A model generated the notes under the pieces. That model had not been told where the DNA came from, ran no database searches, and was given only the letters and a program-made list of their open reading frames with translations. DNA of 64,000 bases from Hemileia vastatrix (taxonomy: Eukaryota > Basidiomycota > Pucciniomycetes > Pucciniales > Zaghouaniaceae), in NCBI GenBank assembly GCA_030280995.1, contig JASXTE010000016.1, positions 22,067,501 through 22,131,500 of the forward strand. The letters run 5' to 3'. Shown here one piece after another: positions 1 through 64,000 of the stretch (position 1 is the stretch's first letter; every line of letters begins with the position of its first letter). The position numbers and the translations under genes are program-made.

Positions 1-3000
1 TGTCACGTAGCTGATAACCTTCAGGAGGTCTCACCCAAATTGCCTTATCAATTGGACTGTGAAGGTAAGCAGCGGTGAAATCAAATGATTTGACAGGCCA
101 TTTGTGATAAGCTGCTAAAGTGAGGAGAATGCGTTGTGAAGCAAAAGTAGAAGTTGGGGCTAAGGTGTCAGTAAAATCAATACCGTACTGTTGTAAAAAA
201 CCTTTAGCTACATATTGTGCCTTGTAGATAGGGGTTTTGGAAGAGGGATTTTTGATTGTAAAGACCCATTTTGCATTGGTGAGCTTGGCGCCAGGGGGTA
301 GTTTTTCTTCATACCATACATCCATGTCTTTCATGTTTAGCAGTTCCCTTTTGCAAACTTGGTCCCACTTGCGACTGTCAGGTGAGATCATAGCTTGTAG
401 ATGTGTTCTGGGAATAATGGATGATTGGGACAAACCTTTTTTAACAGTTTCATTTACAGCTTTTTCCTGAGAGATAAGAGTTTCCTCATCCTTGAAATCA
501 CCTAGTTTCATATTATTGAGGATATGATCTAGAGAGCCCTTTGATGGTGGTGGTTGATAGGCAGCTTTGTGAGCAGGAAGTTGGTCACCAGGCAAAACAG
601 CCATAGCAGATTCAAAAAAGGAGTTCGATTCTGGGTGCCAGAAAATCCAACCTGCATTATTCAGAGAATAACCTATACACTTACAAATCAAAGCTCGTTG
701 GTCCAGTTTACGTCTAGTTTCTTTATGGATGTGGACAAAAGCTGTTTCACCAAATATTCTGAGGTTTGAGTAAGTTGGGTCACAATTGTACATGAGCTTC
801 AGAGGAGTTTTGTCACCAGTCTTGACATTTGGGAGCCGGTTGTGAACATGAGCCGCCCATTTGTAAGCAAGGCCCCAGAAACATTCAGGTAGTTCACTTG
901 CTAGTAAGATTGTCCTGGAAATGTCACCAACAGTTCTGTTGAAACATTCAGCTGATCCATTTTGTTCATGATGGTGAGGACATGTGATTTCATGTGTAGC
1001 TCCAATGTCAGCCAGGATCTGAGCCATCTGTTTACTGTGCATTTCCCCCCCATTGGTTCTTAATGCTTGTAATTTCTTACCAGTAACATTTTCTAGATTT
1101 TTATAAAAAGTGACAAAAGCAGTTGTGGCCTCAGATTTGGAGTTTAGCAAAAATACCTCACCATAGGAAGTTGAACTTTCTCTAAACATCGCCACCCATC
1201 TTGCCCCATTAACAGTGGGGTCCATAGGGCCAACCAGGTCTCCAACAATAAGGCTCATCATTGATTCTGGTCTTGATTCCCATGTTGCTGATGGCTTTCT
1301 TGTACTTTTGGCTATTAAGCAATCTTCACAGTCAATCTTACCTGGTGGCATAGAGAGGGGCAAGCCCGCACCAATTCCTGTTCTGATGATAGTGCAAATT
1401 GTGTTTTCACTGGTATGGCCAAGCCTTCTATGCCAGTCCATGAGGGAACCTTTTGCAGCAGGGGGTCGATTGATGGTTTCATTCTTTTTAACAGTACGCA
1501 GGAGGGAAGGATGCAATGGTAAATGATAAGAGGAAACATTTTGATTGCAGTCACTAGACCTAATTACATCTAAAATCCATCTTCTCCTAGTACTTTCCAA
1601 CCGCCCTGTCGTAATCAGTTCATCTTTAAAATAAATCCCTAAATTCTTGTCTTCAGAACATAAATCAAAACAAAAACCATTGTCCACTAAATCAAAGAGA
1701 GAAATAAGAGTAGTTCTAACTTCTGGACATTAAAAAACATTGGTAATAGTAACAACTTTCCCATCTCCTTTTATTTTTAGGTCCCCTATGCCAGTGATAA
1801 ATGAGGAAGGACAGTTAGTTGCTACTTTGATAGGGATTTGATTTTTAAGAGGTCTGAAATTGCTGAGAAGGCTCACATTGCCAGTGACATGATGGGTGGC
1901 ACCAGAGTCCAATATTGCCACATTCCCGGCGAGCGCTTCAAGTGACCAATCTGCACTGTTCAGATCAATTTGTTCCAATTGTTCATACAATGCCTCTACA
2001 TTTTCTTCAAATATTGTGACTTCATCTGCCTCAATTTGTACATCTCTTGCTCTAATTTGTCTGCATTGTGGTCTTTTATAAGGGATGTATATTGGTTTGC
2101 TTTTTGCATTTGGATCAGAGGTGAGGGCTGTAGCACGTTCTCTCATGAGGTAGAGTCTTGCAGAAAAGGTGGATGAATTAAGGTTGTAGGGACAGTGGGT
2201 AAAGAAATGAGCAGTTGATTTGCATTCGTGGCATTGTCTTTGAGCACCTGGGGGTTTGTAGGAGTCTGTATGGTGTTGGGGATGAGCTGCCACACTAAAG
2301 ATGGGTTCAGATGACAAAGAGGCAGCAGGGGTTGTTGATACAGATTCTCTATCCACCCTATTTTGAGTCAATGATGGCATCAGTTGGCAGAAATCTTCAA
2401 AAGTGACCGCATTTGAGTCAGCACGATTGTCTTGAGCAACACAGAGATCAATGTATAGGTCCTTAAGAGACTAAGGTAATAAAGCGTGAGACATTAGCGC
2501 TTTGAATATTTTATGATCAAAAGTGATTCCTTGGCGTTCAATTGCTTCAAAATATTTGTTGAATGCCTCTAGATACTCACTGTGGGATGTGAACTGTGTT
2601 TGCTTTAGATTGATGAAATTACAAATGGCTGTCATTTTGGAAGTATGATTTGATCTAGAGAATTTGTTGATGATATGAAGATAGGTTGGGCGTGCTCTCC
2701 AGTCTGTAGATATCTCATGGCGCAAGTTAGGAGAAATTGAGTGTAAAAGGATGAGGTGCGTCACTCTGTCTTCATAATCATCAGGGCCAGTGCCATCATT
2801 CAATGCATATGCCCTTGTGCCTACAAAGTCCTTGATTAAAGCTAAGACATTACTGTGCCATTCAGAGAAATTGCCTCCAGAGATGTCAAGAGTTGGGATG
2901 GATTTGGTAAATTCTATAACATTCCTTAAAGTTCTTTGTCTCTCAGTCATGCTAATCTGTTGTGTAGTTTGTGGAAGGTGAGGTGGTACACTCCTTTGGA

Positions 3001-3586
3001 AAGGAGAAGTAGAGCGATGCAAATGTGTAGTGGATTCCATTGTATTAGGGTTTAGAGAAAGATCCCCAATTGCACGAGTAAGATCGTCGATTGGGGTAGG
3101 CACAGGTGTAGATATAGGTACAGGTGTGGTTAAGGGTGGGGTAGAGCTAGGGGTGGTAGTAATTGCTATAGGTTTAGCGATAGTAGAGGCAGTGGTAAGT
3201 GGTTGGGAGGTAGAGGTAGTAGCAGGTTTAGGGGTAGGGGTAGGTTTAACAGGGTGGGAGGTGGTAGAGGTAGAGGTAGTAGAAGTTTTAGGGGTAGGGG
3301 TAGGTCCAATAGGGTGGGAGGTGGTAGCAATAGAGGGTGGTGGAGCCTCGCTATTCGTCGCCTCAATTTGGGGGGTCCGATTAGCGAGGTCTGAGGAGGA
3401 GGCAACAGGGGTACCAGGAATAGGGGTTAGAGTAGGGGCAGGGGTAGGGGAAGAATCGCGTGCGGTTGTTTTTGAAGGACGTTGAGGGGGAGGTACGACA
3501 CCGATGCTCTTTAGCTGTCAGTTGGAGATGGATCGGGTAAGTTTTTTACCAGCGTGGGAAGATTTTGGTAAGTCTTTTTCAGGCAT
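1..3586 (-). pseudogene. copia 1 gag-pol polyprotein (partial, three nonsense codons)
   Basis: One frame runs from ATG 3586-3584 to base 1, broken by a TGA near 3520, TAG at 2471-2473 and TAA at 1730-1732. Order: proline/threonine-rich N-terminus (about 3480-3110), gag, zinc knuckle CX2CX4HX4C (CHECKSTAHFFTHC, about 2240-2200), aspartic protease motif LDSGATHHVTG (about 1910-1880), GAG-pre-integrase HHCC (about 1440-1320), integrase core with GDLVGPM, and the start of RT with FAPT-like and FTAAYLHS motifs at the extreme left. The integrase motif that reads RTDNG in copia 2 reads RTNGG here, so the second catalytic Asp is missing. With the nonsense codons, this copy is dead. Confidence 0.88.
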
Positions 3587-3673
3587 GCGCTGGGGGTTTT
3601 TTCGGTTACTAGCGCTCCTAGTGTCGCTAACGCTAGTGGAGTTGCTGGTTGGCTAATGTTTCAGTGCCCGCGA

Positions 3674-3688
3674 GTACAGCCCATAACC
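3674..3688 (-). promoter_or_regulatory. primer-binding site of the half-tRNA-iMet type
   Basis: The plus strand reads AGCCCATAACC directly left of the LTR, so the element strand reads GGTTATGGGCT. This matches the anticodon-loop region of initiator tRNA-Met. Drosophila copia is known to prime from an internal fragment of tRNA-iMet in the same way. The motif recurs at 11787-11797 and 37038-37048, always adjacent to a short LTR. Confidence 0.7.
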
Positions 3689-3805
3689 TGTAGCACGGTG
3701 TCAGCCTATAGAACTCCGGAAAGAACCGGAGAATAGGAGACACTGCGACTACAGTCTATATACATTTGCACACATAACTAAGTACATAGTCCTAGTGACT
3801 TAACA
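3689..3805 (-). repeat. copia 1 5' LTR (about 117 bp)
   Basis: Begins right after the primer-binding site. It aligns in layout with the 120-bp LTRs of copia 2: a GTGTCAGC-type block, a CTCCGGA...CCGGAG arm, then TCTATATACAT, ending TTAACA. The second LTR is outside the window, so the boundaries come from comparison with copia 2. Confidence 0.7.
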
Positions 3806-4518
3806 GGAATTACTCTAGTTAAAAGTTTAGGTTGTTGCCAGGTTGTAATATGTGTTATGGTGTTACCATACTATGTACTTAGCTAGTCTCTCATCAGTAT
3901 AAAGTGTAGCCTCCGAGTACATCGGAGACCTTTCCCTGGTTCTGCAAGGCATCATTCTCTACAATATGCAGACAATGAATATATTTAGCAGTTTAGCTTG
4001 TCGCCGTATAAAATCGAGGTTGTCACCGGATAACTGCCCTAAAATAACCTAATACATATTAATCTAAGTAACCAGTTAATCCTAATATAGCTAATCCTGG
4101 ATAGCTTGCGGTTGTTTTGCAACCCATCCCCGGCCAAAATCATGAATTGAGGTCAGCTGACCTATGCTTTTGGCGGAGTTGAGAGGCAAGACAACCGGGA
4201 CCTTTCCAGGATAAGGTGTGTAACAAAAACAACCGCTAATCTTCGTTATAGTAACTTGAATGAAATTGAGCTTCCGTAACAAAAATGAGCAATCTATGTT
4301 GTCTTGTTGATTATCAAGCCAAAGGGATTATTAATACGGACAGCCATCATGTTCTTATTGCCCAAAATCCTACGCACAATCATCATCAGTTACCTATAAA
4401 CCTTCACCCTAAAATATAAATATAGATATCATTCATAGTATTTCAAATAATATTGTAAGTGCATGTATATGACTGTTTGCACCAGCAGAAAAACTAAAAG
4501 TCTTTGTTGCAGCTTTAA
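3806..4518. other. intergenic, no gene seen
   Basis: Mixed-composition sequence between the copia LTR and the secreted-protein gene. I see no supported ORF or RNA gene. An AT-rich TATA-like stretch (AAATATAAATATAG, about 4411-4425) lies roughly 100 bp upstream of the next start codon and could be part of its promoter. Confidence 0.5.
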
Positions 4519-4842
4519 ATGAAATATTCATTCTGGTCCCTTTGCGTGTTCGCTGTGTCGATCAGTTGCTCCCATCAAGGAGTACGTATCTACGCGAGTC
4601 CTAATTGTACTGGCACACCGCTTAATACTTCCATATATCCTGCTCCTCTTGGCTGCACTCGATTTGATCAAGCTGGTAATTCGGTTCAGGTAACCAAGTG
4701 CGGTGTTGATATTTTCCATGACAGTCAATGCAATATAAATGCATCGTTACTAGCTATCGGCGATAACAGTGTGGGCCCGTGCCTATACAAAAACCTTACA
4801 AGAGGAATATGGTCTGCCAGAATCAGATATAACCCGCCATAG
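4519..4842 (+). CDS. small secreted cysteine-containing protein, candidate effector
   Basis: A 107-residue intronless ORF. Residues 1-17 form a typical signal peptide: short N-region with Lys2, hydrophobic core FWSLCVFAVSIS, then small residues, with likely cleavage near residues 17-19. The mature part of about 88 residues has five cysteines (30, 46, 61, 71, 88), NXT/NXS sites, and ends in RIRYNPP. No family is recognised. Small size, secretion signal and cysteine spacing fit fungal apoplastic or effector-like proteins. GC content and codon use are less AT-biased than in the surrounding transposons, which supports a host gene. It sits between a dead copia copy and a copia LTR fragment, a common setting for effector genes in TE-rich pathogens. 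An odd cysteine count leaves one unpaired. Function is unknown and expression unproven. Confidence 0.6.
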   Translation: MKYSFWSLCVFAVSISCSHQGVRIYASPNCTGTPLNTSIYPAPLGCTRFDQAGNSVQVTKCGVDIFHDSQCNINASLLAIGDNSVGPCLYKNLTRGIWSARIRYNPP

Positions 4843-5304
4843 CACCATAGGTAAAACATCAGAGCTAAAAGTTGGATACGTGAGACTAGAGATACCACCA
4901 CGGACGCAACGCCGACGTTCCCAGTGAGAGAGCTTGCGTCACCCTGAGACGTTCGGTACTTTGTTCCACTCAAAAACTACGAACGTCAGCTATCTCTTCC
5001 AGCTTGACTTTCTCTGCCACCCATCTATCTCTCTCTCTCTCTCTTGATCTCCTCTACTATTGCTGGACCCAATTGTGATGTATATATTATGCCACACACC
5101 ACAGGGAACAGGGAATTGTCAGACGTTACGTCACCCAAACGGTTCATCTGTCGGTTGTGAAGTCCATAATCCAAAGAAAGAAAATAATTTTCCTATAAGC
5201 TAAATGATTTGACGAGTTGAGTATGCTATGACAAGCAGCCCATTTTTAGTGAGATATAAATTAATCTTGTGACTCCAGTGCAAGGGTCAGGCTGAGGTTA
5301 TCAC
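4843..5304. other. intergenic, no gene seen
   Basis: Contains a short (TC)n tract near 5028-5044 and nothing else recognisable before the copia LTR at 5305. Confidence 0.4.
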
Positions 5305-5557
5305 TGTTGACACGGCATCAGCTAGACTCCGGATAGAACCGAAGGAACCAGTGATGACGTGTCTCCAGGTAAATATAGTTGATAGCTAAGTACATAAGGA
5401 TCTAGGTCCCTAACATCCCCCCCACTTCGCTATCAACCTATATCAGGATAACTGTACATAAACAGAGCTAACTAGAAAGAAAGAAAAGAAATATAGAACT
5501 AATTTAATCAGAGTGCAGAAAAAGAAAACAAAAGAAAAAACTTAAAAGTAACAAAAT
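5305..5557 (-). mobile_element. copia 3 fragment: 3' LTR, polypurine tract and short internal remnant
   Basis: 5305-5415 is a short LTR (plus strand TGTTGACACGG...CCTAACA) closely matching 37049-37160. It is followed by a C-run at 5416-5423, which is the element-strand polypurine tract next to the 3' LTR, then an A/G-rich stretch like the one at the 3' end of copia 2. The internal part stops where Harbinger A begins at 5559, so Harbinger A probably inserted into this element's 3' end. Confidence 0.7.
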
Positions 5558-6719
5558 AGGGGGTGTCAAACATTACCATATACGCCATTCAAGCAAGCCT
5601 CAAAAAAGGTACCAAATAAGTCATTTTAATTTGAATTACATACCCCATTAACTGGAATACTTCAACATTGTGCTTTTCCCTACACATTCCATTTGTTGGG
5701 TACATCCAAGCCCCTCAATCACTTCTTCCCCTTAACTTGATGAGTCAGCATTAGGTACACAAACTCCCATACCTTAAAATTTTTCTTCACCTAATCCTTA
5801 TGAGCTTATTTATACATACACAGTACACGGTGTATCAAGTCTTAGGCCCCCCCAACATCATACTCCAACCCTTACTTCCTCCCACCCTTGATTACTCTTG
5901 CTCTTATCTTTTTCCTCCAAACACTAACATGACTCCTTCACTTTGTCAACAGCTTCAAACAACTACTGATGCCCTAGCGCTTGATCTTTTGGTTGAGTCT
6001 GATCCAGATTCTGATGCTGAGTCTGATTTTTTTTATATGAGTGACCTGTTAGAGAACTGCTACCTTACTTCCCAAACCCCATCCATTCGCCATTAACCAC
6101 AATATACACTTCACAAACTTTCTGAAATACCTGAACCCAGTTTTCAGCAAATTTTCCAAACTACTTATCATGGTTTTAAATACCTACATAATTTGATTCA
6201 TGATCATTCTATTTATCACAACAATTCTCATTGCCCACAGAGGGACCTTGCAATACAAATCTCTGTGGCACTTTGCTGATTTGGTTCAAATGGGAACGGT
6301 GCTGCCATAACTCCTCTTGAGAACCTCTTCAGTATAAGTCATGGAACTGTAGATTTATACACCAAGAGAACCATCAAAGCCATCTGTTCACTTCAATCAC
6401 AATTCCTCACATGGCCAACTAAGGAGGTTAGACTGGAAAACTCACAGGACATGCAAAATGAAGGATTCCCTGGATGTATTGGTTTTGTTGATGGCACAAC
6501 CATCCCTTTGAGTCAAAAGCCTACAATGGATGGAAATAATTATTTTGATCAGAAAAAGAGGTAAGTTCTTATCTATGTCTTACATATTCTTACATATAAA
6601 ACTAATCCTCTCTTACTTTTTCTTTTTTCAGGTTTTCTATTGCTCTCCAATTGGTTTGCAATATAAATAAGAAGTTTATTGCATTTCATGCTGGCTTTTG
6701 TCAGCCTAGGTATCTCCAG

Positions 6720-6839
6720 TATGGTAGCAGTGTCAGCGCTTTGTCCGGAGTGAACCGGAGTTAGACGTGTCAGCTGCACCACAGACTATATACATCTTAA
6801 GTACTTAACAATCACTAAGCTATCATACTACACATAACA
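6720..6839 (-). repeat. copia 2 3' LTR plus adjacent polypurine tract
   Basis: The plus strand reads TATGGTAGCAGTGTCAGC to CACATAACA; on the element strand it starts TGTTATGTG. Immediately inside (6840-6849) is CCCCCCCTC, which is the polypurine tract on the element strand and sits next to the 3' LTR as expected. Confidence 0.9.
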
Positions 6840-6933
6840 CCCCCCCTCTTAGTGATTTCCCTATAACCATCACCATCTAAAAACAAGTAGAGAAAAAAGA
6901 AAGAAAGAAAATAAAATAAAGAAAACATAGAAA

Positions 6934-9900
6934 CTAGAAAACCCCTAGTAAAAATCTCTTCTCCTGCCAGACATTTGGTCCCAAATTCTTTGTCAACAAA
7001 TCTGCCACCTGGTCCTTAGTTGAAACCCATTTAATATCAATTTCACGCCGATGAACTTGTTCATTTACAAAGTAGAAATCCCTGTCCACATGCCTACAGC
7101 GCTTGTCAGAGGGGTTATCAGTAGCAGCCACAATAGCACCTTTGTTGTTGCAATACAGAGTTGTCGGACCATGGCACAGATCCACTTCACGCAGAAGGTT
7201 ACGCATCCAAAGAGCTTGACGTGTTGTATTTGAAATCACCATTAATTCTGAGTGAAGTGAAGCTGTGGCTACCCTTGATTGATGCTTTGATTTCCATAAG
7301 ATAAGACAGTTGTTGACCTGAAGAACATGACCTCCTGTAGCCCTAGCAAATTCACCACCCCAAGTAGCATCACAATAAACCTCCGTAGATGGATTGGGAT
7401 TGAGTGTTGGGAAAAGATGAAATTTCATGTCTTTTGTAAATTGTAGATATCGCAGCAAATGATTAAGTGCATCCCATTCAGCTTTACCTGGTCTTGATGC
7501 ATAACGTGCCAGGAAGTTGACAGGATACGCCAAATCAGGCCTTGATCCAGCTACAAGATATGATAAAGAACCAATAATAGACAGAAATTTGAGAGGTTCC
7601 AATGGAGGATGATTTTTATCTTTTAAAGACACCAAAGAAAGACCCATTGGTAAAGGTGAGTGAGAGTTAAGACCAACTGGATTGTGTTCATTAAGAATTT
7701 TGGTGATAAGTGCCGGTTGGTGGATAGTGAAACCTTTGGAACAACGTGAAACTGCTAGACCAACAATAGAAGAGATACCATCAGACCATTTTACTTTCAA
7801 ACTACTCCCAATATCGATTTCCAACTCCTTCAAAACCGTATCACTACTCCCTACAACCACACCATCATCCACATGAATCCACAACATCCCTTTTGAACCG
7901 TTTTTTGTTAGCACATATACACTTGCATCCTGATTGCTTGATTTGTAACCTAAATTTTCCAGAATTTTGCTGAGATGTTTCCACCAACACCTGGCTGCTT
8001 GCTTAGTACCGTATAGAGCTTTTCTAAGTTTGCAGACATGAGTTGGATTAACAGACTCAAAACCTTCAGGTTGCTTGACATAAATTTCTTCCTCAAGATC
8101 GCTGTGGAGATAAGCCGCAGTGACATCAAAAGTTTTGATTGGCCAGTTGTATGTAGCAGCTAGTGTGAGGATTAGATGCAGAGATGCAAAAGTGGCTGTG
8201 GGAGCAAAAGTGTCATTAAAATCAATACCTTCAACTTGTTTGAAACCCTGAGCCACATATTGTGCCTTGTGTTTGATGATGTTCCCAAATTCATCCCTTT
8301 TTAGAGAAAAAACCCATCAGGCACCTGTGACAGTTTTTCCAGGAGGAAGAGGAACAATATCCCAAACATTCATGTTAGACATGTTGTCTAATTCCTGAAG
8401 ACAAGCTGACTTCCATTCAACTGCGTCTGGACGCTTCATTGCTTGTTTGAAAGTTTGAGGTAAGTGGTCAGAAAGTTCACAAGCATTATTGTTAATGAAA
8501 TCAACCATAACATCCTGGGCAGCAATAGTTTCTTCTGCTGTAAAATCGCCAAACTTCAGTTGATTCAAAATAAATGCTAAGTCACCTTTAGAATGAGATG
8601 TGGCTGGATGTGAAACTTCAAGCATTTTGGTATTGTCATTTTTTCCTTCTGGGATGAAATTAGCCATTGCCGATTGAACAAAAGAATTAGACTCTGGATG
8701 CCAAAAAATCCAACCTTTACCACCATCAATAAAACCAACAACTCTGCAACGCATAGCCCGGACCTCCATTCTTGTCCTTTTTTCAGTTGGAATGTGTACA
8801 TATGCCCATTGACCAAAAATTTTTATCGGAGATAAGTCTGCTTTTTTGTTGAAGATGAGTTGGTATGGGGTACTATCAGTGACTCTTACATTTGGTAATT
8901 TATTGTGAATGAAAGAGGCCCAACAATAAGCAAAAGTCCAGAAAGTGGGGGGGAGATTTGAAGCAAGGAGGATTGTTCTGGCTATTTCACCAATGGTTTC
9001 ATTGAATATTTCAGCCATTCCGTTCTGTTCATGGTGATAAGGCATAGAGTGTTCATGAAGAATACCGTTTTGGGAAAGGTATTCAGAGAATTTCTTGTTC
9101 ATATATTCTTTGCCATTGTCAGTTCGGAGGATTTTTAGACGTTGATTAGTGATGTTTTCTAATCGAGATTTGAAATTAATAAAAGCATCAAAAACATCCA
9201 ACTTCTTCTTTAGGACAAAAACTTCACCATAAGTTGAGAAAGATTCTCTGAAGGTAGCTACATAAACTTCATCTCTATCAGTTATATCAACCATGGGGCC
9301 TACCAGATCAAAAACCACCAAATACATTAGCTCATGGGTGCGCTTGGATGACTTGCATGTGGTTTTTCTTTTGCTTTTTGATACTGCGCAAACATCACAG
9401 TGTAATCTGCAGGAAGGAACATAAGATGGTGCATTTTTGCAAAGACCATTTTTAGCAAGTCTTCTCAAAACCCTGGTACTTGTGTGTCCTAAACGGCAAT
9501 GCCAATCCATAATTGAGTCAGGAACTGCAGTTGGATACGGTATGTTTGAAGGGGGTGGGGGAACAAAAGGAGCAGGAAGGGTAGCAGAGGATAAAGAGTT
9601 AAAATAATTCATTTCAAAAACATTGGTCTCTAGTGCACATGGATATACTAGATCAACTGTCCATTTACGACCAGCAGAAGATTTAAGAGCTAGAAATAAT
9701 ATTTTTTTGTTTTTTGAAATAACATAATCATGATTCTGATTAAAAGAAAGAGAAATGCCATTATCTAGAAGATCAAAAGGGGAAATAAGGGTGGATTTTG
9801 CCCTATCACAATAGAAAACACCCTTGATAGTAACTAATTATCCATCACATTCTTTAATGAACATGTTTCCATGACCAGTAATGAAAGCAGCACCAGAGTC

Positions 9901-11634
9901 AGTTGCAGTTTTGACTGGAATAGGAGTATCCAAAGTTTTGAAGTCAGAGAGAAGACCTAAATCACCAGTGACATGATGTGTGGCACCAGAGTCAAAAACA
10001 CCTTGACAATCTTTACTGTCCTGCTCTTCAGTCCAGCTATCAGTACCAAAATCCATTTCTTTCAAAGCAGTAGTGAGAACATCTAGTGCTTTGCAGCTGA
10101 TTTTGTTTAAGCGGGGTTTTGACAAATTTTGAGCTGGTTGTTTTCCTTTTTTATTGTTCAGTGCCTTTCGTACAAGGTTCATAGATTCCTTGTTGTCACG
10201 AGCAAAAGCTTCTCGTTGTCCCCAAACTGCTACATTAAAACTTTTACTGTTGGGATCATATGGACAAGTGTTTTGAAAGTGTTCAGAGGATTTGCAGTAA
10301 AAACAGGAATATTCAGGTTTTCTATTTCCAGGGCAGTAACTGTCCATGCGGCCTTTTTTGAAAGCCAAAGATGAAACGGACTCGGGTTCAGTTGACAGTT
10401 CAAAAGAAGTGGAAAGGGTAGGGGCATTTGAGGAAGTTTGAGAAGAATTGATAAAAGCATTTTGGAGAACATCCAACATCTCATTGAATGAAGGTTGAGT
10501 GATGTCTTTTCGTAATTCAAAATGACTATTTGCTTCTGTGGCAAGATGATTAACTGATGACGGTAATAAGAGTTGGGTGAAAACTGCTGCCATTTCGTCG
10601 AAACCAAAAATAAAACCTGAACGTTGAACCGCTTATAAAATTGATTTCACATTTTTGCCATGCTCCATTACATTAGTGAAAGAAGAGTGTTTAATATCTA
10701 AAAGATTGTTAAAAAGAGCCATGCGAGCAGTGTGAGAGGCTTTGTCAAATTTGGAACTTAGAATCAAAAATGCTTTATAGCTACTAGTGCCAACGCCAAT
10801 GAACGATTGAAGTTTTTCTTTGATAGTGTTATAGATAGCGTGCCAGCTCATCTCATCTTCGAATCTTGTTATGTCATCTTTAATTGCAGTAGCACTAGAA
10901 ATATATTTAATCGAACTAACATGGCGCGCTAAAAAAATATTAATATTCTTTACCCAGGTTTGCCAGTTAAATCCATCAGATTTCAATTTGGACATTTTAT
11001 TAGTTCTATGAATAATTTCCTCAATGACATCTGTGCAGTCTTTTCCTTTGTAGGTAGTAAAAGTATTTTCATGGTCAAAGATAAAAGAGTCACTGCTGAG
11101 TGACGAATCTGAGGTAGGGCTATGTACACGACTGGTTCTCGCATGACGCGACGACGAGGCACGCGTATGACGGTGTCTCCGACGTCGCAAATGCGAACCA
11201 TTGTCAGTGCACGACGCCATCGGTGGAGTGGCACTAGATGTGTGCATAAAAGGTGGATGAGCAGGTGGAACTTGAGGCTTCACACCACAGCTATCGCGCG
11301 GTGGTTGTGTGCCAGGTAGAGATGCGGTAAGCGGTTGGAGATGAGGTGGAGAGTCGTGCGAGGTTATCGCGCGACTAAAGTTTTGAGGTTGAGAAGGGAG
11401 CGGACTAGTGAGTTGAGTGGTTGGGGGTGTAGAGGTAGGTTGACGAGCAGTGCTCGCACTGTCACTAGAAGAGGTTGGTGATGAAGGTTTTCCCAAGAAA
11501 GAACGCGAGTGTCGTCTCGTGCGTGTGGTGAGAGTGGGTGGGGGATTTAAAGCCTGTAATTCACGGCTAAGTGGAGGTTGGGGCACGCGAGCTATGTGAG
11601 GGCATGATTGAAAAGGGTTTGGTGAAATTGGCAT
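6934..11634 (-). pseudogene. copia 2 gag-pol polyprotein with three nonsense codons
   Basis: One continuous minus frame from ATG 11634 to the stop at 6934, about 1567 codons, interrupted only by TAA 10633-10635, TAA 9838-9840 and TGA 8317-8319, with no frameshift. Order: Pro/Ser-rich gag N-terminus, gag, zinc knuckle CFYCKSSEHFQNTC (CX2CX4HX4C), protease FDSGATHHVTG, HHCC zinc domain with HCRLGHTS and CDVC, integrase core (FDLVGPM, LRTDNGKEY, EQNGMAEIFNE: D, D, E all present), RT with DVTAAYLHSDLEEEIYV and HVDDGVV (the usual YVDD has His for Tyr), and RNase H with YCDATWGG and ADLLTK. All three stops could come from C-to-T changes of Gln or Arg codons. Confidence 0.92.
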
Positions 11635-11786
11635 GAATTAGATGTCCAAGACAGGAAAACGAAAGGTGGAGAAAAAAAAACTCGACACCAGGCAGTAGAC
11701 ACATTTAACGTGAGGCAAGCACGGGGCACACGATTGCATTCTGGGAAATTCAAGATCAAAATTACTACTAGTAACGAATCAGGGAC

Positions 11787-11797
11787 AGCCCATAACC
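11787..11797 (-). promoter_or_regulatory. copia 2 primer-binding site
   Basis: GGTTATGGGCT on the element strand, directly next to the 5' LTR, complementary to the anticodon-loop region of initiator tRNA-Met as in copia-type half-tRNA priming. Confidence 0.7.
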
Positions 11798-11917
11798 TAT
11801 GGTAGCAGTGTCAGCGCTTCGTCCGGAGTGAACTGGAGTTAGACGCGTCAGCTGCACCACAGACTATATACATCTTAAGTACTTAAAAATCACTAAGCTA
11901 TCATACTACACATAACA
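11798..11917 (-). repeat. copia 2 5' LTR (120 bp)
   Basis: Same length as the 3' LTR and nearly identical (differences include GCTTC/GCTTT, AACTGG/AACCGG, GACGCG/GACGTG and TTAAAAAT/TTAACAAT). At 120 bp it is short for a copia LTR. Confidence 0.9.
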
Positions 11918-13499
11918 TCCAGGACTGAGTAATTCTTATGTTTAAAATAAGATAACCTTAAATACATTAAGCTTATATCTTAAAAATAAGGTTAAAACAC
12001 TTATATATATAATTATTATACTATTATATAGCCTATAGTAGTTTAAATAGCTTATCCAAAGCCTAATAATACTTATTAAAGTGTTAATGGAGTCATAATA
12101 TATTTATCTTAAGTGATATTAAGTAATTATTGACATACATAAGCTTATATGTATACATAAATATCATATTCAGTGAAATATGCAGAATATTATGTATATT
12201 TAGGTCTATAAGTGGGTTTTAGCCTCTTAATAGCCTATAACCTTTGTTTTTCTGCTTATTTTAGGTCATATGGACGTATTCAGTGGATTCACAATGCCTA
12301 CAGAAGCATATACATCTATTTCAGGCGCATGCACTCAGTTTGGACAACTTAATCTGTTTCCTTGGATGGATATTCACGGATTTATGGGTTGGGAGGTCAT
12401 TACTGGCTTAATATGGATGCTTGGGGATGTTATTGGGGGCTTGGACATTTAATTGGTTTCCTTTATATGCTTTGGGTTTCATTATATACTCTTTGTATGA
12501 GTTATTTTACCTGTTTCTTTATGGTATCCGCTTTTATCTGGATTTTCTATTTATGGTATGGGTCTGTGTTATCATTAATTGTGATGGAGGGTCCTTACTG
12601 GAGGTCTGGGTGTTGAATCTTCTTGAAGTGGAAGCCATGGGGAGGCGATGGGCCCTCACAGTGCTGTAATTGCCAGGGATAGCAGTGACATCATCTGGAT
12701 TGAAGGTCAGTGCACTCCAGTGGATTTTGGTATAAGTAAGGGAGGATTTTGACAGTTATTAGACATCACTTACTTACTACAATTCAATTAAAAATTTAAA
12801 CACAATTATTATCATTTAGAAATATATTATAAAGCCTTTATAAATTGATATTGTCTCTATATAAGCTATAACTATATTATATTCATCTATTTTCCACCAC
12901 TAGCATGAATTTAAATCCAAGTATTGTGAGTTTTATTTGAGTATAAATATTTTATTAGTGTTCCCCTGAGGTTTAATCACTAAATCATTTATCAATAAGT
13001 AGTAGGACCATTAATAAATACTATTAAATCATACTTATATACTAGATACACTGACAGCTTTCCTGGTTCTTGCCATGACTCTTTGGGTTTTCAACAAATG
13101 ATGATTTCTCAAAAGCCTGAGAATTACTTTGATGAACATCAATATCTTCTTGCCAACTCTGCTTACACCAGTGGTACATATGTGATCCCAGCATTTTGTG
13201 CGGCAGGTGATGAAAATAGTGAAAAATCACAATTCAACACTCATCTTGCAATGTCTCAAGAAAGGATTGAACATGAAATTGAAATTTTGAAAGGCAAATT
13301 TTCTTCACTAAGGGAAATGAGGAGTCCTCTTTGTAAACAGAGAGAAATGAAGGTTATGATTGATTGGATCATTTCATGCTTGATACTACATAATCTTCTT
13401 GCACACTTAAAGGATGAATGGAACAATCTTTATGAAGACAAAATTCCTGAACCACCTCTCATATATTGTTTCTTAAATCATGAAACCTTTCAATATGTT

Positions 13500-14172
13500 T
13501 TTCACTTACTAACCTACTAATTTCTAATAAATGTTTGACTACTTCTTCTTTTAATCCTTCAACCTTCTTATCAATTAGCTCCATGATAGCTTCTGCTTAC
13601 TAAGTATCCTCATATTCCAAATATTATCTTCATCCTCTGAATCTTTACTATGAATTAGTGACCATTTTTTACCTAATTAAGTTCAATTATTTAGATATAT
13701 GTTTTATACTTCAAAAGAATACCTTAAACTCACTTGGAATATTTATATTTATCCTTTTTCTTTGACTATGTTCTTCTGTTGAATATTCATTATCATCAAT
13801 AACCACTTGTTCAGTATCAGTAGTTTTATCCAATGGCCTGGAAGGATTAATACATATAAATCCAAAAGATATCAATGATAGATAATATTTGAAGTTATTT
13901 TAAAGTATCTTTCTTTCTGCCTCATTATACCAGTACTTAGAAGATGTAAATTGGCCTTGAGTATTTGGATTGAGCCTAAGGACATCACATTGTAAATGTC
14001 GCCATTGACAACATTCACATGTTGAAGTGAATCTCTTTACCACAATTTTTTTAACACAATAGTAATTGGACCTTTCACAATGAGTGCAAGGAATGCATTA
14101 TCCCCTTGTAAGCTTATAGTCTTTTGTACTATGCTCTTTTGAAGTAGATGATGATGATGGTAGATATTTCAT
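13500..14172 (-). pseudogene. cysteine-cluster (zinc-binding-like) accessory gene of Harbinger A
   Basis: Read from ATG 14172-14170: MKYLPSSSSS, then a basic stretch, one in-frame TAA near 14101, then CIPCTHCERSNYYC and, after a short linker, CECCQWRHLQCD. Paired CX2C...C clusters of this type resemble fungal Zn-cluster DNA-binding modules. A probable intron follows the segment SSKYWYNEAER (about 13930-13830). The next exon is acidic then basic (EQVVIDDNEYSTEEH, then SQRKRININIPSEF), and a coiled-coil-like tail (MELIDKKVEGLKEEVV) lies near 13590-13510, overlapping the transposase 3' end on the opposite strand. I see no equivalent in H1. Exon structure and function are inferred. Confidence 0.45.
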
Positions 14173-14865
14173 ATTGAGAAGCTATAAAGGACTAGTTAAG
14201 ATTTTTGAATGTTTCTAGAAAGGACATAATGAAATCTTTGAATTTTTCTAGAAAGCTACTATGATTTTTTGGGGGAAGAAACAACCTTTTATATATTCCA
14301 GACTCATATTTCTGTTAATCTTTTTATTTTAAGATTTTTTTTTGTTTTTACCATTTTGAGGATCAAGACCTACTTGGATATTTTATAGATTATGTACTTT
14401 CTGCTTAACATGCAAGTAAATGCATGTTTCATGAATTTTTAATCTTCAAAGGGAGATTTTTTGTCTTTTAATTGTGTATATAAATTTAAAAAAAATCAAC
14501 CAAATCACACAAAGAAAAAAAATGGTGATACCCACCCTTGAAATTAGCTCTGGGAGGGGGTCAGGATTGACAAATTTTCATTTATATTTCATAACTGAAT
14601 AAATAAATCATTCAAAAAAATATTCAACCAAGTAGAAGTAATAGCATTCAGAATACTACCAGCCAATGAGTTCAGATGTTACCAAAGCCAAAGAATACAT
14701 TGACATGTAATTGTATTGTGAACTCATTCAATCAATTAATTGTTTGAATGACTACCTTTATACAGCAGCAAGGCCCAATGGCCCATTACTTAAAGTTGAT
14801 GATTATCTGTAATGAATGATTAATTATATATTTAAGAAATAAAAATGAATCTTTGGAAATCATTT

Positions 14866-15810
14866 ATTTACCATACTTAGCCTCCCACCCTGCAGCTTTA
14901 ATTTTCATTGAACCTTCTTGCCTCAATTTACTTACCCTCTTTATCAAATTTTGGTTGAACTGAAATGAGAAACCAAAATGAGTAAACCTTTCACAAGATT
15001 CTAACCCAGGAGTAGCTTGAGTTACTTAATGGTTATCCCATGAAGAGTTCCTAATTGCTTCCACCAGACCATTCCCTAATACAAAGTCAATAATATATTT
15101 GTGATTAAGAAAGTATAATCCATGACCTTTGAGTTGAGCCGGTGAAGGAATTGGGAGTCCAGTAATAGGATCAATATAAGTGAAAATCCCAAATTTAAGA
15201 AAATTAGAATCATTTTTGTCCATATGAATCTTGTTGTGAAAGCCTCCATATGTAATAATAACATTAGATGAAAAGATATAATCATCTTTCAGATTGACCC
15301 ATTCCATATCTGTCAAATTTGGTATTCCTGCTTTAACAGCTAGTTCATGATTAGACTGAAAAGTATGAATACATAATATTTTTAATCAATTGGCCAAAAA
15401 TGAATTGAACAATCCTAAACTTTTCCATCTTTCTAAATCTTCATCCATTTGAATGGAACTTATACTTTTTAATAAAGAATAAATACCTAGTATGGGTGTT
15501 AGAAAAATGATTTCAATAAATTATATCATGATTAAATCTTACCAAATGATTTTACCTTTTAAAATCCAGGTCTCCATCCTAGTCCAATTATAATTTATCC
15601 TAATAGATTTTTATTCTTTAATGGTTGTCAAACTAAAGCTATCTTATATAAAGTTGAAACTAGATCTGAAATTTTTTTGAAGACATTATCTTGAACTCCA
15701 TCAAATGAATGAACTTCTAAAGTGAATTGAGGTATATATCCATTACTGACAACTGTAACAATAATATCCTTTCTACAAGTAGTTAAGTACTTAAATTTTT
15801 CATGTAAAGA
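14866..15810 (-). pseudogene. TET/JBP-like 2OG-Fe(II) dioxygenase remnant in Harbinger A
   Basis: Segments at 15316-14866 and about 15800-15545 are homologous to the H1 TET-like gene. The core reads FSSNVIITYGGFHNKIHMDKN (with the HxD iron-binding motif HMD), then FGIFTYIDPITGLPIPSPA, KGHGLYF, DFVLGNGLVEAI and WDNH (likely distal His). An in-frame TAA follows WDNH, but the frame then continues with homologous CERFTHFGFSFQF. The upstream exon has TLEVHSFDGVQD and LGWRPGF with stop codons. It lies on the strand opposite to the transposase, unlike in H1. Confidence 0.6.
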
Positions 15811-17029
15811 TTTTCAACAATGTTTCTTCTTACAAATTGTATTTTTTTTAAAATTCAGATTTTCTAAGTGTCCAAAGTAAGCTTCACACCATTTTTTCAT
15901 TTAAATTAATTTACATTTTTGATATTAAGCTTTATTCTCATTAGAAATGGATGATTTTCTATAAGATATGATGTTTGGATTGTTTAAAGATGTGAAAGAA
16001 GGAATTGAAGAATGAGATGAGGAGGACATATGTTGTGATGACTTAATTGATGGAATTGAAGAAAGAGATGAGGAGGACATATGTTCTGAAGACTTGATCA
16101 ATGGAATTGAAGAAAGAAAGGATGAGGAGATTTATGAAAGTGAAGAAAAAGATGAGGAAGACATATTTATTTTCTATTTTTGAAAAAAAAAGTTAGTAAA
16201 TTTTTTTGGAAATGTGCAGGGCATGCTTTCAAGGCAAAAAGAACAAAACTTACCCAAAACGCTCAGAAACAATCTAGAGTTCTTCTGGGACTGTTTCTGA
16301 AGTGATTTGGAGTATGAAAAAAGAGTTAGTAAAACACTTGGAAAGGTGCTGGGCGTGCTTCTAGCACATTTCCAAGGCAAAAAAAAGAAAAGAAAAATCT
16401 TACCAAAAACTCTTGGAAAAAGTCTACAATTGGTTTGGGACTGTTTCCAAAGCAATTTAGCCAAAAAAAACTAAAAAAAGTAAAAAAAAAGTCAGTAAAA
16501 ATAAAAGCATGATCAGGTATCACTCACCTTAAGTAAGTGTTGGAAGGGGCTTGAAGAGAAATATGACAAACATGTGAAGCTGTGAAAAAAAAACATGCCT
16601 TTATGAAAGGGCAGAAAAAAATGTAAAGAGGAAGAGAGTTGGGGGAATCTTGAAGGAGAATTGGATGATGATTAGGATATGTATTATGAAATGCATTCAG
16701 AAATGTGTTTTGAAATGTTTTCTGAAATGCATTATGAAATTTGAAACAGAAGAGTTTCAAGGGAATGAGTTGAGGGCCTTTGCCCACTGGGAAAGTTGAA
16801 TACATATAAATTGCATGTCCACCATGAAAAAAAAATAAGTCACAAGATAATTATGTAATTCAACACCTTTTTCAAGAAAGATTCTAAGAGATTTTCAAAT
16901 TTTGACCAAAAAAAATAAAATAAAATAAAATCAAGACCTTTTAGAGTTAAATAATTAAAAATTTAATTAATCAAGTAAATCTAGCAACTGTTTAATTTCA
17001 TCAGTTGTTTTTCCTGCCCTCAGACATGC
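15811..17029. other. interior of Harbinger A without a supported gene
   Basis: 15950-16170 encodes, on the minus strand, a low-complexity Ser-rich stretch made of three imperfect repeats (GGAATTGAAGA-AGAGATGAGGAGGACATATG type), comparable to the Ser-rich 5' end of the H1 TET gene. 16170-16530 has further repeats around TTTCCAAAGCAA and GTGCTGGGC. No clear ORF. Confidence 0.4.
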
Positions 17030-18621
17030 TAACATCAATTTTTGTCTGCTGCTTTTTTCTTCACTTTTTTTTGATTTAATTCATCATGTTGAAACTGTAA
17101 TTTTTCACTTTCCAACTGAAGCTGTTTATTTCTGAGTGTAATATTTTCTTCCCTTTCAAGCTTTAAGTTCTCTATCTCCATATTTAAACAATCTTTCTCA
17201 ATTTCTATAGAATTTTCATCCTTTTTGAGGAGGTGAAAGAATTTTTCTCTTCAAGTCTAAATCCTTGGCTTGCAGACTTTTCTTGAGACTCCATTTTCAA
17301 AATTTTTATTTGGGCTATTTCTTTTTATGCAACAAGTTTTACTTAAAAATCAAAGAAATATAAAAAAAAAATCATATAGAAATGAAAAAAATCAAATAAC
17401 CCTTACCTTCTTCATGTTTTTCCACAATTTCTCCATAAGTGGATAAGACTAATTTTGAACTTGATTGATTATTTGTGAAAGATGTTGAAGCTCTTCTTTT
17501 AAGTCTGTTTGGGGTTTAGATTGGCTCATCCTCTACACTGCTCCCAACATCTAAATCTTCATGAAATGTATCTTGATTCACTCTAGCTGGGGTCTGGTTC
17601 ATGATTGGTATAGGTGTTATTAGGTCAAAAAAGAAAAAAAAACTGTAGTAAAATTTGGAGGGAGGTTCTTGATAAAAGCCATTTAAATTCACAAAAACTG
17701 CATCATCTTTCTCATGGTCAGAATAGTTGCAAGCATCCTCTAAATCTTGTGTATTGAGTATTGGATCAATCAGCATGTCTAAATTGTAGTTATTTTCAGA
17801 ACCCAGTAGTTGGGAGTTCTCAGTGTGTAGAGGATTTACATCTTCTCTTTGCCCAAAGAGATCATCCATCTGTTGATAGAGTGGTAACATTGAATTGAGT
17901 TTTTCAGTGATTGAGGTGATTCCATTTTTTTGATCTTCTTCTGATACTCCAAAGCCAGTAGAAGAAGAAGCCATTTTTAATTTCTTGTATTTTGAATGAT
18001 AATTTTTGAATCTCTCCCTCATTTTCTTGGTTGTTAAGTCCATTTTAGCTTTTGTTTTATTTTTTAGTTCAATTGCCATTTTCTGATACCCACTGATTTT
18101 TAAGGCAGGTGGGTATCCCACACATGTAGACTTGTCACAGCCAAAACAGGCATCAAAGTTTGATTTTGTTTGCAACCAATTGATCACAATATGAAGGTCA
18201 CTCTTTGGTAGTTGAGTATACTTTTGATAAATGGTTTTTGGGCAAGGCATAGTGGAAATAAAATATGGAGAGGACAAAATTATTATTGCATGGTAAAATT
18301 TGATGGATAAGAAAGTGAAATCCTAACAAAGATTTAGTGAGATAAGATAAACTGAAATAGAAAAAAGAATAAAAACATGATCTTGAAAAGTGATGATAAA
18401 ATATAAGAAACGGAAAAACTTACAGTGATGATAAATATATAAATTTGAGCAGGAGTCCAGGATGATGTGGGATTGGGGGAAAAGGGGTTTGATGTACAGT
18501 GGATTTCAGGAATGTGTGTATTGATGGGCTGAACTGTGTTTGGGGTTATTTTGTGAGAATAGGAAGTATTTGATGAAGTCTTTGACCAAATTTTTGACAT
18601 GTCTAACCCCAAGTCAGCCAT
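17030..18621 (-). pseudogene. SANT/Myb-like plus coiled-coil protein gene of Harbinger A
   Basis: The main exon reads from ATG 18250 (MPCPKTIYQKYTQLPKSD) through VINWLQTKSNFDACFG, GYPPALKISGYQKMAIEL, RERFKNYHSKYKKLKMASS, STGFGVSEEDQ, LYQQMDDLFGQREDVNP. This follows the H1 protein step by step (INWLKTKSNYDSCFG, GYLLMANEL, SERFKHYRAKYKKAKALSS, STGFGVTDID). An upstream open segment (18621-18425, MADLGLDMSK...) ends at a GTAAGT donor and may be a 5' exon. An exon near 17580-17410 ends at EEG|GTAAGG. The coiled-coil exon (about 17300-17030) is full of stops. Decayed. Confidence 0.65.
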
Positions 18622-18699
18622 TTATGATGGCCTCTTGGAATGGCATTTTGAGAGTGAAGTCCGCCAGCTGTATATGGTAATATTTGACACCCCCAAATA

Positions 18700-20477
18700 T
18701 CTAAAATCTAAAGTAATCTAGTACAATATTTAGATGTATTTAAAGAGAGTAAAGAAAAGTATAATGAGTAAAGTACCTACATCCCCCCATCAAGATAGCA
18801 CCTTACTACCAATTACTCTATAAAAGTAAAAACAAAAGCACCATTGAGAAAGGATTTGAAAAGTAAAGAAAGACAAGTGGTAATTGAGATTAGAGAAAGT
18901 TGGTGTGAAAAGTGAAGATTGAGCAAAATTGGAAGTTGAAAAAAGGTGCAAAGTTGAAGATTTCCAGCCTTGCTCCTATAAGGGCATGAATTCATAGAGA
19001 ACTGAGACACAAGGGAATAGGGAGTTTTGCCTTTTTGGGGTCAGCATGTAATTAAATTGAGATTTAATTAGAACAAGTCTTTATCAAGATGTATTTTAAG
19101 AATTTCAGCCTTTTATGGCCAAGGGAAAGGGAATTTCATGTATAGAAGATTAAGAAGAATCCATGGCTTTTTCTGGCAACCATGGATGTCAGGCTGAGTT
19201 AAAGTATAGAGGCCTGAATAGCTTGATTAGTCAGCTTTATAGAATATTTAAATGGTCCTATATGAATACTGTAGTACAAAACCAATAAGTATTAAAATAT
19301 AACTCAATATAAGGGTCTCAGTAATTTTAATCTCACTAATTATAAATGGGTTACAATCTTATGGTTGGTAGAAAAATAGATGTAATAATTCAGATACTAT
19401 TAAAAGACTTTAGAAGTACTAATGATATGTATTGTAATTGTATTGGTTATATATTTTGATTTTAATGATAAAGAATGTAGAAAAAAAGACCAAAAACCCC
19501 TCTTTTTATACCCAATAATTCTCCAATGTATACCCCAGATTTACCAGTCCTATACATGGATATTGACACCTCATTCTGGCTAGTTAAACTATAAAACAAC
19601 ATGAGGAATTACTAATAACATAATTAGAATGATATCACCTTCCAAAATCCTGGTGTAATAGGAATAATCCATCAAAATAAAAGAATAAGCAAAAAAGAGA
19701 GTGTATGTGTGCAATATCTTAAAATAAAATACTAAAAAAAATAATAACACTAAAAATTACACAATATTAAGGGGAATCAACAGTAGAAATGATGGGGCTA
19801 ATTATTCAAAATTACTACGTCAAATCCCCATTCAAAAATGTCCAAAATTGACTGAGAAACCACTGAGAAACCCAAAAAAAGATGTGAGATGTGGGGTAAC
19901 TGAATGCAGTCCTTGGCAGAAACTTTCATGTGAAAATCCTTGACTAATTTAGGTAGATTTAAGCATGGTAATGATTGTTTGGTTCCAAGTGGGAAATTAT
20001 ATATGAAATTAGTGCATATAATAAGGTTGATGCACCTATAATAAAATTAGGACACTAAATAAGTGCCTGTTGCATATTTTAGTGTGTTTCCCCATATTGG
20101 GTGCAGAAAGTTGGGTAATTATAGTGTAAAAAAGCCAAATTTTCCAAAAATGAAGCTATTCACATGGGAAAAATGCAGGAAGTATGTGGCCAGTACACAG
20201 AAGCCATTTTTGGCATAAAAAACAACAAATTTGAAAAGTGTTATTCTTATGCCTCTGAGTAGCCAAATCAGTATTCCTAATTAAGAAAAATTTATCTTTC
20301 AAAGAACATTTTTAATATTATTAAATTTATAGCGCATATTTTCAACTTTTAAGTGATTTAAAGCACATTTCTTGTTTTTCACATAAAACAATGAAAACAA
20401 AAGCTTTAAGTCTACTTAAAGATTATTTAGCCTTATTTTTAAGGCTCTGAAAATTATCTTGGAATATTACAACTTAA
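18700..20477. other. AT-rich sequence between Harbinger A and H1, no gene seen
   Basis: Read on both strands without finding a supported ORF, RNA or complete repeat. A C-run near 18782-18787 (CTACATCCCCCCAT) resembles the LTR-end plus polypurine junction of a copia element but cannot be confirmed. Confidence 0.4.
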
Positions 20478-20832
20478 TATTAGGGGGTATCAATGTTGAC
20501 CGATCCTCAATTAAATTAATTGCGGAAAATAATCTGCATACCCCAATTATCTTCCGCAATTATTTTTGCTAATAATTGGGTTATTAGAAACTTTACGTGT
20601 CAATGTTCACCTCTTATCTGACATTTTTTTACTCAATTTTCCATAACCACATCTTGGACAACTTTCTGGATATCCCAGCCTTCTACCTTGCTGCGCACTT
20701 CCATTCTCATCCCATCCTGTTCATTCTATCCGCTCAGAATTTCTCCCCATTTCATCTATTTGATTCTTCTCCTTTTCATCTCGCTATCTCATCTGCTTGT
20801 TTCTGATCCTTTTCACCTTCATTTATAATAAC

Positions 20833-22230
20833 ATGCCTCGTCATCCTAGATCTTCTCAAAGGCAGCCATCACCCAGTTGTTCTTCAATTCCCACTACTTC
20901 CTCTTTCCCCTGCTCAGCCAAGAAATCAAAGACTGTTCAATTAAAAAAAGATGAACATCTCATTCTTATCAACTGGCTGAAAACCAAATCTAACTATGAT
21001 TCTTGTTTTGGTACTGAGTATGCCACTAAAGTAGGACGGCCCCCCACATCAAAAGTTAATGGCTATCTTCTAATGGCAAATGAATTACACAATAAGACCA
21101 AGGGAAGGATTGATCTTTTGCCTAAACAGATGTCTGAACGCTTCAAGCATTATCGAGCAAAATACAAGAAGGCAAAGGCTCTTTCATCTTCCACTGGTTT
21201 TGGGGTTACTGACATTGATATAACTAAGGGTATAAAATCCATAGACAATAAACTTGATTCTTTATGTCCTTACTTTAAAGAGATGGATTCAATTTTTGGA
21301 GAGCAAGCTGATGTTAATCCTGTAAACATGTTGGATGGAGAAGATCCTATCTCCAAACATGATGTCGAAGCAAATCTTTTCCCATCCTCTTCCTCCACTC
21401 AAGCCTCCCCTCTTCTAAATTCTACGAATCTAGATAGCTTTGCTATTGATCCTATTGGCGATTTAACCCAACCTAATATAACTCAGGTCTGTTTCTTTTA
21501 TCTTATCAATTCTATTTTTTTATTTACTTATCTTTTTCTTATTTCTTAAAAGGCTGATGAACAAACCCAGGATCCTCAATCAACTGAGTCTGAAGCTAGT
21601 GACAATGATGAGGAGGAAAATGCTACGTTGAACAAAAAGAGAAGGGCTTCAACTAGTCTAAATTTCCTCTCCCAAAGAAGACGAAAAAGTGATACTTCAT
21701 CACAAACACCTTTTTCTTCAATGGAACAGTTTTTAGAGAAACGTGATGCTGGTAAGTGATATCATACCTCTTATTACTTTACTCTGCTTTTCTTCTACTT
21801 TATGTTAATTTTTATTCTCACTTTAGAACAAGTGGAAATTGCTAAAGAGACACTGAGCTTTGAAAAGAAGAAATACGAGCTCTCTTTAAGGAGGGATGAC
21901 AGAGTACAAGATTTGGAAGAGAGGAAGTATGAGCTCTCCTTACGGAAGGATGATCGGATCCAAGATTTGGAGGAGAAGAAGTTTGAGCTCTCTTTACAGA
22001 AGGATGGTAGGGCCCAAGATTTGGAGGAGAAGAAGTTTGAGTTAACTCTTAGTATTGAAAAATCCAAAAATAAGGAAAAAACACTCGAGCATCAAAACTT
22101 AATGGAACAGATGAAGTATAAGCATGATCTCCAAGAAAGTTCTAAAAAGAAAGATTTCTTGATCGAATGCATTAAAGCAAAAAAATCTGTTGAAGAAAAA
22201 GAACGTTTAATGAAATTTTTTGTTGACTAG
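20833..22230 (+). CDS. H1 SANT/Myb-like DNA-binding plus coiled-coil protein, 418 residues, three exons
   Basis: Exons 20833-21486, 21553-21751 and 21827-22230; introns 21487-21552 (66 nt, GTCTGT...AAAAG) and 21752-21826 (75 nt, GTAAGT...TTTAG). The joined length is 1257 nt in one frame. The start MPRHPRSSQRQ is chosen because H3 has the same start at 57076; an earlier ATG at 20797 is less likely. Residues about 35-150 carry a helical, basic domain (LILINWLKTKSNYDSCFG ... VGRPPTSKVNGYLL ... RFKHYRAKYKKAKA ... STGFG), like the SANT/trihelix partners that PIF/Harbinger elements encode. The C-terminus is a charged coiled coil with tandem 18-residue units (KYELSLRKDDRIQDLEEK). Known Harbinger SANT/Myb proteins bind element ends and bring the transposase to the nucleus; the same role is inferred here. 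No nonsense codon is seen. Confidence 0.82.
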
Positions 22231-22374
22231 TTTCTTTTATTTCTTTCACACTTCATGTGTTCATATTTATTTGTACATAAATTTTACAATTATTTTCTGT
22301 ATTTCTTGAAATATCGTATTTTAATGTTGAATATTCTTTTTTTAAATAAAATTTTCAAGTCTCCTTTGAAAATT

Positions 22375-22790
22375 TGACAATCCCCCACCCCTGGAATTTT
22401 TTGAAGTAAGGGGTGGGTATCACAAAAAATCTTTCATGTCATGAATCTTGAAAGTTTTATATGAAAATTTGGCTTTACTACCCCCTGCATTTTACCGGTA
22501 TCCCAAAAATTCTTACATGTCAAGAATTTCACAAGTCTTATAAGAAATTTTGGCACAACCCCCCATGGATTTTATTGAAGTAAGGGACGGGTATCACAAA
22601 AATATTTACAAGTAAAAAAAATTCTATATCTGTTTAAAAAATTGGCAATACTCTCCCCTGCATTTTATTGAAGCAAGGGGTGGGTATCACCAAAATTTTT
22701 CTAAGTCATCAATTTCACATGTCAGATTTGAAAATTTGGCAATACCCCCCCCTGCATTTTATTGAAGTAAGGGGTGGAAGTCATCTAAAT
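22375..22790. repeat. H1 minisatellite between convergent genes (about five 80-90-bp units)
   Basis: Units share CCCCCTGCATTTTATTGAAG, then TAAGGGGTGGGTATCACC and an A/T-rich part with TTTCACATGTC and GAAAATTTGGCAATA. The block separates the 3' ends of the SANT/coiled-coil gene (+) and the TET-like gene (-). Homologous blocks lie at 47935-48140 (H2) and 58640-59065 (H3). Confidence 0.8.
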
Positions 22791-23077
22791 TTAATATAAT
22801 TACATAAATTATTAAATAAATATCTAATATATATCAATTTCCCTAGTTTAAAGTAATGACAATCCCTCAAGCCAAAATGCAGACCAAGTCGAGAAACAAA
22901 AGTTTGGGACTTTCTACAGGTATAAGCAAGAGGAACCCCATGAAACAAATAAATGTTATCATGATTACGTGTTATACAACACAAGGTCAATGGCTCATCA
23001 CATTATTTGAGAAAATTGATATATAATAAATATTTATTAAAAATTTATGAAAAAATATAAAATTTTCGATGACAACT

Positions 23078-24326
23078 CTAATCCCCATACTTTTTGGATC
23101 TAGATAAAGTTTTTTTAAATCGAATAACTTTACCTTCTTTCTTTACCTTATTGATTCTTTGTATCAACTTATTACTGATTTGAAATGAGCAACCGAAATG
23201 AGTGAAATCTTGACAGGATTTCAAACCAGGAGGAGCTTTGGTCGTTTGATGATTATCCTTAGAAGAATTCCAAATAGTTTTGATGATACCATTTCCCAAA
23301 CCAAAATCAATGATGCACCGGTGGTCTGGAAAATATAAACCATGTCCTTTGATTTTAGCTGGAGATGGTATTGGGTGGCCAGTTATCGGATTGATATATG
23401 AGAATATTCCAAAAGTAAGAAAATTGGCATCATTCCTATCAATATGAATCCTATTGTGGAATCCAGAATGAGTGATAATAACATTAGAAAATAAAAGATA
23501 TTCATGGCTGATATCTTCCCATTCGGAGTCACACCAATTCGGTATTCCAACTTTGGTTGCAAGTTCATGATTTTTTTCAAATGCTTTATTACAAAGCTTT
23601 TTGAGTTGAAGAGCAAGAAAAGAATTAAAGTAGGGTAGAGTGTCCCATAAGCGAAAATCTTCGTCTTTTTGTGCTTTAGTGATATTATTGAGCAATGAAT
23701 ATATACCTATATAATTGAAATAAGTGAAATGATATTAAGAATGGAACAAAAATTATTAGACATACCAAGAGAATATCCTTTGACAAAACCAGGTCTCCAA
23801 CCAAAACCAATCATGATACCACCCAACAAATTCTTATTCCTTATAGGTAATTGAACCAAAGCCATTTGATAAAGAGTTATGATAAGATCGGATAGTTGAT
23901 TAAAAGCTTCATCTTTTACACCATCGAATGAATGAACTTCCAAAATGAATTGAGGCTTAAAAGCATTGCTGATAACTGCAACAACTCGATCATCTCCAAA
24001 TTCTGTTAGATATTTGATATCTTCTGGTAATTTTTTTGGATATTGATTTTTTTATCTACTTTAGTTTTACAAAAAAAAAATGTTTGGGATATGACAAAAA
24101 TAACTTTCGCAGAGAGACTTTTTTTTAAATATCTTTTCTTCTGATGAGACTGATTATCTTTAATTTTTTTTGATGATTTAGAAGATGATTGTATGGAAGT
24201 TGATTTCAAAGAAGATGATAGAGTTGATTTCAAAGAAGATGATAGAGATGATAAAGATGAAGATGATAAAGAAGATAAAGATGAAGATAAGAGAGAAGTA
24301 AGGGGTGAATCAGAAGAAAAAGACAT
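23078..24326 (-). CDS. H1 TET/JBP-like 2OG-Fe(II) dioxygenase
   Basis: Core exons: about 24030-23766, then 23706-23078, joined over a 59-nt intron (23707-23765, GTATGT...ATATAG) giving KGYSLG-IYSLLNNITK. The core has FILEVHSFDGVKDEAF, GFGWRPGFVKGYSLG, SNVIITHSGFHNRIHIDRND (HxD: His-Ile-Asp), FGIFSYINPITGHPIPSPA, KGHGLYFPDH, IDFGLGNGIIKTIW and DNHQTTKAPPGL (likely distal His). Layout and context fit the fungal Tet-like 2OG-Fe(II) oxygenase family, which is predicted to oxidise 5-methylcytosine; that activity is inferred, not shown. A Ser-rich, Lys-rich segment (24326-24035, MSFSSDSPLTS...) lies upstream in another frame; the switch falls in A-runs near 24040, so either a homopolymer indel or an unrecognised intron separates them. 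Confidence 0.62.
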
Positions 24327-24935
24327 TTTTTTGATCTGAAAAAAAAATTAATTGTCAATAAAATTTTAACTCAATTTTTTTTTAAAAAAAATTCCTACCT
24401 AATAATAAAAAAAGCTGTTTTTTTATTTTAAAATAAAATTGAAAAAAAACCAAAAAATCAGTAAAAATTTTTCCAAAAAAAAAATTTATAAAAAAAAACC
24501 TGAGGTTTTATTTTAAAAAACACAATCAAAGCAAAATCCTATTAAAAAGAAATTAATAATTAAATTCATTCAAAAAAGAAAATTTCAGTAAGAATTAAAT
24601 CACAAAAAAAATTTTAAAAAAAAAATTAAAAGTGGACCTGAAGATTGGTTATTAAAAACCTTCTCACAAGATCATGAAAAAAAAAAAATAATCAGTAAAA
24701 TCAAAATAAAAAATAAAAAAATTATTTAAATAAAATCAAAATCACAAAAATTAATTATAGAAAAAATAAAAATAAAATTATAAACCTTTTTTGTTTTGTA
24801 AATAAGAGGGACAGTCCTTATCAGAAAGAATTTTTTTTTTTTCTATATTACTGCAAAAAAAATAAAAAAAATAATCAAAATTACAAACAAAAATTTGTTA
24901 GTATCTTTATTTGAAAGTTGGTAACCCATCTTTAT
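24327..24935. other. A/T homopolymer-rich spacer in H1, no gene
   Basis: Very A-rich sequence with many A-runs of 6-10 and no supported ORF; it lies upstream of the TET-like gene and may hold its promoter. Confidence 0.4.
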
Positions 24936-25700
24936 CTCCCATAAATGTCCCCTTTTCCCCCTCAAATGCTCTCCTTGCCTGCCTCAAAATCCCCCTGAAA
25001 TACCCCCCTTTCCCCCCTGTTTAGGTCCCTCATCACCCTCCTTCCCCACTCTTTAGCTGCCTCAAACCCCCCCATTCCCCCCTCTTTAGCTGCCTCAAAC
25101 CCCCCCCATTCCCCTCACCTTAGGCGCCTCAAACCCCCCCCATTCCCCTCTCCTTAGGCGCCTCAAACCCCCCCATTCCCCTCTCCTTAGGCGCCTCAAA
25201 CCCCCCCATTCCCCTCTCCTTAGGCACCTCAAACCCCCCCTTCCAATCACCTTACCCCCTCCCAAACCCTTTCCCCTTTCTCTACACCCACCCCCCCCCC
25301 CCCCCCCTCCTTGTTAACAAACGATCTGTAACGATCGTTCGTTAAAAAACAGGGGGGGGGGTAGAGGAGGATATAACGATTGGGTAGGGGGGGAAGGGGG
25401 GGTGTTTGAGGCGCCTAAAGAGAGGGAAAGGGGGGGTTTGATGTGGGTAAAGAGAGGTGAAGGGGGGGGTTTGAGGCGCCAAAAGAGAGGTGAAGGGGGG
25501 GGTTTGAGGGACATAAAGAGAGGGGAAGGGGGGTGTATTGAAGCACCTAAAAAGAGGGGAAGGGGCGTGATGAGGGACCTAAAGAGGGGGGAAAGGGGGG
25601 ATTTGAGGCAGCTAAAAAGGGGGTAAAAAGGGGGTCAGAGACAGGTAAAGAGAGGGAAAAAGTGGGGCCTTGAGGATGATAAAGAGAGGTGAAGGAGAGA
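24936..25700. repeat. large inverted repeat of C-tract and G-tract minisatellites in H1
   Basis: The left arm (about 24936-25308) is a tandem array of about 34-bp units such as GCCTCAAACCCCCCCATTCC / CCTCTCCTTAGGC. The right arm (about 25350-25690) carries the inverse units (GGGGGGTTTGAGGCGCC / TAAAGAGAGGGGAAGG). The centre holds a run of about 16 C, the palindrome AACGATCGTT (25330-25339) and a run of 10 G. On the plus strand the first arm is C-rich and the second G-rich, so a hairpin or G-quadruplexes could form. Short ORFs called here are artefacts. Confidence 0.85.
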
Positions 25701-25809
25701 AAAAAAAACAAAAAAATAAAAAGATAAAAAAGAGAAAAAAGCAAAACAAAAATTAGTTTACCCTAGAACAAAAATAATAGAAGCACTTACAAAAAAAACA
25801 AAAAAACCA

Positions 25810-25840
<31 letters not shown>

Positions 25841-26188
25841 ATCATGATTAGCAAATAAAAAACCATGAAAAAAGAAAAAAAATGACCTACCTGGTGAGTT
25901 GAGTTGAGAAAATAAATGCAACCAAAATATTTGAGGGATGTTTGAGGAGAGGATGAAAAGGATATGAGTGATGAATGAAAAAAAAAATCACTGACAAAAT
26001 ATGCGATATAAGAAAATATGTGATTTCATGTTGAGGAAGTGAAAGAAAACCAATGAGCCATCAAAAAAAAAGATATTCACCGTAAATTCAAAAAAAAAAT
26101 GAATATGCAACAAACCAAAATACAAAACCAAGTGATTAAAGTACACAAAGAGGACATTTGGAAAGTATGAAAACATAAAAATTAAAAA
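25701..26188. other. H1 spacer shared with H2, no gene seen
   Basis: A-rich. The part 25870-26170 is homologous, in the same orientation, to 50020-50290 in H2 (shared CTTACCTGGnGAG, GAGGGATGTTnGAGGAGA, AACCAATGAGCCATC). It lies immediately downstream of the transposase stop codon in H1. Confidence 0.5.
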
Positions 26189-27499
26189 TTAAAAGGGTGA
26201 AGAGAAATGTTGGAGAGTAATTGGAATTATAATGGGGCGTATGCCGGTTGATTGAATGATTTGTGAATCAAGGGAGGGGAGTGCCAGTGGTGGTTCAGGA
26301 TCCTCTTCTTCATAAAGATCATTCCACTCATCCTTTAAATCAGCTAGAATATTGTGGAGTATTACGCAAGTCAAGATCCAATGATTTGCAGTTTTGATCT
26401 CCAATTTTTTTTGAAATTGGATTCTGAGCTCCCGAAGACTAGAAAATCGTCCCTTTAAAATACCTATAGCATGTTCAATTCGTACTCTTGATTGTGCAAG
26501 GTGATAATTAAATTTAGTTTTGGGGTCATTTTCTGAAGTTGCACCACGGAAAGCAGGTATAATGTACTTTCCACTTGCATATGCTGAGTCTGCAAGGAGG
26601 TACTGAGATTCGTCAAAGTATGATTCAGGGGATTGAGAAATCCTCATTCTTTGGAAGACGGAAGAGTCATGACATGATCCAGGGCAGCCACTGTGAAAAG
26701 CAATAAATTTTTTATTGACATCGCATACAAGTTGAACGGCAATAGAGTATCTAGAAAGAAGATAAAAAGTTAGATTGTGAAAGATGAGAACTTGGAGAAG
26801 ATTTTGAAGAAACCTTTTTTTGCGATCAAAATAATGGTTGCCATCATGAGCTGGCTTTTGACTCAAAGGGATGGTTGTGCCATCAACAAAACCTATACAG
26901 CCAGGGAAACCTTCAGCTTGCATTACTTGAGAGGATTCAAGTCGCTGTTCTGGAGTTGGCCAAGCAAGAGTTTGAGACTTGAGGGAAAGGATAGCAATCA
27001 TACAGCGCTTGGTGTATAATATCACGGTACCATATCCTATGTTAAAGAGATTATCCAAACGTCTTACGGCAGCACCATTTCCATTTGAGCCAAAGCGACA
27101 TAGAGCAACAGCAAGTTGGATGGCAGGATTACACTGTTTGTTATGAGAATTGTTATGGAAGATAGGATGATCGGAGATGAGTTGATAAAGTTTGAAGAAA
27201 GAATCGGGAGAAGTTCTAAAAAGTTGTGTGAAGTTTAAATGAGGAATGTTGAGAATGGAGGCCAGATCATATTGGGGATCATGATAAAGATTTGGCCCCC
27301 TGGTGATGATGTAACGCTTTTTGGAGAAAAAACACATATAAGCTAAAGCATCTTCCAAATCAGATTCAGATTTATAGTAAAGAACTAAAAGAAAAGTAAT
27401 AGCATTCATTGTTGAGTGAAGTAGCTTCCTAGTAGAGAGGTGTTTCATTGTTTCCGGTGTAAGGGTTATGTGATGAGGGAAGTGGGAATTCACCGCCAA
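26189..27499 (-). CDS. H1 PIF/Harbinger DDE transposase, apparently intact
   Basis: Exon 1 is 27499-26814 and exon 2 is 26750-26189, with a 63-nt intron (26751-26813, GTTTCT...TTCTAG). The intron is a multiple of three and happens to be open, so unspliced it reads as 436 residues; spliced it is 415. The intron position matches the 71-nt intron in element A. Catalytic acids (unspliced numbering): Asp206 in GFVDGTTIPLSQKPA, Asp304 in LLADSAYASG, Glu342 in RIEHAIGILKGRF. GCPGSCHDSSVF lies between. The N-terminal part (VALCRFGSNGNGAAVRRLDN) is a helix-turn-helix-like segment typical of HARBI1-type nucleases. It catalyses cut-and-paste excision and integration, in known Harbingers together with the SANT/Myb partner. 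It runs towards the TET-like gene on the same strand. No defect is seen. Confidence 0.9.
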   Translation of the reverse strand: MAVNSHFPHHITLTPETMKHLSTRKLLHSTMNAITFLLVLYYKSESDLEDALAYMCFFSKKRYIITRGPNLYHDPQYDLASILNIPHLNFTQLFRTSPDSFFKLYQLISDHPIFHNNSHNKQCNPAIQLAVALCRFGSNGNGAAVRRLDNLFNIGYGTVILYTKRCMIAILSLKSQTLAWPTPEQRLESSQVMQAEGFPGCIGFVDGTTIPLSQKPAHDGNHYFDRKKRFLQNLLQVLIFHNLTFYLLSRYSIAVQLVCDVNKKFIAFHSGCPGSCHDSSVFQRMRISQSPESYFDESQYLLADSAYASGKYIIPAFRGATSENDPKTKFNYHLAQSRVRIEHAIGILKGRFSSLRELRIQFQKKLEIKTANHWILTCVILHNILADLKDEWNDLYEEEDPEPPLALPSLDSQIIQSTGIRPIIIPITLQHFSSPF

Positions 27500-27566
27500 A
27501 TGTGCAGTTGGGGTATGTAGATAGAAAAAAAACTTAAGTGTTCGCCACCAAAATTAAGTAGCATAG

Positions 27567-28743
27567 TGTCAGTATAGTCTAGTATATAAGTATGAAATAA
27601 TAGTTTTATTTTATGGTCCTACTACTTATTAATAAATGATTTAGTGATTAAACCTCAGGGGAAGACTAATAGAATAGTTATACTCAAATAAAACTCACAA
27701 TACTTGGATTTAAATGCGTGCTAGTGATGGAAAATAGAAGAATAAAATATAGTTATAGCTTTTATAAAGATAATATCAATTTATAAGGGCTTTATAATAT
27801 ATTTCTGAATACTAATAATTGTATTGTAGTGTTTGTTTGAAGTGTAGTAATTGAATGATGATAATAAACCGTCAAAATCCCCCCTAACTTATACCCAAAT
27901 CCACTGGAGTGCACAGACCTTCAATCCAGATGATGTCACTGCTATCCCCGGCAATTACAGCACTGTGAGGGCCCATAACCTCTCCATGGCGTCCACTTCA
28001 AGCAGTTTCAACACCCAGACCTCCAGTAAGGACCCTCCATCACTATTAATAATAACACAGAGTCATACCATAAATAGAAAACCCAGATAAAAGCGGATAC
28101 CATAAAGAAACAGGTAAAATAAATAATCAAAAAGAGATTTAATGAAACTAAAAGCATATAAAGGAAACAAATAAAATTTCCAAGCCCCCAATAACATCCC
28201 CAAGCATCCACATTAACCCAGAAACATCCTTCCAACCCATAAATCCGTGAATAACCATCCAAGGAAGTAATTTGAGTTGTCCAAACTGGGTGTATGCACC
28301 TGATATAGGTGTCTATGCTTCTGTAGGCGTTGGGAGTCCACTGATTTCGTCCATATGACCTAAAATAAGCAGAAAAACAAAGGTTATAGGCTATTAAGGG
28401 GCTAAAACCCACTTATATACCTAAATATACATAATATACTGCATATTTCACTGAATATGAGATTTATGTATACATATAAGCTTATGTATGTCAATAATTA
28501 CTTCATATCACTTAAGATAAGTATATTATGACTCCATTAACACCTTAATAAGTATTATTAGGCCATGGATAAGCTATTTAAACTATTATAAATTATATAA
28601 TAGAATAATAATTATATATATATATAATAAAATAATATATATTATTATTTTAACCTTATTTTTAAGATATAAGCTTAATCTAGTTAAGGTTATCTTATTT
28701 TAAGCATAAGAAATACTCAGTCCTAAGGATATTTAGGCTGACA
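27567..28743 (-). repeat. gypsy 1 3' LTR
   Basis: Plus strand TGTCAGTATAGTC...TTTAGGCTGACA. Directly inside (about 28744-28765) CTCCCTCACCCC plus an A-run is, on the element strand, a polypurine tract followed by TGTCAG. Confidence 0.93.
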
Positions 28744-28861
28744 CTCCCTCACCCCAAAAAAAAACAATAAAAAAAATGTTAAGACATTTTAATTAATCTT
28801 AAGGAATGAAATAATAAAATAAAAAAATAATTTTTATAATACATATACTGAATGAACAGTA

Positions 28862-29188
28862 TTATTTAGATTTAAATTTTTTCAAGAGATTATTAAGATC
28901 AGAGATTTCATTTTCTGGAATCCACTGGTTATATTCACTTGATTTATTTTTAAATCTTAATTGATACTCAACTCCCTTTTCTTTAGTAAGGTGTCTCTTT
29001 TTAAGTATCTTTTCAATTTCTGCCTTTTCCACTATTTCCTCAGGTTGCTGTTTATGCCTACCTGATCTTCTTGGAAATAGAGAAGTATCATTAGAATGGT
29101 ATGGTTTAATAAGAGAAATAGGAAATACTGGATGTTTTCTATCATAAGGTGCATATAGAATAACTTCAACAGCATTATTACCAACCAT
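28862..29188 (-). pseudogene. gypsy 1 pol C-terminus with chromodomain
   Basis: In frame with the upstream integrase fragment but separated by a single TGA (DPFI-stop-PFVVKKMVG). It begins with the SH3-like integrase tail (YAPYDRKHPVFPISLIKPY), then a chromodomain: EKAEIEKILKKRHLTKEKG, EYQLRFKNKSSEYNQWIPEN, DLNNLLKKF. Chromodomains in fungal chromoviruses target integration to heterochromatin. Confidence 0.82.
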
Positions 29189-29206
29189 CTTTTTAACTAC
29201 AAATGG

Positions 29207-30922
29207 TCAAATGAATGGATCCTTCAATTTAACATTACCATTTAAATTGAAATGTAGCATTGAAATAAGGACTTCATCACCCTCTTTGAACATTTGTTCT
29301 TTATGGGCTTTATCCCATCTTTTCTTTTCATACTCAAAAGCCTTATTTATACATTCTTGAGCATGTTTTCTGCATAATTCCTGCATCTGAAGAAAAGATT
29401 TAGTACCTGGATGAATATCCAATCTAGGTAACTTATTAAGAGTTTTAGCAGGGGTATTAGGTACATAACCCAACCATAACTCAAATGGCTTTTTGCCAGT
29501 GACAGAATGTACTGTACTATTATATGCAAATTCTAAACCTGGGATAAGGGTTACCCAATCATGCATGAATTTGTCATTGTCTTTAAAATTAAGACCAAAA
29601 GCACAGTATCTTCTTATCATATCTTCTAAGGTTTGTATCATTCTTTCTGCTAGCCCATCAGTTTGTGGATGGTGTGCTGTAGAAATTTTTAATTGACACC
29701 CTGAAACATCCATAAGTGACGTCCAGAACTCAGAAGTAAATTTAGGATCTCTGTCAGAAACTATTGCTTTGGGGAAAACTGCTGTATTTAACATTTGTGT
29801 CCACCATAAAAAAGCTAAGTCCTTTGCAGAAACCTCTTTGTGGGTAGGAATAAATTTACACATCTTTGTAAATCTATCTACAATTACCCAGCAGGAGTTA
29901 TAACTCTTATGCCCTGCTATTGGCAAACCTGTTACAAAGTCCATGTTAATGATTTCCCATGGAGCTTTTGGTTGCTCAATTTGTTGTAATAAACCAGCTC
30001 TTTTTCCTGTTAATCTTTTAGATTTTTGACAAGAATCACATGTTTCAACATATTTCTGAACATCCTCAGACATGTTAATCCACCAAGCTGTGTTTTTTAC
30101 TCTGGTTAATGTTTTATGGTAGTCAAAATGACCTGCTAATATATCATCATGACATATACTTAACATTAACTCCTTCATTGAAGGGGGAATTACAATTACA
30201 TTACTTAATTTTTTCCTGTAATATATAAAACCATCCTCAATGGAAAATTTTCCTTTCTCTAATGCCTCTTTATACTTATTTGGTAATGTTTTTATTAAAA
30301 CATTCATTGAAGCATTAGATGGATCATTTAATATTGTAGTTAATTTACTTAAGTCAGGATCTGAATTATAATTATCAAGAATTGATTGCATAAATTCATC
30401 CTCAAGATCTACAATATAAATGCCATAAATGTTAATAATCTCTGACTCAGGAACATAAGCAGGATTATCATCATTATTAGGCAGAGGTACTCTAGATAAC
30501 AGATCTACATTAGAGTGCAAGGTTCCTGCTCTATGTGTAATAGTCATCCGTCCTCTGTATTCTTGTACAGCTAATTGCCATCTAAACATGTGTCTATTAG
30601 GAGTTTTCATGTTTAAGAGTGACTTAACTGCACTACAGTCAGTTATTAACTCAAATTTTTGGTCTTCAAGGTAATAATGTAGCTTTTCAAGAGCCCATAC
30701 TACTGCCAAACATTCAAGTTGAGTAGCACCATATTTCAATTCACCACTTCTCAGAGTACATGAAATATAGCAGATTACTACTTCTGAAATTTTACCTTCA
30801 ATAAGTTGTTTTTGATGTAAAGCAGCACCTAGTCCAATAAAACTTGCATCTGTATATAATACAAAAGGTAATTGGAAATCTGGTAATCCCAAGATAGGAG
30901 CTGTCATTAAACATTCTTTCAA
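29207..30922 (-). pseudogene. gypsy 1 pol middle part: RNase H and integrase
   Basis: Follows the RT part after one TAA (30941-30943; FIWNN-stop-RQKAFNKLKEC) in the same frame. RNase H: LYTDASFIGLGAALHQKQ, then TDCSAVKSLL. Integrase: HHCC zinc domain (GHFDYHKTL ... CDSCQKSKR), core NMDFVTGLPIAG (Asp), VSDRDPKFTSEFW (Asp), AHHPQTDGLAERMIQT (Glu). The catalytic triad is complete; only the two nonsense codons break the polyprotein. Confidence 0.9.
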
Positions 30923-30943
30923 CTTATTAAAAGCTTTTTGTCT

Positions 30944-33900
30944 TTAATTATTCCAAATGAAAGCTTCTGATTTCTTTATCAGTGTGGTCAGTGGTGCAGC
31001 AATTGATTGGTAGTTTTTTATATATTGTCTATAATAACCACACATTCCAAGAAAAGATTGTACATCCTTCACATTTTGAAGAATTCCAATATTCTTTATT
31101 GCAGCCACTTTATTTTGGTCTACACATATTTGTAAGCCAGATACAATATGACCAAGCACTTTTAAAGATTCAAACCCAAATTTACATTTTTTCAATGCAA
31201 GGGTCATTTTTATTTCATCCATTTTCTGAAATACTTTCCTTAAATGGATTAAGTGTTCATCAAAAGTTTTAGAGAACACTATGATGTCATCAATGTATAC
31301 CATTAACCATCCCTCAATCATTTCATTATGGAATGTTATATCCATTAACTTTTGAAATACTGATGGAGCATTTTTTGGTCCAAATGGCATTCTGACATAC
31401 TTATAAATTCCCATGTGTGTTGTTATCAACAAAAAGTTCTGTGAATTCTTTTCAACAGGAATTTGATGGTACCCTTTATTTCCATCTAGGCAACTTATAT
31501 ATTTAGCACCTTTAAGGGTAGCATGTATAGAGGCAATCCTTGGCAAGGGATAAATATCATCTACTGTAAATGTATTTAATGCTCTATAATCACCGCACAG
31601 TCTTGCTTTATCTTGTTCATAAGAAATCAACACTGGTGATATTACACAATATTTTGGTTTAGCTTCAACCTTCTCAAGAATGTTCATTTTTAATAACATC
31701 TTAATATTATCCTCTATGTCTTTCCTCTTCATTTGTGAAGCAGGGTATGGTTTCTTTTTAAGACTAGTAGGAATATTATCCATATCACAGGTTAAACTAA
31801 TTTTCATTTCATGTTCTTTTACAAGGCCAAGTTCATTTGTACCATGTGCAAAAGCTTTAATTAATTCCAAAATATTATCTTTCTCAGTTTCACTTATCTG
31901 AGTGCCAAATGATGCTTTTGAAATTTCTGTTTCCAGAAGTTCCAACTCATTGGATTCTCTTCCTTTAGACGGGGAATTTGTTACTGACTCAATGTGTAAG
32001 ACAGTGTTAAAAGAATTTATTTTAAATTTCCTTTTACCATTCATGCCAATTGTAAAATTGTTATTAGCAGGGTCTAATTTTACACCAAATTTAGTCAGAA
32101 TATCATTTCCAATGATAAAACAGTTACTAAAATTTGTATTATCCATTACTACAAAGTCACAAGTTACCCTTACATAACCATATTGGTGTTTAAAGAAAAC
32201 AGCAGCTTTGTATTTACCAATGGGGTGTAGTACTGATCCAAAACCTCTCCAATTTTTTTTCTGAAGTATTTCAAGCTTAAACTTATATTCACTATCAATT
32301 TTCTGTAATGTATTAGTGGAAACAACTGAACCAGCAGCTCCTGTGTCCAATACTATATTAACATTTTCACCAGAAATGATAGCTGGAACCGTGATAGGTG
32401 TCATTCTAAAGTTATCAGCTTGTATATCCTTAATGATTTCAGCATCCTCAAAATTCATTAAAGATTCATTTGAGTCCATATTTAATATTGGATTTTCAAA
32501 GATGGACAAATCATCTTCCAACATACAGACTTCATTTTCATCACTATATGAGATATTTCTGTCATAATCACTTGATTCTTTACTTTTTTCAGTTTCAGTT
32601 TCAGATTCACGTTGATTTTCAACAATATTTATGTTTTTCTCACATTTGTGACCTTTGACCCAAGGTTTGTTACACTTATAACAAGTATTTGTTTCATAAT
32701 TTTTAGGTACTACAGGTGCAGTAGGTTTTTTCTGCTTCTCCTGAAGTGTTTTTGAATTCTGAGTTTTTACAGGTTCAACATTTTGCTTATAAGTGGAATA
32801 CCTTGATTCATACTTATGGTTTAATAATATTTCATTGCAAATATTAATAAAGTCAGAATATTCAGTAACATTTAATGTTCTAGCTACAACAATGTCTCTG
32901 ACAGATATAGGTAATTTGTATATTATCTTATCTTTCCATAAGTTAAAATCCATATGAGGCTCAATGGCTTTTAATATTTTGTTTAAATTCATTAAAAATA
33001 CCATAGGTTTGTCACCATTCAACGGATTATACCTAGTCTTCTCATACAGTCTCTGCTGAGTAAGCCTGAATTTAGAACCTCCAAATTGTTTTTCAATAAG
33101 TTGTTTCCATTCAGCCCAAGAGTAGTCTCTACCCTCACTTAAGACAGCTTCAAACCATAATAAAGCAACATCCTTAAATAAAGAAATTAATTTTGATGTT
33201 ATCTCTTCATCTGGTAACTTATATGAGAATTTCAAGTTGTCAATTCTTTGAATAAAATGTTGCCAATCAGAGCTGGCTTCCCCATCATAAGTTGGGTACT
33301 GATCTATCTTAGGCCAGTTCTTCTGATTGGATTTTATCTCACTAATCTTAGGTAAATTCAACAACTCATTCACTTTTGATAAATGGTCTTGTATTTCTTC
33401 CTGCACGGATTTGTGACTTACATTTTCAGATTTGACACTACCACCAGATGGTTTTAATTGTGGTGGTACAGGGAAGGAATGAGATTCACTTTTGCCAATG
33501 AAAGGATTATTATTATATTGATTATACTTATGATTATCCTGGTTCATTAGTAGATTGGCAGTTTCAATCTCAACTTTAGTTAATCTTTGTAGCAACTCAG
33601 AGACACTTTGATTTGTCTGTGCAAAAGATAACTTTGTTCTTGATTCAGTCTTTAATAAGTGTGTTTCATATAATTTTTCTAACTCACAAAATTTGTTTGA
33701 AAGGTCATTATATTTATTACTCAATGAATCATATTTAAGAGTTAGAGACAAATGTTCTTTCTCTAATTCTTTATTACGTGTTGCTAATTGAGAAATGTTC
33801 AATGTCAAGGATGAAATTGTATCACTAGTGAGCTTAACTGTCTGTTCCTCACAATCAGTCATTCTATTCCACAATGCTGAAACAATTCTATGGACAGTTG

Positions 33901-34717
33901 GATTATTGTTAAAATATTCCATGTCCTCCTTTTCAATTCTCTCACTCTCCTGTGAAATTCTCATCTCACTAGTAGGTGGTTGCAACTGAGGATTAACTGT
34001 ATTATCATTGTAAATAGTACTGTTATTATGGACAAAAGATAAGTCAGGTGTATCTACTCTAAAACCTAAATTTCTTAAATCCTCCTCTATCTTTTGTACA
34101 GATTTAACATCAATAGAATTACCTATATTGTAATTATCAGTATTATGTCTAATCTGAGAGGGTAAGTTACTTACCAAGGGATGGTTTCCAGTCCTGATTT
34201 TTGGTGCTTTTTTCCCTTGTAAGGGTGAGCTGAGGAAGTCAGATGAGGGGGTGGATCCCTGTTGCAACTGTGACTTGTCCACTGTTGGTGAAACCAGTCC
34301 CATTTCCATTTGTCTACCAGGATTTTCTCCTGGGAGTGAGTGGACCCTCCTTGGGTAGGGGGTTTCTGATTTGATTGACTGGGCTGGCCTCCCTTTAATT
34401 CTGCCATTGCCTGATTCATCTGCTGAAACCCTACCTTGCAATTGTTTTGCAACTGCTCTACTTCTTTGAACATGAGAGATTTTGATTCCTCCAGCTTCAG
34501 AACCTGTTTGGCCAGGTGGGACAGTTGATCCTGAAGAGGAGGAGACGTCTTTTTTATAGTTATCTTTTTTAAGAGGGCGTCCTTTTCCTCTATACTCATG
34601 CTTTCTGGCTGGGGGTACTGTTGTCCCTCCATGGTGATGTCCTGGAAAGTTTTTGTTAGCTTTAGACCTGGTATTATAAGCAGGCTGTTCACTTACACTA
34701 TCCTGGGGAGCACTCAT
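30944..34717 (-). CDS. gypsy 1 gag, protease and reverse transcriptase
   Basis: 1257 codons open. The N-terminal ~200 residues are Ser/Pro/basic and overlap the +1-frame ORF at 34171-34692. Residues about 260-400 are coiled coil (TSLTLNISQLATRNKELEKE type heptads). The capsid region is about 465-630 (YPTYDGEASSDWQHFIQR ... WAEWKQLIEKQFG), followed by a zinc knuckle variant CYKCNKPWVKGHKC (CX2CX7HXC). Aspartic protease: NIVLDTGAAGSVVS. RT: RLCGDYRALNTFTVDDIYPL, then MPFGPKNAPSVFQKLM and VYIDDIIVFS (YxDD). The frame ends at the nonsense codon 30941-30943 before RNase H, so pol is truncated unless the stop is read through. Confidence 0.92.
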   Translation of the reverse strand: MSAPQDSVSEQPAYNTRSKANKNFPGHHHGGTTVPPARKHEYRGKGRPLKKDNYKKDVSSSSGSTVPPGQTGSEAGGIKISHVQRSRAVAKQLQGRVSADESGNGRIKGRPAQSIKSETPYPRRVHSLPGENPGRQMEMGLVSPTVDKSQLQQGSTPSSDFLSSPLQGKKAPKIRTGNHPLVSNLPSQIRHNTDNYNIGNSIDVKSVQKIEEDLRNLGFRVDTPDLSFVHNNSTIYNDNTVNPQLQPPTSEMRISQESERIEKEDMEYFNNNPTVHRIVSALWNRMTDCEEQTVKLTSDTISSLTLNISQLATRNKELEKEHLSLTLKYDSLSNKYNDLSNKFCELEKLYETHLLKTESRTKLSFAQTNQSVSELLQRLTKVEIETANLLMNQDNHKYNQYNNNPFIGKSESHSFPVPPQLKPSGGSVKSENVSHKSVQEEIQDHLSKVNELLNLPKISEIKSNQKNWPKIDQYPTYDGEASSDWQHFIQRIDNLKFSYKLPDEEITSKLISLFKDVALLWFEAVLSEGRDYSWAEWKQLIEKQFGGSKFRLTQQRLYEKTRYNPLNGDKPMVFLMNLNKILKAIEPHMDFNLWKDKIIYKLPISVRDIVVARTLNVTEYSDFINICNEILLNHKYESRYSTYKQNVEPVKTQNSKTLQEKQKKPTAPVVPKNYETNTCYKCNKPWVKGHKCEKNINIVENQRESETETEKSKESSDYDRNISYSDENEVCMLEDDLSIFENPILNMDSNESLMNFEDAEIIKDIQADNFRMTPITVPAIISGENVNIVLDTGAAGSVVSTNTLQKIDSEYKFKLEILQKKNWRGFGSVLHPIGKYKAAVFFKHQYGYVRVTCDFVVMDNTNFSNCFIIGNDILTKFGVKLDPANNNFTIGMNGKRKFKINSFNTVLHIESVTNSPSKGRESNELELLETEISKASFGTQISETEKDNILELIKAFAHGTNELGLVKEHEMKISLTCDMDNIPTSLKKKPYPASQMKRKDIEDNIKMLLKMNILEKVEAKPKYCVISPVLISYEQDKARLCGDYRALNTFTVDDIYPLPRIASIHATLKGAKYISCLDGNKGYHQIPVEKNSQNFLLITTHMGIYKYVRMPFGPKNAPSVFQKLMDITFHNEMIEGWLMVYIDDIIVFSKTFDEHLIHLRKVFQKMDEIKMTLALKKCKFGFESLKVLGHIVSGLQICVDQNKVAAIKNIGILQNVKDVQSFLGMCGYYRQYIKNYQSIAAPLTTLIKKSEAFIWNN
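34171..34692 (-). CDS. overlapping +1-frame ORF of gypsy 1 (coiled coil plus KWKWDW motif)
   Basis: 173 codons inside the 5' end of gag, in the +1 frame. Contents: PQPESMSIEEKDALLKKI, a coiled coil (LSHLAKQVLKLEESKSLMFK, EVEQLQNNCK), a Gln/Pro/Ser linker, then EKILVDKWKWDWFHQQW, HPYKGKK and a terminal IPW. Gypsy 2 has the matching ORF at 62596-63156 with EKVEVSKWQWDWLNTQW, HPYQGGK and KPW. The Trp-rich motif is conserved in this frame and much less in the gag frame, so this frame is probably translated. Function unknown. Confidence 0.6.
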   Translation of the reverse strand: MNSLLIIPGLKLTKTFQDITMEGQQYPQPESMSIEEKDALLKKITIKKTSPPLQDQLSHLAKQVLKLEESKSLMFKEVEQLQNNCKVGFQQMNQAMAELKGGQPSQSNQKPPTQGGSTHSQEKILVDKWKWDWFHQQWTSHSCNRDPPPHLTSSAHPYKGKKHQKSGLETIPW

Positions 34718-35228
34718 ATTGTTCAGAATAACAATATTTTACGTCTACAAAAGGAAAAAACTCTATGGAATTAGTAGACAAAAGATATTAGCAATTATAT
34801 TACTAATAAAAAAGCAATGGAGCTTACCCTGAATTTATATTTTTATTTATTTAAATAAAATATAAGAAAAATTTGAAAAAATCTGTTAAAAATATAATAA
34901 TAAGTTTAACTAGACCTCTATAAGGGTGAATAATTAGCTTACCAAGCTTTAGCCAAATACCAATTTAATTGGGTGTTATATTGGTGTCCAAATACCAAGT
35001 GAAATTGGGTTTATATTGGGTACAGTTACTACTGTAAATATCTAATTTTTATGATAAAAAATTAGTACAATTATTATAAGGGTTCTTTTCGGCAATCAAT
35101 GAGTTATTATGACCCACTAATATGCAGCAGACCCAAATATTTGGTTAATTTTGAGCTGTACTAAGGTAAAAATCACGTCCCAAGGCTTATAATAAATAAT
35201 AAGTAAAATATAAGGAAAGACCCCCAAT

Positions 35229-36405
35229 TGTCAGTATAGTCTAGTATATAAGTATGATATAATAGTGTTATTTTATGGTCCTACTACTTATTAATAAATG
35301 ATTTAGTGATTAAACCTCAGGGGAAGACTAATAGAATAGTTATACTCAAATAAAACTCACAATACTTGGATTTAAATGCGTGCTAGTGGTGGAAAATAGA
35401 AGAATAAAATATAGTTATAGCTTTTATAAAGATAATATCAATTTATAAGGGCTTTATAATATATTTCTGAATACTAATAATTGTATTGTAGTGTTTGTTT
35501 GAAGTGTAGTAATTGAATGATGATAATAAACCGTCAAAATCCCCCCTTACTTATACCCAAATCCACTGGAGTGCACAGACCTTCAATCCAGATGATGTCA
35601 CTGCTATCCCCGGCAATTACAGCACTGTGAGGGCCCATCACCTCTCCATGGCGTCCACTTCAAGCAGTTTCAACACCCAGACCTCCAGTAAGGACCCTCC
35701 ATCACTATTAATAATAACACAGAGTCATACCATAAATAGAAAACCCAGATAAAAGCGGATACCATAAAGAAACAGGTAAAATAAATAATCAAAAAGAGAT
35801 TTAATGAAACTAAAAGCATATAAAGGAAACAAATAAAATGTCCAAGCCCCCAATAACATCCCCAAGCATCCACATTAACCCAGAAACATCCTTCCAACCC
35901 ATAAATCCGTGAATAACCATCCAAGGAAGTAATTTGAGTTGTCCAAACTGGGTGTATGCGCCTGATATAGGTGTCTATGCTTCTGTAGGCGTTGTGAGTC
36001 CACTGATTTCGTCCATATGACCTAAAATAAGCAGAAAAACAAAGGTTATAGGCTATTAAGGGGCTAAAACCCACTTATATACCTAAATATACATAATATA
36101 CTGCATATTTCACTGAATATGAGATTTATGTATACATATAAGCTTATGTATGTCAATAATTACTTCATATCACTTAAGATAAGTATATTATGACTCCATT
36201 AACACCTTAATAAGTATTATTAGGCCATGGATAAGCTATTTAAATTATTATAAATTATATAATAGAATAATAATTATATATATATATAATAAAATAATAT
36301 ATATTATTATTTTAACCTTATTTTTAAGATATAAGCTTAATCTAGTTAAGGTTATCTTATTTTAAGCATAAGAAATACTCAGTCCTAAGGATATTTAGGC
36401 TGACA
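35229..36405 (-). repeat. gypsy 1 5' LTR
   Basis: Near-identical to 27567-28743. Just inside (35214-35228) the element strand reads ATTGGGGGTCTTTCC, so the primer-binding site is TGGGGGTCTTTCC starting 2 nt from the LTR end, with the usual TGG start. The region 34720-35213 is untranslated leader without a gene. Confidence 0.93.
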
Positions 36406-36554
36406 CATAGAGTGAGGAAATACCTAAGGATGGCATCAGCAATTATAAGTCATGTGACTTTCTTAAAAATCCATCATGGATGAGATGAGTTTGGGATCAG
36501 GAATTAGGAATGGAAATTGGGGTATAAGAGGCGGGATAATGCATTATCGTGGAT

Positions 36555-36590
36555 TTCTTATCCACTAGCCCTGGGGCTAGTGGATAAGAA
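36555..36590. promoter_or_regulatory. perfect 36-bp palindrome near the right end of H1
   Basis: 17-bp arms TTCTTATCCACTAGCCC and GGGCTAGTGGATAAGAA around a TG centre, about 80 bp inside the right TIR. It is next to a TCCGCAATTAAT motif. The left end has no equivalent. It could be a binding or cruciform site. Confidence 0.7.
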
Positions 36591-37036
36591 TCTTCCGCAA
36601 TTAATAATGTCTGATCCCGGGAAAAAAAATTCCTGATCCCTAATTGCGGATCCCTGAACATTGATACCCCCTATTAAGTACATAAGACTTATAAAAGATG
36701 GATATATGCATTTATATAAGGTACTATAATGGCATATATTGTATTTTATCATAAAATTTACTCATGTACACAACTTGTGTACCTTTATTTATTGTTCCAA
36801 TTTATACTAAATTTGTTTAAAATAGTTTATAAGTGCTTTTGACTCAGTCCAGGGAATATCCATGCTGACAAAAGCAAGCAGGAATGAGTTGGCTAAGACC
36901 TGAGATGACACCTGTATCTGGCATCAAAGGGAAGGGAAAAGGTTTGATAAATCAGCAGCAAGTTGTTGGAATCAAGAAGCTGGTGGGTTTGACTTTTACT
37001 TCATCACAAAGTGGAACTGCTTACTACAATGCAATA

Positions 37037-37160
37037 CAGCCCATAACCTTTTTACACAGCATCAGCTAGACTCTGGATAGAACCTGAGGAACCAGTGATG
37101 ACATGTCTCCAGGTAAATATAGTTGATAGCTAAGATCATAAGAATATAGGTCTGTAAAAA
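37037..37160 (-). mobile_element. copia 3-type 5' LTR fragment with primer-binding site
   Basis: 37037-37048 reads CAGCCCATAACC (half-tRNA-iMet PBS), followed by an LTR matching 5305-5415 (GCATCAGCTAGACTC, GATAGAACC, GTGATGAC, TGTCTCCAGGTAAATATAG). The sequence to the left (about 36840-37036) may be leader; no gag is recognisable. Confidence 0.65.
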
Positions 37161-37239
37161 TAACTTCACACAAAGTGAAATATACCCGATGGGTATATCC
37201 TAGGTTGGGTTAGTCATATTTCAGGTTATTTGTGTATAT

Positions 37240-37765
37240 TTATTTAAAAAAAATTGTATTTTTTTCAATATTATGGGAAAAAAAGTTGAGAATTTTTTTA
37301 TTTCCATGACAAAAATAATTCAGAACACTACACATCAGGTAAGATATCCCCAATGGGGATATTTTAGGGAGACAACATAAGTTCAGAAAAAATTGTAAGA
37401 AAAGTAAGTGCAAAAAAACATGTGTAAAAAAATATTTTCCTATCATGAGACTTATTGTTGGCCGGTTTTCTAGAAGAAGGAGAAAAAGAGGAAGAAGGAG
37501 AAGGAGAAGAGGGAAAAAAAGAAGAAAAAGAGGGAAAGAAAAAAAATGACAACAAAGATTTGACATAACTTGGACTGGGGGTTCTGCAAAATGTATAACA
37601 AACTATTTAGAGGATGATATATGGTAAGTCTTTTATTCTCACTGCTTAAGTAACAATTACTAATATTAAATACTCTTAAAGCAACCTCTTGTATTTATAT
37701 TTTATTTCAGATTTTAAAGGCAAAAAAGTGCCATAATAAAAACTATTGTAAATATCACACTGTAA

Positions 37766-37801
<36 letters not shown>

Positions 37802-39015
37802 GTGAGTAATAAGTGGTGAGGCTACAGGGGGTTACCCAAGGCTTTTATATAGGAAAGGGGCTCTATGAAGTGCCACAATAGAGTATATGCAACATATAGT
37901 AAAGTAGTAGATAATATTAACAAATTATGAGTAAGTGTAAGGGGAAACCAATGATAAAAGTAACTAGGATACATAAGTAAAAGCCCAGAATCCACCAATT
38001 TAATACAAAACAGTTACCATAAATTTAGTGAGTAATTAAATAGGTTTGGGACACATAAAAATAACTAATTTAAATTAAAAAATTTCTGACACCACACAAT
38101 ATGGGGGTGGACTTCCTAGCAAGTCCGCAACCTTGGACCCAAACTCACCACAGATTGAACACACATTGAGCTATTGGTAAAGGAACCATACAATCAGGGA
38201 TGAACACCACTCAGCAGAACAGTTATAGGTGGGTGTTCAAGTAGAGTTCAGTATGGTATCAGTATGAGTTCAGTCTGAGTTCCATTTGAGTTCCATCTGA
38301 GTTCAGGTTGAGGACTTGCTAGCAAGTCCACCCCATATATTGCGTAGTGTGATAACCCTTTAATTAAAAACCAATTTAAGTGAAAAATAAAAACAAACTA
38401 TTTTAACACATAAAAATAGTGTAATAAATTAATTTAGTATAAAACATGAGTAATTAATTATTTTAACTATTTTTATTATTTTAAAAATTATTTTAAGTTA
38501 TAACAAGTATTTATTTTAATAAAATTACCAATTTTTAGAACAAAACATTAATAATCAATTTGATAAAGTGTTTTTAACTTGTTCAACAATTTGATGAAAC
38601 AATTAAGAGTCAAAGAAACTCCCAATATTTATGTTTAATAAGATATGAAAGGTTTTATTTGATATATAAATTTAATTAATTAAGCTGATTACATTATAAG
38701 TCAATTTTACACTTATAGCTATAATATATGTTTTTAATTAGTTAATTATAAATTTATAATTATTAAATACATAAAAATGTGACATAAATTTTAAAATATA
38801 AGATATATTATGCTTAATTTATATGTATAAATAATTTATATAATTCTAAAATGAATATAACACTTATTTTACTTATATTTAATAAGATACTTATATAATT
38901 TTATTTTTCAATAAAATATTAATTTATATCCATTAAATGCATAATTTTACACCATCTTTCAGGTCCAATAAATTAACATAACATTTACTGGGCTCCTGAT
39001 AAAGCCTGGCTGACA
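37240..39015 (-). mobile_element. gypsy-family LTR with leader fragment, minus strand, carrying a CACTA MITE
   Basis: The element-strand 5' end is TGTCAGCCAGGCT (39015 leftward), the same 13 bases that start gypsy 2 at 60622. A TATA-type core on the minus strand (CTATATAAAAGCCTTGGG, near 37850-37832) matches CTATAAAAGGGCCTTGGG at 51046-51063. The leader-like CTTCTAGAAAACCGGCC near 37475-37455 matches 51413-51429. A (TAA)n tract lies at 37767-37800. No gag follows. Confidence 0.5.
38090..38349. mobile_element. CACTA-type MITE copy 1 (260 bp)
   Basis: Right terminus in reverse complement starts CACTACGCAATATATGGGG; the left starts CACCACACAATATGGGGG. Both continue GTGGACTTnCTAGCAAGTCC. A 3-bp TSD TGA flanks it (38087-38089 and 38350-38352). 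CACTA ends plus 3-bp TSD are the hallmark of EnSpm/CACTA. The interior has short tandem repeats of a GAGTTCAGTATGAG type. Non-coding. Confidence 0.75.
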
Positions 39016-39116
39016 CTTATTTTGTTAAAAAAAATGTGTAAAAAAATATAAATAATAAATAATAAATAAAAAGACAAAAAAGAAAACAAAACAAAAAAAT
39101 CAATAAAAAATAAACA
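38353..39116. other. AT-rich LTR remainder and flank, no gene
   Basis: Continuation of the minus-strand LTR to 39015, then 100 bp of A-rich flank leading into the polypurine satellite. Confidence 0.4.
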
Positions 39117-40432
39117 AAATGAAAAGAAAAGAAAGAAAAGAAAGGAGAAAAGAAAAGAAAAGGAAAAAAGGAAAAAAAAATAAAAGAAATAAGAAAAGAA
39201 AAGAAAAGAAAAGAAAAGAAAAGAAAAGAAAAGAAAAGAAAAGAAAAGAAAAGAAAAGTCAAGAAAATAAAATTCAAGAAAAGAAAAGTCAAGAAAAGTC
39301 AAGAAAAGAAAAGAAAAGAAAAGTCAAGAAAAGAAAAGAAAAGAAAAGAAAAGAAAAGAAAAGAAAAGAAAAGAAAAAAAATGAAAAAAAAAGTAAAGAA
39401 AAGAAAAGAAAAGAAAAGAAAATAAAATAAAAGAAAAGAAAAGAAAAGAAAAGAAAAGAAAAGAAAAGAAAAGAAAAGAAAAGAAAAGAAAAGAAAAGAA
39501 AAGAAAAGAAAAGAAAAGAAAAGAAAAGAAAAGAAAAGAAAAGAAAAGAAAAGAAAAGAAAAGAAAAGAAAAAAAAAGAAAAGAAAAGAAAAGAAAAGAA
39601 AAGAAAAGAAAAGAAAAGAAAAGAAAAGAAAAGAAAAGAAATAAGAAAAGAAAAGAAAAGAAAAGAAAAGAAAAGAAAAGAAAAAAAATGAAAAGAAAAT
39701 GAAAAGAAAAGTAAAAAATAAGATAGAAAAAAAAAAGAAAAAAAATGAAAAAAAAATGAAAAAAATGAAAAAAATGAAAAATAATGAAAAAAAAAATGAA
39801 AAAAATGAAAAAAAATGAAAAAAAAAGAAAAAAATGAAAAAAATAAAAAAAAATGAAAAAAAAATGAAAAAAATGAAAAAAAATGAAAAAAAATGAAAAA
39901 AAATGAAAAAAATGAAAAAAAATGAAAAAAAATGAAAAAAAGAAAAAAAAGAAAAAAATGAAAAAAAATGAAAAAAAATGAAAAAAAATGAAAAAAAAAG
40001 AAAAAAATAAAAAGAAAAGTAAAAAATAAGATAGAATAAAAAAAGAAAAAAAAAGAAAAAAAAAGGAAAAAAATAAGATAGAATAAAAAATGAAAAAAAA
40101 TGAAAAAAAAATGAAAAAAATGAAAAGTAAAGTAAAAAATAAGATAGAAGAAAAAAAGAAAAAAAAAAAAAAAAAAAGGAAAAAAATAAGATAGAATAAA
40201 AAATGAAAAAAATTGAAAAAAAATTGAAAAAAAATTGAAAAAAATGAAAAGTAAATTAAAAAATAAGATAGAATAAAAAAAGAAAAAAAAAGAAAAAAAA
40301 GGAAAAAAATAAGATAGAATAAAAAATGAAAAAAATTGAAAAAAAATTGAAAAAAAATTGAAAAAAATGAAAAGTAAAGTAAAAAATAAGATAGAATAAA
40401 AAAGAAAACATAAGAAAAAAAACAGGTGAGCA
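39117..40432. repeat. 1.3-kb polypurine satellite, (GAAAA)n then (GA6-9T)n
   Basis: 39117-39710 is almost pure GAAAA pentamers with rare interruptions (GTCAAG, ATAAG). 39711-40432 shifts to A-runs separated by TG or G, with an embedded ~120-bp higher-order repeat marked by AAAAAATAAGATAGAATAAA (about 40020, 40070, 40140, 40185, 40262, 40310, 40385). The whole tract is purine on the plus strand apart from scattered T and C. The Phe-rich or Lys-rich ORFs over it are artefacts. Confidence 0.95.
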
Positions 40433-40753
40433 GTAATGACACAGGGTTATTATTAGTATTTTAGTTTAGGCACATAATTTGGTGCCACTATCAATTCAAT
40501 TTTTTTTTTGAGTGGGTGAAACCTCTGTACTTCCACAGGGGAAATAAAAAAGAGGACTGGTAGGCAAGTTCTATTTAGGTTTCCTGAAGTAATCTGTGGA
40601 GTAATCTTGTAGGGGCAGGAATCAGTGAAAAAATTTCAAGTAAATTTTTTGGAAACTCTTGTGGCCTTCCTCTTATTTTTCATGCCTTGAAATCATGAGA
40701 TCAAGAATAAAGAAAAATAATTTGTGGTTTTTTCAATGTTCAAGCATATTGTA

Positions 40754-41648
40754 CAGTTCCTGGAAGAAAGTCTTTGGGATTGAAGTTTTCCTCACAAAAT
40801 CTACACTCAATGCTCATTTTTACTATGAGATTTCTCATTATGGTTACAATTGTTGTTTAGATTACAAATATCACAATTAAAAATCATAATAATCATTATT
40901 TTTATATTGATTTCATTTTATAAAAAAAGATGATTCCATAAATTTTAAAGTAGGCATTTCTAATCAATGAGACTTATTTATATAGAAAGCTAGACTCAGA
41001 TAACCCCTAGTTGTAAAATCAAAGCATAAAAAAAGAAAAAAAAACAAGCTTAATATTTGAGATTGACCAGCGGGTGGATCCACCATTTTCATCAATGACA
41101 GCTTTCATACAAGCAGGAATTGATGACACTAAGTGAATAAGAAGCTACTCAACTTGGCTTTGCAATTAGAGAGGATGAGTCATTTGAGTTCATGCATGTC
41201 TCTTGAGTTTGTTTTGAGGGGACAACTGGAACAGGGTGCAGTTTCAACATTGCCCCTAGCTCTCCAACTCTCCAATATTGAGCAAACAGTAGAGTCAGAA
41301 ACACCTAGCTTTCTAGAAATTATAGCTGGTGTGATTCCTGCTTCAGCCATGCCAACAATGCGAGCTCATTTTTTTATTGTAAGTTGCTTCCTTCCAGGTC
41401 TAGAGGTTGCCATAGTGCAAGGAAAAGTAAAAAAAAAAAACTAAAGAACAAAAATTAGTTTATATCTTGCCCAAATGAGATAGAATACACAAAAATACTA
41501 TACCAAATGAAACAGGGGAAGGTGAAAGACCAAAAAATAAAATCTTGAGGCGTTTGATGTGATAGTAAACAAGTGATGGCTGGATGAAGTGGTGGTTAAT
41601 GGAAGGTGCTATGCATAAAAAATCCCAAAGACTTTCTTCCAGGAACTG
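40754..41648 (-). mobile_element. Tc1/mariner deletion derivative (895 bp)
   Basis: Terminal inverted repeats CAGTTCCTGGAAGAAAGTCT followed by TTGGGATT, at 40754 rightward and 41648 leftward, flanked by TA on both sides (40752-40753 and 41649-41650). TA target duplication is diagnostic of Tc1/mariner. Confidence 0.88.
41040..41415 (-). pseudogene. Tc1/mariner transposase remnant (N-terminal HTH fused to C-terminal end)
   Basis: From 41411: MATSRPGRKQLTIKK, then RIVGMAEAGITPAIISRKLG and VSDSTVCSILESWRARGNVE, the paired helix-turn-helix of Tc1-like transposases. After about 41160 it passes into LVSSIPACMKAVIDENGGST, which matches the usual C-terminus of these proteins. The entire DDE/DDD catalytic core is deleted and a stop lies in the HTH (KK-stop-ARI). 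Non-functional. Confidence 0.75.
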
Positions 41649-43251
41649 TAAATTTTAAAAAAAGACATACTATATGTTCCATACACCATATGAAATAATC
41701 AAAATTCATGTATACTGCTGCATATAAATCATGCATGCTCAAAGAATATTCAATATATATTTAAAATAAATATTAAATCTGGATGTATATTTCATAAACA
41801 ATAATTATTTATCATGTGTATTCAAAACGTATTTATGATGAAATTCATTATATTTTAAATTAATTATTGAATATGTATTTATTGGGCGCATGAGGAGCTG
41901 TGAAAAAAAAATTATACTTCTGATCATAAATTTTTAATTTACAAATATATATTCATATATTTTCTGCAACTATACTACAGTTATATCTGCTATTGCAGAG
42001 ATAGGCAAAAAAAAAGAAAGCTTTGATATCCTCAAAAGGTAATTTTTATAAAAAAAACTATAGTTTTTTTTCATGATTTTATATCTATTCTAACTCAAAT
42101 TATACAAAAAGAAATTGCTGTGACCTGAAATATTATTTTGTTTTTCAGAAGAACCATATTAGTTGTTAATTTTTGAAAAATGAGAAAAATAAACTTACTT
42201 AGTTGCTAGATAATTCAGAAAAGTGTTTTTCTTTTCAAATTATTCTGAAAAATAACAGAGGAAAAACCACAATTTCATAGCACATTGAATTCTTAAAATT
42301 TCATGGAATATTTTAAGATGATATCGTTAGCCATTTACACTTTTTCTTTTCTTGAATTTTTTTTCTCTTTTTGTCATCTCAAATTTTCAATTATTTAATA
42401 AACTTCAGTATGAGACATGCTTTTCATACCAATATCTTTTGTGTTGTAAAGAACATTTAGAGGGGTTATATAAGACATGAGGCCCTGTGAAAAAAAGTGT
42501 TTCAGAAGCACTTTTCCCATGAAATGTGGGGGTGTAAGGGTGTAAGTTGGTGAGCTGAAGGATGGGCATAGGAGGGGGGGGGGGAAAGCGGGAATGGCTG
42601 ATGGAGAAAAATAGAAAAATGTGGAGGTGCAACAGGGATTCTGGGGGTGAAAAGGACAATCTTTGAGGTGGTAATTGAGGGATTGTAGAGAAGTAGGAAG
42701 TAACTCAATCAGAAAATATAGGATTTGGGGGGTAGAATGGGGAAATCAAGACAGTGAAAAATTGGGGACATGTGATCTTTGCAAAAAAAAAATGTGTGGG
42801 ATTTAGAGAACTGGAAGAGGACACACTGGGGGATGATGGTAAAATTTATAGAAGGGGGGTATATAAGATTACAGAGTAGGATAAAATGAATGCATTCAAG
42901 GATTTTTAATTTTAATGATAAGTGGGGGACAAAGAGTGGGTGTAAGAAGATTTTATAACCCAGGGGGGTAGAGTTTTGGGGATTAATCTACCTGAGGTCA
43001 AACAATAAAAAAGGGGTGTCAAAGAATGGGAACTAAATCATCCACTCTTGTTGAAAATTTATTTATAATAAAAATGACTTGAATTTAAAAAATTATTTTA
43101 ATATGCTTATAGAATCTGGCCAATATTTACTTTCGTTATTCATGAATGATGGATATAAAATTTAGATGAAAAATAAATATTTTTTTTCATAAAATTTGAG
43201 CAAGAATCTTTACTGTGTACTAATTATGTGTTATTTTCTACTCTCATTTTA

Positions 43252-43460
43252 GGGGGTATCAAAGTTAGAAATTTTCCATTTAGAAATACCTTATTTTTCC
43301 ACCAAATAAACCATGATTATTATTTTTTTTTTAAAAAAAAAATGCCATATTGTGCCCTAAAAACACCTTTTTACTGAGAATGAATGTCAAGTTTGTGGCT
43401 TTCTTTTTGTGTTGTGAAATACCTTTTAATTAATTACAAATTTCTAACTTTGATACCCCC
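43252..43460. mobile_element. Harbinger MITE (209 bp)
   Basis: TIRs GGGGGTATCAAAGTTAGAAA at both ends, continuing TTT. Flanks are TTTTA (43247-43251) and TATTA (43461-43465), a 5-bp duplication with one mismatch. The first ten bases match the TIR of H1 and H3, so H1-type transposase could have mobilised it. Confidence 0.75.
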
Positions 43461-43841
43461 TATTATGTGGAAGTGGATTGAAGTACATATAGTATGGAAA
43501 TTTGAACCAGATCATCTGTGTAAGAAAAAGAGATGAAACAATCTAAAATTTTTTTGGAACTTTAGAAGTCTATCATAATCAACATAAAAATGTTTCGCGC
43601 TGGCCAAAAATTTTGATAAAAAATTGATTTAACACTTTATCAGAACATTTATTAAGAAATGAAATTGAAAAATTTAATCTTGGTCTATCTTGAAGAACTG
43701 AGATAAACTTCTTTACTTATATTATGCACCAGACCTGTATATAGCACTAAAAATTTGTAAAAAAAAAGGTGAGTTTCAGCCTACTCAGAAGTGCAAAAAA
43801 ACGACTTGCCTACCAGTCCTCTTTTTTTCCTCCCTGTGTTC

Positions 43842-44291
43842 CTCCTAACTTTACATTGAATCTGGGTAACCAAGTGGTCAATGTTGCAGTGGAGCTTCAG
43901 TTAGTGTCAGATTTCTTTCACTATCTCATTCCTTAGAGGTTAAAGTTGGGTTACAATTACATTTTATTATCTTTGAAGGTAGTGTTCTCACTCTGGTAGC
44001 TAGTTTAGATAAAATGGCCTGATGAGACTAAAAAAAGAAAGATGGTCTCTGACTGTCAGGCAGGCTATATTGAGAGGCAAGGAAAATGATATGTTAAATT
44101 ACAATAAGAAAAATTGGATTTAAGACATATACAAATAAAATAGTATATTAAAATAAAACTATATAAGAATAGGATTTAAATAATTTTATTATAATATATC
44201 ATGTATATATATTTAAATACAATATAAAATTATACATGAATATGCCCATCAGTGGTTTATTTCGAGCGACGTCCATTTCCCTTTTCTTCCC
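43842..44291. other. spacer upstream of the mS38 gene
   Basis: AT-rich with no ORF. It must contain the mS38 promoter; there is a sharp change to C/T-rich, GC-richer sequence at about 44240. Confidence 0.4.
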
Positions 44292-45090
44292 ATGCGCACT
44301 TTCGCCCGTCGAGCACTCCAATCTCTCCGTCCACACCCAAACTCTCTTCACCTCGCACGTCCCACCCCACCCAACTTTCTTGCTCATCTTTCCCCTGCCT
44401 TGCTTCTCATCGATCAACTTTTCAGCCTCGGTCGTCCGCTCTTGGAAATCGAGTTGCCCCTTCCAAGTCGTCGCTCTCTCCATCCACTCGCTTCTTCTTC
44501 TTTACCTCCTTCTTCTTCCTCTTCTTTACCTCTTCCTTTTCACTCTCCTCCCATTCCCATTCCCATCCCTTCTTCTTCTTCTTCCATCAATCCTGCCATC
44601 GCCTTTCTCACTCCCTTTGGTCATCCTTCGTCCCCTACCTCATCCACACATCCCATCCCCCCAAAACACTCTATCCATCCTTCTCTCTTTCTTCTCCACT
44701 CTCAATCCGCTTTCCGTTGGTCCGCCCTTCGTGATTATGCTGCTACCGTCAAGCTCCCTCTTTCCCGTGCTCTTGCCTTCTATCAATCTTCCTCCTCTCC
44801 ATCGACCCCAGTGCAACCTTCTTCGTCTTCTCTATCTTTAACTCAATCTCCTTTTGCTCCTCTTTCCGGTCCTCCTATTTCCCTCGATAATCTACATCGC
44901 TCTCATTCATTTACTGCTAGAACTATGTCCAATCAATACGTTCAATTCCATATTTACTCTCCTCATCATTTAGATTCAAAAGATATCGATCAAATCACCC
45001 TTTTGTTGGCTCAAAATAATATCATTACTTTGGATAGTGTTCAACGTAAGAAGAAACGTAAGATGAAGGTTCATAAGTTGGTTTTTCATC

Positions 45091-45121
<31 letters not shown>

Positions 45122-45226
45122 TTCTTCAGTCTATCATCCCTCATTTTTCTTTTTGGATTTGGTTTTAGATACAAGAAACGTAGAAAGGCTCAACGAGCGT
45201 TGAGGAAACGTCAAGGCAGAGATTGA
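44292..45226 (+). CDS. mitochondrial small-subunit ribosomal protein mS38 (Cox24/AURKAIP1 type)
   Basis: Exons 44292-45076 and 45169-45226, intron 45077-45168 (92 nt, GTTGGT...TTTTAG, containing a (TA)n tract); 280 residues. The splice gives DSVQRKKKRKMKVHK-YKKRRKAQRALRKRQGRD at the C-terminus: two parts of the highly basic signature of the mS38 family (R/K-K-M-K-x-HK-Y-K-K-R-RK). The N-terminus MRTFARRALQSLRPHPNS is rich in Arg and hydroxylated residues without acids, as expected for mitochondrial import. The middle is Ser/Pro-rich and low in complexity. Residues about 210-245 (NQYVQFHIYSPHHLDSKDID) are the conserved approach to the tail. In the mitoribosome mS38 lies on the small-subunit rRNA; yeast Cox24 is needed for translation of mitochondrial mRNAs. 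This is the only clearly intact, recognisable host gene here. Confidence 0.88.
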
Positions 45227-46992
<1,766 letters not shown>

Positions 46993-47299
46993 GGGGGTGT
47001 CAGTTCTGGCAAATCCGCACTTACAAATCCGCACTTAAATTTGACAAAATCCGCACTTAAATAAGTGTGGATTTCCAAAACACACTAGCCCCAATACTGG
47101 TGGATTTCAAAATGAAATAAGTCACTTATTTCACTCAAATCCGCACTTTCTCAACCAAAAGTGCTGATTTCACCATCAAGTCCCATTTCACTGATTTGTC
47201 AGCATCATCCCATTCATACGCAGCACTCCGCAGCATAACACTTCATAACTCAAAACATCGTACATCACTTACATCTTCATATCATATCATATAAGAGTT

Positions 47300-47935
47300 A
47301 TGCCTTCCTCACTTTCAAATCGTGATAAATTACATAAAGCAATGACTTTCATGGCTCTTGAACTGCTCTTGGACTCTGATTGCGATTCTGATTCTGATCT
47401 AGAAGAAGATTTTGTCTTTTTATCAAAAATGGCCATGAAACGTTACCTTCTTCCCAGAAAGCCTCAAGTACTTCATACCCCCAAGTACACCATCCAAACA
47501 CTTCTTAAACTATCTACACCCAGTTTTAGAGAGCTGTTCAGGACTTCTCAGGAATGTTTCCTTAAATTGCTTGAGCTTATTCAGGATCATCCCATATTTC
47601 ACAATAATTCTCAAAAAGAACAACAACATCCTTCAATTCAATTGGCCATCACACTATGTCATTTGGGTTCAAATGGTAATGGAGCTGCTTTGAAACGTTT
47701 AGAAAATGTCTTTGATTTAGGGTATGGTACAATTAACACTTATACCAAACAATGTATCACTGCCATCAACTCCTTGTAATCTCAACTTCTCACCTGGCCA
47801 ACAAAAGAAGAGCGACTTGAATCATCTCAGGTTATGCAAGCAGAGGGCTTCCCAGGATGTATTGGTTTTGTTGATGGTACTGCTATTCCTTTGAGCCAGA
47901 AACCTGCTCAAGGTGGAAACAATTACTTTCACATT
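47300..47935 (+). pseudogene. H2 Harbinger transposase, N-terminal two thirds only
   Basis: Starts MPSSLSNRDKLHKAMTF and follows H1 through LLLDSDCDSDSDLEEDF, QDHPIFHNNSQ, CHLGSNGNGAALKRLENV, one TAA (47777-47779), then WPTKEERLESSQVMQAEGFP and GFVDGTAIPLSQKPA (first Asp). It breaks off at GGNNYF, exactly where the intron lies in A and H1, and joins the minisatellite. The second Asp and the Glu are deleted. Confidence 0.85.
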
Positions 47936-48140
47936 CTCGTCAAAAATTTTCACCAAAATATTTACAAGTCAAAAAAATTCTATATCTGTTTTAAAAAATT
48001 GGCAATACTCTCCCCTGCATTTTATTGAAGCAAGGGGTGGATATCACCAAAATTTTTCTAAGTCATCAATTTCACATGTCATATTTAAAAATTTGGCAAT
48101 ACCCCCCCCTGCATTTTATTGAAGTAAGTGGTGGAAGTCA
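47936..48140. repeat. minisatellite block in H2 (about two to three units)
   Basis: Same units as 22375-22790 (CCCCTGCATTTTATTGAAG, AAGGGGTGGATATCACC). Confidence 0.75.
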
Positions 48141-48433
48141 TCTTAATTTAATATAATTACGTAAATTATTAAATAAATATCTAATATATATCAATTTCCC
48201 TAGTTTAAAGTAATGACAATCCCTTAAGCCAAAATGCAGATCAAATCTAGAAACAAAAGTTTGGGACTTTCCACAGGTATAGGCTAGAGGAACCCCATGA
48301 AACAAATAAATGTTATCATGATTACCATTTATACAACACAAGGTCGTGGGCCCATTACTTTAGTTGAGGAAATTGATACATAAAAAATATTTATTAAAAA
48401 TTTACGAAAAAATATAAAATTTTCAATGACAAC

Positions 48434-49075
48434 TCTAATCCCCATACTTTTTGGATCTAAATAAAGTTTTTTTAAATCAATTAACTTTACCTTCTTTCAT
48501 TACCTTATTGATTCTTTGAATCAACTTATGACTGATTTGAAATGAGCAACCAAAATGTGTTAAATGTTGACAGGATTCCAAACCAGGAAGAGCTTTGGTT
48601 GTTTGATGATTATCCTTAGAAGAATTCCAAATAGTTTCGATGATACCATTTCCCAAACCAAAATCAATGATGCACCGGTGGTCTGGAAAATATAAACCAT
48701 GTCATTTGATTTTAGCTGGAGATGGTATTGGTTGGCCAGTAATCGGTTTGATATATGAGAATATACCAAAAGTAAGAAAATTGGTGTCCTTGGTATCAGT
48801 GTGAATTTTATTGTGAAATCCAGAATGAGTGATAATAACATTAGAAAATAAAAGATATTCGTGGCTGATATTTTCCCATTCAGAGTCACACTAATTCGGT
48901 ATTCCAACTTTGGTTGCAAGTTCATGATTTTTTTCAAATGCTTTATTACAGTGCTTTTTGAGTCAAAGAGCAAGAAAAGAGTTAAAGGAAGGTAGAGTGT
49001 CCCATAAGCAAAAATCTTCATCTTTTTGAGCTTTAGTGATATTCTTGAGCAACGAATACATGCCTATATAATTGA
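48434..49075 (-). pseudogene. H2 TET/JBP-like dioxygenase remnant
   Basis: Corresponds to the last exon of the H1 gene. It keeps NVIITHSGFHNKIHTDTKD (HxD as His-Thr-Asp), INRLLANQYH-type text in shifted frames, and the KKYGD terminus at 48434-48436. Frameshifts and stops break the frame several times. Confidence 0.6.
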
Positions 49076-49154
49076 AATGCCTAGATAATAATCATATAAG
49101 AGTTTCAGAATCCTTATCTCTAAATATGCAATATAAAAATGTGAAATAAGACAA

Positions 49155-49500
49155 GTGAAATTCGGAAAAAAGGCTCAACTTCAAAGGTCAAAATCTCAGC
49201 AACCACTGAACCTAATTCATACCTGTTTGAGGGAAATGAAAGATATGCTTTAGTAGAATCTTCAGTTTAAGGACATGTGATTGAAATAAACCTAACCCTA
49301 ATTTGTTACATAAAAAATGAAATAAAAATTTAAATTGGGAAAAAAAAGGCTCAACTTTAATGGTCAATATCTCAGCAACCACTGAATCAAATTCAAATCT
49401 GTTTGTGGGAAATGAGAGGTAGCCTTCAGGAGAATCTTCAGTTAAAAGAACATTAGATTTGAATAAACCTAACCCTAATTCCGAGTCTGATTTTCAAAAT
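49155..49500. repeat. tandem duplication of about 170 bp in H2
   Basis: Two copies share AAAAGGCTCAACTT, GGTCAA-ATCTCAGCAACCAC, TGAA-C-AATTCA, CTGTTTG-GGGAAATGA and AATAAACCTAACCCTAATT (about 49168-49303 and 49346-49482). Non-coding. Confidence 0.7.
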
Positions 49501-50740
49501 TTTACAAAAACTTGAAAAGTGGTAATGAAGATGAGATCAAAAGGAGTTTTATAAGTTCACTGTTATCCAGATAAGAGTCATACATATATTTAAGTATGAA
49601 CTTTTCATAAAAGGAATGAGATATCATATAGGCATGAAAAAAAGGAGATGAAACTTACCTTGATTGAAAAGTAGGAAAAATAGAGTGAGAAAGATTGATG
49701 TTGGAATTGTGGGGAAATTGAATATGGAGTAAGTGAAATGCATAAAGAATGTGCAATGTATGTGTTTCAATGAAATGGAGCCAAAAAAAAGTGAAATAAG
49801 GGAAAGGGGGGATAATGACCATGCCAAGGAGGGATGAAGAGTAGGGTGATGGAGCTAAAAAAGAAAGTAAAGAGGGAGAGAAAAAAAAGGTTAATTATAA
49901 CATTGAAATCCAAAATAACCACTTACAAAAAAAATTTAGATAAAAAAAATAAAATAAACAGAAAAAAACAAAAAAAAATTATAATTAGTAATCAAAAAAT
50001 CAAAAAAAAAGAATAAAGTGACTTACCTGGAGAGATGAGATGACAAAATGAATGAAACCAAATTGTTTGAGGGATGTTGGAGGAGAATAGGAAAAGGATA
50101 TGAGGGATGAATGAAAAAAAAAATCACTGACAAAATATGCAATTTCATGTTGAGCTGGTGAAAGAAAACCAATGAGCCATCCAAAAAAAAAAAATTCACC
50201 GTAAATTCCAAAAAAAATGAATATGCAACAAACCAAAATACCAACCCAAGTGAATGAAGTACACAAAGAGGACATTTGGAGAGTACAAAATGGTATGGGA
50301 AAGAAAGGGATGATGTGGCCAACATGTGGTTTTGAAAAAAAAATCACGAAAAAAGTGCTGATTTGAGGTCAGAACTGACACCCATAGAAAAAAGATTAAG
50401 AAGTAGAAGAAATAAGTAAAAAAGAATGTAAACATGCCTGGCCAAAATATTGAAAATGTCAGGAAGGGGTGTGTGCCGAGGATTGATGGGTAGGTAGCGA
50501 GGAAGGTCAGTGTGTCACATGTTACAGGGATGGGGTAAGAAAGGAAGGGATGTTTTGTGGCCAAAATGTGGTTGTGAAAAAAAACGGGAAAAAAGTGCTG
50601 ATTTGAGGTCATAACTGACACCCTTTTTTGAAATAAGTGACTTTTTTGCAAAATTTAAGTGCTGATTTGTAAGTGCTGATTTGGTTTGAAATCCGCACTT
50701 AATTTAAGTGCGGATTTGCCAGAACTGACACCCCCTATTA

Positions 50741-51540
50741 TATGAATTTTTGGCGTGAAAATAATTTTATTTGTTTTACTAAAAACCTTTACATGTCACT
50801 ATAATGCCTGTTTTTGATTATATTACTCATTGTTCTCATGTTTCAGACTTACTTGGTTAATAATTATTTTAATTAAGTGTTTTGGGAAGTTATGGTGGGA
50901 AAATGGTTAATTACTCAGGGGTTTTAGTCAATTGTTTCATATTTTTCTCTTAATAGTCATGTTTCATTTCTACTCTGTTTTCTTTTTGTTTTAGCTTATT
51001 TCTATTTTGTATTTACTGATTTGTGGCGCTTCAGGGGTCCCTTGGTCTATAAAAGGGCCTTGGGTAATCCCCTTTAACGGCATCACTTACTATACAATCA
51101 AACTTGAACATATTTTTTAAAATATAATACATTTATTATTATTTTTATTAGTATTATAATTCTAATTTAAATTTTATATAACTAACTACAGGTTGCATTA
51201 AGTCTAATAGTAATAATAGTGTTTGCTGCACAGAGAAAATAATACTTACTTTAAATAAATATATTTTAATTTAATAATCCTCACCATTGTGTCAAATCCA
51301 AAGAAAACTTGTCGCCTCTCTCTATCTCAGAATAATAATCTTTTTATTATTTTTTGTTTATTTCTTTATCTTTTATTATCTTCCTTTATATTTTTCCTCT
51401 CTTCTTCTCCCTCTTCTAGACAACCGGCCCACAAGTTCCCTCTCTTTAAAACTTTCAGGAAGAGGTTAGGAAACCATTGGGGAGATGTTGTGAAAGTGTT
51501 AGGAAACTGTTTTTAAATTAGATAAAAAAAAGTTTGAAAA
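50741..51540 (+). mobile_element. gypsy-family LTR and leader fragment, plus strand
   Basis: TATA box and downstream text CTATAAAAGGGCCTTGGG (51046 on) and CTTCTAGACAACCGGCC (51413-51429) match the minus-strand fragment at 37240-39015. Precise ends are not recognisable. Confidence 0.45.
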
Positions 51541-52317
51541 AAAAAGTTGGCCCTAAATTGAGCCTCAATCTATCCCTTCTTGAGCAGAGCTTTGTATTTA
51601 AGTTGAGCATCAGTTGGACCAGATTTGAGCAATGGTTGAGCCACAAAGCTTAACATACCATAATATTCAATTTTATATCTAGATCAATTTAATGTTGGGA
51701 GGTCAGGTTTGATATTAGTAGAAATATCTTGAATGACACATAGTATACTAGGTCTGGAATATTATTTCAATTATCATTTTTATTTCCACAAATATATAAA
51801 AAAGCATACTATTTAAGTCCTTTTTAAAAATTTTATTAATAAAAATATAACTCTGTAAAAATATTTGCACATAATTTTAAATTTTCTAGACAAAAGTTGA
51901 TATTGAGACCTTATTAATAGAAATTTCTTATTGTTCCTTGGAATAAAAAAATATAAGACAATGTCCAAAAAATTTAATGTAGGAGAAAATATATATATAT
52001 ATATATATTTTATAAGGTGAAAAAATATTAATGATTTTTTTTTTTACATTTACACTATTGAAGAAACTAATTTTAATATATTGGCACAAAACTTAGGCTC
52101 TAAAATAATGCACTTCCTTCAGTTATCTATCAGTTTTTAGTTATCATTAAAATGTGAGTCAACAATAATTATTAACATACATGAAAAATTCAACTTTGAA
52201 TATTCATCCAATATTATATATATTCTCTACTTTATTCTCTTTCAAAACTTTGCTCTCATCCGCTCATTCTTTAAATTACCACCATCATTATAAAATTCAT
52301 TAAATTAAAATGTCAAA
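51541..52317. other. AT-rich intergenic sequence, no gene seen
   Basis: Only a short (TA)n tract near 51991-52009; nothing else supported. Confidence 0.4.
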
Positions 52318-54617
52318 TTTAAGATGCATCGGACAATTCTCTTTAAATTTTAAACCTATTTTTCCATCGGAAAAGATCAGTATTTGATGAAGTCTCCACT
52401 CCAGTTATTATGCAACAAGGAAGATCTTTAGCTCATGTTTTTGGATTATTCAAAGATAGAAAAGCAACACCTATTGGTAATGATTATTCAAAGAAGGAGA
52501 AGCAACACCTATTAGTAATTGTTCTAACAAACAGAGCTGCCAAATTGGACAACTACTTGGAGAAATCAGATCTGGATCTCAACTTTTAACTGAAGAAAGG
52601 GCTTTAAATCCCCAAATACCTTATTATTTTTACTCTTACTTGGTTCTACTTTTAAAGAGGAAGCATAAAATTTGTGGCCTCCTTTTTTGTTTGACTGATT
52701 TTATTAGTCAGGCTAAACAAGTATTTCTAAACGCTCAAATTGATTTGACACTGATTCCACACTACAATTGAACTGTCTTCTTCAATATTTCTCATTCTTG
52801 TATTAACACAACTTCTGAAATTTCTTGGAAAAGGGATAATCAAATGGCAAATCTATCTATATGTGGTATCAAACCAACTCTGAAAATGCATCAGATTCAA
52901 GCTATCAATTTTATGATAGACAATGAACATCACTTATCAGAAAAGTTAGAAAACCTGTGGAGGCATGCAGACAGCAGCTGGCTGAGAGTAGGTTCTAATA
53001 ATTATCATGAACAATTTCCTGAAGAATATTTATCCTCTTCAGGGATTGGCTCAATTCTATCTGATGATATGGGCTTGGAAAGACCCTCTCAACTCTTGGC
53101 CTAATTACTGCAACTCAAAGTGAAACCAGACGATTCCAACACTTGGGTTGTGGAGAAGAGAAAGTCAGGTCATCAGAAACTCTCATCATTTTCCCACTTG
53201 CAACACTATCAAACTGGGTCAATGAAATAAGAACTCACTTTGAAGATAATGCGCTACCTTTCAAGGCTCTTTATGGGAAGGATTCAAAGAAAATTGAGTT
53301 TGAGGAGCTTCAGAACCAACTACTTGTTTTGACTACCTATGAAAAAGCAAGTCCATCTTCTTCAAAGAAAACTCCTCCACCTATTCTGCCAGTAACTCAT
53401 AAACTCATTTGGTACAGAATAGTTTTAGATGAGGCTCAGTAAGCATTCATTTGAATTACTAAAGTTTTTGAACATAATATTATAAAAGCTGATGAAATGT
53501 TTAATATAATTTGTAGTTTTAATCAAGAATCCTTAGTTGCAGAAGAATCAGAATATATCAGACCTGGAGGATGAGCATTGACTATTCTTGACAGGGACAC
53601 CACTTCAGAACTGGACAACTGATCTTCAAAGCCTTATATCATTCCTCAGCATTGAAAGATGGCAAGAAAACTGGTTGGTTATTAATTTTCTTATGAATGA
53701 CTTAAACAGAGGAAGCTCTAGCTCAATAAAATCAATATATACTCTCATGAATGTCATATGCCTGCAGAGGACTAAAGAAGCAATCTTATCACTTCCTCAA
53801 AGTATTGAGCAAGGAATACCTGTAGAATTATCAGATCCTTGGCACTCAAGACTTACCAAGATTCAAGAATGTTTTTCTGAGTATTATGGGCCCTCTCAAA
53901 AACACCATCCTCCCTTGGGAATCAGCTGAGTTTCTGAAAGAACTGTCAATTTTAAGGCAATTTTGTAACCACCCTGTCTTCAAAAACTCAGATCAACCTC
54001 CAACATTTCCTTTCCTGTGGAAACATTCAGCAAAGATTATACATCTTATCAGTCATTTTGAAAATTTCTTAAAGGGAGAAAGGGGGATAATTTGTTCCAA
54101 GGCTGTTATATTTGCAGAATATGCAGACTTTTTGGAAATGTAAGTAATTATATTAAATATCTCAATAACTTATTTTTAGCTTAAGCAACATTTCAATATT
54201 CTATCCATTGAAAAACTATAAAAAAGGCTATAGATGACCATGGAATTAGCTACACAGAGCTTTTAGGAAAGTTGAGCATGAAAAAAAGGGATGAAAATCT
54301 GGACAAATTCCAAAATGATGAAAGATGTCAAGTTTTGCTTGGTATGATCAAGGCTGCAAGATTTAGAATAGACTTTAGATGTGCACAAAATGTATATATA
54401 AAGGTAAGTCAAAGAGTCTTATATTGAATTAAAAAAGGTTGAAAAGAGAATTTGTTTAATATATTGAAACAGAAGCCTAATTGGAATCCAGCAGTTGATT
54501 GTCTGTATAGAATGGGCCAACAAGATGAAGTTCATGTACTCAATTATTTTGTAAGCAGAAGTATTGAATTCAGAATTTATAAGATACAAAGAAAAAAGTT
54601 TGAGCTATCACTGTAGG
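52318..54617 (+). pseudogene. SNF2-family (Rad5/HLTF-like) helicase pseudogene
   Basis: Recognisable in order: KPTLKMHQIQAINFMIDNEH (Q-like motif), ISGIGSILSDDMGLE (motif I, where the usual GLGKT reads GLERP), TLIIFPLATLSNWVNEI (motif Ia), IWYRIVLDEAQ (motif II, DEAQ), LTGTPLQN (motif III), TKEAILSLP, LSILRQFCNHP, KAVIFAEYADFLE (helicase C start), NWNPAVDCLYRMGQQDEVHV (motif VI region, missing the usual acidic/Arg block), then IQRKKFELS. Introns of about 55-145 nt appear to separate blocks (for example 54403-54470, GTAAGT...AACAG). Stops and frameshifts (first TAA at 53102-53104) and the lost GKT Lys make it non-functional. The class is certain; the subfamily is inferred. Confidence 0.82.
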
Positions 54618-54747
54618 TGAAATTTTCTTTAAATACAGTTGCATCATAGCTAAAAAAAATTTATCCATTCTCATTTTTTAAGGCTAAGCGTCCCAAACAT
54701 TTGAAATAAGGAATATGAGTCTGCTAGATTATTGATTAGGGAATTTA

Positions 54748-55710
54748 TCAATAACTCACATTAAAATTCAAAATTTGTTCAAGTATGTAGGAAGTTTTTA
54801 TTGGGGATTGAAAATTAAGAAGTCTTAATTGTTGAGGATTAAGAGAATCAAGATATAATGAAGAACAGCAGTCACTTGGAAAACCCCTGGGAACTGGAAA
54901 AGAATTAAAGTGAGTCTCAATTGTGGATACCAAATTTAATCTATCATATGACACCAAGTTCTTAAGTATTTCTCTTGAATAAGGGGAATTTTCTTGGATT
55001 TGAATGTGTTTATGATCAAGATTTTGTGAAAGTCTTGAGAATTCTTCAGATCTCCATGGCAATAAAATCAACTTAAAAGAACCTTCATCATCAATTTTGG
55101 TGTCTGAGCAACATTTGACATTTTTGAAAAGATTCTCATAGGTTTCACCACTTGGAAGTTGTTTAAGAAGGTGAGTTTGGTTAAAAGAATTCCGAAAAAG
55201 GTTGTAAAAATTATATAAGCTTGTGGAAGAAATAAGAGAAAAATATTAGTTCTTAATTTTGTTTTTATTTTATATTTATACTTACTTATTTTAACTATTT
55301 AACAGAAACAATCAGAACCTTTTCCAAGTTGTAATTTATCAGAATAACATATAAACCAGTGGTGACGAGACCCCATTTGATTTAGGTAGGAAACATGAGT
55401 AGAGCTCATTAAATAAGAAACCAAATAGTTAGTTTCCAATGCTTTATCCCAGTGCTTAATAATAATTGTTGCCAAAACTTGATTCCAATCGTGAAACCAA
55501 TCAAGATCCCAAAGCAAAATAATTTCTGGGAAGTTTGCATTGATGAAGAAAGTGGATAAAGAATTTTTGAATATAGTAGGGTTTTGTTCAGAAATGCAGT
55601 AATTTTGTTCAGGATATGGCGAATTAATGTCAATGTTGAGAGAGCTTATATTGGACAATAAAAACCTGTTTAGTTGTTCTTTGGTGTGGTTCAGCTTTCA
55701 TTCATTTGAC
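54748..55710 (-). CDS. unknown protein gene or young pseudogene, two exons
   Basis: Upstream part about 55705-55310: KEQLNRFLLSNISSLNIDIN, PEIILLWDLDWFHDWNQVLA, IIIKHWDKALETNYLVSYLM, SRHHWFICYSDKLQLGKGSD. Downstream part about 55226-54748: LYNFYNLFRNSFNQTHLLKQ, PSGETYENLFKNVKCCSDTK, ILLPWRSEEFSRLSQNLDHK, ending in LEQILNFNVSY. Between them is an A/T-rich 85-nt stretch with GTAAGT and a pyrimidine-tract acceptor, but a TAA precedes the donor, so the exact splice or an inactivating mutation is unclear. No clear start codon. No family recognised. Convergent with the helicase pseudogene. Confidence 0.4.
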
Positions 55711-56039
55711 TGAGGTGAAATATTTAAAAGAATATGACAGAAATTGTAAATAGACCTGAAAAAATGAGAAGTTGATTGAGGGAGTATTTCATTGAATCTT
55801 TTATTAAGTACATAGGTATTAGTAGGTATTTTTCTCTGAAGAAAATAAGAACAATTATAGCTCATCATATATGTTATTAAGAGCAAAATGAAGGAAAATA
55901 TAAAATTTTGAAAGGATATGGCAACAAAAACATTACTATAATAAATTTTTTATCATGAAAAGAATTAATAAAGAAGAGTTGAGTGGAGGGACAGATGAGC
56001 TTTCTCATGAATATCTTTCTCTATAAAATATGGATATCT
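55711..56039. other. intergenic, no gene seen
   Basis: AT-rich flank between the unknown gene and the CACTA MITE; a further 5' exon of the unknown gene could lie here (an open minus-strand stretch at 55886-55698) but is not supported. Confidence 0.3.
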
Positions 56040-56289
56040 CACCACACAATATGGGGGGCCGACTTTCTAGAAAGTCTGCAACCTTGGACCCAAACTCATC
56101 ACAGATTGAACACACATTGAGCTATTGATAAAGGAAGCATACAATCAAGGATGAGCACCACTCAGCAGAACAGTTATAGGTGGGTGTTCAGGTAGAGTTC
56201 AGTATGGGTTCAGTATGAGTTCAGTCTGAGTTCCATCTGAGTTCAGGTTGAGGATTTGCTAGCAAGTCCACACCCTATATTGCATAGTG
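56040..56289. mobile_element. CACTA-type MITE copy 2 (250 bp)
   Basis: Same family as 38090-38349, over 85 percent similar by eye. Ends CACCACACAATATGGGG and, in reverse complement, CACTATGCAATATAGGG. 3-bp TSD TCT (56037-56039 and 56290-56292). Confidence 0.75.
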
Positions 56290-56703
56290 TCTATGTATCT
56301 TCATAATTAATTCAAAAAGAAATAACTCAGCTGTAATAGAAAAATTATTGCATCATAAATGGGTAAAAATATAATGCAGAATCATTTTGATTTTCCAAGT
56401 TATTTTGATAATGTTTTAATGCAAATAATGAACTTATTTTAGCTTGTTGGTTTTATTGACAAACTTATTTTAAAAATTTATATTAGCACATTATTAGTAG
56501 GTGTATAGTTTATTGACCAATATTACTCGAAAACCATACAAATTTCCAGAGTTTGGAAAAAGCAATTTAATGTAAAAATTCTCTTTTTTGGATTCCAGAA
56601 GCTTTACTTTGATGACCTCTTAGATTTGAAAAATTTAAAATAAAATATTTTTTTGAAAAAATATTTATTTTTCAGACTGTAATTCTATATTGTGAAAAAT
56701 AAA
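56290..56703. other. intergenic, no gene seen
   Basis: AT-rich; no supported feature. Confidence 0.4.
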
Positions 56704-57075
56704 TATTAGGGGGTATCAATGTTGACCAATCTGCAATTAAATTAATTGCGGAAAATAATCTGAATACCCCAATTATCTTCTGCAATTATTTTTGCTAATA
56801 ATTAAGTTATTAGACACTTTACGTGTCAATGTTCACCTCTTATCCGACATTTTTTTTACTCAATTTTTCATAACCACATCTTGGACAACTTTCTTTCATA
56901 ACCACATCTTAACCTACTTTCTGCCATAACCACATCTTGGACTACTCTCTGGATATGCCTTCTACCTTGCTGCACACTCACATTCTCATCCCATCCTGTC
57001 CATTCCAGCCGCTCAGAACCCCTCACCATCTCATCTGCTTGTCTCTGCTCCTTTCATCTTCATTTATATTTTAAC

Positions 57076-58479
57076 ATGCCTTGTCATCCTAGATCTTCTC
57101 AAAGGCAGCCATCACCAAGTTGTTCTTCAAATCCCACTACTCCCACTTTCCCCCGCTCAGCCAAGAAATCAAAGACTGTTCAATTAAAAAAAGATGACCA
57201 TCTCATTCTTATCAACTGACTGAAAACCAAATCTAACTATGATTCTTGTTTTGGTACTGAGTATGCCACTAAAGTAGGAAGGCCCCCCGCATCAAAAGTT
57301 AATGGCTATCTTCTAATGGCAAATGAATTACGCAATAAGACCAAGGGAAGGATTGATCTTTTGCCTAAACAGATGTCTGAACGCTTCAAGAATTACCGAG
57401 AAAAATACAAGAAGGCAAAGGCTCTTTCATCTTCCACTGGTTTTGGGATTACCGACAATGATATAACTAAGGGTATCAAATCCATAGACAATAAACTTTA
57501 TTCTTTATGTCCTTACTTTAAAGAGATGGATGCAATTTTTGGATAGAGAGCCGATGTTAATCCTTTAAACATGTTGGATGGACAAGATATTATCTCTGAA
57601 CATGATGTTGAAGCAAATCTTTTCCCATCCTCTTCCTCCACTCAAGCCTCCCCTCATTTGAATGAGACATATATAGATAGCTTTTCTGTAGATTCTATAG
57701 GTGATTTAACCCAACCAAATCTAACTCAGGTCTGTTTCTTTTTTCTTTTATCTTATCATTTCTATTTTTTATTTACTTATATTTTTCTTATTTCTTAAAA
57801 GGCTGATGAACAAACCCAGGATCCTCAATCAACTGAGTCTGAAGGTAGTGACAATGATGAGGAGGAAAATATGACCTTAAACAAGAAGCGTAGGGCTTCA
57901 AGTAGTCTAAATTTCCACTCACAAAGAAGACAAAAAAGTGATACTTCATCACAAACCCCTTTTTTGTCTATGGAACAATTTTTATAGAAACGTGATTCTG
58001 GTAAGTGATACCATACCTCTTATTACTTTACTCTACTTTTCTTCCACTTTATATTAATTTTTATTATCACTCTAGAACAAGTAGAAATTGCTAAAGAGAC
58101 TCTAAGCTTTGAAAAGAAGAAATATGAGCTCTCTTTAAGCAGGGATGACAGGCTCTATGATTTGGAAGAGAGGAAGTACAAGCTCTCTTTACCAAAGGAT
58201 GATTGGGCCCAAGATTTGGAGGAGAGGAAGTACGAGCTCTCTTTACGGAAGGATGGTTGGGCCCAAGATTTGGAGGAGAAGAAGTTTGAGTTAATTCTAA
58301 GTATTGAAAAATTAAAAAAGAGGAGAAAACACTCGAACATCAAAACCTATTAGAAAAGATGAAATATAAGCTTGATCAAGAAGAAAATTCCAAAAAGAAA
58401 GATTTCTTGATAGAATGTGTTAAAGCTAATAAATCTGTTGAGGAAATTGAACATTTGAAGAAATTTTTGGATGACTAGT
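57076..58479 (+). pseudogene. H3 SANT/Myb-like plus coiled-coil protein gene
   Basis: Same exon structure as the H1 gene (introns near 57730-57802 and 58001-58075). Starts MPCHPRSSQRQPSPSCSS. Nonsense codons: TGA 57218-57220 (TGG in H1, in LINW), TAG 57544-57546 (after DAIFG) and TAG near 57986. One frameshift near 58320. The coiled-coil exon has three 18-residue units (KYELSLRKDGWAQDLEEK type). Otherwise highly similar to H1. Confidence 0.88.
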
Positions 58480-58639
58480 TTGTTTTATTTCTCTCACACT
58501 TCAACTTTTCATATTTCTTTGTACATAAAATTTACAATAATTTCCTGTATTTCATTACTCTATCAATCATTACTTGAATTTTTGTATTTTAATGTTAAAT
58601 ATACTTTTTTTAAATAAAATTTTCATGTCTCCTTTGAAA

Positions 58640-59065
58640 ATTTGACGATCCCCCACCCCTGGAATTTTTTGAAGTAAGGGGTGGGTATCACCAAAATTCT
58701 TTCATGTCATGAATCTTGAAAGTCTTATATGAAACTTTGGCTTTACTACCCCCTGCATTTTACCGGTATCCCAAAAGTTCTTACATGTCAAGAATTTCAC
58801 AAGTCTTATAAGAAATTTTGGCAAAACCCCCCATGGATTTTATTGAAGTAAGGGACAGGTATCACCAAAAAATTTTCACCAAAATATTTAAAAGTCAAAA
58901 AAATTCTATATCTGTTTTAAAAAATTGGAAATACTCTCCCCTGAATTTTATTGAAGCAAGGGGTGGGTATCACCAAAATTTTTCCAAGTCATCAATTTCA
59001 CATGTCAGATTTGAAAATTTGGCAATACCCCCTCCCTGCATTTTATTGAAGTAAGGGGGGGAAGT
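58640..59065. repeat. minisatellite block in H3
   Basis: Five units homologous to 22375-22790, again between the convergent SANT/coiled-coil and TET-like genes. Confidence 0.8.
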
Positions 59066-59360
59066 CATCTAAATTGAATATTATTACATAAATTATTAAA
59101 TAAATTTCTAATATATATCAATTTCCCTAGTTTAAAGTAATGAAAATTCCTCAAGCCAAAATGCAGACCAAGTCTAGAAACAAAAGTTTGGAACTTTCCA
59201 CAGGTATAGGCAAGAGGAACCCATGAAACAAATAAATGTTATCATGATTACCTGTTATACAACCAAAGGTCATTGGCTCATCACTTAACTTGGGAAAATT
59301 GATAAATATAAAATATTTATTAATAATTTATGAAAAAATTTAATATTTTCAATGACAACT

Positions 59361-60620
59361 CTAATCCCCATACTTTTTGGATCTAGATAAAGTTTTTTTA
59401 AATTGAATAACTTTACATTCTTTCTTTACCTTATTGATTCTTTGAATCAACTTATGACTGATTTGAAATGAGCAACTAAAATGTGTTAAATCTTGACAGG
59501 CTTCCAAACCAGGAGGAGCTTTGGTCGTTTGATGATTATCCTTAGAAGAATTCCAAATAGTTTTGATGATACCATTTCCCAAACCAAAATCAATGATGCA
59601 CCGGTGGTCTGGAAAATATAAACCATGTCCTTTGATTTTAGCTGGAGATGGTATTGGGTGGCCAGTTATTGGATTGATATATGAGAATATACCAAAAGTA
59701 AGAAAATTGGCATCATTCCTATCGATATGAATCCTATTGTGGAATCCAGAATGAGTGATAATAACATTAGAAAATAAAAGATATTTGTGGCTGATATCTT
59801 CCCATTTGGAGTCACACCAATTTGGTATTCCAACTTTGGTTGCTAGTTCATGATTTTTTTCAAATGCTTTATTACAGAGCTTTTTGAGTCAAAAAGCAAG
59901 AAAAGAGTTAAATGAAGGTAGAGTGTCCCATAAGTGAAAATCTTCATCTTTTTGAGCTTTAGTGATATTCTTGACCAATGAATATATGCCTATATAAATG
60001 AAATAAGTGAAATGATATTAAGAATGGAAAAAAAATTATTAGACATACCAAGAGAATATCCTTTCACAAACCTGGTCTCCAACCAAATCCAATCATGATA
60101 CCACCCAAAAAATTCGTACTCCTTATAGGTAATTGAACCAAAGCCATTTGATAAAGAGTAATGATAAGATATGATAGTTTATTAAAAGATTCATCTTTTA
60201 CACCATTAAATGAATGAACTTCAAATATGAATTGAGCCTTATAAGAATTATTGATATCTGCAACAACTCGATCATCTCTGAATTCGGTTAGATATTTGAT
60301 ATCTTCTGGTAATTTTTTCGGATATTGATTTTTTTATCTACTTTAGTTTTATGAAAAAAAAATTTTGTGATATGACAAAAATAACTTTCACAGAGAATTT
60401 ATCTTTTCAGATATCTTTCCTTCTGATAAAACTGATTATCTTTAATTTTCTTTGAAGATTTAGATGATGAATTTTTTTTTTCAGATATCTTTTCTTCTGA
60501 TGAGACTGATTATCTTTAATTTTAATGAATGATTTAGAAGAAGAATTTTTTTTTTGGATATCTTTTATTCTGATCAGACTGATTATCATTAATTTTTTTG
60601 AATGATTTAGAAGATGATTG
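59361..60620 (-). pseudogene. H3 TET/JBP-like dioxygenase, decayed and interrupted
   Basis: Terminal exon ends KKYGD at 59361-59363 and matches H1 closely: DNHQTTKAPPGLEACQDLTH, GNGIIKTIWNSSKDN, and upstream RIHIDRNDANFLTF (HxD kept, about 59745-59700). Frames are broken near 59585 and 59890. The Lys/Ser-rich 5' part (about 60620-60400) contains a duplicated block (IKDNQSHQKKRYLKK type, twice) and is cut by gypsy 2. Confidence 0.65.
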
Positions 60621-61531
60621 TTGTCAGCCAGGCTACTAGACTTAACCAGTAAAATAATTAATTATTTTACTGAGTTGAAGCCACACCCCTTCTTCTTACT
60701 AATAATTAATTATCTACTTAAGAATTACTAACAATTAACTAGTTAAGTACAATAAGTAATATAATTAATTAGTGTAAATAAAATGTCCCTTACAGTTTTA
60801 CTCCCTAACACCGTGCTCAATGGTATAAGTCAATGGGAATAGAATTTAATAATAAAATTATAATAAAAAAAACTTTAAAACAATTATATTACCTCAGTGA
60901 GAGATCTGGCATCCCGTGAAAGTAATATAATTAATTAATTATTGTGTAATTAATTGGCACAGTCCAAGGAGCTCAAACTTTATTGCTAATAAATTTGATG
61001 TCCTTGTTGAAGTACCAGTTTATTTAACTCTTGTGTCATATATGTACTCCTTTCAGTCATTCTTTTCCTCACATGCTTACAATATATGGTGTAAATTCTG
61101 TATATTTTATTCCCTCATGTTTTGCCTATAAAAGGCCTCTTACATTGTGCTTTTCAAGACATTCATTTTATCACTTACATTACTATTACACTCACAACAA
61201 TACATTTATTCCTATATTTTATAACTTTAGTATTTACAACACCGTAATTCTAATCTATAATTTATATTGATATCTTATAACTACCTCTTTTATTTGAGTA
61301 AAGCAATTATTTTGATTAAGAAATACGTACCATTCTTTGAGAGTTCAATAAAACCCTAAAATTCCTCATATAAACCTCAAACCAAGCTTCTAGACCAAAA
61401 TTACCCCTTGAAAACTGAGGGCCTTCCCAAATTATCAATGGCGTAATTGAAGAGACCATCAGCGTTTGAATACCTGTAAGGACAAGAAAGCGACAAAAAC
61501 GACAAACATCATACGTCACATAAATTTTTTT

Positions 61532-61590
61532 TTTGCTGTGAACGGGAATCGAACCGCGCTCCAAAAATTAGGTTCATATATTGACTAAAC
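61532..61590 (-). other. tRNA-like fragment (T-arm and 3' acceptor) within the gypsy 2 LTR or leader
   Basis: On the minus strand GCGCGGTTCGATTCCCGTTC then ACAGCA. GGTTCGATTCC is a perfect Pol III B-box/T-loop. The T-stem pairs badly, no 5' acceptor strand complementary to CACAGCA is found, and no A-box is convincing, so this is a degenerate tRNA remnant rather than a functional gene. Confidence 0.35.
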
Positions 61591-61852
61591 GTCGTATATA
61601 TCGTGGTAATTATTGACATTACTATTTGTGGGTTACTCTTCACTCTTCATTTACTACGTATTTCCTTTTACTCAGTACTCTGTAAGTGGCATTAATTTGC
61701 TCATTTTACAGGGGGAGGTGTCTGGTAATTTGGAATTTATTTTTATTTTTATATATTTTTTTTATTTTTCCTGCTTGACCATAATAGAACATTAAGTGTT
61801 CTTAGTCCCAGAAGTAATAAAATAATTATATTTTAATATTAATTATTATAAT

Positions 61853-62360
61853 TTTTCAGTCGACTTTTGTCCTGATTAATTTGAAATTTAATTGTTCCAG
61901 TTGACGAATTGTCCTGACAATAATATTTTTTTTATTAATAAATATTCCATATTTAATTACTTCAGTTGACCTTGAGTCCTGGTAGTTCAATAAATATTCT
62001 AATTAATTAAACTCATATTTAATTATTTCAGTTGACATTAAGTCCTGGTAGTTAAGTGATCAGCTTAATAAAATTTTAAAATAAAAATTCATATTTAATT
62101 ACTTCAGTTGACATTAAGTCCTGGTAGTTAAGTTATCAGTTTAATAAAATTTTGTTAAAAATAATAAAGTTTCATATTTGATTACTTCAGTTGACAATAA
62201 GTCCTGGTAATAAATTAGTTGATTTAAATCCTGAAAATAATTAATTAAAATTATTAATAAAAATTTTAATTTATTTCTACAGTTGATTATATTATAATCC
62301 TGGTTTTAAATTATTTTTTTTTAAATTAATTTTATTCAGTTGATTTTTTATCCTAAAATA
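61853..62360 (+). repeat. leader tandem repeats of gypsy 2 (about eight units of CAGTTGAC...GTCCTGG)
   Basis: Units at about 61858, 61900, 61963, 62028, 62103, 62188, 62280 and 62337 share TTCAGTTGACATTAAGTCCT followed by GGTA, in AT-rich linkers of 40-80 bp. The two central units (62028, 62103) are nearly identical over 60 bp. The leader ends in TTCTTCATTTCAG (62433-62445), a good 3' splice site 12 nt before the gag ATG. Confidence 0.75.
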
Positions 62361-62456
62361 AGATTTTTTTATTTTTATTTTATTTTTTGTTAAATAAAAA
62401 TCAAAAAGGCTAATTAATCTTATTGTCTCTTTTCTTCATTTCAGTAAAATCTTAAA

Positions 62457-64000
62457 ATGACTTACCAAAGTGGCTCTGCTGCATGTGAAGAAGAACTAGA
62501 CTTGATTGATTATGATGAGCCTACTTCTGTAAGTTCTCCTTTAACAAGAAGAATTTCTCAAACTAATAAATCCTTGCCCCAAACAGGATGTAGAAATGGA
62601 AGAAGTAGAAATCCTAGTGGACACAACTCAGGATCAGAAGCCTATGATAAACCCACCAGAAGAGCTTCCAAAAGGCTTCAGGATAAAAAAGATGCCATTG
62701 TCTCAGCTGGTAAAGAATCTGTCAACTCACATTAAGGAGCTAAGGACAGAAAACTTGAGACTAAAGGTAAGGGTAGATGCTCTGGAAGAAAAGGTGAGAA
62801 GAACAGATACCTTTCTTCAAGAGAAGAAGAAACCTCTTCCTCCCAGGGATCAACAACAATTGGCTCCCCAGTCCCAAGAGAAGGTGGAAGTGTCCAAGTG
62901 GCAGTGGGACTGGTTAAACACTCAGTGGGACTACCTGTCTCAAATTCAGCATCAGTTACCTCAGGCAGGTCCATCAAGGCCCAACCAGGTCAACCCCACT
63001 CCTCCCCACCCTTATCAAGGAGGAAAAAGAAGAAGAAAGCCCAATATGGTGATACCCAGCAAACCCTGGTACGTCCCTCTATTGATTCTCAAGTGTCTTT
63101 TCTTGTGGCTGACTCTGTTCATTCAGGTAAATCTGGAAGGGAGGATGAAACTTTGAGACCTATAGAGGCTGGGAATAGTAGACAGATATCTCATGTATCT
63201 AATCCATTACTTTTAATTGCTACCTCAATGATTAATCCTGATATGGCTGTAATTGATAAAACTCTTGACCCTGAGTTCTATGAGAGTCTGGAAAGTTACT
63301 CAGTTTCCTTATTGAGAAACACTCCAGATGTAGCAAGAATTAATGATGATTACTTGAGAGATATTATTGCCAAACAAAATCATATAATGAACAATATGCA
63401 ATTTACTCAGAGATATAATAGTTTGTTAACTGATCAGGGTTATCAAGCATTAAGAAGTGAATCACAGAGAGTCTCTGATGAATTGTCTCATTACAAAGCA
63501 ACCCATGAAAAGAAAGTTGCTTTATGGCAAAATATAAAAAATGATTTGTCTAAACTAAAAGATACTGTATCTGCCTGTTGCCAGGAGGTGGAGATAGATA
63601 AGATAAATCTGAAAAGATTGAATGACCATTTGTCATCTTTTCAAAATAAAAATCAGTTATCTTTTGCAACTATCAATGAGAGTTTATCTAGTCTTCCAAG
63701 AATAAAAACAAGACTAACAACCATTGAAGAAAAATTGAACTCATTGTTGAATGACCAGAAATATTCTGACATTTCTGTGAAGGAACATATAGTACAGGAT
63801 GCTCAAATAGTGCCTGTGGCTAGCTCATCTAAAGTAACAATAGCTCCAGAAATACCTGTTGATAACACTAAGTTTCCATCAAAGACTGATGATGCAACAG
63901 GATCTGCAACAGAAGGATTAAACAATGAGATTTCAGCCTAATTAGAGAAATTACAGCTTCTTCTTACTCAGAAACAAGCTAGTACTAAGGAGACTCCTTC
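62457..64000 (+). pseudogene. gypsy 2 gag (partial, with nonsense codons)
   Basis: Same frame in two open parts, 62457-62735 (MTYQSGSAACEEELDLIDYD...) and 62898-63941, with stops between, then TAA 63939-63941 followed by in-frame continuation to the edge. Residues downstream of 63170 are a long coiled coil (LKDTVSACCQEVEIDKINLK; INESLSSLPRIKTRLTTIEE) matching the gypsy 1 gag coiled coil (FAQTNQSVSELLQRLTKVEI). No zinc knuckle or protease is reached. Confidence 0.7.
62596..63156 (+). CDS. overlapping +1-frame ORF of gypsy 2 (coiled coil plus KWQWDW motif)
   Basis: 186 codons, intact, in the +1 frame relative to gag. It has a coiled coil (LVKNLSTHIKELRTENLRLK, VRVDALEEKVRRT), then PQSQEKVEVSKWQWDWLNTQW, PHPYQGGKRRRKP and IPSKPW, colinear with the gypsy 1 ORF at 34171-34692. 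The gag frame has stops in the same interval, so in this copy the +1 frame is the better preserved one. Confidence 0.6.
   Translation: MEEVEILVDTTQDQKPMINPPEELPKGFRIKKMPLSQLVKNLSTHIKELRTENLRLKVRVDALEEKVRRTDTFLQEKKKPLPPRDQQQLAPQSQEKVEVSKWQWDWLNTQWDYLSQIQHQLPQAGPSRPNQVNPTPPHPYQGGKRRRKPNMVIPSKPWYVPLLILKCLFLWLTLFIQVNLEGRMKL

What the first reader, a model, noticed from the sequence alone, without database searches (positions are those of the whole stretch)
20483..36671. A PIF/Harbinger transposon that appears to carry a TET/JBP-like dioxygenase with its transposase and SANT/coiled-coil protein
Seen: between matching TIRs and TATTA duplications lie an intact-looking DDE transposase, a spliced 418-residue SANT/coiled-coil gene and a gene with the HxD...H layout of 2OG-Fe(II) oxygenases. 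The same trio recurs in A, and parts in H2 and H3, so it is not a chance insertion. Known: fungal TET/JBP genes are reported as expanded with KDZ-type DNA transposons, and PIF/Harbinger elements normally carry only a transposase and a Myb/SANT gene. Inference: this element brings its own 5mC-oxidising enzyme, which could undo methylation silencing of its ends.
Basis: partly seen in the sequence, partly recalled or inferred. Interest (0 to 1): 0.92.

Follow-up and report, generated by a model that had tools for sequence, protein, structure and literature searches.

The report
Fungal transposon carrying a demethylase-like gene
This is a cut-and-paste jumping gene from what looks like a rust fungus that carries, besides its transposase and a possibly DNA-binding partner, a gene resembling the enzymes that oxidise methylated DNA; elements of this kind were described in a paper of December 2025, and this genome shows a young family of them that itself bears methylation-type mutations.

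Summary
Confirmed: window 20482-36672 (H1) is a PIF/Harbinger-type transposon holding a DDE transposase, a TET/JBP-like 2OG-Fe(II) oxygenase (PF20515, E 1.2e-37) and a third protein, with a nested Ty3/Gypsy element. Of 23 other loci read, 20 hold all three genes and 3 hold two, each beside at least one Harbinger terminus. The idea is in print: Kojima 2025 (PMC12730594) describes TET+ Harbinger elements ('PHISTA') in Puccinia and Austropuccinia and proposes anti-silencing. Added here: (1) the target-site duplication is 3 bp (AAT/ATT), shown by empty sites, not TA or TATTA; (2) the third protein gives a weak Myb/SANT-like signal; (3) oxygenase dN/dS between subfamilies is 0.10; (4) C>T at CpG is 28-fold in excess in subfamily F2, worst at TCG, with no detectable sparing of the ends, so protection is at best partial; (5) a chimera with a dead oxygenase segment has 40 or more copies. 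Oxidation of 5mC is unproven; the oxygenase fold prediction failed.

The parts
20482..36672 (.). H1: TET+ PIF/Harbinger-type transposon, subfamily F1, including a nested retroelement
   Evidence: inverted ends, TSD, empty sites in L005, L009, L010
20479..20481 (.). 3-bp target-site duplication ATT, left
36673..36675 (.). 3-bp target-site duplication ATT, right
20482..20513 (+). left terminal inverted repeat (AGGGGGTATCAATGTT...)
   Evidence: pair I24
36641..36672 (-). right terminal inverted repeat
   Evidence: pair I24
20833..22227 (+). third gene, 418 aa after splicing (introns about 21487-21552 and 21752-21826, read by eye from GT..AG); weak Myb/SANT-like N-terminal domain, C-terminus coiled-coil-like by eye
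23078..24024 (-). TET/JBP-like 2OG-Fe(II) oxygenase core (PF20515), intron 23707-23765 (59 nt)
24009..24326 (-). N-terminal Ser-rich part of the oxygenase, in a different frame from the core (probable frameshift)
   Evidence: compared with the uninterrupted frame in L010/L012
25000..25660 (.). C-rich tandem array, CGATCG palindromic core, G-rich tandem array upstream of the oxygenase gene (hairpin-forming)
26189..27448 (-). DDE transposase (DDE_Tnp_4), 419 codons open, including a short in-frame intron-like insert
27567..36406 (-). nested Ty3/Gypsy LTR element (LTRs 27567-28744 and 35229-36406, 99.2% identical)
56708..60470 (.). copy A (F1): left end, third gene and oxygenase (oxygenase exon 2 with one stop); further part not delimited
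5558..18695 (.). H2: third subfamily (F3), reversed, degenerate, with nested Ty1/Copia and a solo LTR; oxygenase orientation flipped relative to H1
46992..50736 (.). H3: non-autonomous chimera, F2 ends and transposase fragment plus a dead F1 oxygenase segment in flipped orientation

Best explanation
H1 is an old copy of a TET-carrying PIF/Harbinger transposon. Shown: a DDE transposase, a third protein and a TET/JBP-like oxygenase lie together between the same termini in many copies, insertion duplicates 3 bp, and the elements form diverged subfamilies, one young with open frames. Inferred: transposase plus the SANT-like partner do the cutting and pasting as in other Harbingers; the oxygenase oxidises methylated cytosine, on element DNA or more widely in trans, and so delays methylation silencing or C-to-T mutation long enough for the family to transpose. 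It does not keep resident copies clean: they decay at CpG/TCG. I rate the anatomy about 0.97, purifying selection on the oxygenase about 0.9, and the anti-silencing role about 0.6.
For: PF20515 match with HxD...H present in four relatives at 36-43% identity. All three genes in 20 of 23 loci, two of three in the other 3; oxygenase and transposase in the same orientation in 21 of 21 loci having both. Young subfamily F2: 9 copies 96.1-98.6% identical; transposase free of stops outside its intron in 5 of 9 copies, and in a sixth over the part aligned; 389-codon oxygenase frames in 3 of 5 copies examined. These F2 copies were picked largely for hits without stops, so intactness is overstated. dN/dS between H1 (F1) and F2: oxygenase exon 2 0.099 (0.051-0.168), transposase 0.127 (0.070-0.203), third exon 1 0.228 (0.147-0.446). 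C>T in F2: CpG 69/1545, other C 30/18870, TCG 41/559: a methylation-like attack exists. Same proposal in PMC12730594 (sections read).
Against: No activity, expression or methylation data. Ends are not visibly spared: F2 left end 3/90, right end 5/126, whole element 69/1545 (low power). CpG observed/expected gives no clear advantage over other elements: H1 core 0.368, nested Gypsy 0.138, Copia in H2 0.523, window 0.283. A same-age TET-free control family was not examined. Fold prediction failed and no relevant solved structure matches by sequence. The usual 2OG-contact Arg after the distal His is not obvious in the alignment (the expectation is recalled). All 8 C5-methyltransferase exon matches lie on four contigs of 44-159 kb, probably foreign at least in part; none on a chromosome-size contig.
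Confidence: 0.6

Rival explanations
1. The oxygenase acts in trans over much of the genome, not on its own element in particular; the family benefits only because genome-wide methylation is lowered.
For: Ends of resident copies show no reduced CpG decay; chimera H3, whose oxygenase segment has four stops and whose transposase is truncated, still has 40 or more copies. In Coprinopsis and Laccaria oxidised 5mC is reported on retrotransposons too (PMC12730594 section 4.2).
Against: High copy number of a costly global demethylase should be counter-selected (reasoning only); no direct data.
Confidence: 0.25
2. The enzyme modifies something else (6mA, thymine as in JBP, or a 5mC glyceryl-type reaction) and has a role other than anti-silencing.
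For: The paper says the function of transposon-borne fungal TET/JBP genes is not experimentally validated and leaves other activities open; no fold or substrate evidence here.
Against: The elements bear a strong CpG/TCG C>T signature, so 5mC is the natural candidate substrate.
Confidence: 0.1
3. The oxygenase is a passenger picked up by recombination and not used by the element.
For: It appears to move between subfamilies: F1-F2 oxygenase is 81% identical while transposase is 59% and third protein 57%; F3 is at 56-59% for the oxygenase and about 54-57% for the others; orientation is flipped in H2 and H3.
Against: dN/dS 0.10 with upper bound 0.17 and open frames in young copies.
Confidence: 0.05

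Closest known systems
PHISTA: TET+ Harbinger-type transposons of Puccinia and Austropuccinia (Kojima 2025, PMC12730594; abstract, search passages, sections 2.1, 3.1, 3.4, figure legends and part 1 of 2 of section 4 read; supplements and figures not seen)
   Same: DDE transposase, TET/JBP-like oxygenase and a third protein between short TIRs, in Pucciniales. Nearest named relatives of the transposase are Puccinia (51-52%) and Austropuccinia (47%); the third protein has P. striiformis homologues (39-44%), one with a gene number next to a related transposase on a contig of the same length (Pst134EB_012414/012415).
   Different: TSD here is 3 bp AAT/ATT rather than TA; the third protein gives a weak Myb/SANT-like signal whereas the paper says none contains that domain. 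I did not see the paper's elements, so whether they are members of the same families is untested.
Nuwa / canonical PIF-Harbinger elements (Myb/SANT protein plus transposase, 3-bp TSD; as described in PMC12730594 section 3.1.4)
   Same: 3-bp duplication, DDE_Tnp_4 transposase, a possible SANT-like partner on the opposite strand.
   Different: Extra oxygenase gene; TSD is AWT rather than the TWA recalled for classic PIF/Harbinger.
KDZ (Kyakuja, Dileera, Zisupton) elements with TET/JBP genes
   Same: Fungal DNA transposons with a TET/JBP gene.
   Different: Different transposase superfamily; 8-bp TSD in the Dileera example Zisupton-1_PGr (PMC12730594 section 3.1.1).

Membership tests
PIF/Harbinger superfamily | DDE_Tnp_4 transposase | tested here: met
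   PF13359 E 2.3e-26, 92.7 bits, cut-off 24.8; 220 homologues, 120 listed, some named HARBI1 by their source
PIF/Harbinger superfamily | 3-bp target-site duplication | tested here: met
   3-mer identical on both sides in 16 of 18 elements; 3-bp model best or tied best in 17 of 17 scored empty-site comparisons, 8 insertions. The recalled TWA sequence is not met: it is AWT
PIF/Harbinger superfamily | Myb/SANT-like second protein | tested here: inconclusive
PHISTA (Kojima 2025) | TA dinucleotide TSD | tested here: not met
   2-bp TA model best in 0 of 17 empty-site comparisons
PHISTA (Kojima 2025) | TET/JBP gene plus third protein with a Harbinger-like transposase, in Pucciniales | tested here: met
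   host lineage inferred from nearest named proteins only
TET/JBP 2OG-Fe(II) oxygenases | PF20515 profile match over cut-off | tested here: met
   130.4 bits against 27; F2 111 bits, F3 piece 64.4 bits
TET/JBP 2OG-Fe(II) oxygenases | HxD...H iron-binding triad | tested here: met
   HID/HTD and HQTT in H1 and F2, HxD and H(Q/H)TT in P0001-P0004, read by eye from alignment A2
TET/JBP 2OG-Fe(II) oxygenases | double-stranded beta-helix fold | tested here: inconclusive
   AF2 model mean pLDDT 32.5, unusable
TET/JBP 2OG-Fe(II) oxygenases | oxidation of 5mC | not testable with these tools
   needs biochemistry

The most novel reading that the evidence does not exclude
The third (SANT-like) protein and the oxygenase work as a self-targeting demethylation pair: the SANT-like protein binds sites in the element, perhaps the recurrent C-rich / palindrome / G-rich inverted array just upstream of the oxygenase gene, and brings the oxygenase there, while the oxygenase gene is traded as a module between Harbinger subfamilies.
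Probability: 0.1. Interest if true: 0.85.

Novelty: new variant of a known kind. Interest (0 to 1): 0.5.

Why it matters
The class was published only in December 2025. This 748-Mb genome offers a natural experiment: a young multi-copy family with open frames, older subfamilies, pre-insertion sites, oxygenase-dead derivatives that still multiplied, and a clear CpG/TCG mutation signal. That makes the anti-silencing idea testable from methylome reads. The 3-bp duplication (firmly) and the SANT-like partner (tentatively) remove, for this genome, two of the differences the paper gives for separating such elements from Nuwa-type Harbingers.

Tried and rejected
Tried without result: AF2 of the oxygenase (pLDDT 32.5; 9-row alignment and a read-through intron). 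PDB sequence searches with both alignments gave nothing relevant. Foldseek alone gave no significant match for the third protein (best E 1.7). A separate nested element carrying the oxygenase was considered; no second set of termini was looked for systematically around the gene, but the constant orientation in 21 of 21 loci with both genes argues against it, whereas the flipped orientation in H2 and H3 argues for some mobility of the segment. TATTA as a 5-bp duplication was rejected: it ties with the 3-bp model in 12 of 17 comparisons and loses in 5, and in L010 and L027 the two 5-mers differ. In one search, 16 of 20 comparisons gave an overlap of 3-5 nt; the others gave 8, 13, -3 and 2. Three of the 20 were dropped: a second LTR of the same element (L014 against window 36276) and the two with overlaps 13 and -3 (L011 and L027 against their own loci). 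Spanning hits of L013 and L026 were not taken further (L013 was loaded but not compared). The LTR pair in H1 differs at 9 sites, one of CpG type, too few to serve as a control. The host methyltransferase question stays open: three of the four contigs with PF00145 matches have 45-48% GC in the stretch read against 33% in the window, and I judge the fourth (L038) animal-like from its sequence (recalled), so contamination is likely. Whole-genome counts for transposase and third protein were never obtained. Loci L005-L008 were not scanned for gene context.
Full report
What was checked. The window lies in an unnamed 747.6-Mb, 791-contig genome (C531:22067501-22131500). The nearest named proteins of all three genes are from rust fungi: Austropuccinia psidii for the oxygenase (34-38%; two unnamed proteins score higher), P. 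striiformis for the third protein (39-44%; one unnamed protein at 58%), P. coronata, P. striiformis and A. psidii for the transposase (47-52%). I therefore take the host to be a rust; it was not identified to species.

Anatomy of H1. Inverted ends (36-nt arms, 86%, including the flanking TATTA) enclose, from the left, the third gene (+), the oxygenase (-) and the transposase (-). Between transposase and right end sits a Ty3/Gypsy element with 99.2% identical LTRs, so the transposon itself is about 7.3 kb. The oxygenase core matches PF20515 with E 1.2e-37. Its N-terminal stretch is in a different frame; in subfamily F2 the same stretch continues in one 389-codon frame, so H1 is probably frameshifted.

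Genome copies. A protein search reported 256 matches, a lower bound (133 of 18026 candidates scored); a PF20515 profile search scored 150 of 10849 candidates, all over cut-off, none in 14 control genomes. I read 23 loci of about 10 kb for context: 19 (10 of the roughly 80%-identity class, picked mostly for hits without stops, and 9 of the H1 class) and 4. 16 have both TIRs in the stretch, each with three genes; 4 more have three genes with one end outside the stretch or not found (L009, L020, L023, L036); L022 lacks the third gene and L024 and L035 the transposase in the stretch read. Oxygenase and transposase point the same way in 21 of 21 loci with both. Two subfamilies result: F1 (H1-type; five full copies, 88.8-94.8% identical) and F2 (nine copies, 96.1-98.6%). 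H2 in the window is a third, F3.

Target-site duplication. In 16 of 18 elements the 3-mer next to the terminal A/T is the same on both sides; L012 fails by one extra C and the 209-bp element at 43252 by one base. For eight insertions an empty site in fetched sequence was scored. Scoring nine models in 17 comparisons, 3 bp with element ends AGGGGG..CCCCCT is best or tied best in 17, TA in 0, 5 bp tied in 12 and worse in 5; three of the 20 comparisons were dropped first (see Tried and rejected). This differs from the TA reported for PHISTA.

Selection and module exchange. Between H1 (F1) and F2, dN/dS is 0.099 (0.051-0.168) for oxygenase exon 2, 0.127 (0.070-0.203) for the transposase and 0.228 (0.147-0.446) for third-gene exon 1; pN of the oxygenase is lower than both others in 2000 of 2000 bootstraps, but its dN/dS is lower than the transposase's in only 1412. 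Synonymous distances are near saturation. Protein identities F1-F2 / F1-F3 / F2-F3 are about 81/59/56% for the oxygenase, 59/57/56% for the transposase and 57/54/55% for the third protein, which fits a shared, more recent oxygenase in F1 and F2, or stronger constraint. In H2 and H3 the oxygenase is flipped. H3 is an F2-ended element whose middle is a 93% match to the F1 oxygenase segment, with four stops in exon 2. Its junction is 100% identical over 201 nt at 40 places (40 of 957 candidates scored). Of these, 4 were fetched and all are H3 relatives at 96.6-98.0%, three over most of the length and L032 over 1-2856 of 3743. So dead oxygenase pieces ride along on mobile ends, in line with the paper's passive transfer.

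Mutation pattern. Against the commonest base per column, F2 copies show C>T at CpG 69/1545 and at other C 30/18870; TCG is highest at 41/559. F1: 240/1384 against 650/20926. TCG hypermutation in Pucciniomycotina repeats is cited in PMC12730594. By region the F2 rate is 3/90 and 5/126 at the two ends, 16/270, 11/324 and 14/396 in the three genes, 0/36 and 20/303 between them; no region differs at p below 0.06. The elements are therefore attacked by a methylation-linked process, and no local protection is visible in resident copies, though the counts at the ends are small. CpG observed/expected in neighbouring retroelements is both lower (0.138) and higher (0.523) than in H1 (0.368), so it neither supports nor excludes protection.

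Literature. PMC12730594 (parts read: see Closest known systems) reports fifteen TET+ Harbinger families in six Pucciniales species, names the lineage PHISTA and proposes escape from silencing. Searches (20 of 31, 1 of 1 and 15 of 31 papers listed) showed no other paper whose title or abstract start is about TET-carrying Harbinger elements; other listed papers were not opened.

Verdict. A real TET+ Harbinger; the headline is already in print, and this work adds a revised duplication, a tentative SANT-like partner, and selection, mutation and chimera evidence. Whether the protein oxidises 5mC remains inference.

Noticed in passing
25000-25660: C-rich tandem array, palindromic CGATCG core, G-rich tandem array upstream of the oxygenase; C-rich then G-rich tracts in 10 of 10 copies checked (6 F1, 4 F2) with different repeat units; hairpin energy z -17 for H1 against 20 shuffles.
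   Followed up: partly
46993-50735: The junction of the H3-type chimera occurs at 40 or more other places with 100% identity over 201 nt.
   Followed up: partly
13900-14097: Cys-rich ORF on the minus strand between transposase and oxygenase of H2, weak Zn_clus match E 0.21.
   Followed up: no
11921-13056: Single LTR-like copy, 88.7-89.2% identical to the LTRs of the Gypsy element nested in H1, inside H2.
   Followed up: no
39026-40422: Long self-similar repeat block of about 1.4 kb.
   Followed up: no
43252-43460: 209-bp element with GGGGGTATCA ends, MITE-like.
   Followed up: no
L034:495-519: Two F1 ends abut, sharing one TAATA, as if one element had inserted in the duplication of another.
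   Followed up: no
L037-L040: C5-methyltransferase matches only on contigs of 44-159 kb, three with GC 45-48%, one animal-like by my reading: possible contaminant contigs in the assembly.
   Followed up: partly
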